A stretch of 64,000 nucleotides of DNA, from the NCBI RefSeq assembly GCF_003600895.1, contig NZ_QYRP01000002.1, forward strand, positions 1,674,001 through 1,738,000, written 5' to 3'. Made by a program: the position numbers and the translations under genes. Source of the DNA: Nocardioides cavernaquae (GTDB lineage Bacteria > Actinomycetota > Actinomycetes > Propionibacteriales > Nocardioidaceae). Positions 1 to 64,000 of this stretch are shown in pieces (positions within the stretch are counted from its first letter, which is position 1; every line of letters begins with the position of its first letter). Under the pieces are notes generated by a model. That model searched no databases and was not told the origin of the DNA. It worked only from the letters and a program-made list of their open reading frames with translations.

Positions 1-939
<939 letters not shown>

Positions 940-951
940 GCCCGAGCGCCG

Positions 952-1021
952 CGAGCTTGCTCGTGGCCGAGGCGATCGAGTGATCGCCGCGCCGAAGGCG
1001 TGGCAGATCACGAAGTGATCT
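952..1021 (+). repeat. Three consecutive small perfect hairpins in the tuf 3' untranslated region
   Basis: Three inverted repeats lie between the tuf stop and its terminator: CGAGC-TT-GCTCG (952-963), GGCGATC-GAGT-GATCGCC (971-988) and GATCAC-GAA-GTGATC (1007-1021). The third overlaps a 14-nt direct copy of the end of tuf: AGATCACGAAGTGA occurs at 926-939 and again at 1005-1018, so this stretch may have arisen by local duplication. Their role is unknown; mRNA 3'-end protection or termination support is an inference. Confidence 0.6.
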
Positions 1022-1034
1022 GACTGCTTCACTC

Positions 1035-1068
1035 GAGGCCCCGTCTCCTGCAAGGGAGGCGGGGCCTC
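1035..1068 (+). terminator. Rho-independent-like terminator after tuf
   Basis: A 14-bp stem (arms 1035-1048 and 1055-1068, GAGGCCCCGTCTCC pairing with GGAGGCGGGGCCTC, one G-U pair) closes a 6-nt loop. A short T-containing stretch follows rather than a clean U-tract, as is common in high-GC actinobacteria. Its position just before the trmB promoter fits termination of the str operon. Confidence 0.8.
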
Positions 1069-1099
1069 GTGCCATTTCTGCCTGAGCCTGCAGCGCACC

Positions 1100-1105
1100 T
1101 AGACT
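1100..1105 (+). promoter_or_regulatory. Candidate -10 element for trmB
   Basis: TAGACT lies 10 nt before the trmB ATG, directly after the tuf terminator. It matches the actinobacterial TANNNT -10 consensus and would give a transcript with almost no leader. No convincing -35 element is visible. Confidence 0.45.
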
Positions 1106-1115
1106 TTCCGGCGCG

Positions 1116-1892
1116 ATGGAACCGAACGAGATCACCAACCGGCAGGGCAAGCTCGCCCGTAGCCGGAATGCGTCCCCCGAAGGCCGACCCGATGTCCGGC
1201 TGACCGACGACGGGCGCCCGATGCGGGAGGTCCTCTCGTACGCCCGGCGAGGCAGCCGCTTCACCAGCAAGCAGGCGCACGCCTGGGACCGGCTGGCAGA
1301 GCGCTGGGTCTACGGGACGACGGACGTGGAGGGTGTCGAGGCGCCGCTCGACGTCAACGCTGCGTGGTTCGGGCGCGAGGCACCCCTGTACGTCGAGATC
1401 GGTTCAGGCGTGGGGGAGACCACCGCGTCGTACGCCGCTGCGCACCCGGAGGTGAACGTCCTCGCGTTCGAGGTCTGGATGCCCGGGGTGGCCGACACCC
1501 TCGCCCGGCTCGACGCCGTGGGCGCGACCAACGCCCGCCTGTGCACGGTCGACGCGGCGTGGTCGCTCACCGAGCTCTTCGCTCCCGGCTCGATCACCGA
1601 GCTCTGGACGCTCTTCCCGGACCCGTGGCACAAGGTCCGCCACCACAAGCGGCGCCTGGTCAACCAGCCGTTCGTCTCGGTGGCCTCGTCGCGACTGGTC
1701 GAGGGTGGCGCCTGGCGCCTGGCGACGGACTGGGCGGACTACGCCGACCACATCGTCGAGGTCATGGCGACCGAACCGACCCTGGACGGCGGTGTGAGCG
1801 AGCGCTGGTCCGAGCGGCCCGTGACGAAGTTCGAGCGTCGTGGACTGGCCGAGGACCGCCAGCCTGTCGATCTGACCTATCGCAGGACCTGA
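1116..1892 (+). CDS. trmB: tRNA (guanine-N7-)-methyltransferase TrmB
   Basis: This enzyme methylates G46 in the variable loop of tRNAs using S-adenosylmethionine. The 258-residue product has the SAM-binding motif EIGSGVGETT near residues 93-102 and the family signature LFPDPWHKVRHHKRRL near residues 167-182, followed by the conserved end TKFERRG. The first 60 or so residues precede the catalytic core, which matches the slightly longer N-terminus seen in actinobacterial TrmB. The ATG at 1116 has a TAGACT hexamer close upstream instead of a ribosome binding site. The gene is convergent with the lytic transglycosylase, with only 4 bp between the stops. Confidence 0.95.
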   Translation: MEPNEITNRQGKLARSRNASPEGRPDVRLTDDGRPMREVLSYARRGSRFTSKQAHAWDRLAERWVYGTTDVEGVEAPLDVNAAWFGREAPLYVEIGSGVGETTASYAAAHPEVNVLAFEVWMPGVADTLARLDAVGATNARLCTVDAAWSLTELFAPGSITELWTLFPDPWHKVRHHKRRLVNQPFVSVASSRLVEGGAWRLATDWADYADHIVEVMATEPTLDGGVSERWSERPVTKFERRGLAEDRQPVDLTYRRT

Positions 1893-1896
1893 GCCG

Positions 1897-3186
1897 TCAC
1901 GGCTGCTCGGCGCCGGGCCCGGCCGGCTCCAGCGTGCCGGGCGCAGCGCCACCCTCCGTGCCATCGCCCTCCGTGCCATCGGGGGCCACGCACGGTGTGG
2001 TCTCACCGGGGTCCCCTGGATCTCCCGGCTCGATCGTGCCCTCCGCGAGCGTATCGTCGCCTGCCGAACCCGTTTCCCCGATCCAGGACCCGGGCGTCGG
2101 AGCGGTCTCCGGATCGGTCACGCCGGCGGGTTCGGTCGGGCAGGGCTCGAGGGCCGGCTCGTGTGCCGGGCTGGTCGGTTCGTCGGGTCCGGGCTGGTCG
2201 ACCGCGCTGCCTGATCCCGCTTCGTCCGCCGGAACCGGCTGCTGGTTGTCGGCTCCGCCGGAGGCGACGGGGACGCTCGGGGCAGCGGCTCCGGGAGATG
2301 CGGTCGTGGTGGAGCCCTTCGTGGAGTGTCCGGGTGACACCTGGGCGCCGCGGGCCGGGGACGCGGCGACTGCCTGGGCAGCCGAGTTCGCGGTGTCGTC
2401 GAGACGGGTGCCCGCCGTGATCGCCAGAGCGGTCGGTGCCGGCGCGGCGGCGTACTCGGCGAAGAGGTGCAGGACGGTGTCCACATAGGTCGGGTCGTTG
2501 TTGTAGCGCAGGACGGCGGCCTCGCGCCCGGGGATGGTCGCCAGGTCCTCGTCTCCTGAGCAGAGGTACACGGCAGCGCCCAGCGCTGCGTCATCGATGT
2601 CCTGAGGGTTGCGGCGGCCGTCGCCGTCGGCGTCGACGCCCACCACGGCCCAGGTGGTCGGGATGAACTGCATCGGTCCGACTGCGCGGTCCCAGCGGGC
2701 ATCACCGTCGAACTCGCCGCCATCGGTGTCGGCCACCGCGGCGAACCCCTCCTTGCCGTCCAGCGCCGGCCCGACGATCGAGGGCCGCACCGACCCCTGT
2801 GCATCGAGGCCGCCGCCTCCATGACGGCCGTGGTCGGACTCGACGCGGCCGATGGCAGCGAGCAGCTCCCACTGCAGGTGGCAGTCGCCGTCTGCGGTGG
2901 CCAGCACGGCCTCGGCAAGCTGGTAGCCGCCGACCGCGCGCGGCGGGATGGCGCTGGCGGTGCGGCCGGCCACCAGCCGAGTCGTCGGAAGGACCGGCCG
3001 CGTCGTGCTCGCAGGGAACTCCACCGGTTCCTCGAATCCGGCCCGCGCGGACGCCGAGCCAGCCGGAAGCGCGGGCTGGCCGGCGCCGTCGTCCGGCACC
3101 GCGAGGTGAGCGGTCCAGCCGGCGCTCAGGAGGGCCAGGGGGACCAGGGCGGAGAGTGTCTTGGTGTGCCGGGCGGTGGTGTTCAC
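1897..3186 (-). CDS. Secreted lytic murein transglycosylase (MltB/SLT_2-like) with long Pro/Gly-rich tail
   Basis: Predicted to cleave peptidoglycan glycan strands outside the membrane. With the GTG start at 3186 (AAGGA ribosome binding site about 8 nt upstream) the product has 429 residues. It begins with a signal-peptide-like segment (LSALVPLALLSAGWTAHLAV). The transglycosylase domain at roughly residues 80-245 carries the catalytic-type glutamate in GRVESDHGRHGG (E116) and the substrate-groove motif AVGPMQFIPTTW. From about residue 265 the protein becomes a low-complexity Pro, Ser, Gly, Glu-rich tail, probably a wall-spanning spacer. An in-frame ATG upstream at 3306 would add 40 residues in front of the signal peptide and is less likely. 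Calcium-binding-like DADGDGRRNPQD is embedded in the domain, as in actinobacterial relatives. Confidence 0.88.
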   Translation of the reverse strand: MNTTARHTKTLSALVPLALLSAGWTAHLAVPDDGAGQPALPAGSASARAGFEEPVEFPASTTRPVLPTTRLVAGRTASAIPPRAVGGYQLAEAVLATADGDCHLQWELLAAIGRVESDHGRHGGGGLDAQGSVRPSIVGPALDGKEGFAAVADTDGGEFDGDARWDRAVGPMQFIPTTWAVVGVDADGDGRRNPQDIDDAALGAAVYLCSGDEDLATIPGREAAVLRYNNDPTYVDTVLHLFAEYAAAPAPTALAITAGTRLDDTANSAAQAVAASPARGAQVSPGHSTKGSTTTASPGAAAPSVPVASGGADNQQPVPADEAGSGSAVDQPGPDEPTSPAHEPALEPCPTEPAGVTDPETAPTPGSWIGETGSAGDDTLAEGTIEPGDPGDPGETTPCVAPDGTEGDGTEGGAAPGTLEPAGPGAEQP

Positions 3187-3487
3187 TGCCGTGGTTCCTT
3201 CAGGTCGATGAGCTTGAACGCCGATCGTGGCCGCATGAATCGGGCCGGTTGCAGTCGGTGAATCGTCTGGATTGCACTGTTCCGGTGAACGTCCGGGGTT
3301 CTCCACAGGCTGTCGCGTGGACGGTGCCGCCTTCTTCCTGAGTCAAGGCAATGTTGGGCGATCGTTCACGGGCTCATCCGGTCCTCAGGAAGGCAGAACG
3401 GCTTAGGTTTCTCACGGTCCGTGGGGGCCAGAGCGGCAATGCGAACGCCGTTGTGCGGCAACATCTAAGGCAACTGGACAACGAATC
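3187..3487. promoter_or_regulatory. Divergent control region between the transglycosylase and the Pst/WxL cassette
   Basis: A 301-bp gene-free stretch between two divergent genes. On the plus strand TAGGTT (3404-3409) is a plausible -10 for the cassette. About 40 bp upstream of it is GTTCACG (3364-3370), which matches one half-unit of an actinobacterial PHO box, but a clear second 11-nt direct repeat is not evident. On the minus strand GTTCACC (3290-3284) and ATTCACC (3263-3257) are two PHO-like half-sites 27 bp apart in front of the transglycosylase. Phosphate control is therefore possible but weakly supported. The pstC start at 3488 has no strong ribosome binding site. Confidence 0.4.
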
Positions 3488-4483
3488 GTGACTGCACCAA
3501 ACGCGGCTCTCGGGGGACGCCGCACCCTTGCCTCACGCCCGGTCGGCGGTGACATCGCCTTCCGGGCGATCGCCACTTCCAGCGGCGTCGCGGTGCTGCT
3601 GATCATGACTCTCGTCGGCGTCTTCCTGGCCATTCGGGCAGCACAGGCGATCGAGATCGCCGGCTGGTCATTCCTCACCACCGAGATCTGGAACCCCGGC
3701 GACGGGAAGTTCGGCATCGCAGGCGTCATGCTCGGCACCATCTCGGTCGGCGTGATCGCGGTCCTGATCGCCTTCCCGCTCGCCGTCGGTGCGGCCGTCT
3801 TCATCTCGGAGTACGCACCCAGCGGGCTCGAGCGTCCGATGATCACGCTGGTGGACGTGATGGCCGCGGTACCCTCCGTGATCTACGGGCTCTGGGGCTT
3901 CCTCTTCCTGCAGAACCACGTCTACACCGTCGCCCGATGGCTCTCGACCTGGTTCGGGTGGATCCCGTTCCTCGACGTCCCCGGTTCGGATCCGTCGAAC
4001 CCGCTCGAGAACATCACCGCGTACAAGTCGTCGATCTTCCTCGCCGGCATCGTGGTCGCCTTCATGATCACGCCGATCATGTGCTCCGTGATGCGCGAGG
4101 CGTTCGCGCAGGCGCCCGTGGGCGAGCGTGAAGCCGCCCTCGGCCTCGGCGCGACGCGCTGGGGCATGGTCCGCGCGGTCGTCTTCCCGTTCGGCAAGGG
4201 CGCGATGATCGGCGGCACGATGCTGGGCCTCGGTCGTGCGCTCGGCGAGACCATCGCGGTGCTGATGATCCTCAACTTCGTGATCGCCATCCAGCCCAAC
4301 ATCCTGAAGTCGGGCGGCAGCACGATCAGTTCGCTGATCGCCAAGGACTACGCCGAGTCGGGAGCCCTGGCCCTGTCCGCCCTCATGGCGGCCGGCCTGG
4401 CCCTCTTCGTGGTCACGCTGGTGATCAACTTCGCCGCTGCGACGGTCGTCGCCCGCAGCCGCTCAGGCGCGGAGAGCACCTGA
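3488..4483 (+). CDS. pstC: Pst-type ABC transporter permease, PstC-like
   Basis: One of the two transmembrane subunits of a phosphate-type (Pst) ABC importer. The 331-residue product has about six membrane segments and the permease EAA loop in EREAALGLGATRWGMV (around residues 212-227), which contacts the ATPase. GRALGETIAVLMI near residue 250 is typical of PstC. GTG start at 3488; the stop overlaps the next start (ATGA). As first gene of the cassette it pairs with the PstA moiety encoded immediately downstream and with the ATPase at the far end, 12.5 kb away. The solute may or may not be phosphate, because the binding proteins encoded here are divergent and no phoU is present. Confidence 0.9.
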   Translation: MTAPNAALGGRRTLASRPVGGDIAFRAIATSSGVAVLLIMTLVGVFLAIRAAQAIEIAGWSFLTTEIWNPGDGKFGIAGVMLGTISVGVIAVLIAFPLAVGAAVFISEYAPSGLERPMITLVDVMAAVPSVIYGLWGFLFLQNHVYTVARWLSTWFGWIPFLDVPGSDPSNPLENITAYKSSIFLAGIVVAFMITPIMCSVMREAFAQAPVGEREAALGLGATRWGMVRAVVFPFGKGAMIGGTMLGLGRALGETIAVLMILNFVIAIQPNILKSGGSTISSLIAKDYAESGALALSALMAAGLALFVVTLVINFAAATVVARSRSGAEST

Positions 4484-7290
4484 TGACAACGATGACCCCC
4501 ACGCCGCAGGCAGCCCACGGCGCGTCACCGGTCGAGCCCGGGACCACCACGATTCCGGTGCAGGGGCCGCCGGTCGACCCGGAACGACGCAAGCTCTCCG
4601 GCGTACGCCGCTCCGACTGGCTCGCGGTGCTCGGAGCCGCAGCGAGCGCCATGTCGACCACTGGCCTGCTCTTCTGGGTGCTGACGCCGCTGAGCAGTGC
4701 GTTCGGCTTCGCGGCGGTCGCGTTCGTCCTCTTCCTCGGCTTCTACGCCCTGCTGGTCTCGCTCGACGAGCCGGCGACCATCGTCAAGGACCGCCTCGCG
4801 GCCGCGATCGCGTGGTCGATCGCTGGCCTGCTGGTCGGTGTCCTCGTGCTCATCGTCGGCTTCACCGTCGAGGGATCGCTCGACGCACTCGGACACCGCA
4901 ACTTCTTCCTCGAGGACCTCAACACGACGGCGGCTCTCGACCCGCTCAACAAGGGCGGCATCGCGCACGCGGCCATCGGCACCCTGATGCAGATGGGGGT
5001 GGCGCTGGTGATCACGGTGCCGCTCGGCATCACCTGCGCGATCTTCCTCAACGAGTTCCCCGGTCGGCTGGCCCGCTTCGTGCGGACCATCGTCGAGGCT
5101 ATGACGGCGCTGCCTTCGGTGGTGGCGGGCCTGTTCATCTACGCGACCTTCATCCTCGCGCTCGGCAACGAGAAGTGCGGCCTCGCCGCTTCGCTCGCGA
5201 TCAGCGTGATGATGCTGCCGATCATCATCCGCGCGGCCGACGTCGTGATCCGTCTCGTGCCCGCCAACCTGCGCGAGGCGTCGTACGCGCTGGGGACGAG
5301 TCGCTGGCGCACGGTCTTCCACGTCGTGCTCCCCACAGCCCGGTCGGGCCTGACGACCGCGGTCATTCTCGGCACCGCCCGCGGGATCGGCGAGACCTCG
5401 CCTGTCCTGCTCACCGCTGGCCTGTCACCCCGGATCAACACCAACCTCCTGGAGGGACCGCAGGTGTCCTTGCCCCTGGCCGTCTACGACCTGGTCAAGC
5501 AGCCGTACGAGACGCAGATCCAGCGGGGCTTCGGTGCCGCGGTCACGCTCCTCGCGCTCGTGCTGCTCCTGTTTCTCCTGGCGCGCCTGGTCGGGGGCCG
5601 GGCGCCGGGGCAGGAGACCGCGCGCACGCGCCGCAAGCGGCGGATCGCCTCGAAGCGCGACGCCCGGCGCTTCGCAGCCCGCGGTACGGCGGCCGGGCTG
5701 GTGGTCGCTCTGGCTGCGGGACTGGTCGGTGTGGCCGGCGGTCCGGCCGCGCGCCCGGCGTACGCCGACAGCTACGCGCCGATCAACGGTGCCGGATCCT
5801 CCTGGAGCCAGAACGCCGTCGACCAGTGGCGGCGCAACGTCGCCCAGTACGGCATGAAGGTCACCTACGAGGGGTCCGGCTCCTCGATCGGTCGTCAGCA
5901 GTTCGCCCAGGGCAGCGTGCACTTCGCCGTCTCCGAGATCCCCTACGGGATCAAGGACGGCGGCAACTACGACCAGCCGCCGCAGCGCAAGCACGCCTAC
6001 ATGCCGATCGTGGCCGGCGGCACCGCGCTCATGTACAACCTCAAGGTCGGCGGCAAGCGGGTCACCAACCTGCGCCTGTCCGGGGAGGTCATCGCGAAGA
6101 TCTTCACCGGCAAGATCACGATGTGGAACGACCCGGCGATCAAGAAGGACAACCCGGCGATCAGTCTCCCGGCTCGCGAGGTCGTGCCGGTGGTCCGCTC
6201 CGACGGCTCCGGCTCGACCGCCCAGTTCACGACCTGGATGAGCAAGCGGCAGAGCGCGACCTGGAACTCCTACTGCGCAGCCGCCGGCAGGAGCACGCCG
6301 TGCGGTGTCACCTCGAACTACCCGGTGATCCCCGGCAGCAAGACCGTCGCGCAGAACGGTTCGCTCGGCGTCGCCGGCTTCGTCAAGCAGGAGCAGAACG
6401 AGGGCACCATCACGTACGTCGAGTACTCCTACGCGCTCAACGCGGGCTTCCCCGCGGTGAAGGTGCTCAACCAGGCCGGCTACTACGTCGGCCCGACGGC
6501 GTACAACGTGGCGATCGCGCTGCAGAAGGCCAAGATCGACCCGGACGACCTCACCCAGATCCTCGACGAGGTCTACACCCACGGTGATCCCCGCAGCTAC
6601 CCGCTCTCGAGCTACAGCTACATGATCCTGCCGACGGCGGTGGAGAACGGCTTCAGCGAGGAGCACGGGCGCACGCTCGCCGCGTTCGCCGACTACTTCC
6701 TCTGCGAGGGGCAGCAGCAGGCACCGCGGCTCGGCTACTCGCCGCTGCCGAAGGAGCTGGTCATCGCGGGCATGGCGCAGATCAAGCGGATCCCCGGCGC
6801 GGTCGTGAAGAACCAGAACCTCGACAAGTGCAACAACCCGACCTTCGCGGGTGGTCGCAACGTGCTGGTCGCGAACGCCCCGCAGCCGGCCGCCTGCGAC
6901 CGGCAGGGCGCGACCCAGTGCGTGGAGGGTGTCGTGAACCACGAGGTCCCCGGCACCGGCGGTGGCAACAACCCGGGTGGTGGCGACGCCGACCCGGACG
7001 CCGGAGGGGGCACCCCGACCGGCGCCCCGGCTCCTGGCGCAGCCCCCGACGCGGGAGCGGCCGCGGCGATCGACCCCGCCACCGGCCAGCTGATCAGCGC
7101 GGCCGCACCCGGCGGCGCTGATGCTGCGGCCGCCACGGACGTCGCCTCGGGCACCGTGAACCTGGCCGCCAGCCACGTCAACCGGATGCAGACCCTGCTC
7201 ATGGTCCTCGCAGGCCTCGTGCTGCTGCTGGTGATCCTGGTCCCGCCGCTCGTCGGCCACGCAATCCGGCCGCGGGGAGGTCGGCGATGA
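4483..7290 (+). CDS. PstA permease fused through an internal signal peptide to a PstS-like binding domain with C-terminal membrane anchor
   Basis: A 935-residue fusion. Residues about 1-385 are a PstA-type permease with two extra N-terminal membrane segments, the EAA loop NLREASYALGTSRWRTV (around 261-279) and GIGETSPVLL. A highly basic stretch then leads into a textbook signal peptide ending ARPAYA, with an AYA cleavage site at residues 426-428. The PstS-like domain follows (about 430-800) with oxyanion-binding signatures NGAGSSWSQ, YEGSGSSIGRQQF (from 462) and VRSDGSGSTAQF (from about 570). The final part is a Gly/Pro/Ala-rich linker and a membrane helix with a basic tail (residues 902-935). 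PstA and PstS are separate proteins in known systems. The domain may be released by signal peptidase or stay tethered. ATGA overlaps occur at both ends of the gene. Confidence 0.88.
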   Translation: MTTMTPTPQAAHGASPVEPGTTTIPVQGPPVDPERRKLSGVRRSDWLAVLGAAASAMSTTGLLFWVLTPLSSAFGFAAVAFVLFLGFYALLVSLDEPATIVKDRLAAAIAWSIAGLLVGVLVLIVGFTVEGSLDALGHRNFFLEDLNTTAALDPLNKGGIAHAAIGTLMQMGVALVITVPLGITCAIFLNEFPGRLARFVRTIVEAMTALPSVVAGLFIYATFILALGNEKCGLAASLAISVMMLPIIIRAADVVIRLVPANLREASYALGTSRWRTVFHVVLPTARSGLTTAVILGTARGIGETSPVLLTAGLSPRINTNLLEGPQVSLPLAVYDLVKQPYETQIQRGFGAAVTLLALVLLLFLLARLVGGRAPGQETARTRRKRRIASKRDARRFAARGTAAGLVVALAAGLVGVAGGPAARPAYADSYAPINGAGSSWSQNAVDQWRRNVAQYGMKVTYEGSGSSIGRQQFAQGSVHFAVSEIPYGIKDGGNYDQPPQRKHAYMPIVAGGTALMYNLKVGGKRVTNLRLSGEVIAKIFTGKITMWNDPAIKKDNPAISLPAREVVPVVRSDGSGSTAQFTTWMSKRQSATWNSYCAAAGRSTPCGVTSNYPVIPGSKTVAQNGSLGVAGFVKQEQNEGTITYVEYSYALNAGFPAVKVLNQAGYYVGPTAYNVAIALQKAKIDPDDLTQILDEVYTHGDPRSYPLSSYSYMILPTAVENGFSEEHGRTLAAFADYFLCEGQQQAPRLGYSPLPKELVIAGMAQIKRIPGAVVKNQNLDKCNNPTFAGGRNVLVANAPQPAACDRQGATQCVEGVVNHEVPGTGGGNNPGGGDADPDAGGGTPTGAPAPGAAPDAGAAAAIDPATGQLISAAAPGGADAAAATDVASGTVNLAASHVNRMQTLLMVLAGLVLLLVILVPPLVGHAIRPRGGRR

Positions 7291-9725
7291 ACCGCACCCG
7301 TGCAACCCGGGTCGCAGGCCGGGCGGGCGCGGGCCTGCTCGCCCTCGTTGCGTGTGCCGCGATGTTCCCGGCGACCGCCGGGACCGTCGTACCGGGGGAG
7401 AAGGTCGCCCTTGCGCCGCGGACCGCGGTCGGGGATGGCGTGGACTCGTCGGAGACGATGCGGGGGACGGGCCGCTTCGAGGACCTGAAGGTCACCGTCA
7501 GCCAGACCGAGCACCTGCGCGACCAGGTGGTCAAGGTCAGCTGGACCGGAGCTGCGCCGTCGCGCGCCGGTGCGTCCTACGACGCCAACTACCTGCAGAT
7601 CATGCAGTGCTGGGGTGACGGCGATGCGCCCGATCGCGAGAAGTGCCAGTTCGGCGCCTACATCGGCCAGGGTCTCGGTGGCGGGCAGACCGCAAGCCGG
7701 ATCATCGAGAACACCGGCAACGACCTCATCGATCAGGACGAGCAGATCAAGCCCGGCTATGGCGAGTACCGGACGATCCCGTTCCAGTCGGTGACCGGCA
7801 AGACCGAGACGTCACCGCGCTCGAGCTTCTTCAACACCGGCACCACCAACGAGATCCCCTACGGCCGGACATCGGCCGATGGTGCTGGCACCGAGTACTT
7901 CGAGATCCAGACCGCACGGGAGTCGCACGGACTCGGCTGCGGCGCCGTCGTCACGACCGGACCCCGCAAGTGCTGGCTGGTCGTGGTCCCGCGGGACCAC
8001 CTGGAGGTCGACGGCCGCACCTTCGCCGAGGTCGGTGGCCAGCTCCTGACCTCACCGCTGATCACCTCGAACTTCCGCAACGCGCTGAGCTTCAGGCTCG
8101 AGTTCGAACCGGTCGGCCTCGCCTGCCCGATCGGCGCGTCCGAGCGGCACCTGATCGGCCACGAGGACGTCGTCGAAGCCGTGAGCCGGTGGCAGCCCGC
8201 GCTCTGCGCCGACGAGGGACTGCTCTTCAGCTACACCCAGCAGGGTGACGACCTCGCCCGTGGCCAGGTGCTCTCCGACGAGCCGTGGCTCTCGGTGTTC
8301 ACCCGGCCGGTCGAGGCGGCATCGATCACCGACGACCGCGAGGTCGTGCACTCGCCGCTTGCCGTGAGCGGCATCGGCATCGCCTACGTCATCGAGCGCA
8401 GCCCGCGCTCCGGGTCCGGCTACACCGCCCCACCCGACGTACTCGCCCGGGTCGGCACGCGTGTCCTCGACCTCAAGCTCAATGCCCGCCTGGTCGCCAA
8501 GCTGCTCACCCAGTCCTACCGGGCCGCCGTCGCCGGACCGGGGGAGTACGTCGCGGACAACCCGTTCACGCTCGCCAAGGACCCGGAGTTCGTCAGCCTC
8601 AACCCGGAGTTCGAGCACCTCGACTACTTCGGGTCGCTGCCGTCGGTGATCACGCCGTTCGAGAACGCCGACGCGAACCACGCGGTCTGGGGGTGGATCG
8701 CCTCCGACAAGGACGCCGCCGCCTTCGTGGCCGGCACGCCGGACAAGTGGGGCATGAAGGTCAACCGCTACTACCGCGGCATGGTCCTGGACCAGACCGA
8801 GTTCCCGAAGTACGACCCGACCTGCCAGGTGTTCGTCACCACCCAGGCTCCGAAGTGCACGACGCAGGTCGCGCCCTATGCGAACGACCTGCACACCGCG
8901 GCGCGTGCGACCGCGCGCGGTCAGGACCTGACGGAGATCTGGGACGACGCCAGCCAGCGCTACAGGCCGGCGGCCGCGCAGCCGGCCGGTCGGCGCGCGG
9001 CGCTGGCCATCGTGGACACGGGCACCGCCGCGCGCTACCAGCTCCCGATGGCCCGGCTCCGGAACGCGCACGGCAAGTACGTCGCTCCGACCGAGCTCAC
9101 CATGACCTCGGCCCTGATGGCGATGAAGGACACCGAGGTCGACGGCGTGGTCGAGATGGACCCGACCTCCGAGGTCGCCTCGGCCTACCCCCTCACCTCG
9201 ATCAGCTACGCCGCCACGGCCCCGGGGGAGATCCGGTCGGCCGATGCCAAGGCGTACGCCGAGTTCCTCCGCTTCGCCACCGGGCCCGGCCAGGTCCAGG
9301 GCGAGGCGCCCGGTCAGCTGCCCGAGGGCTACGTCCCGCTCACGCCGGCGCTCCGGGCGCAGGCCCTGATGGCCGCCACGAAGATCGAGAAGGGCGGCAC
9401 CGCCCAGCCCGACGGCGACGGCGACGGCGGCGGGGATGGCGAAGACCCCGATGGCAGTGGTGACGGCGAGAACAATCCCGTGTCGCCCGCCGACGGTGCG
9501 CTCGGTCCCGGCGTGCCCGGCGGCGACGTCGTACAGGCCGCAGGTCCGGATCCGGCCACCCAGGCCGGCCAGTTCGCAGGGCAGCAGCTCGCCTCGGCGC
9601 AGACCCCGGCGACCCATGTCGGGCCGGTTCGGTGGTTGCTGCCGATCATCTTGGCGCTGATGCTCGTCGCCGGAATCGCACGGCCACTCGTGCCGTGGTG
9701 GCTCACCCGACGCAAGGCCGGGTGA
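7287..9725 (+). CDS. Large membrane-anchored PstS-like extracytoplasmic binding protein
   Basis: An 812-residue exported protein with signal peptide (residues 1-31, site ATA|GT), a long extracellular region and a C-terminal membrane helix ending WWLTRRKAG. The part from about residue 570 to 680 resembles the second lobe of PstS: IVDTGTAARYQLPMARLRN, KYVAPTE and AYPLTSISYAAT match the usual order of conserved PstS C-lobe patches. The N-terminal half contains several cysteines and has no clear GSGS or GSGT phosphate loop, so oxyanion binding is doubtful there. A Gly/Asp-rich spacer (about 700-780) precedes the anchor, as in wall-spanning proteins. No LPXTG-type sorting motif precedes the anchor. 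Its start overlaps the preceding stop (ATGA), so the two are probably translationally coupled. Confidence 0.7.
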   Translation: MNRTRATRVAGRAGAGLLALVACAAMFPATAGTVVPGEKVALAPRTAVGDGVDSSETMRGTGRFEDLKVTVSQTEHLRDQVVKVSWTGAAPSRAGASYDANYLQIMQCWGDGDAPDREKCQFGAYIGQGLGGGQTASRIIENTGNDLIDQDEQIKPGYGEYRTIPFQSVTGKTETSPRSSFFNTGTTNEIPYGRTSADGAGTEYFEIQTARESHGLGCGAVVTTGPRKCWLVVVPRDHLEVDGRTFAEVGGQLLTSPLITSNFRNALSFRLEFEPVGLACPIGASERHLIGHEDVVEAVSRWQPALCADEGLLFSYTQQGDDLARGQVLSDEPWLSVFTRPVEAASITDDREVVHSPLAVSGIGIAYVIERSPRSGSGYTAPPDVLARVGTRVLDLKLNARLVAKLLTQSYRAAVAGPGEYVADNPFTLAKDPEFVSLNPEFEHLDYFGSLPSVITPFENADANHAVWGWIASDKDAAAFVAGTPDKWGMKVNRYYRGMVLDQTEFPKYDPTCQVFVTTQAPKCTTQVAPYANDLHTAARATARGQDLTEIWDDASQRYRPAAAQPAGRRAALAIVDTGTAARYQLPMARLRNAHGKYVAPTELTMTSALMAMKDTEVDGVVEMDPTSEVASAYPLTSISYAATAPGEIRSADAKAYAEFLRFATGPGQVQGEAPGQLPEGYVPLTPALRAQALMAATKIEKGGTAQPDGDGDGGGDGEDPDGSGDGENNPVSPADGALGPGVPGGDVVQAAGPDPATQAGQFAGQQLASAQTPATHVGPVRWLLPIILALMLVAGIARPLVPWWLTRRKAG

Positions 9726-9767
9726 ACCACCACCTCAAGCTCCGGCGGGGGCCTAATCCCGTCGGCC

Positions 9768-9791
9768 GCCAAGGAAGCAAGCCCCCTTGGC
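9768..9791 (+). other. Intra-cassette stem-loop before the third binding-protein gene
   Basis: GCCAAGG (9768-9774) pairs with CCTTGGC (9785-9791) around a 10-nt loop, inside the 93-bp space between two cassette genes. In ABC operons such hairpins often raise the mRNA level of the binding protein relative to the permeases; that role is inferred. The downstream start has a good AGAAGGA site. Confidence 0.4.
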
Positions 9792-9818
9792 ACACAACCC
9801 CTCTACAGAAGGATCACC

Positions 9819-11006
9819 ATGAAGGTTAGCAAGCGCTTCGCTCTCGCCGTGGTCGGCTTGAGCGCGGCTGGCACCCTCTTCGGTGCCGGAGTCGCCACTG
9901 CGGATCCGTCGGCCCCGCCGGCCAACGCATACGAGCGTCCGCTCCAGGGCGTCGGCTCGGATACGACCGACCTGCTCATGAACGGCCTCGCCGAGGCCGT
10001 CGTGGGAGACCACGACGGCAACCCCGCCACGCCCGACCAGAAGCTCATCGCCTCCTGGGACGCCAAGAGTGCCCTCGGCTTCAAGTCGCGGGCAGTGGGT
10101 TGTGACTACACGGGCAACCCGACCCCCGACAGTGCGTACGTCGTCGGCACCCGGCCGAACGGCTCCGGCAACGGCCAGAAGGCGCTCCGAGACGCCTTCA
10201 CCCCTGCCACGGCCGTCGAGAACTGCCTCGACTTCTCCCGCTCCTCGAGCAACCCGTCCGCCGGCAACCTCGGCGGCGTCGAGGTCCAGGCCGTGCAGCT
10301 CGCGACCGACTCGCTGGGCTTCGCCGTCAACCGCGCGACGTCGATCCCCCGTCAGCTGTCGCGCCAGAACCTGTACGACATCTACCACTGCACCTTCGGT
10401 GGCTTCACGGGCGCGACTCCGGCCCGCAAGGCGCTGATCCCCCAGGCCGGTTCGGGCACCCGCTCCTCGTGGCTCGGCATGGTGGGTCTGACCGAGGCCG
10501 ACCTCGCGGTCACCGGTGCTCTCCCGTGCGTCTCCGACCAGGTGGACGGCAGCGCCCGCGGTGGCGGCAGCCCGCTCCAGGAGCACGACCTGCGCTTCCT
10601 GAAGACCAACCAGATCGCCCCGGTCTCCGTGGCGCAGTGGATCTCGCAGATGGGTGGCTCCGCGCCGTCCGACCAGCGTGGCCCCAGCATGCTCGGCTCG
10701 ATCATCCAGACCAACGGCATCGTCGCTCACCCGATGGAGCTCAGCGCGTCCTTCGGCCCCGCCGAGACCATCACCCAGGGTGCTGCATCGAAGCTGACCC
10801 GCACGGTCTACAACGCGGTCCCGACCAAGCGCGGCGACGCTGCCCACACGGCGGTCAACAACCCGCTGGCCACCCTGGTCTTCGTCGACACCGACCCGGG
10901 TGCCGCGAACACCTCGCTGATCTGCCAGCGCGCCGACGTCATCAAGAAGTTCGGCTTCGCGCCGATCTCCACCTGTGGCACCGGCTCGATCATCAACCCG
11001 CAGTGA
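9819..11006 (+). CDS. Secreted PstS-like substrate-binding protein
   Basis: A 395-residue soluble exported protein. The signal peptide (MKVSKRFALAVVGLSAAGTL, site ATA|DPS) is followed by a PBP-like fold with LQGVGSDTTDLLMNGLAE at the start of lobe 1 and IPQAGSGTRSSWLG in the middle. GSGTR resembles the GSGTT anion loop of PstS, but the conserved Arg before it is missing, so ligand preference may differ from phosphate. There is no lipobox and no C-terminal anchor, so retention at the surface would have to come from partners. A strong AAGGATCACC site precedes the ATG. Flanked by the anchored PstS-like protein and the WxL-like protein. Confidence 0.8.
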   Translation: MKVSKRFALAVVGLSAAGTLFGAGVATADPSAPPANAYERPLQGVGSDTTDLLMNGLAEAVVGDHDGNPATPDQKLIASWDAKSALGFKSRAVGCDYTGNPTPDSAYVVGTRPNGSGNGQKALRDAFTPATAVENCLDFSRSSSNPSAGNLGGVEVQAVQLATDSLGFAVNRATSIPRQLSRQNLYDIYHCTFGGFTGATPARKALIPQAGSGTRSSWLGMVGLTEADLAVTGALPCVSDQVDGSARGGGSPLQEHDLRFLKTNQIAPVSVAQWISQMGGSAPSDQRGPSMLGSIIQTNGIVAHPMELSASFGPAETITQGAASKLTRTVYNAVPTKRGDAAHTAVNNPLATLVFVDTDPGAANTSLICQRADVIKKFGFAPISTCGTGSIINPQ

Positions 11007-11055
11007 TCACCCCTCTTCGAGCAATCTCCTTCACTCCTGAAACGGAAAAAGTCTG

Positions 11056-12702
11056 ATGAGCATCAAGAAGAGCATTCTCGGCGCGGCCGCCGCTGGCGCC
11101 GTCGCAGCAGCGACCATCACCATGACCACCACGACCGCCCACGCGGCCACGCACCTGGGCGACATGCGGATCGTGCCCTCCACGGGTACGACGGCCATCG
11201 GCCTGACCGCCAAGACCCTCGCGGGCCAGGTCTGCCCGACGGGCTACTCCGGCGTCAACCTCTACATGTCGGGCCCCGGCATGACGGAGGAGGTCGGTGT
11301 CCTCAACGGGTTCATCCCGCCGTCGTCCGCCCAGGTCGGCGACCACATGGAGTTCACGGTCCAGAACCCGTTCGACAGCCTCTTCGAGGCCGCGAACATC
11401 CCGCAGCCGACGGGCGCCTACAACCTGCGCCTGGCGTGTGTCGGCCCGGACTTCTTCGAGGAGGTCGGCGAGTTCACGCAGGTCGTGAACTTCACCCCCG
11501 ACGCCGACACGAGCTCCGCGACGCGGTTCGTCGCGACGTACGCCGCGGTCGTCCCGGCCGAGAACACCACCACCACCGTGAGTGGTCCGGCCACGTCCAC
11601 GTTCGGCAGCTCGGTGACGTTCAACGCTGACGTCAACTCGGCCTCGGGCGAGGCCATCAACGGCTCGATCCAGTTCAAGGACGACGTCGACGGCGCCGGC
11701 CCGATCGCCCCGGTGAACCTCGGTTCCCCGGTCGCGGTCTCCGCTGCCGGTGGCGCGTCGTACACCGCCAGCAACTTCGGTGCCGGTTCGCACAACATCA
11801 TCGCGGACTACTCGGGCGGCAACGGCTTCAACGCCTCGACGTCCTCGGCCGCGGCGCTGACCGTTGCCAAGGCCTCGTCGTCGGTCGCGGTCTCCACCAA
11901 CACCGGTGTCGACGAGCCGGCTTCGTCGGTCTTCTCGGCCACGGTGGGCGGCGGCCACGCCGGTAGCGTCCAGTTCAAGGTCGACGGAGTCAACCGGAGC
12001 GGCGCAGTTGCCGTCACGGCCGGCGCCGCCGAGCTGACCACGAGTCTCCCGGCCGGAACGTACGCCGTCACGGCCGAGTTCCTGCCGACCAACGCGGCCA
12101 ACGTGAACGGGTCCACCTCCGCTCCCGCGTCGCACATCGTCGACGCCTCGCTGGTCGAGGTCGTCTCCGCTGACCAGGAGATCCTGGTCGACGTCCCCGC
12201 CGGTGCGCTGACGATCTCGGTCGCTGGCTGGGAGGACGGCCTCGTCGACCTCGGTGTTGCGGCCATGGACCCGTCGGGTTCGCTGCTGACCGCGTCGGGC
12301 GAGCTCGACACCTTCAAGGTCACCGACACCCGCTCGGGTGACATGGGCTGGATCGCCACCGGCATGGCCACCGACTTCGTCGGTGCCGACACCATCAGCG
12401 CGTTCAACCTCGGCTGGACGCCGAAGCTCGCCACGGACCTGGTCGCTCCGGCCACGTCCGCGCTGTCCCCGAACCACGTGGGCTTCGTCCTCGGTGGCAC
12501 CGCCGCGTCCGACCTGCAGTTCGCCGGTGCGACCTCGGGCAGCGGCCTCGGTGCTCCGCGCGACTTCGCGCACGCGCTGGACGACGCCGGTAACGGCACG
12601 GCGTACCTCGGTGCCGACCTCACCCTGAAGATCCCGACCGAGACGCTGGCGGGCAACGACTACTCGTCGACCCTCACCATCACGGTCGTCGGTCAGGGCT
12701 GA
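11056..12702 (+). CDS. Secreted Ig-repeat protein with WxL-like C-terminal domain
   Basis: A 548-residue exported protein with signal peptide (site AHA|ATH). Domain order: an N-terminal two-cysteine domain (about 35-165) that it shares with two other cassette proteins, two Ig-like (Big/Ig-3 type) repeats (about 170-355, with GSIQFKDDVDG and GSVQFKVDGVN), and a C-terminal region (about 356-548). The C-terminal region has the layout of a WxL domain: DTRSGDMGWIATG, FNLGWTPKL, and a final strand pair ADLTLKIPTETLAG then SSTLTITVV. In Firmicutes WxL domains bind peptidoglycan non-covalently and work with DUF916 proteins; a DUF916-like protein is encoded next here. The WxL call rests on motif layout only and needs a profile search. 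Confidence 0.65.
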   Translation: MSIKKSILGAAAAGAVAAATITMTTTTAHAATHLGDMRIVPSTGTTAIGLTAKTLAGQVCPTGYSGVNLYMSGPGMTEEVGVLNGFIPPSSAQVGDHMEFTVQNPFDSLFEAANIPQPTGAYNLRLACVGPDFFEEVGEFTQVVNFTPDADTSSATRFVATYAAVVPAENTTTTVSGPATSTFGSSVTFNADVNSASGEAINGSIQFKDDVDGAGPIAPVNLGSPVAVSAAGGASYTASNFGAGSHNIIADYSGGNGFNASTSSAAALTVAKASSSVAVSTNTGVDEPASSVFSATVGGGHAGSVQFKVDGVNRSGAVAVTAGAAELTTSLPAGTYAVTAEFLPTNAANVNGSTSAPASHIVDASLVEVVSADQEILVDVPAGALTISVAGWEDGLVDLGVAAMDPSGSLLTASGELDTFKVTDTRSGDMGWIATGMATDFVGADTISAFNLGWTPKLATDLVAPATSALSPNHVGFVLGGTAASDLQFAGATSGSGLGAPRDFAHALDDAGNGTAYLGADLTLKIPTETLAGNDYSSTLTITVVGQG

Positions 12703-12727
12703 CCAGCACCACTCTCGTAATGCAGTG

Positions 12728-12755
12728 AGGTGGGGGCGCTCGGGCGCCCTCACCT
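12728..12755 (+). other. Strong intra-cassette stem-loop
   Basis: A 12-bp stem (12728-12739 with 12744-12755, one G-U pair, TCGG loop) lies 25 nt after the WxL-like gene and 31 nt before the DUF916-like gene. It may attenuate read-through so that the secreted Ig protein is made in excess over the membrane protein. There is no U-tract. Confidence 0.5.
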
Positions 12756-12786
12756 GCACCGCCCGACCACACCAGGAAGTCCTCTC

Positions 12787-14715
12787 GTGAATGCCCAGCT
12801 CGTGACCGCCCGCTCCGTGTTCTCGCGCCACCAGACCCTGGCCCTCCTCCTTCTCCCGCTGTTGGCGCTGTTGCTCGCCACGTCGTGGATGACCCCGGCG
12901 CGTGCGGATGACGAATCCGGCACCAGGGCCGACGAGCGCAACACGATGACTGTCGGCATCACGACAGCGACCAAGAAGGGCCTCGACGACCGGGGCAACT
13001 ATCAGTACGAGCTGCTCCCCGGCGGGCTGGTCGTCGACTACGTGTCGGTCTCGAACTACAGCCTGAAGCCTGTGACGGTCCGGCTCCTCGCGCGGGCCGC
13101 GACGAGCCAGGGCTCCAACGCCTTCATCGTCCAGCCGACCAACACGCCCCCGACCGTGCTCAGCTCGTGGGTGTCCATCGGTGAGCCGGTGGTCAAGCTG
13201 CCTCCCCGCTCGACCCGGACCGTTCCGTTCCAGCTCGGGGTGCCGAAGGGTGCCGAGCCCGGCGACTACGCAGGCGCCATGGTGATGTCGCTGATGGCGG
13301 AGGGCAAGCCGAGAAAGGGCGAGAAGGCCGAACCGGTCGCCGTCGAGCACCGGGTCGCACTCAAGATGATGCTGCGGGTCCCGGGGCAGATCCAGCCGGG
13401 CCTCGAGGTGGAGGACCTCACGGCGGAGTGGGACGGCGCGTGGTCGCCGACCGGCCGCGGCGACGTACGCATCTCCTACACGGTCCGCAACACCGGCAAC
13501 GTCCGGCTCAGCGCGGACCCCGCCCTCGCCCTCGACCGCTCGTTCGGCCGTGGCGTCGTCACCGCGAAGGGCGAACGGATCAACGACCTCCTGCCCGGAG
13601 GTGCGCTCGCCGTCGAGCAGGTCGTCCCTGACGTCTTCAGCGTCGGCCCGCTCACCGCTCGGGTGAGCCTCCAGCCCTCCGGTGTCGACCGCGAGCTGCC
13701 GGAGAAGCCGGACCCGACGACGGCCGAGGTCGAGGTCGCCGCCTGGTGGTGGCTGCTCGTCGTCGCGCTCGGCGTACTGCTCCTCCTCATCGCCGCGTAC
13801 GTCGTGTGGCGACGCGTCCGCAAGGGCAACCGCACCGGCGACGGTGGCCCCGGTGGCCGCCGTGCCCGTCGCGCCGGCGGCCCCGACACCCCGGCCGCAC
13901 CCGCGGCCGAACAGGCTCCGGAGGCCGTGAGCGTCTCGCCGCGGATCGCGCTGCGCAGCGCCGGCGCCGGTGCCGTCGCCCTGGTCGCGCTCCTGATCGG
14001 CATTGCTCCCGCCGCCCACGCTGAGGATGCCGAGACCTGGCGTGCCACGACATCGACCCCGAAGGGCACCGCCGACGTGCCGTTCGAGATCAAGACGTCC
14101 GGTGGCTGTCCCGCGCCGGCGACGAACATGATCGCCTGGGTGACCGGCAAGGGCCTTCCGAAGGAAGGGGCGATCGCGATCTCCAACACGGTCGCGCCTG
14201 CGATGGACCAGCCGTTCGTCGGCTACGTCATCGACAGCATGTCCAACCTGATGGCCTCCCAAGGAGGGTCCGCGCAGCTCGACGGGACCTACACGTTCCG
14301 TCTGCAGTGCATCACCGCTGAGCACTACGACCACAGCTATGGCGACTACGTCGTCAAGATCGCGTTCAGTGACCCGACGCACTGGCGGATGCTGCCGCCC
14401 GTCACCAGGAAGACGGGTCCCCATGGCGGGTCCGAGGCCGGCGCGATGGCCGGCGCGGGCGCAGCCGGTTCGAACGGCACGACGGGCGCGGACCCTGCTG
14501 GTGCCGGCGCCTCCGCGGGAGACCCGTCGGCGGGTGGTCCCGGTGCCGCTGGGGCGGATGCCGATGTCGCCGCAACCGCGGCTGAAGCCGCTGCAGCCGA
14601 CGCCGACCGGTCGACCGGCGGCATGACCCGCACCTCCTGGTCGCTGATCGGCCTCGGGGTGCTCCTGCTGGGCGGCGTCTTCGCCTGGCTCTACGCCTCA
14701 CGTCCCCAGGCCTGA
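12787..14715 (+). CDS. DUF916/WxL-interacting-like membrane protein fused to a second signal peptide and two-cysteine surface domain
   Basis: GTG start at 12787, chosen for its AGGAAG site (12774-12779) and because the signal peptide then begins nearby; an upstream in-frame GTG at 12730 lies inside a hairpin. The product has 642 residues. It has a signal peptide (site ARA|DDE), then a DUF916-like region (about 45-300) with YELLPGGLVVDYVSVSNYS, RTVPFQLGVPKGAEPGDYAG and related beta patches, then a membrane helix (about 318-340) with a basic cytoplasmic tail. A second signal-peptide-like helix follows, ending PAAHA|ED (residues 410-412). After it come the two-cysteine domain shared with both Ig-repeat proteins, an Ala/Gly-rich linker and a final membrane helix. 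The same internal-signal architecture is found in the PstA-PstS fusion. Confidence 0.72.
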   Translation: MNAQLVTARSVFSRHQTLALLLLPLLALLLATSWMTPARADDESGTRADERNTMTVGITTATKKGLDDRGNYQYELLPGGLVVDYVSVSNYSLKPVTVRLLARAATSQGSNAFIVQPTNTPPTVLSSWVSIGEPVVKLPPRSTRTVPFQLGVPKGAEPGDYAGAMVMSLMAEGKPRKGEKAEPVAVEHRVALKMMLRVPGQIQPGLEVEDLTAEWDGAWSPTGRGDVRISYTVRNTGNVRLSADPALALDRSFGRGVVTAKGERINDLLPGGALAVEQVVPDVFSVGPLTARVSLQPSGVDRELPEKPDPTTAEVEVAAWWWLLVVALGVLLLLIAAYVVWRRVRKGNRTGDGGPGGRRARRAGGPDTPAAPAAEQAPEAVSVSPRIALRSAGAGAVALVALLIGIAPAAHAEDAETWRATTSTPKGTADVPFEIKTSGGCPAPATNMIAWVTGKGLPKEGAIAISNTVAPAMDQPFVGYVIDSMSNLMASQGGSAQLDGTYTFRLQCITAEHYDHSYGDYVVKIAFSDPTHWRMLPPVTRKTGPHGGSEAGAMAGAGAAGSNGTTGADPAGAGASAGDPSAGGPGAAGADADVAATAAEAAAADADRSTGGMTRTSWSLIGLGVLLLGGVFAWLYASRPQA

Positions 14716-14759
14716 CCGGGCCTGGTCCGATTCGCTTCACCTATCTGAGGAGCCCTTCC

Positions 14760-16067
14760 ATGTTCAGTTTCGACAGGCGTGCACGGCTGGGCGCTGCCGC
14801 GCTGGCGGTGTGCGTTCCGGCCTCGATGCTCGCCTTCACTCCCGGCGCCCAGGCGGTGAGCGTCGGCAACCTCAGCGTCATCCCGGCGACCGGCCACCAG
14901 GACACCGGCTTGTTCGTCACGACGCCTGCGGCCTGCCCGCAGGGCTCGGTCTCCTTCTACACCGAGCTCTCGGGCCCCCGGATCACTGGCGAGCCGGGAG
15001 CCGAGGGTGTCTTCACGACGTCCACGAAGCCGCTCACGGACGCGACGCCCAACGGATCGGGCTACGGCGTCGAGGTCAGCGAGCCGCTGAGCGCGTCGTT
15101 CGCGCAGCAGTCGGTGACCGACCCGGAAGGTGCCTACACCTACCGCTTCGTCTGCACCGACTTCTCCGGGTTCGAGCGCCTCGGCACCTTCGACGCGATC
15201 CTCAACGTGACCAACACTGGTGTCGCGGGCGACTACAACCTGACCTATGCCCAGCAGAGCCAGGCCGTGGCCACCCAGACCACCCTGGCGGCGACGCCGC
15301 TCGACCCGGTCGCCTCCGGCGCAGCCACCACGCTCACCGCAACCGTCGCCGCCACCGACGCCCCGGCCCCGGCCGGCACGGTCCAGTTCAGGCGCGGCAC
15401 CGCCAACCTCGGCACGCCGGTGGCGGTCTCCGGCGGCACGGCCACCTCGCCCGCGATGGTCCTCACCGCAGGCAACGACAACCTGACAGCCGTCTTCACC
15501 CCTGCAGACCCCGCGTCGTACGCCGCGTCCGTGTCGGCACCGCTCGCGTACGTCGTGGTCGGCGTGCCCGCCATCACGGGCACCGTGCGGGTCGGTTCGG
15601 CCGTCACGTGTGCGACCTCCGTCGGTGGCACCCAGGCCATCTCGTGGCTCAAGAACGGGGTCGTCCAGTCGGTCGCCACGAAGTCCGTCACGATCCCGAG
15701 CACCTGGTACAAGGCGAGCATCGGTTGCCGGGTGAAGGTGACCAGCAACGGGCGGGTGCTCGAGCGTTCGAGCGCGGCGAAGACCGTGGCCATCGGGCCG
15801 GCCCTGAGGCGCCTGACGGCTCCCAAGGTGATGGGAACCATGCGCGTCGGCCGGGTCGTCAGCTGTTCTCCTGGCACGTGGAGCCCGACCGCGACGTCGT
15901 ACTCCTACACCTGGCACCGCAACGGTGTGCGGCTGGTGGGCAAGACCGCCCGCACCTACACGCTCACTCGCCTCGACCGCCGCAAGGGGATCTCGTGTGG
16001 CGTGACTGCGAAGAGGGCGGGCTACGCCAACGGCGTGGCCATGTCGGCGCGCAGGACCGTCGCGTGA
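14760..16067 (+). CDS. Secreted multi-Ig-like repeat protein of the cassette
   Basis: A 435-residue exported protein with signal peptide (site AQA|VSV). It has the shared two-cysteine N-terminal domain (about 34-160, with TPAACPQGS and GAYTYRFVC) and one Ig-3-like repeat (GTVQFRRGTANLG). Two repeats of the actinobacterial tandem Ig-like type follow, with the pattern GTMRVGRVVSCSPGTWSP, YTWHRNGVRL and KISCGV-like strands, each with cysteines. There is no membrane anchor or sorting signal. A GAGGAG site precedes the ATG and the stop overlaps the next start (GTGA). Its repeats suggest a stalk or adhesin role at the surface, possibly holding binding proteins in the wall; this is inference. Confidence 0.68.
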   Translation: MFSFDRRARLGAAALAVCVPASMLAFTPGAQAVSVGNLSVIPATGHQDTGLFVTTPAACPQGSVSFYTELSGPRITGEPGAEGVFTTSTKPLTDATPNGSGYGVEVSEPLSASFAQQSVTDPEGAYTYRFVCTDFSGFERLGTFDAILNVTNTGVAGDYNLTYAQQSQAVATQTTLAATPLDPVASGAATTLTATVAATDAPAPAGTVQFRRGTANLGTPVAVSGGTATSPAMVLTAGNDNLTAVFTPADPASYAASVSAPLAYVVVGVPAITGTVRVGSAVTCATSVGGTQAISWLKNGVVQSVATKSVTIPSTWYKASIGCRVKVTSNGRVLERSSAAKTVAIGPALRRLTAPKVMGTMRVGRVVSCSPGTWSPTATSYSYTWHRNGVRLVGKTARTYTLTRLDRRKGISCGVTAKRAGYANGVAMSARRTVA

Positions 16068-16987
16068 TCCAAGCCCTGCTCGAACGCACCAAGCCGGTCG
16101 CACGGGGAGCCCGGGTCCGTCCCGCGCGCCCTGTGCGACCGGTCCCGCAGGGCGTCGCCATGGTGAGCTCCGCGCTCACCGTGGTGACGCTGCTGCTCGG
16201 TTGCCTTCTCGCGGAGGCAACCGTGATCGGCGACGTGCGCCACGCGCGCGCACAGAAGCTCACCTACGAGCAGCTGCGCACGGATCTGGCCAAGGGGGAG
16301 GCGCCGATCGGGCAGATGGACGCGAACGGTGAGGTCACGGTGCCCGGCCGACCGGTCGCGGTCCTGACCATCCCCGCCATCAACCTGCGCGAGGTGGTCT
16401 TCGAGGGCACGACGGCCGGTGTGCTTGCCGACGGCCCCGGCCATCGTCGTGACACCGCGTTTCCCGGGCAGGCCGGTGCCGCCCTGATCTTCGGCCGGCA
16501 GGCGATGTACGGCGGCGTCTTCAGCCGGATCCACGACCTGCGCCGCGGCGACGAGATCAAGGTCGCCACCGGCCAGGGATCCCATGCCTACAAGGTCAGC
16601 GACGTGCGGCATGCGGGGGAGCGGGTGCTCCCTGTGGCGGCCGGCAAGGCTCGACTGGTGCTGGCGACTGCAGCCGGGAGGCCGTTCCTTCCCGAGGCGG
16701 TCGTCTATGTCGACGCTGTCCAGGTCTCCCAGGTCGTCCCCTCTCCCGAGCGTGCGTTCGGCACGGCCGCGCTCGCAGACGGCGAAGGGTTGATGAAGGG
16801 CGACACCGGCACGTTGCTCCCGCTGCTCCTGTGGGCGCAGCTGCTGCTCCTCGTGGTGGCGGCCGCAGCGTGGATCGGCACGACCTGGGGTCGTTGGCAG
16901 GTCTGGATCGTCACCGTGCCCGTCCTCACCCTGCCCGCGCTGCAGGTCGCCCACTACTCGCTGCAGCTCCTGCCGAACCTCACGTGA
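16064..16987 (+). CDS. Catalytically dead sortase-like membrane protein
   Basis: A 307-residue protein with an N-terminal membrane helix (about 30-55), a sortase-fold domain (about 75-225) and two C-terminal helices. The sortase layout is clear: VAVLTIPAINLREVVFEGT, then GHRRDTAFPGQAGAALIFG, then GGVFSRIHDLRRGDEI, then LVLATAAGRPFLPEAVVYVDA. The catalytic His of the GHR motif is Arg145 (FGRQ), the catalytic Cys of the TTC motif is Ala203 (LATA), and the usual Arg downstream is absent. It therefore cannot act as a transpeptidase by the known mechanism and probably serves as a scaffold or substrate-binding partner. GTG start overlaps the preceding stop. No LPXTG-like signals occur in the neighbouring proteins, which agrees with a non-catalytic role. 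Confidence 0.8.
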   Translation: MIQALLERTKPVARGARVRPARPVRPVPQGVAMVSSALTVVTLLLGCLLAEATVIGDVRHARAQKLTYEQLRTDLAKGEAPIGQMDANGEVTVPGRPVAVLTIPAINLREVVFEGTTAGVLADGPGHRRDTAFPGQAGAALIFGRQAMYGGVFSRIHDLRRGDEIKVATGQGSHAYKVSDVRHAGERVLPVAAGKARLVLATAAGRPFLPEAVVYVDAVQVSQVVPSPERAFGTAALADGEGLMKGDTGTLLPLLLWAQLLLLVVAAAAWIGTTWGRWQVWIVTVPVLTLPALQVAHYSLQLLPNLT

Positions 16988-17006
16988 CGGACAACCCGAG
17001 GACCCC

Positions 17007-17867
17007 ATGACCGCCTCTGACCACACGATCACGCTGCCGGTGGTGCCAGTGGCACCCTCGACCGAAGGCACGGAGCACGCCCGCCCGGGTGGTCAGTCGG
17101 GCCTCGACGCCCGGCAGGTCTCCGCCTGGTTCGGCGAGCACCGCGTGCTCGAGGACGTCTCGCTGACCATGCGCGCCGGTGAGGTGACCGCCCTGATCGG
17201 CCCGTCGGGCTGCGGCAAGTCGACCTTCCTCCGGATCTTGAACCGGATGCACGAGCTGGTCCCGAGCGCATCGATGGCAGGCGAGGTGCTGCTCGACGGC
17301 CACGACCTGTACGACGCGCGGCGGCGCCTCACGGACGCACGGGCTGCCGTGGGCATGGTCTTCCAGAAGCCCAACCCGTTTCCGACGATGTCGATCTACG
17401 ACAACGTGCTCAGCGGCCGGAAGCTGACCGGGCAGCGCCTGTCCCGCGATGCGAAGGACGACCTGGTGGAGGAGTGCCTCACGAAGGCAGGGCTGTGGAC
17501 GGAGGTCGTGCACCGGCTCCGAGACACCGGCGGGGCGCTCTCCGGCGGGCAGCAGCAACGCCTGTGCATCGCACGCTCCCTCGCCGTGCGGCCGAAGGTG
17601 CTGCTCATGGACGAACCCTGCTCGGCCCTCGACCCGACTTCCACGAACCGGATCGAGCAGACCATCCGTGACCTCGTGCACGAGGTCACGATCGTGATCG
17701 TCACGCACAACATGCAGCAGGCGCAGCGGGTCTCCGACCGCTGTGCCTTCTTCCTCGCGGAAGACAAGCGGCCCGGAGGCATTGTGGAGGAAGGGCCGAC
17801 CGACCGGGTCTTCGGCGCGCCCGTTGATCCGCGCACGGCGGACTACGTGGAGGGCCGCTTCGGCTGA
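17007..17867 (+). CDS. pstB: Pst-type ABC transporter ATPase, PstB-like
   Basis: The 286-residue nucleotide-binding subunit that powers the importer. It has Walker A GPSGCGKST (about residues 65-73), the Q-loop MVFQKPNPFP characteristic of PstB, the ABC signature LSGGQQQRLCIARSL (from about 178), Walker B VLLMDEPCSALDP (from about 197) and the H-loop VIVTHNMQQAQR. All catalytic residues are present. About 35 residues precede the usual PstB start. It sits 19 nt after the dead sortase with a GAGGA site, closing the cassette instead of following pstA as in classical pst operons. No phoU follows, which argues against this being the housekeeping phosphate-sensing transporter. Confidence 0.92.
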   Translation: MTASDHTITLPVVPVAPSTEGTEHARPGGQSGLDARQVSAWFGEHRVLEDVSLTMRAGEVTALIGPSGCGKSTFLRILNRMHELVPSASMAGEVLLDGHDLYDARRRLTDARAAVGMVFQKPNPFPTMSIYDNVLSGRKLTGQRLSRDAKDDLVEECLTKAGLWTEVVHRLRDTGGALSGGQQQRLCIARSLAVRPKVLLMDEPCSALDPTSTNRIEQTIRDLVHEVTIVIVTHNMQQAQRVSDRCAFFLAEDKRPGGIVEEGPTDRVFGAPVDPRTADYVEGRFG

Positions 17868-17904
17868 TCCGGTCGGGTCCTCCGCAACGGGGGAGGGGGA
17901 GCGG

Positions 17905-18696
17905 TCAGCAGGCTCCCGCGAAGGTGCCGGGCGTCGTGAGCGGCGCTGCGGTGGAGCGGCCGTTCCACTTGGCGAGGTCGTACTGGCGCAGCCAGTCCAT
18001 CTGCATCCGGCTCTGGTTCATGGCCTTGCCCGGCACGGCAGCCATCGTGAACTTCACCGTGAACGGGATGCCGGAGAGGGCTTCGGGGCGCTTCTCGGTC
18101 CGCAACACGTGCCCGTCGACGTACCAGCTGATGCGGTTGGCGGTGACCTCGACGCCGAACGTGTGCCAGCGGTCGTTGCCGAGGTTCATCCCGGGGGTCT
18201 TCGCATCGAACGAGCGGTTCGGAAGGTTGCGGATGCGCAGGTTGGCCGTGTTGCTTCCGAGCTTGTACCCCTCGAAGACGATGTTGCGTGCGCCGCAGTG
18301 GTCGGCCAGCGCGGGGACCGGCACCAGTTCCGTGCGGACCGTGTAGTTGGCGGCCGACGTCGCGTAGCGGCGCGAACGGAGACGGATCTCCCACCGGCCG
18401 GTCTTCGCGCCCGGTCGAGCCAGCGTGGCGCTGATGCTGCCGACCCGGGTCGTGTTGAGGGTGAGCATGCCGTTCTGGTTGCGCACCGTGCCGCGGCCGG
18501 TCTTGCGCCAGATCGGCTTGAGGCCACCGACGAAGTCGTCCTGCCAGATCGGCTTGCCCCACCCGAAGGTGGTCTGTGCGTTGACCGGGCCGGGGGCTGA
18601 GCCAGCGTGGTGGGCCTCGCTCGGCGCGGTGGTGGAGAGGAGGAGGACGGCGGCCGCGAGGGCGCCGAGACGTCGACTGGTGCGGTGGGCAAACAT
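17905..18696 (-). CDS. Secreted GH16-fold (concanavalin-like) protein lacking the glucanase active-site motif
   Basis: With ATG at 18696 the product has 263 residues and begins MFAHRTSRRLGALAAAVLLL, a signal peptide. It is followed by a beta-jellyroll resembling glycoside hydrolase family 16: PIWQDDFVGGLKPIWRKTG near the start, RWHTFGVEVTANRISWYVDG in the middle and a C-terminal MDWLRQYD strand. GH16 enzymes need an E-x-D-x-E motif after a strand beginning WEIR; here that position reads WEIRLRSRRYATSAANYTV with no such acid cluster, so it is more likely a carbohydrate-binding protein than an enzyme. A GTG at 18717 could be an alternative start. Convergent with pstB (37 bp between stops). Confidence 0.7.
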   Translation of the reverse strand: MFAHRTSRRLGALAAAVLLLSTTAPSEAHHAGSAPGPVNAQTTFGWGKPIWQDDFVGGLKPIWRKTGRGTVRNQNGMLTLNTTRVGSISATLARPGAKTGRWEIRLRSRRYATSAANYTVRTELVPVPALADHCGARNIVFEGYKLGSNTANLRIRNLPNRSFDAKTPGMNLGNDRWHTFGVEVTANRISWYVDGHVLRTEKRPEALSGIPFTVKFTMAAVPGKAMNQSRMQMDWLRQYDLAKWNGRSTAAPLTTPGTFAGAC

Positions 18697-19121
18697 GTCC
18701 AGCACCGTAGGCGACACGCCTCAAAATGCGCGACTTGATGTGACGCAGCCGGTAGTGCCCACACGATTTGGCGCTCTGGCAGAACTCTGACAAGATAGTC
18801 CGGTTGCTCCGGCGGGTTGCCGGGGTGCGCCACATCTTGACTTCTGAATCGCTTCTCCTGAGATGCAATCGGTCGTTGGCGTGTGGCCGCACCGACCAGG
18901 AGACCCGATTCAGTCCGACAAACCGGTCGGACACCACCAACAACACCGAATGACCTACCCGGGTCTGTGCCGTTTTGCGTCGAATACGCGCGACACGCCC
19001 GACCGCGGGGGTCGGACGGGGTGGGGAACAGCAGGCGGGACGGCCTCACCCGGAGCCGATCTCGACACAGAACGCAGTGCCGGCGCGACGCCGGTACGAC
19101 AGAAGAGGACGAGAGAGACCT
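18697..19121 (+). promoter_or_regulatory. Leader and promoter region of the S10 ribosomal operon
   Basis: A 425-bp space without a gene. A candidate promoter has TTGGCG (18768-18773), a 17-bp spacer and CAAGAT (18791-18796), which would give a long leader of about 320 nt before rpsJ. A further TTGACT lies at 18837-18842 without a convincing partner. Long leaders before rpsJ are common and in some bacteria carry L4-dependent control; no specific L4 leader structure was recognised here. The segment is less GC-rich than the coding regions around it. Confidence 0.5.
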
Positions 19122-19430
19122 ATGGCGGGACAGAAGATCCGCATCAGGCTCAAGGCCTATGACCACGAGGTGATCGACACCTCGGCGCGCAAGATCGTGG
19201 ACACCGTCACCCGCACGGGTGCGAAGGTCGCCGGCCCCGTGCCGCTGCCGACCGAGAAGAACGTCTACTGCGTCATTCGCTCGCCCCACAAGTACAAGGA
19301 CTCGCGCGAGCACTTCGAGATGCGCACCCACAAGCGCCTCATCGACATCATCGACCCGACGCCGAAGACGGTTGACTCGCTCATGCGACTCGACCTGCCT
19401 GCCGGCGTCGACATCGAGATCAAGCTCTGA
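19122..19430 (+). CDS. rpsJ: 30S ribosomal protein S10
   Basis: A small-subunit protein of the 30S head, and also the NusE partner of NusB in antitermination. The 102-residue product begins [19 protein letters not shown] and ends [10 protein letters not shown], a full-length match to the family. The ATG follows GAGAGACCT, and longer upstream in-frame starts read into non-coding leader. First gene of the S10-spc cluster, 12 bp before rplC. Confidence 0.97.
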
Positions 19431-19441
19431 GGTAGATCTAG

Positions 19442-20097
<656 letters not shown>

Positions 20098-20101
<4 letters not shown>

Positions 20102-20952
20102 GCACGCTGAACGTCGAGCTCCCCGCCGAGATCTTCGGTGTCGAGCCGAACATCCCGCTGATCCACCAGGTCGTCGTCGCGCAGCAGGCCGCTGCTCGTC
20201 AGGGCACGCACAAGGTCAAGAGCCGCGGAGAGGTCCGTGGCGGTGGCCGCAAGCCCTACAAGCAGAAGGGCACCGGTCGCGCCCGCCAGGGCTCGACCCG
20301 CGCGCCGCAGTTCGCCGGTGGTGGCGTCGTGCACGGTCCCGTGCCGCGTGACTACAGCGAGCGCACCCCCAAGAAGATGAAGGCCGCGGCGCTCAAGGGC
20401 GCCCTGTCGGACCGCGCCGTCAACGGCCGCGTCCACGTGGTCGACTCGCTCGTCGGTGGCGACAAGCCGTCGACGAAGGCCGCGATCGCGTCCCTGACCG
20501 CTCTCACCGAGCGCGTCAAGTTCCTGGTCGTGCTCGAGCGTGGCGACAACGTGACCTGGCTGTCCCTGCGCAACGCAGCGGGCGTCCACATCATCGCCGT
20601 CGACCAGCTCAACACGTACGACGTGCTGCTGTCCGACGACGTGGTCTTCACCAAGGGTGCCTACGACGCGTTCGTCTCGCCGAAGGCCGACCAGGCCGAG
20701 GCCAAGCCGACTGCCGTTGCCGCTCCTGTCGTCGCTGAGGCCCCCGCGGCCGAGCTCCCGGCTGGTGCCAAGGCTCCGCTGAAGAGCGGTGGCGCGCCCA
20801 AGGGCTACGACATCAAGGGCAACGCTGACTCCGGTCTGTTCCACGAGCCTGACGGCCAGTGGTACGACGCGACGGTCGCCGAGTTCTACTTCAAGTCTGC
20901 CGACGACGCCGAGGCCGCTGGCTTCAAGCGCGCCGGCTCGAAGGAGGCCTGA
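20098..20952 (+). CDS. rplD: 50S ribosomal protein L4 with extra C-terminal domain
   Basis: L4 lines the polypeptide exit tunnel. The 284-residue product is about 70 residues longer than a standard L4. Residues 1-200 are typical, with the tunnel loop [19 protein letters not shown] near residues 60-78. After an Ala/Pro/Glu-rich linker (about 200-235) it carries a compact C-terminal domain, [19 protein letters not shown] followed by VAEFYF and [10 protein letters not shown]. This looks like the small actinobacterial domain called sunset in current annotation, a name given from memory. A homologous copy sits at the end of L17 in this window. GTG start overlaps the rplC stop. Confidence 0.95.
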
Positions 20953-20954
20953 GC

Positions 20955-21257
20955 ATGAGCACCCTGCACAAGGACCACCGCGACGTCCTGCTCGCCCCGG
21001 TCGTGTCCGAGAAGAGCTACGCGCTCCTCGACGCGAACAAGTACACCTTCCTGGTGCACCCGGACGCGAACAAGACCGAGATCAAGATCGCGGTCGAGAA
21101 GGTCTTCGGCGTCAAGGTGACCTCGGTCAACACGCTGAACCGCACGGGCAAGACCCGTCGCACCAAGAATGGTCTCGGCAAGCGCAAGGACACCAAGCGC
21201 GCGATCGTCAGCCTCGCTGAGGGCCACCGCATCGACATCTTCGGAGGTCAGGCCTGA
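20955..21257 (+). CDS. rplW: 50S ribosomal protein L23
   Basis: L23 sits at the tunnel exit and docks trigger factor and SRP. The 100-residue product has [21 protein letters not shown] near the start and [21 protein letters not shown] in the rRNA-binding part, a normal length and composition. ATG at 20955 follows the rplD stop by 2 nt with GGAGG upstream, and its TGA overlaps the rplB ATG. Confidence 0.97.
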
Positions 21258-22093
21258 TGGCTATCCGCAAGTACAAGCCGACTACGCCGGGCCGTCGTGG
21301 CTCGTCGGTCGCCGACTTCGTCGAGATCACCCGCACGACGCCGGAGAAGTCGCTCACGCGTCCGCTCCCGAAGTCTGGTGGCCGCAACAACCAGGGCCGG
21401 ATCACCACCCGGCACATCGGTGGCGGTCACAAGCGTGCGTACCGGATCATCGACTTCCGTCGCTACGACAAGGACGGCGTGCCGGCCAAGGTCGCTCACA
21501 TCGAGTACGACCCCAACCGCACCGCTCGCATCGCGCTGCTGCACTTCGCAGACGGCGAGAAGCGCTACATCATCGCGCCGAAGGGTGTGGAGCAGGGCAC
21601 CGTCCTGGAGTCGGGCGTCAACGCCGACATCAAGCCGGGCAACAACCTGCCGCTCCGCAACATCCCGGTTGGTTCGACCATCCACTGCATCGAGCTCCGT
21701 CCCGGCGGCGGCGCGAAGATCGCCCGGTCCGCCGGCATCTCCGCGCAGCTGGTCGCCCGTGAGGGTTCCCGCGCCACGCTCCGCATGCCTTCGGGCGAGA
21801 TGCGGTTCGTCGACGTTCGCTGCCGCGCCACGATCGGCGAGGTCGGCAACGCCGAGCAGTCGAACATCAACTGGGGCAAGGCCGGCCGTATGCGCTGGAA
21901 GGGTGTCCGCCCGACCGTCCGCGGTGTCGTCATGAACCCGGTCGACCACCCGCACGGTGGTGGTGAGGGTAAGACCTCCGGTGGTCGTCACCCGGTCTCC
22001 CCCTGGGGCAAGGCCGAGGGCCGCACGCGCAAGCGCAAGGCCAGCGACTCCCAGATCATTCGCCGCCGCAAGTCCGGCAAGGGTAGGAAGTAA
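21257..22093 (+). CDS. rplB: 50S ribosomal protein L2
   Basis: A primary 23S-binding protein needed for subunit association and peptidyl transfer. The 278-residue product begins [18 protein letters not shown] and contains the essential C-terminal loop [19 protein letters not shown], including the conserved histidine. It is full length. Overlaps rplW by 1 bp and precedes rpsS by 5 bp. Confidence 0.97.
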
Positions 22094-22098
22094 CTGAC

Positions 22099-22380
22099 AT
22101 GCCTCGCAGCCTGAAGAAGGGCCCCTTCGTCGACGGCCACCTCCTCAAGAAGGTGGACGCCGAGAACGAGAAGGGCACGCACAACGTCATCAAGACCTGG
22201 TCGCGCCGCTCCATGATCCTGCCGTCCTTCATCGGACACACGATCGCGGTGCACGACGGTCGCAAGCACGTTCCGGTCTTCGTGTCCGACGCAATGGTCG
22301 GTCACAAGCTGGGCGAGTTCGCCCCGACCCGCACCTACAAGGGTCACGTCAAGGAAGACCGGAAGGGACGCCGTCGATGA
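22099..22380 (+). CDS. rpsS: 30S ribosomal protein S19
   Basis: S19 is part of the 30S head and contacts A-site tRNA and S13. The 93-residue product begins [19 protein letters not shown] and contains the conserved [20 protein letters not shown] stretch. The stop overlaps the rplV ATG by 4 bp (ATGA). Confidence 0.97.
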
Positions 22381-22796
22381 CCGCCACTGAGCGCATCAGC
22401 ACCAGCGCGCGTCGCACCTCGCTGCTCGGCGACCAGCCGGGCGCCTTCGCGACTGCCCGCTTCGTGCGGATCACCCCGATGAAGGCCCGCCGTGTCGTCG
22501 ACATGGTCCGTGGTCTTCCCGTCCAGGACGCCCTGGCCCTGCTGCAGTTCGCGCCGCAGGCCGCGTCCGAGACGATCTACAAGGTCCTCGAGAGCGCGAT
22601 CGCCAACGCCGAGACCACCGAGGGCCTGTCCGCAGCCGACCTCGTTGTCTCCGTTGCCCGCGTCGACGAGGGTCCGACCATGAAGCGCTGGCGCCCCCGT
22701 GCCCAGGGCCGCGCCACCCGCATCAACAAGCGCACGAGCCACATCACCCTCGTGGTGCAGCCGGCTGACGCGATCAAGAAGGGACGGACTGCCTGA
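22377..22796 (+). CDS. rplV: 50S ribosomal protein L22
   Basis: L22 extends a beta-hairpin into the exit tunnel. The 139-residue product has the RRVVDMVRG helix and the tunnel hairpin [20 protein letters not shown] near residues 102-121, the site of macrolide-resistance changes in other bacteria; it looks wild type. About 20 extra N-terminal residues precede the core, as in other actinobacteria. Overlaps both neighbours. Confidence 0.97.
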
Positions 22797-23626
22797 TGGG
22801 CCAGAAGATCCACCCGAACGGCTTCCGCCTCGGCATCTCGACGGACCACAAGTCCCGTTGGTACGCCGACAAGCTGTACTCCGCGTACGTCGGTGAAGAC
22901 GTCGCCATCCGCAAGCTGCTGGGCAAGGGCATGGACCGCGCCGGCATCGCCAAGGTCGAGATCGAGCGCACCCGCGACCGCGTCCGTGTGGACATCCACA
23001 CCGCGCGTCCGGGCATCGTGATCGGTCGCCGTGGCGCCGAGGCCGACCGCATCCGCACCGAGCTCGAGAAGCTCACGGGCAAGCAGGTCCAGCTGAACAT
23101 CCTCGAGGTCAAGAACCCCGAGATCGAGGCGCAGCTTGTCGCCCAGGGCGTTGCTGAGCAGCTCTCCGGCCGCGTCCAGTTCCGTCGCGCGATGAAGAAG
23201 GCCATCCAGACCTCGATGCGTTCTGGTGCCCAGGGCATCAAGATCCAGTGCTCGGGCCGCCTCAACGGCGCCGAGATGTCGCGCACCGAGTTCTACCGCG
23301 AGGGTCGCGTTCCGCTGCACACGCTGCGTGCCGACATCGACTACGGCTTCTACGAGGCCAAGACGACCTTCGGCCGCATTGGCGTGAAGGTCTGGATCTA
23401 CAAGGGCGAGGTTGCGGGCACCCGCGCCGAGCGTGAGGCCCAGGCTGCTGCCCGTGCCGGTGCGCCCGGCCGTGGCCGTCCGGCCCGTGGTGGCGAGCGT
23501 CCGACCCGCGGTTCCCGCGGCGACCGCCCGACCCGCGGCGACCGCGCCGAGGCTCCCGCTTCCGAGACCCCTGCCGTCGAGGCAGCTCCGGTCGAGGCTG
23601 CGGCTACCACCGGTCAGGAGGCCTGA
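22796..23626 (+). CDS. rpsC: 30S ribosomal protein S3 with basic low-complexity tail
   Basis: S3 forms part of the mRNA entry channel. The 276-residue product begins [20 protein letters not shown] and has the KH-domain motif [19 protein letters not shown] and the typical C-terminal domain ending VWIYKGE. From about residue 213 it adds a tail rich in Arg, Gly and Pro ([19 protein letters not shown]), then Ala/Glu. Disordered tails of this kind are common on actinobacterial S3. ATG overlaps the rplV stop. Confidence 0.97.
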
Positions 23627-23631
23627 GCACC

Positions 23632-24051
23632 ATGCTGATGCCCCGTCGTGTCAAGCACCGCAAGCAGCACCACCCCAAGCGGACGGGTGCGGCCAAGGGT
23701 GGCACGAAGCTCGCTTTCGGCGACTTCGGCATCCAGGCGGTCGAGGGCCACTACGTGACGAACCGTCAGATCGAGTCCGCTCGTATCGCGATGACCCGTC
23801 ACATCAAGCGTGGCGGCAAGGTCTGGATCAACATCTACCCGGACCGTCCCCTCACCAAGAAGCCTGCCGAGACCCGCATGGGTTCCGGTAAGGGTTCGCC
23901 GGAGTGGTGGATCGCCAACGTCAAGCCCGGCCGTGTCATGTTCGAACTTTCTGGTGTCTCTGAGGAAGTTGCCCGCGAGGCCATGCGCCGCGCGATGCAC
24001 AAGCTCCCGATGAAGTGCCGTTTCATCTCGCGAGAGGCGGGTGAGTTCTGA
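23632..24051 (+). CDS. rplP: 50S ribosomal protein L16
   Basis: L16 sits near the A-site tRNA elbow. The 139-residue product begins [19 protein letters not shown] and carries the conserved loop [20 protein letters not shown] and [12 protein letters not shown] with the Arg often hydroxylated in other bacteria. Normal length. The stop overlaps the rpmC start by 1 bp. Confidence 0.97.
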
Positions 24052-24287
24052 TGGCTACCGCTTTTGAACTCGACGACCTGAACAACGTCGACCTCGAGTC
24101 CAAGCTCCGTGAGGCGAAGGAAGAGCTGTTCAACCTGCGCTTCCAGGCTGCCACCGGTCAGCTGGAGAGCCACGGTCGTCTCCGCACGGTCAAGAAGGAC
24201 ATCGCCCGGATCTACACCGTGGTGCGTGAGCGCGAGCTCGGCATTCGGTCGAACCCGGGTGCTAGCAACGAGGAGCCCCAGGCATGA
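24051..24287 (+). CDS. rpmC: 50S ribosomal protein L29
   Basis: A small helical protein beside L23 at the tunnel exit. The 78-residue product contains [21 protein letters not shown], the two-helix signature of the family. It overlaps rplP by 1 bp and rpsQ by 4 bp. Confidence 0.96.
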
Positions 24288-24562
24288 GCGAGCAGAACGC
24301 TACCCCCGAGGAGCGCACCGCGCGCAAGGTCCGCGAGGGCCTCGTCACCAGCGACAAGATGGACAAGACCGTGGTCGTTGTCGTCGAGGACCGTGTCAAG
24401 CACGCCCTCTACGGCAAGGTCATGCGTCGCACCAGCAAGCTGAAGGCGCACGACGAGAAGAACGAGTGCGGCATCGGCGACCGGGTCCAGATCATGGAGA
24501 CCCGGCCGCTGTCGGCGACGAAGCGCTGGCGCGTCGTCTCCATCGTCGAGAAGGCCAAGTAA
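24284..24562 (+). CDS. rpsQ: 30S ribosomal protein S17
   Basis: An OB-fold protein of the 30S body. The 92-residue product contains [18 protein letters not shown] and [19 protein letters not shown], the hallmark stretch. Overlaps rpmC by 4 bp. A 68-bp gap follows before rplN, the largest within this half of the cluster, where the S10 and spc parts of the operon meet. Confidence 0.97.
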
Positions 24563-24630
24563 CCCACTAGTTCGGCCAGGCTCAGTGCCCGTGAGGCCCT
24601 GAGAACCGGCACGACAACCAGGAGAAATCA

Positions 24631-24999
24631 ATGATCCAGCAGGAGTCGCGACTCAAGGTCGCCGACAACACCGGTGCGAAGGAAATCCTTTGCATCCGTG
24701 TTCTCGGTGGCTCTGGTCGACGCTACGCCGGCATCGGGGACGTCATCGTCGCCACCGTCAAGGACGCGATCCCGGGTGGAAACGTGAAGAAGGGTGACGT
24801 CGTCAAGGCTGTCATCGTCCGGACCGTCAAGGAGCGCCGTCGTCCCGACGGTTCCTACATCCGCTTCGACGAGAACGCCGCTGTCATTCTCAAGAACGAC
24901 GGCGAGCCCCGCGGTACCCGCATCTTCGGCCCGGTGGGCCGCGAGCTGCGCGAGAAGAAGTTCATGAAGATCATTTCCCTTGCTCCGGAGGTGCTGTGA
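24631..24999 (+). CDS. rplN: 50S ribosomal protein L14
   Basis: L14 forms inter-subunit bridges. The 122-residue product begins [20 protein letters not shown] and ends [11 protein letters not shown], full length. A clear AGGAGAAATCA ribosome binding site precedes it. First gene of the spc part of the cluster. Confidence 0.97.
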
Positions 25000-25002
25000 G
25001 CC

Positions 25003-25359
25003 ATGGCTAAGAGCATCAACATCAAGACCGGTGACACCGTCAAGGTCATCGCCGGCAAGGACAAGGGCGCGCAGGGCAAGGTCCTCAAGGTTCTCCGTGA
25101 GGACGACCGTGTGATCGTCGAAGGCGTCAACCAGATCAAGAAGCACGAGAAGGTCGTCAACACCGGCTCGGGCAACACTGGTGGCATCGTGACCGTTGAG
25201 GCCCCGATCCACGTCTCCAACGTGATGCTCGTCGAGGGTGACGGCGTCACCCGCGTTGGCTTCAAGAAGGTCGAGGGCACCAAGAAGCGCCCCGACGGTT
25301 CGACGTACACCGTGCAGCGCTCGGTGCGTGTCTCCCGCAAGACGGGGGAGGAGATCTGA
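25003..25359 (+). CDS. rplX: 50S ribosomal protein L24
   Basis: An assembly-initiator protein of the 50S subunit. The 118-residue product has the KOW motif [20 protein letters not shown] (residues about 7-26) and [15 protein letters not shown]. Starts 3 nt after rplN and overlaps rplE by 1 bp. Confidence 0.97.
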
Positions 25360-25919
25360 TGTCTGAGACCAAGATCCAGCCTCGGCTGAAGACCCGGTAC
25401 CGCGCGGAGATCATCCCCGCGCTCAAGACCGAGTTCGAGCTTCCCAACGTCATGCTGGTTCCCGGCCTGACCAAGATCGTGGTCAACATGGGTGTCGGCG
25501 AGGCTGCTCGCGACTCCAAGCTGATCGAGGGTGCCGTCAAGGACCTCACCGCGATCACCGGCCAGAAGCCGCAGGTCACCAAGGCCCGCAAGTCCATCGC
25601 GCAGTTCAAGCTGCGTGAGGGCATGCCGATCGGCGCGCACGTCACGCTGCGTGGCGACCGCATGTGGGAGTTCCTGGACCGCCTGCTGTCGCTCGCGCTG
25701 CCGCGTATCCGCGACTTCCGTGGTCTGAACCCGGGCCAGTTCGACGGCCGTGGCAACTACACCTTCGGTCTGACCGAGCAGGTCATGTTCCACGAGATCG
25801 ACCAGGACCGGATCGACCGGTCGCGCGGCATGGACATCACCATCGTGACCACCGCCACGACCGACGACCAGGGCCGCGCGCTGCTCAAGCAGCTCGGCTT
25901 CCCGTTCAAGGAGAACTGA
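25359..25919 (+). CDS. rplE: 50S ribosomal protein L5
   Basis: L5 binds 5S rRNA in the central protuberance and contacts P-site tRNA. The 186-residue product has [34 protein letters not shown] and [20 protein letters not shown], all typical. Overlaps rplX by 1 bp. Confidence 0.97.
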
Positions 25920-25920
25920 C

Positions 25921-26106
25921 ATGGCGAAGACTTCGCTGAAGGTCAAGGCTGCCCGCAAGCCCAAGTTCGCGGTGCGTGGCTACACGCGCTGCCAGCGCTG
26001 CGGTCGTCCGAAGGCTGTCTACCGGAAGTTCGGCCTGTGCCGTATCTGCCTCCGGGAGATGGCTCACCGGGGCGAGCTGCCCGGCGTGACCAAGTCCTCC
26101 TGGTGA
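25921..26106 (+). CDS. rpsZ: 30S ribosomal protein S14, zinc-binding type Z
   Basis: S14 stabilises the 30S head. This 61-residue form has four cysteines in two pairs, RCQRCGRP and GLCRICLRE, that hold a zinc ion. It is the short zinc-dependent paralogue, as opposed to the longer cysteine-free S14 that many actinobacteria switch on under zinc starvation. Located between rplE and rpsH as usual. Confidence 0.96.
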
Positions 26107-26194
26107 CCAGGGCACCCCGAGATTCCAACGACAGCTGAAGGTCCGCCCCGCCGTTGAGCGGACGGAAACCGCAGCAAGAGAGAGAACACGCATC

Positions 26195-26614
26195 ATGACG
26201 ATGACTGACCCGATCGCAGACATGCTCACGCGTCTGCGCAACGCCAACCAGGCGTACCACGACGCGGTGTCGATGCCTTACTCCAAGCTGAAGCAGGGTG
26301 TCGCTGACATCCTCAAGCAGGAGGGCTACATCACCTCGTACGACGTGAAGGACAACGTCGACTCCGAGGGCCAGGAGGCCGTCGGCAAGACGCTCACCAT
26401 CACCCTCAAGTACGGCCGCAACCGCGAGCGTTCCATCGCTGGCGTGCGCCGCATCAGCAAGCCGGGCCTCCGGGTCTACGCCAAGTCCACGGGTCTCCCG
26501 AAGGTGCTCGGCGGACTGGGTGTCGCGATCATCTCGACGTCCCAGGGCCTGCTCACCGACCGCCAGGCGAACCAGAAGGGCGTGGGTGGGGAAGTCCTCG
26601 CCTACGTCTGGTAA
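26195..26614 (+). CDS. rpsH: 30S ribosomal protein S8
   Basis: S8 organises the central domain of 16S rRNA; in some bacteria it represses the spc operon. The 139-residue product has [32 protein letters not shown] and the C-terminal GGEVLAYVW. Either of two closely spaced ATGs (26195 or 26201) could be the start. Preceded by AAGAGAGAG and an 88-bp gap. Confidence 0.97.
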
Positions 26615-26643
26615 CCCGGACAAGACCAGGAAGGATTAGAAGC

Positions 26644-27186
26644 ATGTCGCGTATTGGCAAGCTCCCCATCGCGGTCCCGTCCGGTGTTGACGTGGCGATC
26701 GACGGCAGCGACGTGACGGTCAAGGGCCCCAAGGGCACCCTGACCCACACGATCGCCGCTCCGATCACCATCGAGCGCGGCGAGGATGGCATTCTCGAGG
26801 TCAAGCGCCCCAACGACGATCGCATTGCGAAGTCGCTGCACGGCCTGACCCGCACACTGATCAGCAACATGGTCGTGGGCGTGACCGAGGGTTACGAGAA
26901 GAAGCTCGAGATCGTGGGCGTGGGTTACCGCGTCCTCCCCAAGGGCCCGACCCAGCTGGAGTTCCAGCTCGGCTACTCCCACGTGATCACGTTCAACGCT
27001 CCCGAGGGCATCACCTTCACCACGGAAGGCCCGACGAAGCTCGGCGTCGTGGGCATCGACAAGCAGCTCGTCGGTGAGGTTGCCGCCAACATCCGCAAGT
27101 TGCGCAAGCCGGAGCCCTACAAGGGCAAGGGCGTCCGCTACAGCGGCGAGCACATCCGCCGCAAGGTCGGAAAGGCCGGTAAGTAA
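26644..27186 (+). CDS. rplF: 50S ribosomal protein L6
   Basis: L6 lies near the factor-binding centre of the 50S subunit. The 180-residue product has [20 protein letters not shown] at the start, [20 protein letters not shown] mid-way and the family signature [14 protein letters not shown] near residues 158-171. Normal length. Confidence 0.97.
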
Positions 27187-27188
27187 CC

Positions 27189-27572
27189 ATGGCGATTTCC
27201 CTGAAGAACAACAAGCACACCTCGGCCCGGGTGCGTTCGCGCCTGCGCCGCCAGGTTCGTGGTCGCAAGAAGATCTCCGGTACGGACGAGCGTCCGCGCC
27301 TGGTCGTGACGCGCTCTGCCAAGCACATCTCCGTCCAGGTCGTGAACGACCTGGTCGGCAAGACGCTGGCCTACGCGTCCACCATGGAGGCGGATGTCCG
27401 CTCCTTCGAGGGCGACAAGTCGGCCAAGGCACGCAAGGTCGGCGAGCTCGTTGCCGAGCGCGCGAAGGCTGCGGGCGTCGAGAGCGTGGTCTTCGACCGC
27501 GCCGGTAACAAGTACCACGGTCGCATCGCTGCGCTGGCGGATTCCGCCCGCGAAGCCGGTCTGACCTTCTGA
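27189..27572 (+). CDS. rplR: 50S ribosomal protein L18
   Basis: L18 binds 5S rRNA with L5. The 127-residue product has [36 protein letters not shown] and the end [18 protein letters not shown]. Starts 2 nt after rplF. Confidence 0.97.
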
Positions 27573-27606
27573 TCGCGACAGAGACAAGAGAGAAGAGGAA
27601 AGTCTG

Positions 27607-28221
27607 ATGAGCGGAGCCCAGCAGCGCGGTCAGCGCGCCGGTGGCGAGCGCCAGTCGGGCGGTCGTGGAGGCCGCGACGGTCGTCGCGGCGACCAGGCAG
27701 CCGACAAGACCGCCTACATCGAGCGTGTCGTCGCGATCAACCGTGTCGCCAAGGTCGTGAAGGGTGGTCGTCGCTTCAGCTTCACCGCCCTCGTGATCGT
27801 CGGTGACGGCGAAGGCATGGTCGGCGTCGGTTACGGCAAGGCCAAGGAAGTCCCCGCGGCGATCGCCAAGGGTGTCGAGGAAGCGAAGAAGGCCTTCTTC
27901 AAGGTTCCCCGCATCCAGGGCACCATCCCGCACCCGGTCCAGGGCGAGAAGGCTGCAGGCGTCGTCCTGCTCAAGCCGGCTTCCCCCGGTACCGGTGTGA
28001 TCGCCGGCGGTCCGGTGCGCGCAGTTCTCGAGTGCGCCGGCATCCACGACGTCCTGAGCAAGTCGCTCGGTTCGTCCAACCAGATCAACATCGTTCACGC
28101 GACTGTCGCGGCGCTGAAGATGCTCGAGGAGCCCGAGGCCGTTGCGGCCCGCCGTGGCCTCCCCGTCGAGCACGTCGCCCCGGCAGCCCTGCTGAAGGCT
28201 CGGGCGGAGGCGACCAACTGA
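27607..28221 (+). CDS. rpsE: 30S ribosomal protein S5
   Basis: S5 helps control decoding fidelity. The 204-residue product has an N-terminal Gly/Arg-rich extension (about 35 residues) and then the double-stranded-RNA-binding-like domain with [20 protein letters not shown] and [18 protein letters not shown]. It ends with the usual [10 protein letters not shown]. The extension is typical of actinobacteria. The stop overlaps rpmD by 1 bp. Confidence 0.97.
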
Positions 28222-28403
28222 TGGCACGCCTCAAGGTCGAGCAGAAGCGTGGCGTCGTCGGCGTCAAGGCCAACCAGCGCGAGACCCTTCGCACCCTGGG
28301 CCTGAAGCGCATCGGTGACGTCGTAGTCAAGGAAGACCGCCCGGAGATCCGGGGCATGGTCAACACGGTCCGTCACCTTGTGACGGTTGAGGAGGTCGAC
28401 TGA
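28221..28403 (+). CDS. rpmD: 50S ribosomal protein L30
   Basis: A 60-residue protein starting at the ATG overlapping the rpsE stop. It contains [20 protein letters not shown] and [14 protein letters not shown], the complete L30 fold. Longer upstream in-frame starts lie inside rpsE and are rejected. Confidence 0.96.
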
Positions 28404-28404
28404 C

Positions 28405-28848
28405 ATGGCCGCGCTCAAGCTGCACCACCTGCGTCCTGCCCCCGGTGCCAAGACTGCCAAGACCCGCGTGGGTCGTGGTGAGGGCTCCAAGGGTAAGACC
28501 GCTGGTCGTGGTACCAAGGGCACCAAGGCTCGCTACCAGGTTCCGACCGCCTTCGAGGGTGGTCAGATGCCGATCCACATGCGGCTCCCGAAGCTCAAGG
28601 GCTTCCGGAACCCGTTCAAGGTCGTGTTCCAGGTCGTGAACCTGGACCGCCTCGGCGAGCTGTTCCCGGAGGGTGGCACCATCACGGTCGCCGACCTCAT
28701 TGCCAAGGGCGCCGTCCGTGACGGTTTCCCGGTCAAGGTCCTCGGATCGGGCGACATCACCGTCGCCGTCCAGGTGACCGCCGACGCCTTCTCCGGCGCT
28801 GCCAAGGAGAAGATCGAGGCTGCCGGCGGCAGCGTCATCGTCGCCTGA
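28405..28848 (+). CDS. rplO: 50S ribosomal protein L15
   Basis: L15 joins late in 50S assembly. The 147-residue product starts at ATG 28405 ([19 protein letters not shown]), 1 nt after rpmD, and has the basic loop [19 protein letters not shown] and the end GGSVIVA. A strong terminator follows, so it closes this transcript before secY. Confidence 0.97.
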
Positions 28849-28864
28849 TCGATAGCTGAACACA

Positions 28865-28900
28865 CGCGAGGGGCACCGGATCCGTCCGGTGCCCCTCGCG
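28865..28900 (+). terminator. Terminator after rplO
   Basis: A perfect 16-bp stem: CGCGAGGGGCACCGGA (28865-28880) pairs with TCCGGTGCCCCTCGCG (28885-28900) around a TCCG loop, with a weak T-containing tail. It separates the S10-spc cluster from secY. Being a perfect palindrome, it would also form on the opposite strand. Confidence 0.88.
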
Positions 28901-28904
28901 CGGT

Positions 28905-28931
28905 TTGTGACACACACCTGCCTGTTAGGCT
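28905..28931 (+). promoter_or_regulatory. Candidate secY promoter
   Basis: TTGTGA (28905-28910) and TAGGCT (28926-28931) with a 15-bp spacer lie between the rplO terminator and the secY start. The spacing is slightly short, so this is tentative, but a promoter is expected here because of the terminator. Confidence 0.4.
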
Positions 28932-29005
28932 TCGCCGAGCCTGTGCGGCCTGCGCCGTACGGGCTCGACCATGACCCTGCTGGGCCGTACTGAGAAGAGG
29001 GACTC

Positions 29006-30310
29006 GTGCTAGGCGCGTTTGCTAACGCCTTCCGGACGCCGGACCTGCGACGCAAGTTGCTGTTCGTGCTGTTTGTCATCGTGCTCTTCCGATTCGGCTC
29101 ACAGCTGCCGGCGCCGGGCGTCAATGCCGCCAACGTCCAGCAGTGCATCGAGGGCGTGAAGGACGACAGCGTCTACAACCTGATCAACCTGTTCTCAGGT
29201 GGCGCGCTCCTGCAGCTGACGATTTTCGCGCTCGGCATCATGCCGTACATCACCGCGAGCATCATTCTGCAGCTGCTCGTGGTCGTGATCCCGCGCCTCG
29301 AGGCCCTCAAGAAGGAGGGTCAGGCAGGGCAGACCAAGATCACGCAGTACACCCGCTACCTGACGCTCGCCCTCGCGCTGCTCCAGGCCACCGGCATCGT
29401 CGCCCTGGCCCGTTCGAAGCAGCTGCTGCAGGGCTGTGAGCGCGACCTGCTCTACGACAACGAGAGCGTCCAGGTCTTCCTCGTCATGGTGATCACCATG
29501 ACTGCGGGCACCGCCGTCATCATGTGGCTCGGCGAGCTGATCACGGACCGCGGAGTCGGCAACGGCATGTCGATCCTGATCTTCTGCCAGGTCGTCGCGA
29601 CCTTCCCGGCTGCCCTCTGGCAGGTCCAGGCCACCAAGGGCTGGTGGACCTTCGGCATCGTCATGGTGATCGGTCTGATCATCGTCGCCGGCGTCATCTT
29701 CATCGAGCAGTCCCAGCGGCGCATCCCGGTGCAGTACGCCAAGCGCATGGTGGGCCGCAAGATGTTCGGCGGCAGTTCGACGTACATCCCGCTCAAGGTG
29801 AACCAGGCCGGCATCATCCCGGTCATCTTCGCCTCGTCGCTGCTCTACCTGCCTGCAATGGCGGTCCAGTTCAACCAGGGTCAGAGCCCCCAGCCGAAGT
29901 GGGTCCAGTTCCTCAGCGACTACTTCGTCGGCGGCGACCACCCGCTCTACATGGCCCTCTTCTTCGGCCTCATTGTCTTCTTCACCTACTTCTACGTCTC
30001 GATCACGTTCAACCCGAACGAAGTTGCGGACAACATGAAGAAGTACGGCGGCTTCATCCCCGGGATCCGGGCGGGCAAGCCGACCGAGGACTACCTCGGG
30101 TATGTCCTTTCCCGGATCACGCTGCCGGGAGCTCTCTACCTCGGTCTGATCTCGCTGGTTCCGTTGATCGCCTTCGCGGTGATCAACGCGAGCCAGAACT
30201 TCCCCTTCGGCGGCACCTCCATCTTGATCATGGTCGGTGTTGCGCTGGACACGGTGAAGCAGATCGAGAGCCAGCTCCAGCAGCGCAACTACGAAGGGTT
30301 CCTCCGCTGA
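29006..30310 (+). CDS. secY: Protein translocase channel subunit SecY
   Basis: The membrane pore of the general secretion pathway. The 434-residue product has ten hydrophobic segments. Recognisable patches are FRFGSQLPAPGV, the plug-region LINLFSGGALLQLTIFALGI, GNGMSILIF and, near the C-terminus, TFNPNEVADNMKKYGGFIPG. GTG start at 29006 follows AGAAGAGG. It overlaps adk by 1 bp. All of the exported cassette proteins in this window would depend on this channel. Confidence 0.97.
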   Translation: MLGAFANAFRTPDLRRKLLFVLFVIVLFRFGSQLPAPGVNAANVQQCIEGVKDDSVYNLINLFSGGALLQLTIFALGIMPYITASIILQLLVVVIPRLEALKKEGQAGQTKITQYTRYLTLALALLQATGIVALARSKQLLQGCERDLLYDNESVQVFLVMVITMTAGTAVIMWLGELITDRGVGNGMSILIFCQVVATFPAALWQVQATKGWWTFGIVMVIGLIIVAGVIFIEQSQRRIPVQYAKRMVGRKMFGGSSTYIPLKVNQAGIIPVIFASSLLYLPAMAVQFNQGQSPQPKWVQFLSDYFVGGDHPLYMALFFGLIVFFTYFYVSITFNPNEVADNMKKYGGFIPGIRAGKPTEDYLGYVLSRITLPGALYLGLISLVPLIAFAVINASQNFPFGGTSILIMVGVALDTVKQIESQLQQRNYEGFLR

Positions 30311-30882
30311 TGCGTCTTCTTCTCATGGGTCCGCCAGGCGCGGGCAAGGGCACTCAGGCCGTCGACCTCGCCACGAGCATCGGTGGCGCCCACATCTCCA
30401 CCGGAGACATGTTCCGCGAGAACCTCGCGAACGAGACCGACCTGGGCAAGCTCGCCAAGCAGTACATGGACGCCGGCCAGTACGTCCCCGACGAGGTCAC
30501 CAACGGCATGGTCCGCAACCGCCTCGCAGAGCCCGACGCCGCGGCGTTCGTGCTCGACGGCTACCCGCGCACCGCAGACCAGGTCGTCGAGCTCGATGAC
30601 ATCCTCGCGTCGCTGGGCGCCAAGCTCGATGGCGTCATCTCGCTCGTGGTCGAGGACCGTGAAGAGCTGGTGCAGCGCATGATCAAGCGCGCGGAGACCA
30701 GCGGCCGGGCCGATGACACCGAAGAGGTCATCCGCCACCGCCAGGACGTGTACGACGCGGAGACCGCCGCGCTCGTGCCGCTCTACCGCGATCACGGCAT
30801 CCTGCACGAGGTCGACGGCATCGGCACGATCGACGAGGTCGCTGCGCGCATCGCCGCAGTGGTCGACTCGCTGCGGGGCTGA
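30310..30882 (+). CDS. adk: Adenylate kinase (short-lid form)
   Basis: Interconverts ATP + AMP and 2 ADP. The 190-residue product has the P-loop GPPGAGKGTQ (residues 7-16), the AMP-binding ISTGDMFRENLAN and LDGYPRT, and lacks the extended zinc-lid found in Firmicutes and proteobacterial long forms. ATG overlaps the secY stop, and map follows 8 nt downstream: the conserved secY-adk-map order. Confidence 0.97.
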   Translation: MRLLLMGPPGAGKGTQAVDLATSIGGAHISTGDMFRENLANETDLGKLAKQYMDAGQYVPDEVTNGMVRNRLAEPDAAAFVLDGYPRTADQVVELDDILASLGAKLDGVISLVVEDREELVQRMIKRAETSGRADDTEEVIRHRQDVYDAETAALVPLYRDHGILHEVDGIGTIDEVAARIAAVVDSLRG

Positions 30883-30890
30883 CGGATTCG

Positions 30891-31742
30891 ATGGCCCTTC
30901 GCGATCGCGGTGTCGAGATCAAGACGCCCGAGCAGATCCGCCTCATGCGGAAGGCCGGGCTCCTGGTCGGCGAGACCCTGGAGCTGCTTCGCTCGTCCGT
31001 CCGGGCGGGGACCAGCACCGCGGAGCTCGACGCGATCGCGGAGGACAACATCCGCTCCCACGGGGGCATCCCGTCCTTCAAGGGCTACAGCCACCCGCCG
31101 TTCCCGTCGTCGATCTGTGCATCGGTCAACGACGAGATCGTGCACGGCATCCCCAACCAGCGGGTGCTGAAGGTCGGCGACATCATCTCGATCGACTGCG
31201 GCGCGATCGTCGAGGGCTGGCACGGCGACGCCGCGATCACCGTCGCGGTGGGCGAAGTCGCGCCTGACGTCGCCGAGCTGATGCGTGTGACCGAGGAGTC
31301 GCTGTGGCGCGGCATCGCTGCGATGCGTCTGGGCGGGCGCGTCACCGACATCTCCGCAGCGGTCGAGTCCTACGTCCGCAGCCAGCCCCACCCCGGTGGC
31401 GGCAGCTGGGGCATCCTCGAGGACTTCACGGGCCACGGCATCGGCTCCGAGATGCACATGGCTCCGAACGTCCCCAACTACGGCCGGGCCGGCCGCGGTC
31501 CCAAGCTCGAGCGTGGCCTGGCGCTCGCCATCGAGCCGATGGTCACCCTCGGTTCGCACCGGTGGAAGACCTACGACGACGAGTGGACGATCGCCACTGC
31601 CGATGGCAGCTGGGCTGCCCACTACGAGCACAGCATCGGTCTCACGGCGAGCGGCGCCTGGGTGCTCACCGCGCTCGACGGGGGAGAGGCCCGGCTCGCC
31701 GAGCTCGGCGTTCCCTTCGGCGGCCTTCCCGGCTCCGCCTGA
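30891..31742 (+). CDS. map: Type I methionine aminopeptidase
   Basis: Removes the initiator methionine from nascent proteins. The 283-residue product has the five metal ligands in order: two Asp in [18 protein letters not shown], His in GHGIGSEMH, Glu in AIEPMVTLG and Glu in HYEHSIGL. The substrate His appears in [12 protein letters not shown]. It has no N-terminal SH3-binding extension. In an apparent operon with secY and adk. Confidence 0.96.
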
Positions 31743-31792
31743 TCAGGGGCCTTGTCGGGGAACAACCCGAGCCGTCCGCAGGTTGCAGCACC

Positions 31793-32851
31793 GTGACCCC
31801 GGCCCACCCTCACCTGTCCGTCCTCGACCTCGTGCCGGTGCGGGCGGACCAGTCCACCCGCGATGCGGTCTCCGCCTCGCGAAGCCTTGCGCAGGTTGCG
31901 GACCGCCTCGGCTTCCGCCGCTACTGGGTGGCGGAGCACCACAACATGCCGGGCGTCGCCGCCACCAACCCACCGGTCCTGATCGCGATGATCGCCGCGG
32001 CAACGTCGCGGATCCGGGTCGGTTCGGGTGGCGTGATGCTCCCGAACCACGCCCCGCTCGTCGTCGCCGAGCAGTTCGCGCTCCTCGAGGCGGCGCACCC
32101 GGGACGGATCGACCTCGGCATCGGCCGGGCTCCGGGCACGGACCCGTTGACCCGCTATGCGCTGCGCGACGGGGCAGGATCGTCGGGGGAGGACCCGGTC
32201 GCCCGCTTCCCCGAGTACGTCGACGACGTGCGGCTGCTGCTCTCGCCGGACGGTGTCGGAATGCAGGTCGGGGGCAGGCTGCACCCGCTCCGCGCCACGC
32301 CTGCCGCCCGCAGCACCCCGGACGTCTGGCTCCTCGGGTCCTCCGACTACTCCGCCCGCCTTGCGGCGGAGCGGGGGCTGCCCTACGTCTTCGCGCACCA
32401 CTTCGCCGGTCGCGGCACGGCCGAAGCGCTCGGGCTCTACCGCTCGGCGTACCGGCCCAGTCCTGAACACCCCGAGCCGCGGACCTTCCTGACCGTCAAC
32501 GCCGTCGTCGCTGACACGTACGCCGAGGCGCAGCGCCTGGCCCTGCCCAACCAGCAGGCGATGGTGGCACTGAGGACCGGTTCCGACCTTTTCGCCCAGC
32601 GCCTGGTCGAGGATGCGGAGGAGGTCGGCATCGCTTTGGAGCACGAGCGGCTGGCGGCGGCGATGCTGCGTCGCTGGGTGATCGGGGACCCGGCAGCGGC
32701 CGCCGCGCAGGTGCGGGCCCTTGCCGCGACGTACGAGGTCGACGAGGTGATGATCCACCCGGTTGCGGGCGCGCACGTGGGCACGCCGAGGGAGGCTTCG
32801 CCGGCCCGTGAGGCGACGCTGGAGCTGCTAGCGCACGCCTTGTCCGATTAG
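31793..32851 (+). CDS. LLM-class flavin-dependent oxidoreductase (luciferase-like)
   Basis: A 352-residue TIM-barrel protein of the bacterial luciferase-like superfamily, MsnO8-type, predicted to use reduced flavin for mono-oxygenation; the substrate is unknown. Motifs: [15 protein letters not shown] at the start, [20 protein letters not shown] near residue 45, [19 protein letters not shown], and [17 protein letters not shown] start at 31793, 50 nt after map; longer starts run back into map. It may be co-transcribed with map but has no obvious functional tie to it. Confidence 0.85.
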
Positions 32852-32872
32852 GTGGAAGCGCGCCGATCTGAC

Positions 32873-32878
32873 TAGACT
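32873..32878 (+). promoter_or_regulatory. Candidate -10 element upstream of infA
   Basis: TAGACT in the 219-bp space between the monooxygenase gene and infA matches the actinobacterial -10 consensus, with only a weak TTAGGT (32848-32853, 19-bp spacer) as -35. It would give a leader of roughly 185 nt for infA. Confidence 0.4.
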
Positions 32879-33070
32879 TGCCTGTCGGCCCAACGTGGGT
32901 CCGTTTCGTGGTGCCTCGCGGCTGCCCGGTTCACAACTCCAGCATCGGTCACGATGCTGGCGCGTGCCCGGGGTAAATGAGGCTCATCGAGACGATTCAC
33001 GAGGTCCACTCGTCCCGACGACGAGAGGTTCCCGGGCCACCGGTAGAGAAACACGATCAGTAAGGACGGC

Positions 33071-33292
33071 ATGCCGAAGAAAGAAGGCGTGATTGAACTC
33101 GAGGGCGTCATCACTGAAGCCCTCCCCAACGCGATGTTCCGTGTGGAGCTGAGCAATGGGCACAAGGTTCTCGCTCACATCAGCGGCAAGATGCGCCAGC
33201 ACTACATCCGGATCCTCCCCGAGGACCGGGTCGTGGTGGAGCTCTCGCCGTACGACCTCACGCGAGGTCGGATCGTCTACCGCTACAAGTGA
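33071..33292 (+). CDS. infA: Translation initiation factor IF-1
   Basis: An OB-fold factor that occupies the A site during initiation. The 73-residue product begins [20 protein letters not shown] and ends [12 protein letters not shown], matching IF-1 over its full length. Followed by rpmJ, rpsM, rpsK, rpsD, rpoA and rplQ in the conserved alpha-operon order. Confidence 0.97.
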
Positions 33293-33320
33293 TCAGCAGC
33301 CGAACTGAAAGGTCCTTCTG

Positions 33321-33434
33321 ATGAAGGTCAACCCCAGCGTCAAGAAGATCTGTGACAAGTGCAAGGTGATCCGTCGCCACGGCCGCGTCATGGTGATCTG
33401 CGAGAACCCGCGCCACAAGCAGCGTCAGGGCTGA
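33321..33434 (+). CDS. rpmJ: 50S ribosomal protein L36 (zinc-binding form)
   Basis: A 37-residue protein beginning [20 protein letters not shown] and ending [11 protein letters not shown]. The zinc site is formed by Cys11, Cys14, Cys27 and His32, so this is the zinc-dependent form. It sits 28 nt after infA with an AAAGG site. A 194-bp gap then precedes rpsM. Confidence 0.95.
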
Positions 33435-33628
33435 GCTCCGGCTCACTCGCAGCCGGTGGCCTCGCGCCGCCGGTGCTCCACAACTGAACAACCACTCAAA
33501 TCGAGTCGCTAGCCGCATCGAAAGACGCGGTGAAGTCACCTCCGGAACAGAGGCCGGAGCCTGGAGACCCATCCGGGACGCGACACGACCAGACACCTCT
33601 GTGAATTACCGAAGGGAAACGCCAGACA

Positions 33629-34000
33629 ATGGCACGCCTCGTTGGTGTAGACCTCCCGCGCGACAAGCGCATCGAGATCGCACTCACCTACATCTACGGC
33701 ATCGGCCGTACCCGCGCCCAGCAGCTGCTGGCCGCCACCGGGGTCAACCCGAACCTCCGCGTCCACGAGCTGGGCGACGAGGAGCTGGTCAAGCTCCGCG
33801 ACGAGATCGAAGCCAACTTCAAGATCGAGGGTGACCTCCGTCGCGAGGTCCAGGCCGACATCCGCCGCAAGATCGAGATCGGTAGCTACCAGGGTCGCCG
33901 CCACCGCATGGGCCTTCCGGTCCGCGGTCAGCGCACCAAGACCAACGCTCGTACCCGCAAGGGTCCGAAGCGGACTGTCGCCGGCAAGAAGAAGAAGTGA
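33629..34000 (+). CDS. rpsM: 30S ribosomal protein S13
   Basis: S13 bridges the 30S head to the 50S subunit. The 123-residue product begins [20 protein letters not shown] and ends with the lysine-rich VAGKKKK tail preceded by [19 protein letters not shown], which contacts tRNA. A GAAGGGAAA site precedes it. Confidence 0.97.
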
Positions 34001-34070
34001 TCTAGCGCCCAGCGCTCAGATCCTTCTGATTCCTCGAAACTCACAGACCAGCCACCTCAGGAGATATTGA

Positions 34071-34478
34071 ATGCCTCCCAAGAGCCGACAGGCTGCGGCG
34101 AAGACCAAGATTCGCCGCAAGGAGAAGAAGAACGTTGCTCAGGGCGAAGCCCACATCAAGAGCACGTTCAACAACACCATCGTCACCATCACGGACCCCA
34201 CCGGTGCCGTGATCTCGTGGGCCTCTGCCGGCACCGTCGGCTTCAAGGGCTCGCGCAAGTCCACGCCGTTCGCTGCGCAGATGGCTGCGGAGGCCGCTGG
34301 CCGTCGCGCCATGGAGCACGGCATGAAGAAGATCGACGTCTTCGTCAAGGGCCCGGGTTCTGGTCGCGAGACCGCGATCCGTTCGCTCGGTGCCATCGGC
34401 CTCGAGGTCGGCACCATTCAGGACGTCACGCCCGCCCCGCACAACGGCTGCCGCCCGCCCAAGCGCCGTCGCGTCTGA
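34071..34478 (+). CDS. rpsK: 30S ribosomal protein S11
   Basis: S11 forms the platform near the E site. The 135-residue product has [38 protein letters not shown] and the conserved end [12 protein letters not shown]. An AGGAGA site precedes the ATG. Confidence 0.97.
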
Positions 34479-34507
34479 TCACCGAGACCTAAGGAGACAA
34501 CTGAGTT

Positions 34508-35116
34508 ATGGCTCGTTACACCGGCCCCATGACCAAGAAGTCGCGCCGTCTCGGTGTCGACCTCGTTGGCGGAGACGCAGCTTTCGAGAAGCGTCCCTAC
34601 CCGCCCGGCCAGCACGGCCGCGGCCGCATCAAGGAGAGCGAGTTCCTTCTCCAGCTTCGTGAGAAGCAGAAGGCTCGCTTCACCTACGGCGTGATGGAGA
34701 AGCAGTTCCACAAGTACTACGTCGAGGCGAACCGTCGCTCCGGCAAGACTGGTGAGAACCTCCTCCAGCTGCTCGAGGCCCGCCTCGACAACGTCGTGTA
34801 CCGCGCTGGCTTCGCCCGCACCCGCAAGGCTGCTCGCCAGCTCGTGGTCCACGGCCACTTCCTGGTGAACGGCAAGAAGGTCAACATCCCGTCGTACCAG
34901 GTGTCGCAGTACGACATCATCGACGTCCGCGAGAAGTCGCTGGAGATGACCCCGTTCATCGTGGCTCGCGAGACCCACGGCGAGCGCGTTGTTCCGGCGT
35001 GGCTGCAGGCCATCCCGGGTCGCATGCGGATCCTGGTTCACCAGCTTCCTGTTCGGGCGCAGATCGACCTGCCCGTCCAGGAGCAGCTGATCGTTGAGTA
35101 CTACTCGAAGAAGTGA
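34508..35116 (+). CDS. rpsD: 30S ribosomal protein S4
   Basis: A primary 16S rRNA binder that shapes the mRNA entry channel. The 202-residue product lacks the N-terminal zinc cysteines (zinc-free form), has [16 protein letters not shown] and the S4 domain [20 protein letters not shown]. It ends VEYYSKK. Followed by a hairpin before rpoA. Confidence 0.97.
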
Positions 35117-35122
35117 TTCGAC

Positions 35123-35153
35123 GGTAGGAGGTCCCAGACCGGGGCCTCCTGCC
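35123..35153 (+). terminator. Hairpin between rpsD and rpoA
   Basis: A 13-bp stem (35123-35135 with 35141-35153, two G-U pairs, AGACC loop) just after the rpsD stop. There is no U-tract. It could be a partial terminator or a processing site that sets the ratio of rpoA to ribosomal protein mRNA. Confidence 0.55.
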
Positions 35154-35226
35154 GAGCTCCACAACTTCCCTCACCTCGAAGTTCGGGTCCGTCAAATGGT
35201 GGTCGGTCCCGGGAAGGAATGAATCA

Positions 35227-36243
35227 GTGCTTATCGCACAGCGCCCCACCCTCTCCGAAGAGGTCGTCGACGAGTTCCGCTCGCGGTTCGTCATCGAGCC
35301 GCTGGAGCCTGGCTTCGGCTACACCCTCGGAAACTCCCTCCGTCGCACCCTGCTCTCGAGCATCCCGGGCGCCTCGGTCACCAGCATCAAGGTGGACTCC
35401 GTCCTCCACGAGTTCTCGACTGTCGAGGGCGTCAAGGAAGACATCACCGAGGTCATCCTCAACCTCAAGGCTCTCGTCGTCTCCTCGGAGAACGACGAGC
35501 CTGTCACGATGTACCTCCGCAAGTCGGGCGCCGGTGTTGTCACCGCGGCCGACATCCAGCCCCCGGCTGGTGTCGAGGTCCACAACCCCGAGCTCAAGAT
35601 CGCGACGCTGTCCGACAAGGGCAAGCTCGAGATGGAGCTCGTCGTGGAGCGTGGCCGCGGCTACGTCTCCGCCGTCCAGAACAAGGGCGCTGACAACGAG
35701 ATCGGCCGCATGCCGGTCGACTCGATCTACAGCCCCGTCCTCAAGGTGACCTACAAGGTCGAGGCCACCCGTGTCGAGCAGCGCACGGACTTCGACAAGC
35801 TGGTCATCGACGTCGAGACGAAGCCGTCGATCAAGCCCCGCGACGCCATCGCCTCGGCCGGCAAGACCCTGGTCGAGCTCTTCGGCCTGGCCCGCGAGCT
35901 GAACGTCGAGGCCGAGGGCATCGACATCGGCCCGTCCCCGATCGACGAGCAGCTGGCTGCCGACCTCGCCCTCCCGGTCGAGGACCTGCAGCTGACCGTC
36001 CGCTCCTACAACTGCCTCAAGCGCGAGGGCATCCACACCGTGGGTGAGCTCATCAGCCGCTCGGAGCAGGACCTCCTCGACATCCGGAACTTCGGTTCCA
36101 AGTCGATCGATGAGGTCAAGGGCAAGCTCGTCGAGATGGGCCTGTCCCTCAAGGACAGCGCGCCGGGCTTCGACGCCGCCGCCGCCCTCGCGGCGTACGG
36201 CGACGACGATGACGACACCTTCGTCGAGGACGAGCAGTACTGA
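35227..36243 (+). CDS. rpoA: RNA polymerase alpha subunit
   Basis: Alpha dimerises to nucleate RNA polymerase and contacts activators and UP elements. The 338-residue product has the N-terminal dimerisation domain with [20 protein letters not shown] and the C-terminal domain (about 245-315) with [20 protein letters not shown] and [16 protein letters not shown]. It ends in an acidic tail. GTG start at 35227 follows GGGAAGGAATG. Confidence 0.97.
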
Positions 36244-36252
36244 TCGCATCCG

Positions 36253-36322
36253 GATGCCGGCGCGGCACGTCCGCGCCGGCGTCCTGATCACCACCTGAAA
36301 ATCGAGCGGCTCTCGCCGCTCG
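36253..36322 (+). terminator. Two strong stem-loops between rpoA and rplQ
   Basis: GCCGGCGCGG (36256-36265) pairs perfectly with CCGCGCCGGC (36271-36280) around CACGT. The stem extends by three more pairs on each side. A second perfect 8-bp stem, CGAGCGGC-TCTC-GCCGCTCG (36303-36322), follows. A TGATAC-like element at about 36336 could then restart transcription for rplQ. Tandem hairpins here suggest uncoupling of rplQ from rpoA. Confidence 0.55.
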
Positions 36323-36365
36323 TCTACCCGGGTACCTGATACGGCCCGAGAGAAAAGAGAGAACC

Positions 36366-37016
36366 ATGCCCGCTCCGAAGAAGGGTTACCGCCTCGGCGG
36401 TTCGCCCGCCCACCAGCGCCTGATCATCTCGAACCTGGCCACCGCCCTGTTCGAGCACGGCCGGATCACCACCACCGAGGCCAAGGCCCGTGTGCTGCGT
36501 CCCCACGCCGAGAAGCTGATCACCAAGGCCAAGAAGGGCGACCTGCACAACCGCCGCGAGGTCCTCAAGACCATCCGCGACAAGGGTGTCGTGCACGTCC
36601 TCTTCACCGAGATCGCCCCGCTCATGGCGGAGCGTCCCGGCGGCTACACCCGCATCACCAAGATCGGTCCGCGCAAGGGCGACAACGCCCCCATGGCGGT
36701 CATCGAGCTCGTGACCGAGGCGTTCTCGCCGAAGGCCCCGAAGGCTGCTCCGGCCGCTGAGGTCGTTGAGGCTCCGGTCGAGGAGACCGAGGTCGTCGAG
36801 ACCGAGGTCGCCACGGTTGCTGACGTCGACGGCAACGCCGACGTCGCCGAGCCGCTCGAGGACGGTTCCGCTCCCGAGGGCTTCGAGATCAAGGGCAACA
36901 AGGACTCGATGAAGTTCCACACGCCCGCGTCGCAGTGGTACGACCAGACGGTCGCCGAGGTGTGGTTCCGCACCGAGGAGGCCGCTGAGGCCGCTGGCTT
37001 CACCAAGGCCGGCTGA
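36366..37016 (+). CDS. rplQ: 50S ribosomal protein L17 with extra C-terminal domain
   Basis: L17 lies near the tunnel exit. Residues 1-120 of this 216-residue protein are a normal L17 ([19 protein letters not shown], then [20 protein letters not shown]). It is then extended by an acidic Ala/Glu/Val-rich linker and a compact domain: [20 protein letters not shown] followed by VAEVWF and [10 protein letters not shown]. This domain is homologous to the end of L4 at 20.8-20.95 kb. Family L17 is usually 115-130 residues. The role of the extension is not known. Confidence 0.95.
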
Positions 37017-37031
37017 CACCAGCTCTGAATC

Positions 37032-37065
37032 GAAGGTCCGTCACCCCTCGGGGTGGCGGACCTTC
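37032..37065 (+). terminator. Terminator after rplQ
   Basis: A 16-nt arm GAAGGTCCGTCACCCC (37032-37047) pairs with GGGGTGGCGGACCTTC (37050-37065), one G-U pair. This is a strong structure 15 nt after the rplQ stop, in a convergent intergenic space, so it can also serve the lipoprotein gene on the minus strand. Confidence 0.85.
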
Positions 37066-37078
37066 GTGCATGTGCGGG

Positions 37079-37996
37079 TCACCCGTCCGGTGTGGGTACG
37101 ACGCGGAGCGCTGTGGCGAGCCAGCTGCCGTCGCGGCGCTCGAGGGTCACGACGAGCCGGACCGCGTGCGAGCTGGGCTGCCCCTCGCCGATCTGAGTGC
37201 TCCCGGTCAGCCCGACCAGCACCTGGGCCCGGTCGGCGCGCAGGACGTCGAGCCCTGCGGCGATGACGCTGCCCTGCTGGGTCGTGCGCGACTCGGTCGT
37301 GCGGCGGATCAGCTCGGGGGCGGCTGCGTTGTAGGCCGCGCGGAACTCTCCGGAGCTGAGGGAGAGCACGCGCTCGATGTCGGCCGTCGGGTGCTGCCAG
37401 CTGAGGTCGGCATAGGCATCGGCGACCGCAGCTGCGGCAGCGAGTGCGGCCCGGGCGGGTGGGCGTGCGTCGACCACCGGCTGCTTCGGCGCGCCGGTCT
37501 CGAGCGAGGCGAGGAGCCATCGGCCGTGGCGGCTGTCCAGGGTGAGGACGGCCGACGAACCCGTGTCGCGACGACCCGCGGATGTGCTGAGTGACTGATC
37601 GACGAAGACCAGCACCGAGGCACGGGTCGCCGTCGAGCCGATGATGGCGGCGTCGACGACAGTCGCGCTGGCGCGCGCGTGCTGCTTCTCGGCGCTGACA
37701 CGCAGGCGGCCGACGAAGTTGTTGTAGGAGCGCCGGAACGCTGGAGTCAGCAGGCTGCGGGTCTGGGCCGCGTCCTGGTCGAGCGTGCGGTAGTCGTAGC
37801 CCAGCACTGCCTCAGCGGCACCCTCGGCGGCAGCGATCAACGCCCGCCGGGCCGCTGGGCCGCTCGTGGCGATCGAGGACTCCCCGACGGCAGGGTAGGC
37901 GGTCGGGCGCTGGCCGAGGGCGCTCTCGCCCGATGGCTGACACGCCGCAGAGAGGGAGAGCCCGGCCGCCACGAGAACAGCGGGGACACGCTTCAT
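37079..37996 (-). CDS. Putative lipoprotein with two Mce-associated (NTF2-like) halves
   Basis: A 305-residue exported protein. It has a lipoprotein signal peptide with lipobox LSAAC (Cys19), then two similar alpha/beta halves (about 45-165 and 175-300). Each half has the pattern helix-rich ALAAAA...VLGYDYRTLDQD / VADAYADLSWQHPTADIERV, LTPAFRRSYNNF / SSGEFRAAYNAA and a final strand VLTLDSRHGRWLLASL / VVTLERRDGSWLATAL. This pattern is typical of Mce-associated membrane proteins of actinobacteria, whose roles are mostly undefined. No mce genes are nearby. Its start overlaps the stop of the DUF2786 gene (ATGA), indicating co-transcription. Confidence 0.7.
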   Translation of the reverse strand: MKRVPAVLVAAGLSLSAACQPSGESALGQRPTAYPAVGESSIATSGPAARRALIAAAEGAAEAVLGYDYRTLDQDAAQTRSLLTPAFRRSYNNFVGRLRVSAEKQHARASATVVDAAIIGSTATRASVLVFVDQSLSTSAGRRDTGSSAVLTLDSRHGRWLLASLETGAPKQPVVDARPPARAALAAAAAVADAYADLSWQHPTADIERVLSLSSGEFRAAYNAAAPELIRRTTESRTTQQGSVIAAGLDVLRADRAQVLVGLTGSTQIGEGQPSSHAVRLVVTLERRDGSWLATALRVVPTPDG

Positions 37997-38739
37997 GAGG
38001 GCAGTATGCCGCGTGAACCGCGGGCCAGGCGTGCGCGGTCACCCAGGTCCGCCCGCTGCCCCGACTCCCAGCCGTTGCGCCGCCCCGATCCGGTCAGGAC
38101 CCGGGCCCGCCCGGTGCGAAGTCGGGGGTACTCGTGGTGCATCGCCTCGGTGACCAGCTCGGACCGGTCAGCGAGGACGAGCGCTGCGGTGCTGCCCGCG
38201 GCCGCGAACCGTGGAGCTGCCTCGGCGGCAGCCGCGCGCTCTGCGTCGGCGAGGCGCTGACCGACGGCATGGGTGAAGCCGGCCAGCCACGACCGGCGGA
38301 ATGCAGCGGCGTGCTGGCCGCGGGGGACCGGTGTGCGGGTCAGGTCGCGGATCGCGTGCAGCAGCAGGCTCGTGAAGAGCACCTCGGAGCGGTCCAGGTC
38401 TCCCGCGTGGCCGAAGAGGTGGAGGGAGATCTCCTTGCCGTCATCGGTGTGCCGGACGCGGCGGACCGCCTTGCAGCGCAGCTCGTGGGCGATCACCGAC
38501 AGCAGGTCCGCCTTGTCGGCGGCATACGGAGCGTCCAGCCCGATCACGCGGTCGCCGACCGGGTCGACCGAAGGATCATCGCCCGCCAGCAGCGCGCGAT
38601 CGATGCCATACGCCGCGATCAGCGCGGCCGCCTTGGCGGTGTAGGACTCTGCCTCGGCAGGTGTCGTGGCAGGGTCGGCTGCCTTGGCGAGCAGCTTGCG
38701 GACCTTCGCCAGCATGGGGTCGCTCGTCGGATCGGTCAT
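37993..38739 (-). CDS. DUF2786 domain protein
   Basis: A 248-residue cytoplasmic protein. Residues 8-48 (MLAKVRKLLAKAADPATTPA then AALIAAYGID) match the DUF2786 helical domain. The remaining region resembles the DUF7168-type partner that often follows it, with ADLLSVIAHELRCKAVRR and HAGDLDRSEVLFTSLLLHA. The function is unknown; the family is widespread in actinobacteria and their phages. The C-terminal 40 residues are basic. Transcribed with the downstream lipoprotein through a 4-bp overlap. Confidence 0.75.
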   Translation of the reverse strand: MTDPTSDPMLAKVRKLLAKAADPATTPAEAESYTAKAAALIAAYGIDRALLAGDDPSVDPVGDRVIGLDAPYAADKADLLSVIAHELRCKAVRRVRHTDDGKEISLHLFGHAGDLDRSEVLFTSLLLHAIRDLTRTPVPRGQHAAAFRRSWLAGFTHAVGQRLADAERAAAAEAAPRFAAAGSTAALVLADRSELVTEAMHHEYPRLRTGRARVLTGSGRRNGWESGQRADLGDRARLARGSRGILPS

Positions 38740-38866
38740 CAGGGCACATCCTTCCGGGTCGGGATGACGAGGCTGGCAGCGGCCTCCGACAGTCGGGGCA
38801 GGACTCGGCTCCGTCCTCCACAGGTCCCGTCGCCGACACAGGCGGGCCGGATGGGAAGATGCTTGC

Positions 38867-39703
38867 GTGCGACTGCGGATCGACCTTGCCTATGACGGTG
38901 GCGGCTTCAAGGGCTGGGCCGTCCAGCCTTCCCTGCGCACGGTCCAGGGTGAGCTCGAAGCGGCCCTCGCGACCGCGCTCCGGTTGCCGGAGGTGCGGGT
39001 CGTCTGTGCGGGGCGCACCGACACGGGCGTCCACGCGCGTGGCCAGGTCACGCACGTCGACGTCGACCCTGCGGTCCTCGAGGCCGCTGCGGGACGCGCC
39101 GGTGAAGACCGCTTCCTGGCACTGCAGCGCCGCCTGAACGGCATCCTGGACGCCGACCTGCGGGTCCACGGCGTACAGGAGGCGCCGGAGGGCTTCGACG
39201 CGCGGTTCTCCGCGGTCTGGCGCCGGTACGCCTACCGCGTCGCGGATCGGCCCGAGCTGCTCGACCCGCTGACGCGTGGGCACGTCCTGTCCTGGCGCGG
39301 CCCGCTCGACCTGGTTGCCATGAACGAGGCCAGCCGGATGCTGATCGGGCTGCACGACTTCGCGTCCTTCTGCAAGAAGCGTGAGGGCGCCACGACGATC
39401 CGCACCCTGCTCGACGTGCACTGGTACCGCGACGCCGACGACCGCGCCGTCGCGACCGTGCGAGCGGATGCCTTCTGCCACTCGATGGTCCGAGCCCTCG
39501 TGGGCTGCATGCTCGCGGTCGGCGAGGGAAGCCGGGAACCGGAGTGGGCGGGCAAGGTCCTGAGCGCGGCGTCGCGCGATCCTGCGGTCCGGGTGGTCCC
39601 GCCGCATGGACTGACCCTCGAGGAGGTCGGCTACCCGCCGGCCGATCAACTGGCGCGACAGGCCGAGCTGGCCCGCGCGAAGCGGGAGCACACCGATGGA
39701 TGA
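38867..39703 (+). CDS. truA: tRNA pseudouridine(38-40) synthase TruA
   Basis: Makes pseudouridine at positions 38-40 of tRNA anticodon stems. The 278-residue product has RIDLAYDGGGFKGWAVQP at the start, the catalytic Asp in CAGRTDTGVHARGQV (about residue 50) and HDFASFCKKREGATTIR. GTG start at 38867. In many actinobacteria truA follows rplQ directly; here a divergent pair of genes lies between. Overlaps the next gene by 8 bp. Confidence 0.95.
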   Translation: MRLRIDLAYDGGGFKGWAVQPSLRTVQGELEAALATALRLPEVRVVCAGRTDTGVHARGQVTHVDVDPAVLEAAAGRAGEDRFLALQRRLNGILDADLRVHGVQEAPEGFDARFSAVWRRYAYRVADRPELLDPLTRGHVLSWRGPLDLVAMNEASRMLIGLHDFASFCKKREGATTIRTLLDVHWYRDADDRAVATVRADAFCHSMVRALVGCMLAVGEGSREPEWAGKVLSAASRDPAVRVVPPHGLTLEEVGYPPADQLARQAELARAKREHTDG

Positions 39704-40313
39704 CGAGCACTACTTCTCCGCCGACCCGTCGGTCCCGTTCAAGCGGGAGCCGGTCGTGGCCGAGATCTGGGGCCACGAGCTGAAGCTCGACAGCGGCTCC
39801 GGAGTCTTCGCGCGCGGGCGCATCGACATCGGCACCGCGGCGCTCTTCCGTGAGACCGAGCCTCCGATCCAGGGTCGCTTCCTCGATCTCGGCTGTGGCT
39901 ACGGCGCCATCGGCCTGGCCATCGCGCGGGCTGTCCCGCTCGCGTCGGTGTGGGGTGTCGACGTCAACGAGCGCGCCGTGCGCCTGATGAACGAGAACGC
40001 CCAGGCGATGGGCGTCACCGGCCGGGTGGTGGCCTGTACGCCGGACCAGGTGCCCTCCAACGCCACCTTCGACGAGATCTGGTCCAACCCGCCGATCCGC
40101 ATCGGCAAGGAGGCGCTCCACGAGCTGTTGCTGACCTGGCTGCCGCGGCTCGTGCCGGGCGGTCGTGCGGTCATGGTCGTCGGCAAGAACCTCGGTGGCG
40201 ACTCGCTCCAGCGCTGGCTGACCGAGCAGGGTTACCCCACCGAGCGGGTCGGCAGCTCGAAGGGGTTCCGCATCCTCGAGTCGATCCGTCCGGCTGACGG
40301 CCCGGCCAGCTGA
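39696..40313 (+). CDS. Class I SAM-dependent methyltransferase, RsmC-like
   Basis: A 205-residue methyltransferase with SAM motif FLDLGCGYGAIGLAIA (about 68-83) and the NPPI motif (SNPPIRIGKEALHELL, near residues 130-145) typical of enzymes that methylate exocyclic amines of guanine in rRNA, such as RsmC. It matches only the catalytic half of RsmC, as do most short actinobacterial homologues. Start overlaps truA by 8 bp, so both probably act in RNA modification as an operon. Confidence 0.82.
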   Translation: MDDEHYFSADPSVPFKREPVVAEIWGHELKLDSGSGVFARGRIDIGTAALFRETEPPIQGRFLDLGCGYGAIGLAIARAVPLASVWGVDVNERAVRLMNENAQAMGVTGRVVACTPDQVPSNATFDEIWSNPPIRIGKEALHELLLTWLPRLVPGGRAVMVVGKNLGGDSLQRWLTEQGYPTERVGSSKGFRILESIRPADGPAS

Positions 40314-40359
40314 CCCGGCTGCCTGACCCGGCTGCCTGACCCGGCTGCCTGACCCGGCT
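40308..40359 (+). repeat. 13-bp tandem repeat, four copies
   Basis: GCCTGACCCGGCT is repeated in tandem at 40321-40333, 40334-40346 and 40347-40359. A first, slightly different copy (AGCTGACCCGGCT, 40308-40320) contains the methyltransferase stop codon, and a degenerate fifth (GGATACTGACCC) follows. Probably replication slippage; copy number may vary between strains. Confidence 0.9.
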
Positions 40360-40401
40360 GGATACTGACCCAGGTGGGGGTTCTCAGGTGGGCCTGCTTG
40401 G

Positions 40402-40980
40402 ATGTGCGCCATGCTCCGTCGCGTCGTACCTGCCCTGGTCCTTCCGCTCCTGCTCGCCGGCACCCTGGCGGCGTGCGGCCAGGAGGACGACCCCAGCACG
40501 TCCAGCCAGGAGGACGACCCCAGCACGTCCAGCCAGCCGGTGCCCTTCTCGGGTCGCCAGGAGACGTCGGACGGTGCTTCCAGCCTGGTGCTTCCCGAAG
40601 GCTGGGTGAAGGCGCCTGAGGCCCTCGACGGCCCGGTGACCCTGGCCGCTGTGGATGCGCTCGAGGTCAGTCGCGAGGTCTACGTCACCTCTGCGGCGTC
40701 GATCGACGACGCCGAGGCGGTGGCGATCTACTCGGCCACGGCGCTGGGCAAGCAGGGCGCCACGTGCCGCCGGGACCGCACCGACGACACCTTCGGAGCC
40801 AGCTACCGGATCGTCGACTGCGCGTGGGCCGAGTCGGCGCCGCCGTACCGGAAGATCATGGTCGCGATCGGTGACGACCAGCGCGGAGCGATGGTTCTCG
40901 TGGCCGGCGAGGCGAAGGACCGCGCGGGCCTCGCCGAGCTGATCACTCCGCTGCTCGCGTCATGGGAGTGGGCCGACTGA
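40402..40980 (+). CDS. Small putative lipoprotein with internal 27-bp duplication
   Basis: A 192-residue exported protein with lipobox LAAC in LLLAGTLAACGQEDD and no recognised family. Just after the lipid-anchor cysteine the nonapeptide QEDDPSTSS occurs twice, encoded by perfect 27-bp direct copies (40480-40506 and 40507-40533). The mature part has the pattern LVLPEGWVKAPE and ends LLASWEWAD, with two cysteines (CRRD, DCAW) that may form a disulphide. An ATG nine bases further on (40411) could be the true start. Function unknown. Confidence 0.7.
   Translation: MCAMLRRVVPALVLPLLLAGTLAACGQEDDPSTSSQEDDPSTSSQPVPFSGRQETSDGASSLVLPEGWVKAPEALDGPVTLAAVDALEVSREVYVTSAASIDDAEAVAIYSATALGKQGATCRRDRTDDTFGASYRIVDCAWAESAPPYRKIMVAIGDDQRGAMVLVAGEAKDRAGLAELITPLLASWEWAD
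40480..40533 (+). repeat. Perfect 27-bp tandem duplication within the lipoprotein gene
   Basis: Two identical 27-bp units keep the reading frame and duplicate QEDDPSTSS in the linker after the lipobox. Perfect identity suggests a recent event. Confidence 0.92.
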
Positions 40981-40994
40981 CCCACCGGCGCGGC

Positions 40995-41483
40995 TCAGAG
41001 GCGGACCTTGCGGCTGGGCCAGTGCAGGACCAGGTCCTCGCCGTGCCCGGTCTGCTCCCAGTGGCCGATGAGGTCGGCGATGCGTGAGGAGACGCGGCGG
41101 TGCTCGTCGTCGGAGAGCAGCTCCGGCTTGTGGCGGACGGTGCCGTCGTGGCCCACGAGCGCCGCGATCAGCTCGGAGCGCACTGCGTCGCTCCGTCCGG
41201 CCTCGCTGATCCGCTTGTTGCGTCGGGCATCGGCCAGCTTCTTGCGATCCTCGGGCGCCGGGAAGAAGAAGCCGTCGCAGTCGCCTCCCGCGGCCAGCTG
41301 CCCGAAGATGCCGAGCCGGATGCCGAGCACCTCCTCGATGGCGAAGTGCACGAGGTCATGCGGGACCGGGCCGCCGCCGGGACCGATCCGGGGCGGGACG
41401 TCAGGGCCGGTGTCGTGCGGGTCATCGCGGCGCAGCCCGATCAGGTAGCGCTTCTCGTCCACCTTGCGGAAGATCACGTGCAT
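40995..41483 (-). CDS. Conserved-looking hypothetical protein
   Basis: A 162-residue soluble protein I do not recognise. It starts MHVIFRKVDEKRYLIGLRRD, continues with a Gly/Pro loop and PHDLVHFAIEEVLGIRLGIF, and ends EDLVLHWPSRKVRL. The charged middle (DRKKLADARRNKRI) looks helical. There is no signal peptide or membrane segment. Codon use matches the neighbours, so it is likely a real gene. Convergent with the small lipoprotein gene and followed upstream by a 22-bp repeat array. Confidence 0.6.
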   Translation of the reverse strand: MHVIFRKVDEKRYLIGLRRDDPHDTGPDVPPRIGPGGGPVPHDLVHFAIEEVLGIRLGIFGQLAAGGDCDGFFFPAPEDRKKLADARRNKRISEAGRSDAVRSELIAALVGHDGTVRHKPELLSDDEHRRVSSRIADLIGHWEQTGHGEDLVLHWPSRKVRL

Positions 41484-41552
41484 GGGGCGAACCTAGGGCA
41501 CGGCGGAGGGACTCGGCCACGGGTTTGTGCGCGCTGCCTTGCTCGGCATGAT

Positions 41553-41610
41553 TGACGTGTCGGCGCGCCAAAGGTGACGTCTCGGCCCGCCAGGGGTGAC
41601 CTTTCGGCGG
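41553..41610. repeat. 22-bp intergenic tandem repeat, locus A
   Basis: Two full 22-bp units (41553-41574 and 41575-41596) and a truncated third (41597-41610), each starting TGACGT or TGACCT and containing the core CGGCSCGCCA. The same unit forms arrays at 47528-47587 and 60788-60871. This copy lies upstream of a minus-strand gene and just beyond the gltA terminator. Confidence 0.85.
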
Positions 41611-41617
41611 AAATGGG

Positions 41618-41667
41618 AGGAAGCCCCGGATCGGGTCCGCTGGCGCGGGTCCGGTCCGGGGCTTCCT
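41618..41667 (-). terminator. Terminator after gltA
   Basis: AGGAAGCCCCGGA (41618-41630) pairs perfectly with TCCGGGGCTTCCT (41655-41667) around a 24-nt GC-rich loop that can pair further. It lies immediately past the gltA stop on the minus strand. Confidence 0.75.
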
Positions 41668-41674
41668 GCACTTC

Positions 41675-42964
<1,290 letters not shown>

Positions 42965-43329
42965 GGAGGCCACACTAGGCTGCGGGTGGAGACGGCGGAT
43001 AGCGGGTGTCCGGCCCACGGGCATCTCACCACCTCACGGATCACGGGTGCGCTACGCCGTTCAGGCGTGGGTACGCCGTTTTGACCGGGCAGCGCGCCGC
43101 CGCTTACCCTTGTCTGTCGCGACTCCTGCCGCGTTGCCCACCATCGGTCTCACAGCCGGGGCAATGCAGATCCGGACACCCGCCACTCGTTCGTTCGAGT
43201 GCGCTGGGAAAGCCGGGCCGTGTTCGTCAGAAGCCGCCGCCCCCGATCGACGTACAGGCTCGCCTGCCGCTGAGGGAGGGGACTCCCTGCCGGGGACTTC
43301 CCGGCTGGGGAACCACGAACGAGAAAGCT
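42965..43329. promoter_or_regulatory. Divergent promoter region of gltA and rplM
   Basis: A 365-bp gene-free space. On the minus strand TAGTGT (42977-42972) is a -10 element for leaderless gltA. On the plus strand TTGACC (43081-43086), an 18-bp spacer and TACCCT (43105-43110) form the best-matching vegetative promoter in the window and should drive rplM-rpsI with a leader of about 215 nt. No protein-coding gene was found in the leader. Confidence 0.6.
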
Positions 43330-43782
43330 GTGATCGCCTTGCGCACCTACAGCCCCAAGCCCGCTGACATCCAGCGTGAATGGCTCATCATCGACGCCAA
43401 CGACGTCGTGCTCGGACGCCTCGCCGTCCAGACCGCGAACCTCCTTCGCGGCAAGCACAAGCCGACCTTCGCTCCGCACATGGACATGGGCGACTTCGTC
43501 ATCATCATCAACGCCGAGAAGGTTCACCTCTCCGGCACCAAGAAGACCACCAAGCTCGCGTACCGCCACTCGGGTTACCCGGGCGGTCTGTCCTCGACGC
43601 CGATCGGTGAGCTCCTCGAGAACGACGCACGCAAGGCGATCGAGAAGGCTGTCTGGGGCATGCTCCCCAAGAACCGCCTGGGCCGCCAGATGCTGAAGAA
43701 GCTCAAGGTCTACTCGGGCCCTGAGCACCCGCACGCGGCCCAGCAGGCCAAGCCGTTCGAGATCACGCAGATCTCCCAGTGA
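43330..43782 (+). CDS. rplM: 50S ribosomal protein L13
   Basis: An early-assembly 50S protein. From the GTG at 43330 the product has 150 residues: [19 protein letters not shown] at the start, [19 protein letters not shown], and [19 protein letters not shown] towards the end. A TTG at 43339 (LRTYSPK) is an alternative start closer to the usual family N-terminus; both lie behind GAGAAAG. Longer in-frame starts extend into the promoter region and are rejected. Paired with rpsI as in most bacteria. Confidence 0.95.
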
Positions 43783-43802
43783 CTGTAGACAAGGAAATCA
43801 AC

Positions 43803-44306
43803 GTGACCGAGAACGCTACCGCTGAGGTCGAAGAGACCTTCGTCGCCGACGAGCAGGGTGTCGCCTACACCTCCGAGTCCGAGGCGTCTGCCGACGCTCC
43901 GCTGAAGCCCGCCACCATTGCTCCTGGCGCTGCCACCGGCCGCCGCAAGGAAGCCGTCGCCCGCGTCCGGATCGTTCCGGGCACCGGCGTGTGGACCATC
44001 AACGGTCGTGAGCTGAACGACTACTTCCCGAACGCCCTGCACCGTCAGATCGCGAACGAGCCGTTCGCGACGCTGCAGCTCGAGGGTCGTTTCGACGTCA
44101 TCGCCCGCATCCACGGCGGCGGCTCCGCCGGCCAGGCCGGTGCGCTGCGCCTGGGCGTTGCCCGCTCGCTGAACGCGATCGACGTCGAGGCCAACCGCCC
44201 CGAGCTCAAGAAGGCCGGTCTGCTGACCCGCGACGCTCGCGTCGTGGAGCGCAAGAAGGCCGGTCTCAAGAAGGCCCGCAAGGCGTCGCAGTTCAGCAAG
44301 CGCTGA
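43803..44306 (+). CDS. rpsI: 30S ribosomal protein S9
   Basis: S9 reaches its C-terminal tail to P-site tRNA. The GTG at 43803 is favoured by an AAGGA site 8 nt upstream, giving 167 residues; a GTG at 43779 overlapping the rplM stop would add eight. An acidic N-terminal extension of about 40 residues precedes the core, which has [37 protein letters not shown] and the terminal [12 protein letters not shown] whose last residues contact tRNA. Confidence 0.95.
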
Positions 44307-44335
44307 TCTGTCGGCTCTCTGCGACACTGCCTTCT

Positions 44336-45685
44336 GTGGCAAACCTTTTCGGCACGGACGGGGTCCGGGGACTGGCCAACGGTGTTCTCACCGCTGAGCT
44401 GGCCCTGGACCTCTCCGTTGCCGCAGCACATGTCCTGACCGACCGCGGTGAGTTCGCGGGGGCTCGCCCCCTCGCCGTGGTGGGTCGGGACACGCGCATT
44501 TCCGGGCAGTTCCTCGAGGCAGCCGTCGTCGCGGGCCTCGCGTCGGCCGGAGTCGACGTACTGCTCCTCGGTGTCGTCCCCACTCCGGGTGTCGCCTACC
44601 TGACTGCGTCGCTGGATGCTGACCTCGGTGTCATGCTCAGCGCCTCGCACAACCCGATGCCGGACAACGGCATCAAGTTCCTCGCCCGCGGTGGCGTGAA
44701 GCTCGACGACGCGATCGAGGTCGCGATCGAGCAGCGCATGGGTGAGGCCTGGACCAGGCCGACCGGAGGCGACGTCGGCCGCGTCACGACGTACGACGCC
44801 GCGCTGGACGATTACGTCGAGCACCTCGTGCAGACCACCTCCAAGCCGCTCGCCGGTCTCCGCGTCGTCCTCGACTGCGCCGAGGGCGCAGCGTCCGATG
44901 CGGGCCCACGCGCGCTGGAGAACGCCGGCGCCAAGGTGACCGCGATCCACGCACAGCCCGACGGCCTGAACATCAACGACGGCTGCGGTTCGACCCACCT
45001 GGGCAACCTGCAGGCGGCCGTGGTCAAGGACGGCGCCGACGTGGGCTTCGCACTCGACGGCGACGCGGACCGCTGCCTGGCCGTCGACCACGAGGGCAAC
45101 GTCGTCGACGGAGACCAGATCCTCTGCATCCTGGCCGAGTCGCTGCGCGACCAGGGCAAGCTCGTTGACGACACCGTCGTTGCCACCGTCATGAGCAACC
45201 TCGGCTTCAACCGCGCACTCAACGCGACCGGCATCAAGGTCGTGCAGACCAAGGTCGGCGACCGCTACGTGCTCGAGGCCATGAAGGCCGAGGGCTACTC
45301 GCTGGGCGGTGAGCAGTCCGGCCACGTGATCATGAGCGACCACGCCACCACCGGCGACGGCATCCTCACCGCGCTCCACCTCCTCGAGCGCATGGCCATG
45401 ACCGGCAAGTCCCTGCAGCAGCTGGCCGCCATGATGACCCGGCTCCCGCAGGTCCTGCTCAACGTGCCCGAGGTCGACCGCACGCGTTGCGACACCGACG
45501 AGGTGCTCACCGCTGCCGTGGCCGAGGCCGAGGCCGGCCTGGGCGACGACGGCCGCGTGCTGCTGCGTGCGTCCGGCACCGAGCCGCTGGTGCGCGTCAT
45601 GGTCGAGGCCGTCTCCCTCGAAGAGGCCAACTCGGTCGCCGAGAAGCTGGCCGACGTGGTCCGCGAGCGGCTCTCGCTCTCCTGA
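44336..45685 (+). CDS. glmM: Phosphoglucosamine mutase
   Basis: Converts glucosamine-6-phosphate to glucosamine-1-phosphate for UDP-GlcNAc and peptidoglycan synthesis. The 449-residue product has [17 protein letters not shown] at the start, the phosphoserine loop [13 protein letters not shown] (around residue 100), the metal loop [11 protein letters not shown] (around 240) and the phosphate-binding [12 protein letters not shown] near the C-terminus. GTG start at 44336, 29 nt after rpsI. glmS, the preceding step in the pathway, is 3 kb downstream. Confidence 0.96.
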
Positions 45686-45699
45686 CCCAGGCGCCGCGA

Positions 45700-45737
45700 T
45701 AAAATCGGTGGCCCCTCGCGGGAGCACGGCCTAGCGT
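45700..45737 (+). promoter_or_regulatory. Candidate -10 elements before the double GNAT gene
   Basis: TAAAAT (45700-45705) is a strong AT-rich -10-like hexamer in GC-rich DNA. TAGCGT (45732-45737) ends 8 nt before the GTG start and would give a leaderless transcript. Which one is used cannot be decided from sequence. Confidence 0.4.
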
Positions 45738-45745
45738 CGTACGAC

Positions 45746-46768
45746 GTGAGTGAGTTGCGGTTCCACCAGGTCGCGCCCGACGCCTCCGACGCCGAGATCG
45801 CGGCGTGGCACGCGGCGTACGTCGCCTCGGACACGCACGCGCGGGTCGATGCGTGCCCGTTCCGGCTGGCCGAGACCGTCGACATGGTCCGGGTCCCCAC
45901 GGCGTACCGGTGGTTCGGTGCGTGGTCGGCGCACCGCGACGACACCCTCGTGGCGGTGGGCTTCGTCGAGACGCCGCTGGCGGACAACCTGCACCTCGCC
46001 CAGGTGGAGGTGCAGGTGGTGCCGGAGTTCCGCAGGCAGGGGATCGGCTCGGCGTTGCTGGCCCGGCTCGAGGGCGAGGCACGCGCGCGCGGCCGCGTGA
46101 GCGCGATCGCGGAGGTCTCCTACCCGCTCGAGGCGCCCGAGGACGGTGCCGGGTCGGCGAGCGCGGAGTTCGCGCGTGCGCACGGCTTCGAGTTCGCACT
46201 CGGCGACATCCAGCGTCGCTGTGCGCTGCCGATCGACGAGGAGCTCCTGGAGGGCCTGGCGGCCTCCGCGGCTCCGCACCACGCCGGCTATCGCCTGGTG
46301 TCGTTCGCCGGTCCGGTCCCCGACGAGTGGGTGGAGGGTGTCGCGGCGATGGCGGGATCGCTCGTGGTCGAGGCGCCCATGGGTGAGCTGGACATGGAGG
46401 CCGAGGACGCCTCGGTCTCGGGCTGGCGTGACCGGGAGGCAAGCCTCGAGCGCCAGGGACTGACGCCATGGCACACGCTGGCTCTCGATGCGGCGGGGGT
46501 GCCGGTCGCCTACACCTCCGTTGCGGTGTCGGCGGATGACAAGGCCCTGTGCCACCAGTGGGGCACGCTCGTCGTTCCCGCGCACCGCGGCCACCGGCTC
46601 GGGCTCGCGGTGAAGGTCGCCAACCACCGCGCCCTGCAGGCCGAAGGCGTGCCCGCAGCCGAGATCGCGACCTGGAACGCCGCGGTCAACGAGCACATGA
46701 TCGGCGTCAACGAGCTGCTCGGTTTCCACAGGGTGGGGCGTCTCGGGGAGTTCCAGAAGCGTCTCTGA
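45746..46768 (+). CDS. Tandem GNAT-fold acetyltransferase
   Basis: A 340-residue protein with two GNAT domains. The first (about 1-165) has the acetyl-CoA loop VPEFRRQGIGSALLARLE near residues 92-109; the second (about 175-340) has VVPAHRGHRLGLAVKVANHR near residue 275 and NEHMIGVNELLGFHRVG at the end. Similar tandem GNAT proteins in actinobacteria include aminoglycoside- and mycothiol-related enzymes, but the substrate here is unknown. The second domain lacks a clear catalytic acid, so it may be structural. The next gene follows 15 nt downstream. Confidence 0.78.
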   Translation: MSELRFHQVAPDASDAEIAAWHAAYVASDTHARVDACPFRLAETVDMVRVPTAYRWFGAWSAHRDDTLVAVGFVETPLADNLHLAQVEVQVVPEFRRQGIGSALLARLEGEARARGRVSAIAEVSYPLEAPEDGAGSASAEFARAHGFEFALGDIQRRCALPIDEELLEGLAASAAPHHAGYRLVSFAGPVPDEWVEGVAAMAGSLVVEAPMGELDMEAEDASVSGWRDREASLERQGLTPWHTLALDAAGVPVAYTSVAVSADDKALCHQWGTLVVPAHRGHRLGLAVKVANHRALQAEGVPAAEIATWNAAVNEHMIGVNELLGFHRVGRLGEFQKRL

Positions 46769-46783
46769 GCGCATGATGGGGCG

Positions 46784-47530
46784 GTGACCTCCCTGCCCCG
46801 GCTCCGCTCCGTCGCCACCGTCGTGGCCGTGGTCGGGCTGTGCTGCGTGGTGGCGCTCGGTGTGCTCGGTGCGGTGCTGCGGACACCGCCGGGATCAGCG
46901 GAGCAGCGGCCGGGGGAGGCCGCGTCCGCAGCGCTCTCCGCGGTGCCTCCCGCTGCTGCCGCGGTTCCCGCGCCCGCGGTCACGGTCCCCGCGGGCTGGC
47001 GGCGCGTGTCGGGACCGGACGGCAGTTCGTACGCCGTGCCGCCGGGCTGGCGCTCGCGTCCACTCGAGGAGGCTGTCGCCTACCGGGACGAGGGGCAGGT
47101 GACCGTCGAGGGACTCGCGCTCTCCCAGTCCTGGGCCAACGACTGCCGCGCAGACATGGCGCCCGTGCCGGTTGCCTGGGCGTTGCTCGGGGCGCCGGTT
47201 CGCTCGACCAACCCGGAGGGGGTGGCTCGCGCTGCGGCCGCGGGGTGGGTGCGGGGCTACGCCGCGATGAGGTCGGGTGCCGAGGTGCCCGCGCCGAGCG
47301 TGCGGGCGATCGACCTCGCGGAGGGAGAGCGTGCGGTGGCCGCATCGGTCACCCTCGACCTGAAGGATTCGGCGAACCCCTGCGCGGGTGACACCGCGGA
47401 GCTCACGGTTGTGGGGCTGGTGGCCGGTGACGAGGTCCGATCGCTGGTCGTGGCGCGGTTCCTCGGGGTGGGTGGGAGCCCGTCGGACGCGGCGTACACC
47501 GCGGTGCTGGGCTCCTTGCGCCAGAGCTGA
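46784..47530 (+). CDS. Putative membrane-anchored secreted protein, unknown function
   Basis: A 248-residue protein with one N-terminal membrane helix (TVVAVVGLCCVVALGVLGAV), a Pro/Ala-rich spacer (about 35-70) and a globular domain that begins WRRVSGPDGSSYAVPPGWRS. The domain contains two cysteines (NDCRAD, NPCAGD) and a final strand RSLVVARFLGVG. The pattern recalls small actinobacterial surface proteins of unknown role. GTG start at 46784, 15 nt after the GNAT gene. Its stop codon is the first base triplet of 22-bp repeat locus B. Confidence 0.65.
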   Translation: MTSLPRLRSVATVVAVVGLCCVVALGVLGAVLRTPPGSAEQRPGEAASAALSAVPPAAAAVPAPAVTVPAGWRRVSGPDGSSYAVPPGWRSRPLEEAVAYRDEGQVTVEGLALSQSWANDCRADMAPVPVAWALLGAPVRSTNPEGVARAAAAGWVRGYAAMRSGAEVPAPSVRAIDLAEGERAVAASVTLDLKDSANPCAGDTAELTVVGLVAGDEVRSLVVARFLGVGGSPSDAAYTAVLGSLRQS

Positions 47531-47587
47531 CCTCTCGGTCCGCCAAAATTGACCTCTCGGCGGACCAGGGGTGACCTCTCGGCGGGG
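47528..47587. repeat. 22-bp intergenic tandem repeat, locus B
   Basis: Units at 47528-47549, 47550-47571 and a truncated 47572-47587, each starting TGACCTCTCGG. The array starts with the TGA stop of the upstream gene and ends exactly at the base before the coaA stop (TCA at 47588-47590), so the entire convergent intergenic space consists of the repeat. Related to loci at 41553 and 60788. Confidence 0.9.
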
Positions 47588-48604
47588 TCAGAGCTTGCGC
47601 AGGCGGACGTAGCGGACCGAGTGGTCCGGGTCCTTGCGCAGCACGAGGGTGGCGCGCGAGCGCGTCGGGAGGACGTTCTCCATCAGGTTCGGGCCGTTGA
47701 TGGTGTCCCAGATCCGCTCGGCCTCCGCGCGCGCCTCGTCCTCGGTGAAGGCGCCATAGCGGGCGAAGTACGACCCCGGCTTGCGGAAGGCGGTCTCGCG
47801 CAGGCGCAGGAACCGCTCGACGTACCAGCGGCGGATGTCGGTGGCCGCGGCGTCGACGTAGACGGTGAAGTCGAAGAAGTCGGAGACCGCGAGGCCGGTG
47901 CGGCCGTCGTCGCGCACACGGGCCGGCTGGAGGACGTTGAGGCCCTCGACGATGACGATGTCGGGCTTGCGGATCGTCACCTTCTCGTCGGGGACGACGT
48001 CGTAGACCAGGTGCGAGTACGTCGGCGCCTGGACCTCTTCGCGGCCGGACTTGATGTCGATGACGAACCGGAGCAGGGCCTTGCGGTCGTAGGACTCGGG
48101 GAAGCCCTTGCGGTGCAGGATGCCACGACGCTCGAGCTCGGCGTTGGGGAGCAGGAAGCCGTCGGTGGTCACGAGCGCCACCGAGGGGTGCTGTGGCCAG
48201 TGGGCGAGCATCTGCTGCAGCAGGCGGGCTGACGTCGACTTGCCCACGGCGACCGATCCGGCCAGGCCGATCACGAACGGCGTGCGCGGCGGCTGTGGCT
48301 CGTTGAGGAACTCCTCCTGCTTGCGGTGCAGGCGGCCGGCCGACTCGACGTACATCGACAGGAGGCGGGACAGCGGCAGGTAGACCTGCAGCACCTCGTC
48401 CAGGTCGAGCTCGTCGCCGAGGCCACGGAGGGCCTCGATCTCCTCACGCGTCAGCGGTGACTCGGTGGACTCGGCGAGCTCCGCCCACGCGGCGCGGTCC
48501 AGCTCGACGTACGGCGAGGCTTCGCGCGGCTCCGGGCGAGGCTCGCTCCGTTCGGTCTGTCCGGTCCCAGGGCCGGGCAGATCGGGGGCGTCGGTGGACG
48601 ACAT
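47588..48604 (-). CDS. coaA: Pantothenate kinase type I
   Basis: Phosphorylates pantothenate in the first step of coenzyme A synthesis. With ATG at 48604 the product has 338 residues: an acidic N-terminal stretch, [18 protein letters not shown], the P-loop [17 protein letters not shown] (about 115-131), [25 protein letters not shown] and the C-terminal [20 protein letters not shown]. Upstream in-frame starts extend into the glmS promoter and are rejected. Divergent from glmS, which starts 83 bp away. Confidence 0.95.
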
Positions 48605-48673
48605 GCCGGGAATTGTTGCAGGAGTGCGGATTGCCGGGCCGAACGGTCCCCCAAAACGAAAGAGTGGAGACCG

Positions 48674-48679
48674 TAGACT
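48674..48679 (+). promoter_or_regulatory. Leaderless -10 element of glmS
   Basis: TAGACT ends exactly 7 nt before the glmS ATG and there is no ribosome binding site, the expected arrangement for a leaderless actinobacterial transcript. Confidence 0.6.
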
Positions 48680-48686
48680 CCTCCCC

Positions 48687-50552
48687 ATGTGCGGAATCGT
48701 GGGTTACGTCGGTGACAAGCAGGCTCAGGGTGTCGTCATCGAGGGCCTCCGCCGTCTCGAGTACCGCGGCTATGACTCCGCCGGCATCGCCGTCGTGTGC
48801 GGCCCGGACGGCACTGCGGGCTCGGGTGCCCTCGCGTCGGACAAGAAGGCCGGCAAGCTGGCCAACCTGGAGAAGGAGATCGCGGACCACCCGCTGCCTC
48901 CCTCCACCACCGGCATCGGTCACACCCGCTGGGCCACCCACGGTGCGCCGACCGACCGCAACGCACACCCGCACCTCGGCAACGAGCGCCGCCTGGCGCT
49001 GGTCCACAACGGCATCATCGAGAACTTCGCCGAGCTGCGCTCCTCGCTCGAGGCCGACGGACATGAGCTGCTCTCGGAGACCGACACCGAGGTCGCCGCC
49101 CACCTGGTCGAGCGCGAGCTCGTGAAGGGCGTCGACCTGACCGCCGCGATGCAGGCCGCCTGCCGGCAGATGGAGGGCGCGTTCACGCTCGTCGCCATCG
49201 ACGCCCAGGACGCCGACCGCGTGGTCGCCGCCCGCCGCAACTCGCCGTTGGTCGTGGGCCTCGGCGAGGGCGAGAACTTCCTCGGCTCCGACGTCGCCGC
49301 CTTCATCGAGCACACCCGCGAGGCGATGGAGCTCGGCCAGGACCAGGTCGTCACGATCACCCGCGAGGGCGTCGCTGTCACCAACTTCGACGGCACCCCG
49401 TCCGACGGCACGCGCTACCACGTCGACTGGGACCTGTCGGCCGCCGAGAAGGACGGCCACGACTGGTTCATGCGCAAGGAGATCCACGAGCAGCCGCGCG
49501 CCGTCGCGGACTCGCTGCTCGGTCGCCGCACCCCGGCCGGCCAGCTGCAGCTCGACGAGGTGCGCATCTCCGACGAGGACCTGCGTGACATCGACAAGGT
49601 CATCATCATCGCCTGCGGCACGTCGTTCTACGCGGGCATGGTCGCGAAGTACGCCATCGAGCACTGGTGCCGGATCCCGTGCGAGGTCGAGCTGGCCTCC
49701 GAGTTCCGCTACCGCGACCCGATCCTGACCCGTGAGACCCTGGTCGTCGCGATCTCGCAGTCCGGCGAGACCGCCGACACCCTGCAGGCGATCCGCCACG
49801 CGCGCACGCAGCGCTCCAAGGTGCTCGCGATCTGCAACACCAACGGCTCGACGATCCCGCGTGAGTCCGACGCGGTGATCTACACCCACGCCGGTCCCGA
49901 GATCGGTGTCGCCTCGACCAAGGGCTTCCTGACCCAGCTCGTGGCCTGCTACCTGCTCGCGCTCTACCTCGCGCAGGTCAAGGGCACCCGCTACGGCGAC
50001 GAGATCAACCAGGTGATGGACCAGCTCGAGGCGATGCCGGGCCACATCCAGACGGTCCTCGACCGGGAGGAAGAGGTCTATGCCCTCGCCAAGTCCTACG
50101 TGGGGGCGCGGTCGGTGCTCTTCCTCGGCCGTCACGCGGGCTACCCGGTCGCGCTCGAGGGTGCGCTCAAGCTCAAGGAGCTGGCCTACCTCCACGCCGA
50201 GGGCTTCGCCGCCGGTGAGCTCAAGCACGGCCCGATCGCGCTGGTCGAGCAGGACCTGCCGATCTGGTGCGTCGTGCCGCCCCGCGGCCGCGACCAGCTG
50301 CACGAGAAGATGATCTCCGGCATCCAGGAGGTCCGAGCGCGAGGCGCCCGCACCATCTGCCTGGCCGAGGACGGCGACACCGCCATCGAGCCGTACGCCG
50401 ATGTGCTGATCCGGCTGCCCAAGGTGCCCACGCTGCTCCAGCCGCTGGTTGCCGCGGTCCCGCTGCAGCTGTTCGCCTGCGAGCTCGCCACGCTCATGGG
50501 ACACGACGTCGACCAGCCCCGCAACCTGGCGAAGTCCGTCACGGTCGAGTGA
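48687..50552 (+). CDS. glmS: Glutamine--fructose-6-phosphate aminotransferase (isomerising)
   Basis: Makes glucosamine-6-phosphate, the committed step to amino sugars and the cell wall. The start at ATG 48687 gives [20 protein letters not shown], placing the catalytic Cys at position 2 after Met removal. The 621-residue product has the N-terminal glutaminase domain ([24 protein letters not shown]), and two SIS sugar-isomerase domains ([30 protein letters not shown]; and the second with [11 protein letters not shown]). It ends [15 protein letters not shown], the family C-terminus. No glmS ribozyme-like leader is possible since the transcript appears leaderless. Confidence 0.97.
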
Positions 50553-50601
50553 TCGTCGTGGTCGGGGCGGCTGGATTGGCTGGGTCGGCTGGGGTGACCG
50601 C

Positions 50602-50967
50602 GTGATCGTCGGATTGGGCGTCGACGTGGTCGACGTCGCCCGGTTCGCCGAGTCGCTCGCGCGCACCCCGGGCATGCGCGACCGGCTCTTCACGCCCGGT
50701 GAGCTCGGTCCCGACCACAACCCGCGGTCCGACCAGTCCCTGGCGGCCCGGTTCGCCGCCAAGGAGGCCATCGCCAAGGCGCTGGAGGCGCCGGCCGGCC
50801 TCTCCTGGCAGGACGCCGAGGTGGTCACGGCCGAGTCGGGCAAGCCCGAGCTCGTGATCACCGGCACGGTGCGGACCGCAGCGCACGCGCTCGGGGTGAA
50901 GTCCGTGCACCTCTCGCTCGCGCACGACGGTGGCATCGCCACGGCCTACGTCATCCTGGAGGGGTGA
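50602..50967 (+). CDS. acpS: Holo-[acyl-carrier-protein] synthase
   Basis: Transfers 4'-phosphopantetheine from CoA to acyl carrier protein. From GTG 50602 the product has 121 residues with the metal-binding Asp in [16 protein letters not shown] and the catalytic [16 protein letters not shown] near residue 47, and [17 protein letters not shown]. It lies downstream of glmS and near coaA, which makes its CoA precursor. Confidence 0.94.
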
Positions 50968-51065
50968 CCTCCCGGGGCGGGTTCCCCGGGGAATGCCTTC
51001 CTCCTCGGGCAGGTCTGGGCAGGACGCCTGTGTCGCACGAGCGCCGGGCCGCGTCCTCCCGGCCG

Positions 51066-51071
51066 TAGGCT
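51066..51071 (+). promoter_or_regulatory. Leaderless -10 element of the NAD(P)HX repair gene
   Basis: TAGGCT ends 6 nt before ATG 51078. No ribosome binding site lies in between. Confidence 0.5.
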
Positions 51072-51077
51072 GACGCC

Positions 51078-52553
51078 ATGCGGCACGCACACACGGTTGC
51101 GCAGGTCCGGGCGGCGGAGGAGGAGCTCCTCTCCGCGCTCCCTGACGGGGTGCTGATGCAGCGGGCCGCGACCGGTCTGGCCTACGCCGTGATCGACCTG
51201 CTCGGTGGTGCCTACGGTCGACGGGTCGTGCTGCTGGTCGGCTCGGGAGACAACGGCGCAGACGCGATGTACGCCGGGGCGTTGCTGGCCCGTCGTGGCG
51301 CGAAGGTGGAGGCGGTTCTGCTCGCCGACCGGGTCCACGAGGCGGGGCTCGACGCATTCCGGTCCGCGGGCGGCCGCATCCGCGGCGAGTCGAGTGCACA
51401 GCCATTCGGTGAAAGCAGCCACCTGCGCACTCAACTCGCCGCGGACGTGGTCGTGGACGGGATCGTCGGGATCGGCGGGCGTCCGGGGCTCCGGCCGGAA
51501 GCGGTGGCCGCGCTGGCGGCGTACACGCGGCCGGGGGTGGACGGGCGGCGGCCGGTCGTGGTTGCGGTGGACGTGCCGAGCGGGGTCGACGTCGACAACG
51601 GACGGCTCGATGGCCCTCATGTCCGCGCGGACCTGACCGTCACCTTCGGGACCCACAAGGTCGCCCACCTGGTCGATCCCGCGGCCGAGGCGTGTGGCGT
51701 CGTGCAGCTCGTCGACATCGGCCTCGCGCTGCCCGAGGCAGCCGTGACATCCCTCCAGGCCGCCGACGTGGCCGCGCTCCTGCCGGTGCCCGGCCCGTTC
51801 GACCACAAGTACACCCGCGGCGTCGTGGGCGTGCGCGCCGGTTCGCGGCAGTACCCGGGCGCGGGCGCGCTCTGCGTCGCCGGCGCGGTCTCCGGGCTCG
51901 CGGGCATGGTGCGCTACCGGGCGGTCGACAACGACGAAGGAGTCGCGGACACGGTCCGCGCCCAGCACCCCGAGGCGATCTCGGGCGACGGGCGGGTCCA
52001 GGCCTGGGTCGTCGGATCCGGTGGTGGCGACCGCGCCGAGGAGGCCCTGCTGGAAGCAGTCGCCGACGGCACACCGGTGGTCGTCGATGCCGACGCGCTC
52101 GCACACGTGGTGGGCTCGCTGGGCGTCGCGGCGATCCTCACGCCCCATGCCGGCGAGCTGGCACGGATGCTCGACGTCGCGCGCTCCGAGGTCGACGCGC
52201 ACCAGCTGCTCTTCGCACGCGAGGCCGCCGTGCGCTTCGGTGCCGTCGTGGTCCTCAAGGACCGGCACACCCTCACCGCCCACCCGGACGGCCGGGTCCG
52301 GGTGACGACGACCGGGGTTCCGTGGCTCGCGACGGCCGGCGCGGGCGACGTGCTGGCCGGTCTGACCGGCGCACTCCTGGCCTCCGGGCTGGATCCGTTC
52401 GACGCCGCGTCGGTGGGTTCGTGGGTGCACGGAGCCGCCGCCACGCTCGCCGCGGACGGCGGTCCGCTGGCCGCTGGAAGGGTCGCGCTCGCCATCCCCG
52501 AAGCAGTACGCCGCATCCTCGGCGAACGCGGCCTGACAGAATCGACCCCATGA
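51078..52553 (+). CDS. nnr: Bifunctional NAD(P)H-hydrate epimerase / ADP-dependent NAD(P)H-hydrate dehydratase
   Basis: Repairs hydrated NADH and NADPH. The 491-residue product has the N-terminal epimerase (about 1-215) with LLVGSGDNGADAMYAGALLA and VVAVDVPSGVDVDNG. The C-terminal ribokinase-like dehydratase (about 225-480) has FDHKYTRGVVGVRAGS, VVDADALAHV, LTPHAGELARML and the catalytic loop ATAGAGDVLAGLTGALLA. Two GPxN-type features are normal. It overlaps alr by 4 bp (ATGA), an arrangement common in actinobacteria. Confidence 0.93.
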   Translation: MRHAHTVAQVRAAEEELLSALPDGVLMQRAATGLAYAVIDLLGGAYGRRVVLLVGSGDNGADAMYAGALLARRGAKVEAVLLADRVHEAGLDAFRSAGGRIRGESSAQPFGESSHLRTQLAADVVVDGIVGIGGRPGLRPEAVAALAAYTRPGVDGRRPVVVAVDVPSGVDVDNGRLDGPHVRADLTVTFGTHKVAHLVDPAAEACGVVQLVDIGLALPEAAVTSLQAADVAALLPVPGPFDHKYTRGVVGVRAGSRQYPGAGALCVAGAVSGLAGMVRYRAVDNDEGVADTVRAQHPEAISGDGRVQAWVVGSGGGDRAEEALLEAVADGTPVVVDADALAHVVGSLGVAAILTPHAGELARMLDVARSEVDAHQLLFAREAAVRFGAVVVLKDRHTLTAHPDGRVRVTTTGVPWLATAGAGDVLAGLTGALLASGLDPFDAASVGSWVHGAAATLAADGGPLAAGRVALAIPEAVRRILGERGLTESTP

Positions 52554-53728
52554 CCCGCCCGAGTCCCGCCGAGATCGTCGTCGACGTCGCGGCCATCCGG
52601 CACAACGTCCGCCGGCTCCGGGAGATCGTCGGACCCGAGGTCGCGATGATGACCGTGGTCAAGGCAGACGGCTACGGACACGGGCTGGCCGCTGCCGCCC
52701 AGGCGGCCCGCGACGCTGGCGCGACCTGGCTCGGTGTCGCCACCCTCGAGGAGGCGCGCACGGTCCGGGCCACGGGTGACACCGGCCGGCTGCTGTGCTG
52801 GCTGACGGTGCCCGGCGAGGACTACCGCGCTGTGCTCGAGGCGGACGTCGACGTCACGGCGTACTCCGTCGCGGAGCTGGACGAGATCCGGGCCGCGGCA
52901 CGCGAGGTGGGTGTCCGCGCCCGCGTGCAGCTCAAGGTCGACACCGGGCTCTCCCGCGGCGGATCGCCCGCCGAGGACTGGCCCACGCTCGTGGCGGCCG
53001 CGCGCCAGGCCGAGACCGACGGCGACGTCGTGGTCACCGGCGTCTGGTCCCACCTCGCCGCGAGTGACGACCCACTCCACCCCGCCAATGACGCGCAGGA
53101 GAAGGCGTTCGTCGCCGCACTCGCCGTGGCGGAGGAAGCGGGGCTCCGGCCCGAGGTGCGCCACCTGGCCAACAGCGCGGCGGCGATCCTCCGGCCCTCG
53201 GCACGGTTCGACCTGGTCCGGTGCGGCATTGCGTCGTACGGCCTCGATCCGGCGCCGGGTGAGACCCCCGCCGACATCGGGCTGGTCCCCGCGATGACGG
53301 CCCGCGCACGCCTCGCGCTGGTCAAGCCGGTGCAGGCGGGAGACGGCGTCTCCTACGGCCACACCTGGATCGCCGACCGCGCGACGACCGTCGGTCTGGT
53401 GCCGGTGGGCTACGCCGACGGCGTCCCGCGGCACGGCTCCAACGTCGCCGAGGTGTACGCCGAGGGCGCGCGACGCCCGATCAGGGGCCGGGTCTGCATG
53501 GACCAGTTCGTGATCGACCTCGGTCCGTCGTCCGCGGCGGGCCCGGGCGACGAGGTCGTCCTGTTCGGCACCGGTGCGTGTGGCGAGCCGACGGCAACCG
53601 ACTGGGCAGCCGCCGTGGGCACCATCAACTACGAGATCGTGACCAGGATCGGTGGCCGCTTCGCGCGCGTCACCGTGGATTCCGAGGCCGTCCAGGACGG
53701 CGACACCGAGGGTGGAGCAGGCGCATGA
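52550..53728 (+). CDS. alr: Alanine racemase
   Basis: Makes D-alanine for peptidoglycan using pyridoxal phosphate. The start at ATG 52550 overlaps the preceding stop and gives 392 residues: the PLP-lysine motif VVKADGYGHGLAAAA (around residue 40), HLANSAAAIL, the catalytic tyrosine in GVSYGHTWIAD (around 266), and RGRVCMDQFVIDLG. A CAGAAT hexamer 7 nt before the ATG could drive a leaderless transcript from within nnr. First of an overlapping run alr - hydrolase - GNAT-tsaE - tsaB - rimI. Confidence 0.96.
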   Translation: MTRPSPAEIVVDVAAIRHNVRRLREIVGPEVAMMTVVKADGYGHGLAAAAQAARDAGATWLGVATLEEARTVRATGDTGRLLCWLTVPGEDYRAVLEADVDVTAYSVAELDEIRAAAREVGVRARVQLKVDTGLSRGGSPAEDWPTLVAAARQAETDGDVVVTGVWSHLAASDDPLHPANDAQEKAFVAALAVAEEAGLRPEVRHLANSAAAILRPSARFDLVRCGIASYGLDPAPGETPADIGLVPAMTARARLALVKPVQAGDGVSYGHTWIADRATTVGLVPVGYADGVPRHGSNVAEVYAEGARRPIRGRVCMDQFVIDLGPSSAAGPGDEVVLFGTGACGEPTATDWAAAVGTINYEIVTRIGGRFARVTVDSEAVQDGDTEGGAGA

Positions 53729-54864
53729 GCTGGAGGGGCAGGGCCGCTGCGGCGGTCGCCGGTGTGGTCGGTGTGGCCGCGGCAGGCACGGCGGTCGGTG
53801 TCGTCCGCCATCGCCGGGAGATCGAGCACCGAGGCCCGGGCCAGGCGCGGCTCGGCAGCCTGCGCTCGACCCCGCGCACGGTGATCGCCGCCGATGGTGT
53901 GGAGCTGCACGTCGAGGTCGACGAGGTCGCCCCATCCGGCCGCTCTTCCGGGCGCCACCGGGCCCGGACCGCTGAGGCCGATCACCTCACCGTGGTCTTC
54001 GTGCACGGGTTCTCGCTCAACCTGGACAGCTGGCACTTCCAGCGCGCCGGCTTCCGCGGGCAGGTCCGCAGTGTCTTCTACGACCAGCGCTCGCACGGTC
54101 GCTCGGGTCGCTCCACCGAGGGCCACAGCACGATCGAGCAGTGCGGCGAGGACCTGCTCCGGGTCATCGACGAGGTCGCGCCGACGGGGCGCATCGTGCT
54201 GGTCGGTCACTCGATGGGTGGCATGACGATCATCGCGCTGGCCGAGGAGCACCCCGAGCTGTTCGGGGACCGCATCGCAGGCGTCTGCCTCGTGGCCACG
54301 ACCGCCGGCGGTCTCAGCCCGGCCAGGATGATCCTCCCGTTCGTCCCCGAGGGCGTCGGTGGCGAGGTGGCCCGCCGGGTCGTGGCCGCGCTCGCCCGCA
54401 CGTCGCGGGTCGTCGAGGGTGTCCGCAAGGTCTCGACGCCGCTGGCCATGGTCTTCACCGACATGTTCGCGTTCGGCGACGACGTCCCCGCGTCGTACAT
54501 CGAGTTCGTGGACACGATGATCTCCGGCACCCACTTCGAGGTGCTCGCCGAGTTCTTCCCGAACTTCGAGGCACTCGACAAGTTCGCGGTCATCAACGCC
54601 TTCGAGAAGGTCCCGACCGAGATCGTCTGCGGCACGGGCGACAAGCTCACCTCGGTCGGTCACAGCCGCAAGCTGCACTCGCTCCTGCCCGAATCGACCC
54701 TGACCGAGGCCGAGGGCGCGGGTCACATGGTGCTCATCGAACGCCACGAGATGGTCAACGCTGCGATCGACCGGCTGCTGGCGTCCGCCGCCTCAGCGCC
54801 GGTCGCCCGTGCCGAGGGCGCGTCAGCGGCATCGTCCCGAGGCGCGTCGAGGAAGGTGCGGTGA
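53725..54864 (+). CDS. Alpha/beta-fold hydrolase with N-terminal membrane helix
   Basis: A 379-residue serine hydrolase. It has one N-terminal membrane segment (AAAVAGVVGVAAAGTAVGVV), then an alpha/beta hydrolase core with the oxyanion loop VVFVHGFSLNLDSWHFQ, the nucleophile elbow VGHSMGGMTI (Ser about residue 158), the acid near CGTGDKLTSV and the His in GAGHMVLIERHE. The substrate is unknown; location between alr and the t6A genes is conserved in actinobacteria without a known reason. Overlaps alr and the next gene by 4 bp each. Confidence 0.88.
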   Translation: MSWRGRAAAAVAGVVGVAAAGTAVGVVRHRREIEHRGPGQARLGSLRSTPRTVIAADGVELHVEVDEVAPSGRSSGRHRARTAEADHLTVVFVHGFSLNLDSWHFQRAGFRGQVRSVFYDQRSHGRSGRSTEGHSTIEQCGEDLLRVIDEVAPTGRIVLVGHSMGGMTIIALAEEHPELFGDRIAGVCLVATTAGGLSPARMILPFVPEGVGGEVARRVVAALARTSRVVEGVRKVSTPLAMVFTDMFAFGDDVPASYIEFVDTMISGTHFEVLAEFFPNFEALDKFAVINAFEKVPTEIVCGTGDKLTSVGHSRKLHSLLPESTLTEAEGAGHMVLIERHEMVNAAIDRLLASAASAPVARAEGASAASSRGASRKVR

Positions 54865-55814
54865 GTGCGGATATCCGGCGGGTCGGAGCAGAGGCCGCGC
54901 CGGAGCTGTACGCCGTGGTGCGGGCTGCCTTCGCGGGCCGCCCTCCGCTCGATCCGCCGTCCGACGCACTCGCCGAGACCCCCGAGACGCTCGCTGCCGC
55001 GCTCGGTGCGCACGGCGGACTGATCGCCGTGATCGAGGGCGAGGTGGTCGGTGGGCTGGTGCTCGACCCGGTCGGCTCGCTCCTGGCGCTGAGGCGCTTC
55101 GGCGTCGTTCCGGCGGCGCGGCACCACGGCGTCGCCCACGACCTGGTCCGTGAGTCGCTGGTGGTCGCAGGCGAGCTCGGGCTCGACGGGCTCACCGTCC
55201 TCGCGCGCGAGGAGCTGGAGTCCAACGTCGGCTTCTGGAACAACAACCTCTTCACCGAGGTCGAGCGCCGCAAGCCCTACGTCGAGCTGGTGCGCCCGGT
55301 GCCGCACACGGTCGAGGTGACGGATGCCGAGGCCATGCGGGCGCTGGGTTCCTCGCTGGCGGCGGTTCTGCGTGCGGGTGACGTGCTGGTGCTCAGCGGC
55401 GAGCTCGGTGCCGGCAAGACCACCTTCACCCAGGGCCTCGGTGTGGGGATGCAGGTGCGTGGTGACGTGACGTCACCGACGTTCGTGATCGCCCGGGTGC
55501 ACCCGTCGCTGGTCGGTGGCCCGTCGCTGGTCCACGTCGACGCCTACCGGCTCGGCGGCATCGACGAGCTCGACGACCTGGACCTCGACACCTCGCTGGA
55601 CCAGGCCGTGACCGTCGTCGAGTGGGGGACAGGCGTCGCCGAGGCGCTCGCGGATGACCGGCTGCACGTGCGCATCGACCGCGCCGTCGGTGGCCCTGGC
55701 GGGGCCCTCGATTCCGACGGTGACGCCGGGGCAGACGACGACACCCGTCGCGTGGAGCTGGTCCCGGTCGGCGCCCGCTGGCTGGGCGTCACGCTGCCCG
55801 GCCGCGCCCAGTAG
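54861..55814 (+). CDS. tsaE: GNAT acetyltransferase fused to TsaE, the t6A-complex ATPase
   Basis: A 317-residue fusion. Residues about 1-150 form a GNAT-like domain (IEGEVVGGLVLDPVG, VPAARHHGVAHDLVRESLVV, SNVGFWNNNLFTEVE). Residues about 153-317 are TsaE, the P-loop ATPase that resets TsaD in N6-threonylcarbamoyl-adenosine tRNA modification: SGELGAGKTTFTQGLG (from about 179), GDVTSPTFVIARVH, LVHVDAYRLGG and VVEWG. An Asp/Gly-rich insert lies in the last 40 residues. GTG start at 54861 follows GAGGAAGG. tsaB and tsaD follow closely, supporting the TsaE call. The acetyltransferase target is unknown. Confidence 0.9.
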   Translation: MSADIRRVGAEAAPELYAVVRAAFAGRPPLDPPSDALAETPETLAAALGAHGGLIAVIEGEVVGGLVLDPVGSLLALRRFGVVPAARHHGVAHDLVRESLVVAGELGLDGLTVLAREELESNVGFWNNNLFTEVERRKPYVELVRPVPHTVEVTDAEAMRALGSSLAAVLRAGDVLVLSGELGAGKTTFTQGLGVGMQVRGDVTSPTFVIARVHPSLVGGPSLVHVDAYRLGGIDELDDLDLDTSLDQAVTVVEWGTGVAEALADDRLHVRIDRAVGGPGGALDSDGDAGADDDTRRVELVPVGARWLGVTLPGRAQ

Positions 55815-55817
55815 CCT
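55812..55817 (+). promoter_or_regulatory. Leaderless -10 element of tsaB
   Basis: TAGCCT spans the stop of the tsaE fusion and ends 6 nt before the tsaB GTG, with no ribosome binding site. Confidence 0.4.
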
Positions 55818-55823
55818 TCTGCC

Positions 55824-56462
55824 GTGCTCCTCGCCCTCGACACCGCAACCGCTCAGGTCGCCGTTGCGCTCTACGACGGCACCGACGTGGTCGCCGAGGA
55901 GCGCTCCGAGCAGTCGATGAAGCACGGCGAGCACCTCGCTCCGATGATCGCGACAGTGCTCGCCGCCGCTCACGCGACGGTTGCCGACATCACCGCGATC
56001 GGGGTCGGGGTCGGTCCTGGCCCGTTCACCGGCCTGCGCGTCGGCCTGGTCACCGCACGCACGCTCGGCATGGTGCTCGGGGTCCCGGTCCACGGCGTCT
56101 GCACTCTCGACGTGCTCGCTGCCGAGGCGGTCGCGCGCGGCGCGGTCGTCGGCGACTTCCTGGTCGCCACCGATGCGCGACGCAAGGAGGTCTACCTCGC
56201 GGCGTACGACGCGACGGGGGCCCGGCTGTCCGGTCCCGAGGTGATCCGCCCCGTGGATGCCGCATCGACCCTGCCGACTGCCGGCGAGGGCGCGACGCTC
56301 TACCCCGACTCGTTCCCCAACGCGGTCTACCCGTTCCGGCCGAGCGCCGGCTGGCTGGCCCGCCTGGTCGCCGCAGGCACGGTGCCGTTGCTCGACCCGG
56401 AGCCGCTCTACCTGCGCCGCCCCGATGCCGTGGCGAGCGCCGGGCCCAAGAAGGTCTCGTGA
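55824..56462 (+). CDS. tsaB: tRNA threonylcarbamoyladenosine biosynthesis protein TsaB
   Basis: Scaffold partner of TsaD in t6A synthesis. The 212-residue ASKHA-fold protein has LLALDTATAQVAVALYDG at the start, the conserved IGVGVGPGPFTGLRVGLVTA (about residues 57-76) and TDARRKEVYLAAYD. GTG start at 55824, 9 nt after tsaE; the stop overlaps rimI (GTGA). Confidence 0.94.
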   Translation: MLLALDTATAQVAVALYDGTDVVAEERSEQSMKHGEHLAPMIATVLAAAHATVADITAIGVGVGPGPFTGLRVGLVTARTLGMVLGVPVHGVCTLDVLAAEAVARGAVVGDFLVATDARRKEVYLAAYDATGARLSGPEVIRPVDAASTLPTAGEGATLYPDSFPNAVYPFRPSAGWLARLVAAGTVPLLDPEPLYLRRPDAVASAGPKKVS

Positions 56463-56893
56463 TCCGGCCGGCGACTGCAGGCGATGCCGCCGCGATCGCC
56501 GGGCTCGAAGCGGCACTCTTCGGTGTCGACGCCTGGAGTGCCGAGCAGGTGAGCGAGGAGCTCACCGGTTTCGGGGCGGGATTCATCCTGCACGCTGGCG
56601 AGGAGCTGGCCGGCTACGTCGTCACCCGGACCATCGGGGACGTGAGCGACCTGCAGCGGATCGCTGTGGACGCGGCGTACCAGCGTGGGGGCAGGGCGTC
56701 GGCGCTGCTGCGTGAGGCGATGCGGGCAGCTGCTGCGTCGGGCGCTGAGCGGATGCTGCTCGAGGTGGCCGAGGACAACGAAGCCGCGCTGCGGTTCTAC
56801 GCGCAACGCGGCTTCGTGGAGATCGACCGGCGTGCGCGCTACTACCGCAGCGGTGCCGCTGCCATCGTCATGGCCGCCGACCTCTTTCCCTGA
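56459..56893 (+). CDS. rimI: Ribosomal protein S18 alanine N-acetyltransferase-like GNAT
   Basis: A 144-residue GNAT protein with VSDLQRIAVDAAYQRGGRASALLREAM around the acetyl-CoA loop (RGGRAS in place of the usual RxxGxG/A, still acceptable) and the RimI C-terminal patch LEVAEDNEAALRFYAQRGFVE then RARYY. It acetylates N-termini, classically of S18. Located between tsaB and tsaD as in most bacteria. GTG start overlaps tsaB. Confidence 0.9.
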   Translation: MIRPATAGDAAAIAGLEAALFGVDAWSAEQVSEELTGFGAGFILHAGEELAGYVVTRTIGDVSDLQRIAVDAAYQRGGRASALLREAMRAAAASGAERMLLEVAEDNEAALRFYAQRGFVEIDRRARYYRSGAAAIVMAADLFP

Positions 56894-57001
56894 GGGCTCG
56901 GGGTCCGCCGTTGCCGGCAGGGAGTGCACCTCGGGGTTCCGGGCAGGCTATGTGATCCACCGGGCGCGGCAGGTCAAGGTTGGGTAACGGTCGCGGCACG
57001 G

Positions 57002-57007
57002 CACAAT
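57002..57007 (+). promoter_or_regulatory. Leaderless -10 element of tsaD
   Basis: CACAAT ends 7 nt before ATG 57015 and matches NANNNT. It overlaps the alternative ATG at 57006, which argues for the downstream start. Confidence 0.4.
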
Positions 57008-57014
57008 GGCGCCC

Positions 57015-58055
57015 ATGAGTGAACCCCTCGTCCTCGGCATCGAGACCTCGTGCGACGAGACCGGGGTCGGCATCGTGCGGGGCCACACCTTGCTGGCCGA
57101 CGCCGTGGCGTCGTCGGTGGAGGAGCACGCCCGCTTCGGTGGTGTCGTCCCCGAGGTCGCGTCGCGGGCCCACCTCGAGGCGATGGTGCCGACGATCGAG
57201 CGTGCCTGTGCGACCGCAGGCGTCTCGCTGCGCGACCTGGACGCGATCGCGGTGACCTCCGGTCCTGGCCTGGCGGGCGCGTTGCTGGTCGGCGTCGCCT
57301 CCGCGAAGGCGCTGGCACTCGGACTCGACAAGCCCCTGTACGGCGTGAACCACCTCGCCTCGCACGTCGCCGTCGACCAGCTCGAGCACGGCCCGCTGCC
57401 GGAGCGCTGCCTGGCGATGCTGGTGTCCGGCGGCCACTCGTCCCTGCTGCTGGTCGACGACATCACGCTCGGGGTCACGCCGCTCGGCGCCACGATCGAC
57501 GATGCCGCCGGTGAGGCGTTCGACAAGGTGGCGCGGGTGCTCGGGCTGCCGTTCCCCGGTGGCCCGCACATCGACCGGGTCGCGGCCGACGGGGAGATCA
57601 CCATCGACTTCCCGCGCGGTCTGACCTCCCGCAAGGACCTGGAGCGGCACCGCTTCGACTTCTCGTTCTCGGGGCTCAAGACGGCGGTCGCCCGCTGGGT
57701 CGAGGCACGTGAGCGGGCCGGTGAGCCGGTGCCTGTCGCCGATGTCGCCGCGTCGTTCCAGGAGGCGGTCTGCGACGTGCTCGTTCGCAAGGCGCTCGAT
57801 GCAGCAGCTGAGCACGACGTGGACACGATCATGATCGGCGGCGGCGTCGCCGCGAACTCCCGGCTCCGCGCGATGGCCGAGTCGCGGGCTGCCGACCGCG
57901 GGATCCGGATCCGCGTGCCGCGGCCCGGCCTGTGCACCGACAACGGCGCGATGGTGGCCGCACTGGGCTCCGAGCTCGTGGCCCGTGGTCGCACCCCCTC
58001 GGCGCTCGATCTCCCCGCCGACTCGAGCCAGCCGATCACGACCGTCGTCGCCTGA
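57015..58055 (+). CDS. tsaD: tRNA N6-adenosine threonylcarbamoyltransferase TsaD
   Basis: Transfers threonylcarbamoyl to A37 of ANN-decoding tRNAs. The 346-residue product starts [20 protein letters not shown] and has the iron-binding pair in [14 protein letters not shown] (about residue 112), [34 protein letters not shown] and the second metal residue region [17 protein letters not shown] 57015 is preferred over 57006 because the -10 element overlaps the latter. Last gene of the t6A group. Confidence 0.96.
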
Positions 58056-58111
58056 CCTGCCCCGCCCGCTCTGACTCGCCCTGACTCTTCCCGGCGAGCC
58101 GGAGGCCTTGG

Positions 58112-59380
58112 TCAGGCCAGTGCGTTGGACAGCGCGTCGACGGCGAGGTCGATCTCGTGCTCCTCGATGACCAGTGGCGGCGCGAGCCGGACGGTCTGGC
58201 CGTGGGTGTCCTTGGCCAGCACGCCCTGGGCGAGCAGGCGCTTGCAGACCTCGCGCCCGGTGCCGGCTGCCGGATCGACGTCGATGCCCGCCCAGAGCCC
58301 GAGGCCCCGCACCTGGGTCACCCCGTCCCCGACCAGCGAGCCGAGGCGCATGTGGAGGTGCTCGCCGAGTGCGGATGCGCGCGCCTGCCAGTAGCCGGTC
58401 CCGAGCATGCCGACCACGGCCCGCCCGACCGCGCACGCCAGCGGGTTGCCGCCGAACGTCGACCCGTGCTGGCCGGGCTGGAAGACCTCCATCACGTCGG
58501 CGTCGGCGAGGACCGCTGAGACGGGGAGTACGCCGCCCCCGAGCGCCTTGCCGAGGAGTACGACGTCCGGCTGGACTCCCCAGTGCTCGCTGGCGAGAGT
58601 GCGCCCGGTGCGGCCCAGACCGGACTGGATCTCGTCGGCGATCATCAGCACCCCGGCCTTCGTGCAGGCAGCGCGGACGGCGGGAAGGTAGGACGGCGGC
58701 GGCACGATCACGCCGGCCTCGCCCTGGATCGGCTCGAGCAGGACGGCGACCACCCGGCCTTCCAGCTCGGTGAGCGTGCGTTCGAGCGCCGCCGCATCGG
58801 CGTACGGGACGGTGCGGAAGCCGGGCGTGTAGGGCCCGAAGCCGGCGCGTGCGTCGGGGTCGTCGGAGAAGCTGATGATGGTCGTGGTGCGGCCGTGGAA
58901 GTTGCCGGACGCGACGACGATGACCGACTCCTCGGCGGGGATGCCGCGGACCTCCTGGCCCCACTTGCGGGCCAGCTTGAGCCCGGTCTCGACCGCCTCG
59001 GCGCCGGTGTTCATCGGCAGCACCATCTCCTTGCCGATCAGCCCGGCGAGCTCCGCGCAGAACGGCCCGAACTGGTCGTGGTGGAAGGCACGGCTGACCA
59101 GGGTCACGCGCTCCAGCTGCTCGCGGGCGGCGGCGAGCACCTGGGGGTTGCTGTGGCCGAAGTTCACCGCGGAGTACGCCGCGAGGCAGTCGAGGTAGCG
59201 CCGGCCGGTGAGGTCGGTGATCCACGCCCCCTCGGCGTGGCTGGCCACGATCGGGAGCGGCGAGTAGTTGTGCGCCGCGTGCTGCTCGGCGAGCGCGATG
59301 TGGTCCGCCGAGCTCCGCGGGGAGCCCGGGAGCGGTGCGGCGGGAACGATGGCCTGGCGGGGGATCTGAGTGGCGGTCAT
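58112..59380 (-). CDS. rocD: Ornithine aminotransferase
   Basis: A PLP enzyme converting ornithine and 2-oxoglutarate to glutamate semialdehyde and glutamate. From ATG 59380 the product has 422 residues: HNYSPLPIVASHAEGAWITD at the start, LPMNTGAEAVETGLKLARKW, FHGRTTTIISFSDD, EIQSGLGRTG and the PLP lysine in VVLLGKALGGGVLPVSAVLA (about residue 275). Overlaps the ddaH stop by 3-4 bp, so the pair is one transcript; together they convert arginine derivatives through ornithine or citrulline to glutamate. Confidence 0.93.
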   Translation of the reverse strand: MTATQIPRQAIVPAAPLPGSPRSSADHIALAEQHAAHNYSPLPIVASHAEGAWITDLTGRRYLDCLAAYSAVNFGHSNPQVLAAAREQLERVTLVSRAFHHDQFGPFCAELAGLIGKEMVLPMNTGAEAVETGLKLARKWGQEVRGIPAEESVIVVASGNFHGRTTTIISFSDDPDARAGFGPYTPGFRTVPYADAAALERTLTELEGRVVAVLLEPIQGEAGVIVPPPSYLPAVRAACTKAGVLMIADEIQSGLGRTGRTLASEHWGVQPDVVLLGKALGGGVLPVSAVLADADVMEVFQPGQHGSTFGGNPLACAVGRAVVGMLGTGYWQARASALGEHLHMRLGSLVGDGVTQVRGLGLWAGIDVDPAAGTGREVCKRLLAQGVLAKDTHGQTVRLAPPLVIEEHEIDLAVDALSNALA

Positions 59381-60219
59381 ACGCGAATCTCCAGAGTGCA
59401 GCACTTGGGTCCGCCGCCGCCCTTGAGCAGCTCGGACAGATCGACGGGGATGGGGGTGAAGCCGTGGGCGGAGAGCTGGGCGATCAGGCCCTCCGCGGCC
59501 GCGGCGACGATGACGTTGCGGCCGTCGCTGACCACGTTGAGCCCGAGCACGACCGCGTCCGCCTCGGAGGCGATGATCGCGTCGGGGAAGAGCGTGCGCA
59601 GGACCTCCCGGCTGCCCGGGCTGAACGCCGCCGGGTAGTAGGCGACCGTGTCGTCGTCGAGCACGGCGAGCGCGGTGTCGAGGTGGTAGAACCGCGGGTC
59701 GACCAGCGTCAGCGAGGTGACCGGCAGGCCGAAGAACTCCTGCGCCTCGGCATGCGCGGCGGGCTCGGTGCGGAAGCCGGTGCCGGCGAGGATCCGCTCG
59801 CCGACGACGAGGAAGTCGCCCTCGCCCTCGTTGGTCGCGACCGGCTCCTTCACATGGGTCAGGCCGGCCTCGCGGAGCCACGCAAGGTACGCCGGGCCCT
59901 CGGCGGCGCGTTCGGGGAACCTGAACTTCGCGCCGAGGGCACGTCCGCGGGCGGTCGTGCCGCCGTTGGCGGCGTACACCATGTCGGGGAGGCCCGGGAC
60001 CGGGGCGATGACGTCGACCGCGTGGCCGAGCTCGAGGTAGATCCGCCGCAGGCGCTCCCACTGTGCGAGGGCGCGGTCGGTGCTGACCGGGACGTCGGGA
60101 TCCATCCACGGATTGATGCTGTAGCTGACGGTGAAGTGCTCGGGGCGACACATCAGGTAGTGCCGCGGACGGGAGGTCCGGGGGACCGGGACGTCAGAGG
60201 GCAGCGCGAGGACGGTCAT
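59377..60219 (-). CDS. ddaH: Dimethylarginine dimethylaminohydrolase family protein
   Basis: A 280-residue guanidine-group-modifying enzyme of the amidinotransferase/DDAH fold. Motifs: HYLMCRPEHFTVSYSINPWM at the start, MVYAANGGTTARGRALGAKF, NEGEGDFLV, the catalytic His in RFYHLDTALAVL (about residue 177) and the nucleophilic Cys in GGPKCCTLEI (Cys273 or Cys274). Known relatives hydrolyse methylated arginine or, in some actinobacteria, act with RocD in arginine/ornithine use. Its start faces the Lrp-type regulator across a 133-bp control region. Confidence 0.88.
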   Translation of the reverse strand: MTVLALPSDVPVPRTSRPRHYLMCRPEHFTVSYSINPWMDPDVPVSTDRALAQWERLRRIYLELGHAVDVIAPVPGLPDMVYAANGGTTARGRALGAKFRFPERAAEGPAYLAWLREAGLTHVKEPVATNEGEGDFLVVGERILAGTGFRTEPAAHAEAQEFFGLPVTSLTLVDPRFYHLDTALAVLDDDTVAYYPAAFSPGSREVLRTLFPDAIIASEADAVVLGLNVVSDGRNVIVAAAAEGLIAQLSAHGFTPIPVDLSELLKGGGGPKCCTLEIRV

Positions 60220-60352
60220 GCGTCAAGTGTGGGAACGAAGTGCTCTGCAATCGATCGCTAGCCGTTGCGCATCCAGGAGGGATCCGTTGCGCGTATCGTC
60301 GTGAAAAGAAGATCTGTTGCATCCAGTGGACGACCTCACTCCGGGAGGGCTC
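60220..60352. promoter_or_regulatory. Divergent ddaH-rocD / lrp control region with repeated GTTGC boxes
   Basis: Three related boxes lie on the plus strand: CGTTGCGCATCCAGG (60263-60277), CGTTGCGCGTATCG (60285-60298) and TGTTGCATCCAG (60315-60326). An inverted half-site TGCAATCG occurs at 60246-60253. Spacings are about 22 and 30 bp, i.e. two and three helical turns, as expected for multimeric Lrp/AsnC binding. They are therefore candidate operators for the adjacent regulator. Confidence 0.5.
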
Positions 60353-60790
60353 GTGGACGACATCGACCGCCAGGTGGTGGGCTGCCTGCTCGACAACGCC
60401 CGCGCCACTTTTGCCGAGATCGGCGAGCAGGTCGGCCTGTCCGCGCCGGCCGTGAAGCGGCGGGTCGACCGGCTGACCGAGCGTGGCGTCATCAAGGGTT
60501 ACACGGCCGTGATCGACGCACCGGCGCTCGGCTGGACGACCGAGGCCTACATCGAGCTCTACTGCACCGGCACCGTCGCGCCGGCGGTGCTGCGGCAGAT
60601 GCTGGGCGGGCTGCCCGAGGTGGTCGGCGCGTGCTCGGTCACCGGCAGCGCCGACGCGCTCGTGCACATGCTGGCGAAGGACGTCGCTGCCCTCGAGCGG
60701 GCGCTGGAGAAGTTGCGTGACCACCCCAACGTCGACCACTCCAAGAGCGCGATCGTGCTGTCGCGGCTGATCGACCGCCCGCGGTCTTGA
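60353..60790 (+). CDS. Lrp/AsnC-family transcriptional regulator
   Basis: A 145-residue regulator. The GTG at 60353 is chosen because GGGAGGG lies 5 nt upstream; a TTG at 60317 would add 12 residues but sits within a putative operator. The N-terminal winged helix has ATFAEIGEQVGLSAPAVKRR (about 16-35) and the C-terminal RAM/AsnC domain has VVGACSVTGSADALVHMLAK. Divergent from ddaH-rocD, so likely controls that pair in response to an amino acid, probably arginine or ornithine (inferred). Confidence 0.92.
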   Translation: MDDIDRQVVGCLLDNARATFAEIGEQVGLSAPAVKRRVDRLTERGVIKGYTAVIDAPALGWTTEAYIELYCTGTVAPAVLRQMLGGLPEVVGACSVTGSADALVHMLAKDVAALERALEKLRDHPNVDHSKSAIVLSRLIDRPRS

Positions 60791-60871
60791 CGTTTCGGCC
60801 CGCCAAACCTGACGGTTCGGCCCGCCAAACCTGACGGTTCGGCCCGCCAAACCTGACGGTTCGGCGGGTCA
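60788..60871. repeat. 22-bp intergenic tandem repeat, locus C
   Basis: Three full units (60788-60809, 60810-60831, 60832-60853) and a truncated fourth (60854-60871). Units two and three are identical. The array begins with the TGA stop of the Lrp gene and ends with the TCA that is the stop codon of the convergent methyltransferase gene. Same family as loci at 41553 and 47528. Confidence 0.93.
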
Positions 60872-62068
60872 GAGGGGTTGGACGAGGTACGCCGTGCCGA
60901 CGCCGGTGACGCGGGTCAGGATGAGCGTGCCCTCGTTGTCACCGGCCAGATCGAGTCGCTTGCGCAGCTGCTCCGGCACGATCTGGACGCCGCGCTTCTT
61001 GATCGCCAGCGTGCCGATGCCGCGGTCGCGCAGGGCGGCCTTGAGCTGCTTCTCCCGATAGGGGAGCTCCTCGAGCACGCGGTAGCCCTTCGTGAAGGGT
61101 GAGTGGAAGGCGAGGTCCGATGTCACGTAGGCGATGTGCTCGTCGAGCAGCCCGCCGTCGACGCCGGACGCGATCGCGGTGACCAGTCCGGCCCGGATCA
61201 CGGCTCCGTCGGGCTCGTAGAGGAAGGCGCCGACCGGGCGGACGGGGCGCTCGGGCACGCCGTCGTACGGGTCGTCCTCCTCGGTGATGGTTGCCAGTCC
61301 GCCCTCGCCGATCACGGTGGCGCGGCGGCGGGCGGTCGCCAGTCGCGGTGACCAGAGTGCCGCCTCCTTGACGTCGCCGCCCTCGCTGACCCACTCGGCC
61401 TCGACGCCCTCGGGCACCAGCTCGTGGGGGATGCCGGGGGCGACCTTCACGATCGCGTTCCGGGTCAGGAGCCCGAGGACGAACTCCCACGACGGCGTCC
61501 AGCCGTTGACATCGAAGATCCGGCCCGCTGCGCTGCGGCGGGCCGGGTCGGCGAAGACGGCCCCGAAGCCAGCCAGGTCGAGCGTCGTCGAGTCCGCGAC
61601 GCTGACCGCACCGGCCAGCCCGAGCGCGGACAGGTTGGCGCGAGCGACCTCGACGCGGAGCGGGTCGATGTCGACGCCGGCCGCGGTGAGCCCGGCGCGG
61701 GCGAACGCGATGAGGTCACCGCCGATGCCGCAGCCCAGGTCGATGACGCTGGAGGGCTCGGCGGCTGCCAGTCGTGCGGCCCGGTGGGCGGCGACCCGGG
61801 GGCGGGTGGCCTGCTCGAGCGCCTCGCCGACGAAGTACATCGCGGTCGCGTCCGGTCCGAACTTGGCGACTGCGCGGTGGCGCAGCTGCACCTGGCTCAG
61901 CGCCACGGTCGCCCGCGCGGCATCCGGCTCGACCTTGCGGAGCGCGGTGGCGGTCCTCACAAGGTCGCCGGAAGGTCCGTCAAAGCTGTCGGCGTACAGG
62001 TGGGTGGCCCGGGTCAGCAGCTGCTGGCCGGGCTCGGTGAGCAGCCAGCGGAAGGCGTCCAGATCCAC
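60869..62068 (-). CDS. Class I SAM methyltransferase with THUMP-like C-terminal domain
   Basis: A 399-residue protein. After a helical N-terminal part (about 1-95) comes a Rossmann SAM-binding core with SVIDLGCGIGGDLIAFARAG (about residue 105) and FADPARRSAAGRIFDVNGWT. The C-terminal THUMP-like region (about 300-399) contains LPYREKQLKAALRDRGIGTL and QIVPEQLRKRL. THUMP-type domains usually bind RNA, so an RNA substrate is likely, though none is established for this family. Divergent from the downstream glycosyltransferase. Confidence 0.82.
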   Translation of the reverse strand: MDLDAFRWLLTEPGQQLLTRATHLYADSFDGPSGDLVRTATALRKVEPDAARATVALSQVQLRHRAVAKFGPDATAMYFVGEALEQATRPRVAAHRAARLAAAEPSSVIDLGCGIGGDLIAFARAGLTAAGVDIDPLRVEVARANLSALGLAGAVSVADSTTLDLAGFGAVFADPARRSAAGRIFDVNGWTPSWEFVLGLLTRNAIVKVAPGIPHELVPEGVEAEWVSEGGDVKEAALWSPRLATARRRATVIGEGGLATITEEDDPYDGVPERPVRPVGAFLYEPDGAVIRAGLVTAIASGVDGGLLDEHIAYVTSDLAFHSPFTKGYRVLEELPYREKQLKAALRDRGIGTLAIKKRGVQIVPEQLRKRLDLAGDNEGTLILTRVTGVGTAYLVQPL

Positions 62069-62169
62069 CTCCGGAGGGTAGCGAATGACAAAGACAATAA
62101 AATCAGTAGACTAAGATAAGTAAGACTCAGAAACCGCTCGGGGAATCGGCCCGGGGGAAGAGGTGGAGC
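62069..62169. promoter_or_regulatory. AT-rich divergent promoter island
   Basis: A markedly AT-rich stretch (62085-62132), with ACAATAAAATCAGTAGACTA and AAGATAAGTAAGACTCAG, in otherwise GC-rich DNA. It contains several TANNNT hexamers on both strands (e.g. TAAAAT, TAGACT, TAAGAT) and lies between divergent methyltransferase and glycosyltransferase genes. The glycosyltransferase ATG is preceded by GGGGGAAGAGG. Confidence 0.5.
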
Positions 62170-63216
62170 ATGCAGTTCCGGACCGTCGAGCAGAGCGCGA
62201 TCCTCGCCGCCCCCCGTGTTGCGACGGCGGTGTCCGTGGTGATCCCTGTGCTCAACGAGGAGCGCTACCTGCGCCAGTCCGTCGAGCGCGTGCTCCGCCA
62301 GGAGTACGACGGCGAGGTCGAGGTCGTCCTCGCGCTCGGGCCGAGCAGCGACGGCACCCACCGGATCGCGGCCGAGCTCGCGGCCGAGGACCCGCGCATC
62401 GTGCTGGTCGAGAACCCGGCCGGCCGCACGCCTCATGCGTTGAACCTCGCGATCGCCGCCTCCAGCCACCCCTACCTGATCCGGGTCGACGCCCACGGCC
62501 TCCTGCCCGAGGGCTACGTCCGCGACGTGGTCCACCTGCTCGACACGACGGGAGCCGCCAACGTCGGCGGCATGATGCGCGTCGAGGGAGACACCCATTT
62601 CGGGCGTGCCGTGGCTGCGGCGATGTCGTCTCCGCTGGGCATCGGCGGCTCGAAGTTCCACGTCGGCGGCGAGCCCGGCCCGGCCCGCACGGTCTACCTC
62701 GGGGCATTCCGTCGCGACGTGCTCACCGAGCTTGGCGGCTTCGACGAGCACTTCCACCGGGCCCAGGACTGGGAGCTCAACTTCAGGATCCGCGATGCCG
62801 GGCACACCGTCTGGTTCACGCCACACCTCGCCGTCACCTATCGCCCGCGCCGTGACTTCAAGGCGCTGCGGAAGCAGTTCTACGGCTCAGGCCAGTGGCG
62901 CCGGCAGATCGTCGACGCCCACCCGAGGACCGCGAGCCTGCGTTACCTCGCGGCTCCGATCGTCACGGCGGCCGTCGCCCTCGGCGTACTCCTCGGAGTG
63001 ATCGGGCTCGTGGTCGGCGGCGTCCCCGGTGCCGTGCTGCTCGCCGGCTTCCTCGCCCCGTTCGGCTACGTCGCCGGCGTGCTCGCCGCGACCCTCCCGA
63101 TGGGCCGCGGTCTGCCCTGGCAGTCCCGGGCGTTGCTGCCGCTCGTCGTGATCACGATGCATCTCTCCTGGGGTGCCGGGTTCCTCCGGTCGATACCGCG
63201 CAGCCAGCGCCGCTGA
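62170..63216 (+). CDS. Family 2 glycosyltransferase with C-terminal membrane helices
   Basis: A 348-residue GT-A fold enzyme. It has SVVIPVLNEERYLRQSVERV (about residues 22-41), NPAGRTPHALNLAIAAS, the DxD-like YLIRVDAHG, the acceptor-side LGGFDEHFHRAQDWELNFRI with ED-like catalytic residues and three hydrophobic segments after residue 255. The architecture matches membrane-bound GT2 enzymes of surface polysaccharide or glycolipid synthesis; donor and acceptor are unknown. A second glycosyltransferase is convergent with it, 57 bp away. Confidence 0.88.
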   Translation: MQFRTVEQSAILAAPRVATAVSVVIPVLNEERYLRQSVERVLRQEYDGEVEVVLALGPSSDGTHRIAAELAAEDPRIVLVENPAGRTPHALNLAIAASSHPYLIRVDAHGLLPEGYVRDVVHLLDTTGAANVGGMMRVEGDTHFGRAVAAAMSSPLGIGGSKFHVGGEPGPARTVYLGAFRRDVLTELGGFDEHFHRAQDWELNFRIRDAGHTVWFTPHLAVTYRPRRDFKALRKQFYGSGQWRRQIVDAHPRTASLRYLAAPIVTAAVALGVLLGVIGLVVGGVPGAVLLAGFLAPFGYVAGVLAATLPMGRGLPWQSRALLPLVVITMHLSWGAGFLRSIPRSQRR

Positions 63217-63273
63217 CCCGCCCGCCTCGGGCGGAGGTCGCCGGGACTTGGGAAGGTGGCCCCGGCGGCGTCG

Positions 63274-64000
63274 CTACGGACGGGGGGCGCCGGCGATCGA
63301 GCCGAGGCGCGACACGAACTCGCCCGAGCGCACCGACCAGTCCAGTCGCGCGGCGGCGTAGGCGTGCCCGCGGGCACCCATCCGTCGGCGGCCCTCAACG
63401 TCGACGTCGAGGCGCAGGATCGCCTGGAGGACGCGCTCCGGGGCGGCGGTGCCCGAGGGCGTGAACGGTACGACGACGCCGGCGCCGGTGGCGGTGACCA
63501 GTTCGGCGGCGCGGGGGAGCGGCGTCGTGATGACGGGTACGCCGTGGGCGAGGTACTCCACGACCTTGGTCGGCTGGGAGATCCGGTAGTTGGGCTGGTC
63601 GTGGAGGAGCGACAGGCCGGCCAGTGCGCCGTCGACGAGCTCCATCGCCCGGTCGTGCGGGAGGAAGCCGTGCCAGGTGACTGCATCGGAGTCGGAGAGC
63701 AGAGCGGTCGTCTCGGCGTCAGCATGGCCCACGAGCTCGACCCGGATCCGCCCGCCGGTGTGCTCGTGCAGCAGCCGGCCGAGGGCGACCAGCTCATGTG
63801 CTCCACGAGCGCGGGTCAGGTGCCCCACGTAGACCACGCGGGGCTGGTCGGGAGGCGCGGTCGACGCCGGGACCCGGGTGGTGTTCGGGACGACGGGGTG
63901 CGGTCGAGCGAACCGCTGCTGATAGGCGTCCTCGGCCAGCAGCAGGTGGGCGCGTCGTTCCGCGGCGGCCTCGACGCGGCGTACGGCCCAACGGGTGGGA
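63274..64000 (-). CDS. Group 1 (GT4-type) glycosyltransferase, C-terminal part (5' end outside window)
   Basis: The frame remains open to the right edge, so only the C-terminal 241 residues or so are present. The donor-binding lobe is clear: RVVYVGHLTRARGAHELVAL, VELVGHADAETTALL, VTWHGFLPHDRAMELV, then QPTKVVEYLAHGVPVITTP. The last resembles the EX7E region of GT4 enzymes, with the second Glu in PRAAELVTATGAG. Probably part of a surface glycan locus continuing to the right. Confidence 0.85.
   Translation of the reverse strand, partial: PTRWAVRRVEAAAERRAHLLLAEDAYQQRFARPHPVVPNTTRVPASTAPPDQPRVVYVGHLTRARGAHELVALGRLLHEHTGGRIRVELVGHADAETTALLSDSDAVTWHGFLPHDRAMELVDGALAGLSLLHDQPNYRISQPTKVVEYLAHGVPVITTPLPRAAELVTATGAGVVVPFTPSGTAAPERVLQAILRLDVDVEGRRRMGARGHAYAAARLDWSVRSGEFVSRLGSIAGAPRP

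Follow-up and report, generated by a model that had tools for sequence, protein, structure and literature searches.

A Pst-type importer cassette with extra PstS-like proteins and a pseudosortase, conserved in Actinomycetota

A Pst-type transporter, two further PstS-like proteins and a sortase relative without catalytic residues, joined in many loci by Ig-type and WxL-type surface proteins, form a conserved gene set of Actinomycetota whose content is firm. In the window, by which we mean the whole 64-kb stretch of DNA analysed here, this cassette comprises nine genes, all on the + strand within 3488-17867 (Table 1), with intergenic distances that are, in order, -1, -4, 93, 49, 27, 44, -4 and 19 bases. 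A preliminary description of this DNA had reported nine genes on one strand with overlaps or gaps below 100 bp, a layout that is borne out here with a largest gap of 93 bases; scanning 3250-19450 yielded no terminator-like sites on the + strand and no sigma-70-like promoters on either strand. The reading that we favor, at a probability of roughly 55%, is that the cassette encodes a phosphate-starvation importer of the Pst type with binding proteins held in the wall, for which the pseudosortase and the anchored PstS-like protein would provide the scaffold. That the products join one complex, that they import phosphate and hand it over, and what part the pseudosortase plays are points that we infer from sequence.

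Table 1. Features of the cassette and of its upstream region in the window, with the basis of each assignment
Feature	Position	Strand	Basis
Weak PHO-box-like direct repeat	3353..3374	+	10/14 consensus positions
pstC-type permease, 331 aa	3488..4483	+	TIGR02138
PstA permease-PstS domain fusion, 935 aa	4483..7290	+	TIGR00974, TIGR00975
Membrane-anchored PstS-like protein	7287..9725	+	Family profile against cassette PstS, hydropathy
Secreted PstS-like binding protein, 395 aa	9819..11006	+	Family-level PF12849, structure matches
Ig protein 1: CPC domain, two Big_3_5, WxL-like C-terminus	11056..12702	+	Pfam and family matches
DUF916/WxLIP-like protein: DUF916/WxLIP-like domain first, later CPC domain	12730..14715	+	Family-level Pfam, hydropathy
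Ig protein 2: CPC domain, Big_3_5, C-terminal repeats	14760..16067	+	Pfam
Pseudosortase: sortase domain without His, Cys, Arg; C-terminal LLPNLT	16064..16987	+	PF04203
pstB-type ATPase, 286 aa	17007..17867	+	TIGR00972

Transporter core and the extra PstS-like proteins

First, the transporter core is recognized by curated models. PstC passes TIGR02138 with 239.5 bits (cut-off 196.45), the PstA and PstS parts of the fusion pass TIGR00974 and TIGR00975 with 216.9 and 211.5 bits (cut-offs 193.45 and 205), and PstB, at 326.7 bits slightly below the curated cut-off of 343.2, is named Pst-type because TIGR00972 is nevertheless its top-scoring model. Within the fusion, which is present in 8 of the 82 loci of the first set defined below, the PstS domain occupies residues about 430-770, and hydropathy places a C-terminal membrane segment at 906-924. 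OpuA and GlnPQ are ABC importers in which the binding protein is likewise fused to the permease, and the window cassette resembles them in this covalent joining; we know of no surface assembly accompanying either of the two. The residues of the phosphate site in the cassette PstS were compared in 74 loci, using position numbers that we take to be those of the phosphate contacts in E. coli PstS. S38 and G140 are retained in 74/74 loci, S139 in 73/74 and R135 in 72/74, and the predicted site is largely conserved. Position F11 is Trp in 73 of the 74 loci and position D56 is Glu in 56 and Asp in 18, so that the ligand preference of the cassette PstS could differ.

The two additional PstS-like proteins are more divergent. 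For the anchored one, the match to TIGR00975 is limited to residues 571-695 and reaches 36.1 bits against the cut-off of 205; its family profile aligns with the cassette PstS over residues 296-700 (hhalign probability 94, E 1.2e-7), all 16 of its matches among solved structures are named phosphate-binding or phosphate-transport proteins, and hydropathy predicts a C-terminal membrane segment. Since the phosphate-holding loops of PstS seem to be lost from it, without evident counterpart in one alignment, this protein is probably not a phosphate binder. Its N-terminal domain (residues about 44-290) contains several invariant cysteines and matches no named Pfam family. The secreted PstS-like protein yields no Pfam match as a single window sequence, although 28 of the 50 members of its family match PF12849, and the family profile finds seven solved structures, six of which bear the name of a binding protein while the seventh is called "Sll0540 protein". 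Its direct alignment with the cassette PstS is weak (hhalign probability 0.9, E 0.064), a GSGTR loop is conserved in it, and in 19 loci it is joined to Ig repeats. This fusion favors the earlier idea that the surface proteins hold or present the binding proteins, an idea that fits the anchored protein less well, probably no binder itself.

Surface proteins and pseudosortase

Second, the surface proteins share modules with one another and, at the level of families, with known wall-associated proteins. Big_3_5 domains are matched in both Ig proteins. The WxL domain (PF13731) has no match in window Ig protein 1, while at E <= 0.1 it is matched by 10 of 21 members of that family (best 5.4e-6); the window DUF916/WxLIP protein scores 20.0 bits with PF06030 as a whole protein and 22.3 bits as a stretch, both below the cut-off of 27.3, and 23 of 24 members of its family match at E <= 0.1 (best 2.7e-9). 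The DUF916 and WxL assignments of the preliminary description, for which it had proposed HMM searches, are therefore backed at family level but not by the window proteins, in which DUF916 stays below threshold and the WxL match is absent. Of 30 families matched by the DUF916 family, the 25 listed do not include DUF3324, nor does the window DUF916 protein match it at E <= 1. Along this protein, the DUF916/WxLIP-like domain is followed by a membrane segment, a second membrane segment, a CPC domain (the name given here to a domain with two conserved cysteines) and a C-terminal membrane segment. The CPC domain thus lies in its C-terminal half and is found again at the N-terminus of both Ig proteins, with E values of 5.9e-13 between Ig proteins 1 and 2, 6e-4 between Ig protein 1 and the DUF916 protein, and only 0.08 between Ig protein 2 and the DUF916 protein, which makes this last link weak. 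Of the 44 first-set ORFs with DUF916, 19 carry a CPC domain; the other 25, some of them truncated at contig ends, lack it. C-terminal signals of the LAXTG/LPXTG type occur in 33 of all 8160 ORFs, and 24 of these 33, spread over 23 loci, belong to the 133 ORFs with a CPC domain; no LAXTG-type signal is present in the window's own proteins. LAXTG is a signal for class E sortases (PMC5148588, excerpt).

Firmicutes WxL clusters resemble the cassette in that the gene for a DUF916-like membrane protein lies close to one for a WxL-like protein (excerpts of PMC10599100 and PMC1534035), but encode a WxLIP of the DUF916-DUF3324 type, whereas in the cassette families DUF3324 is unmatched and the WxL domain is confined to the 10/21 family members named above, the window not included. 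WxL proteins come almost entirely from Lactobacillales and Bacillales according to the excerpt of PMC10599100, in which the words "transporter" and "sortase" each occur 0 times.

The sortase domain of the window protein passes PF04203 with 61.3 bits (cut-off 26.6), and class E is its best NCBIfam sortase model, at 62.2 bits far below the cut-off of 160. Throughout the first set (66 of 66 members), Arg replaces the catalytic His and the catalytic Cys is absent. Across 186 partly redundant rows, made up of 120 database matches and the 66 from loci, just two keep both His and Cys, and these are the two weakest matches; 38 additional rows, which overlap with the first set by four, show R in 32, K in 4 and a missing residue in 2 at the His column, with Cys in 0/38. 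The catalytic Arg is likewise missing in the rows inspected, an aligned subset that includes the window. Cassette-linked sortase relatives with readable sites, then, all lack His and Cys and, on sequence grounds, constitute a fixed pseudosortase family. The sortase fold without catalytic residues noticed earlier in the window is upheld by the PF04203 match and the absence of His, Cys and Arg, and an active sortase was rejected as a candidate for want of these residues; public names for these proteins, where given, are mostly sortase. Hydropathy predicts a membrane segment on each side of the sortase domain, and the LLPNL end is conserved: an LPN motif closes 66/66 first-set and, by the same test, 28/38 second-set proteins, a few of the second-set proteins without it being cut or variant. 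Compared with the class E sortase SrtE1 of Streptomyces coelicolor, the pseudosortase has the sortase domain in common but differs in lacking His, Cys and Arg, in the membrane segment after the domain and in the conserved LLPNL end (PMC5148588, excerpt). In the open-licence PubMed Central literature, we found no description of a sortase family that is both catalytically dead and linked to a transporter.

Conservation, genomic setting and upstream repeats

Third, the gene set recurs widely. With the anchored PstS-like protein as query, 316 of 332 stretches were confirmed and the best 80 of the 316 analysed; these 80, a second cassette of the same genome (L016) and the window form the first set of 82 loci, in which window-like forms may be over-represented because the best-scoring stretches were kept. 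Both pstC and pstB are present in 58 of the 82 loci. Each of the 58 encodes a PstS domain as well as the secreted PstS-like protein, and 57 encode the pseudosortase; L043, the one locus without it, is truncated at a contig end. The anchored protein, found in 58/58, is there by selection, as it was the search query for 80 of the 82 loci. DUF916-like and WxL-like parts occur together in the same 33 of the 58 loci and are missing from the other 25, one of which is the truncated L043, and 24 of the 58 have the pseudosortase without DUF916; the WxL/DUF916 module, first described as part of the cassette, is thus frequent but not essential. Stricter scores leave 56 pstC- and pstB-containing loci, with PstS in 56, the secreted protein in 56, the pseudosortase in 55 and DUF916 in 31; in 16 of the 25 loci without DUF916, Ig repeats are fused to the secreted protein.

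The reverse search, in which the pseudosortase was the query against 197 class-level genomes, gave 39 matches in 30 genomes above a score gap of our choosing (120.3 versus 106 bits). Two of these correspond to the window cassette and L016, and of the 37 others three repeat first-set contigs (L120 = L087, L121 = L040, L127 = L059), leaving 34 new stretches. Pst-type genes stand beside the pseudosortase in 35 of the 37 (32 of the 34 new). Of the remaining two, L152 is a contig of 3.5 kb, and L124 is truncated upstream and shows no pstB in its 9 kb downstream. A strong pstB is present in 27 of the 37 (25 of the 34 new), on the opposite strand in L154, and was not found in 10, among which L122, L123 and L125 are not short. 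These three stretches, from one genus (g230), hold pseudosortase cassettes without pstB over the length examined, and their ATPase may be encoded at another locus.

Taken from two query proteins, the co-occurrence that the preliminary description proposed to look for is widespread, and the gene order, whose lack of conservation it had named as a refutation, also recurs widely, with variants between families: the pseudosortase directly follows the anchored protein in some, and pstB comes first in others. Cassette loci span many families, Streptomyces included, and are not independent, since close relatives are among them. Within 296 phylum genomes, the anchored protein was matched in nine, probably an undercount because three candidates per genome were scored, and two of the nine match the PstS-like end only. 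A plasmid-borne element was rejected, as 72,556 plasmid records searched with the anchored protein gave no match. One cassette contig (L023) is filed under a Bifidobacterium breve metagenome bin and, judging from its other relatives, is probably misbinned.

The host genome (3.47 Mb, 99.6% complete) carries the second cassette, with a different gene order, at 603-614 kb and a separate pst locus (L017) at about 774-779 kb; the top-scoring named relatives of the cassette proteins are from Nocardioides and Marmoricola. Window PstC is 49% identical to that of the second cassette and 28% to that of the separate locus, and window PstB 66% and 50%, which suggests that the cassette transporter is a lineage of its own. 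The separate locus (G000:C2:770000-785000) has two different pstS genes ahead of its permeases, with a PHO-box-like repeat ahead of one of them. Both PhoU-domain matches of the genome are adjacent to each other (L018, G000:C2:1779810-1780367), about 1 Mb away from that locus.

The cassette is located between tuf and a methyltransferase gene (window 1-3306) and rpsJ-rplC (19100-20101; rpsJ assigned by eye), in a region, tuf-S10, that is usually a compact ribosomal gene order. A tblastn comparison (E 1e-10) detected neither tuf nor the methyltransferase gene nor rplC at the other cassette loci compared, so that this site is not common to them. A divergent SLT_2 transglycosylase-domain gene (1897-3306, - strand) adjoins the cassette and has tblastn matches at L043, L071, L072 and L086 and at the second cassette, and just downstream of pstB lies a glycoside hydrolase family 16 gene (17905-18717, - strand; 25.7 bits, cut-off 22). 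No phosphate gene was found to flank the cassettes consistently, and a conserved flanking partner was rejected, as the flanks yielded small clusters only, the largest of them in 11 loci.

Upstream regions were analysed for 71 first-set loci, with start codons chosen by length and background expectations from a first-order Markov model. The 6-mer with the strongest enrichment is GTTCAC (28 versus 3.85 expected), and paired GTTCACC-like units at spacing 11 with at least 11 of 14 matches occur upstream of pstC in 17 of the 71 regions, against 0.75 expected, and are absent from the + strand of the other 54; as controls, other spacings gave 0-6 (6 at spacing 8) and the reverse strand at spacing 11 gave 7. 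The second set, repeated contigs removed, has such repeats upstream of pstC in 5/17 (0.11 expected; reverse strand 0) and upstream of pstB in 0/25 (0.26 expected); with repeated contigs, the figures are 5/18 and 0/27. The sites are not independent, as the loci bearing them include close relatives. Several relatives reach scores of 11-12. In the window, the repeat GTTGGGCGATC GTTCACGGGCT starts 135 bases before pstC, and because it is weak, matching 10 of 14, Pho control of the cassette in this genome is just a suggestion. The Streptomyces PHO box consists of two 11-base direct repeats (PMC7866108, excerpt).

Candidate mechanism and alternatives

Finally, these observations can be assembled into a candidate mechanism. 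Phosphate starvation would probably switch the cassette on. PstS would be tethered at the permease, in this genome covalently to PstA, and the Ig-type surface proteins, held by WxL/DUF916-type contacts, by membrane segments and, in relatives, by LAXTG signals, would carry the secreted PstS-like protein outward. The latter may capture phosphate in or beyond the wall and deliver it to PstS and from there to PstC-PstA-PstB, while the pseudosortase, perhaps holding the tail of a surface protein without cleaving it, and the anchored PstS-like protein would form the scaffold. The phosphate reading fits because PHO-box-like repeats are present at part of the loci and the phosphate site is largely conserved; the separate pst locus of this genome, itself with a PHO-box-like repeat, counts against it. 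With the canonical PstSCAB importer (PMC7866108, excerpt), the cassette shares homologues of PstS, PstC, PstA and PstB and PHO-box-like repeats at part of its loci, but it adds two PstS-like proteins, the pseudosortase and, in many loci, the Ig/WxL-type proteins; the word "sortase" occurs 0 times in the excerpt of that review. A simple PstSCAB duplicate was rejected since these extra genes are part of the set.

A second possibility, which we hold only tentatively, is an ABC importer of a distinct kind, a relay spanning the wall, in which binding proteins on Ig stalks would pass phosphate to the membrane importer and the dead sortase would hold the assembly together as a structural receptor for the tails of surface proteins. 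It seems rather unlikely that the cassette instead serves surface display, with phosphate minerals or phosphate-rich polymers as the surfaces to which an Ig-stalked secreted protein attaches the cells, and with import as a secondary role: the Ig fusions of the secreted protein, the wall-anchoring signals in relatives and an extracellular, appendage-like PstS reported in Pseudomonas aeruginosa (PMC7866108, excerpt) would suit such a role, but in 58 loci the surface genes are accompanied by permease, ATPase and PstS, which adhesion alone would not need. Similarly doubtful is an importer for another phosphorylated compound or oxyanion, for example a wall-polymer or organic phosphate set free at the cell surface, with surface proteins that bind the polymer. 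The substitutions at D56 and F11, the presence of two divergent PstS-like proteins and the transglycosylase relatives adjoining the window cassette and five others all point this way; the remaining phosphate-contact residues are, however, conserved, and the PHO-box-like repeats fit phosphate starvation, which would also induce scavenging of organic phosphate.

The canonical Pst system reports phosphate status to the Pho regulon, and a wall-anchored transporter might accordingly act as a sensor of phosphate or wall status rather than as a feeder. We regard this as improbable. The separate pst locus could already supply phosphate and many cassette parts look structural, but few clusters of flanking ORFs are common to at least 5 loci, none of them identified as PhoU, and the single histidine-kinase-like cluster, recognized by eye, comes from 5 loci of related Streptomyces. 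A coincidental neighbourhood of unrelated genes, to which the varying surface modules and order and the stretches missing pstB might point, was rejected and is hardly credible, since two different query proteins recover much the same set in many families.

The favored reading, a starvation importer with binding proteins held in the wall, concerns a combination that the preliminary description considered undescribed; in agreement with this, we found no description of the gene set in the open-licence PubMed Central literature, though it may be described elsewhere. To our knowledge, the passage of nutrients through the thick Gram-positive wall to importers has been little studied, and an importer that is conserved and equipped with binding proteins of its own, held in the wall, would open this passage to direct testing. 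A sortase family that lacks catalysis throughout and is tied to one transporter would likewise offer an example of how the sortase fold may acquire new functions.
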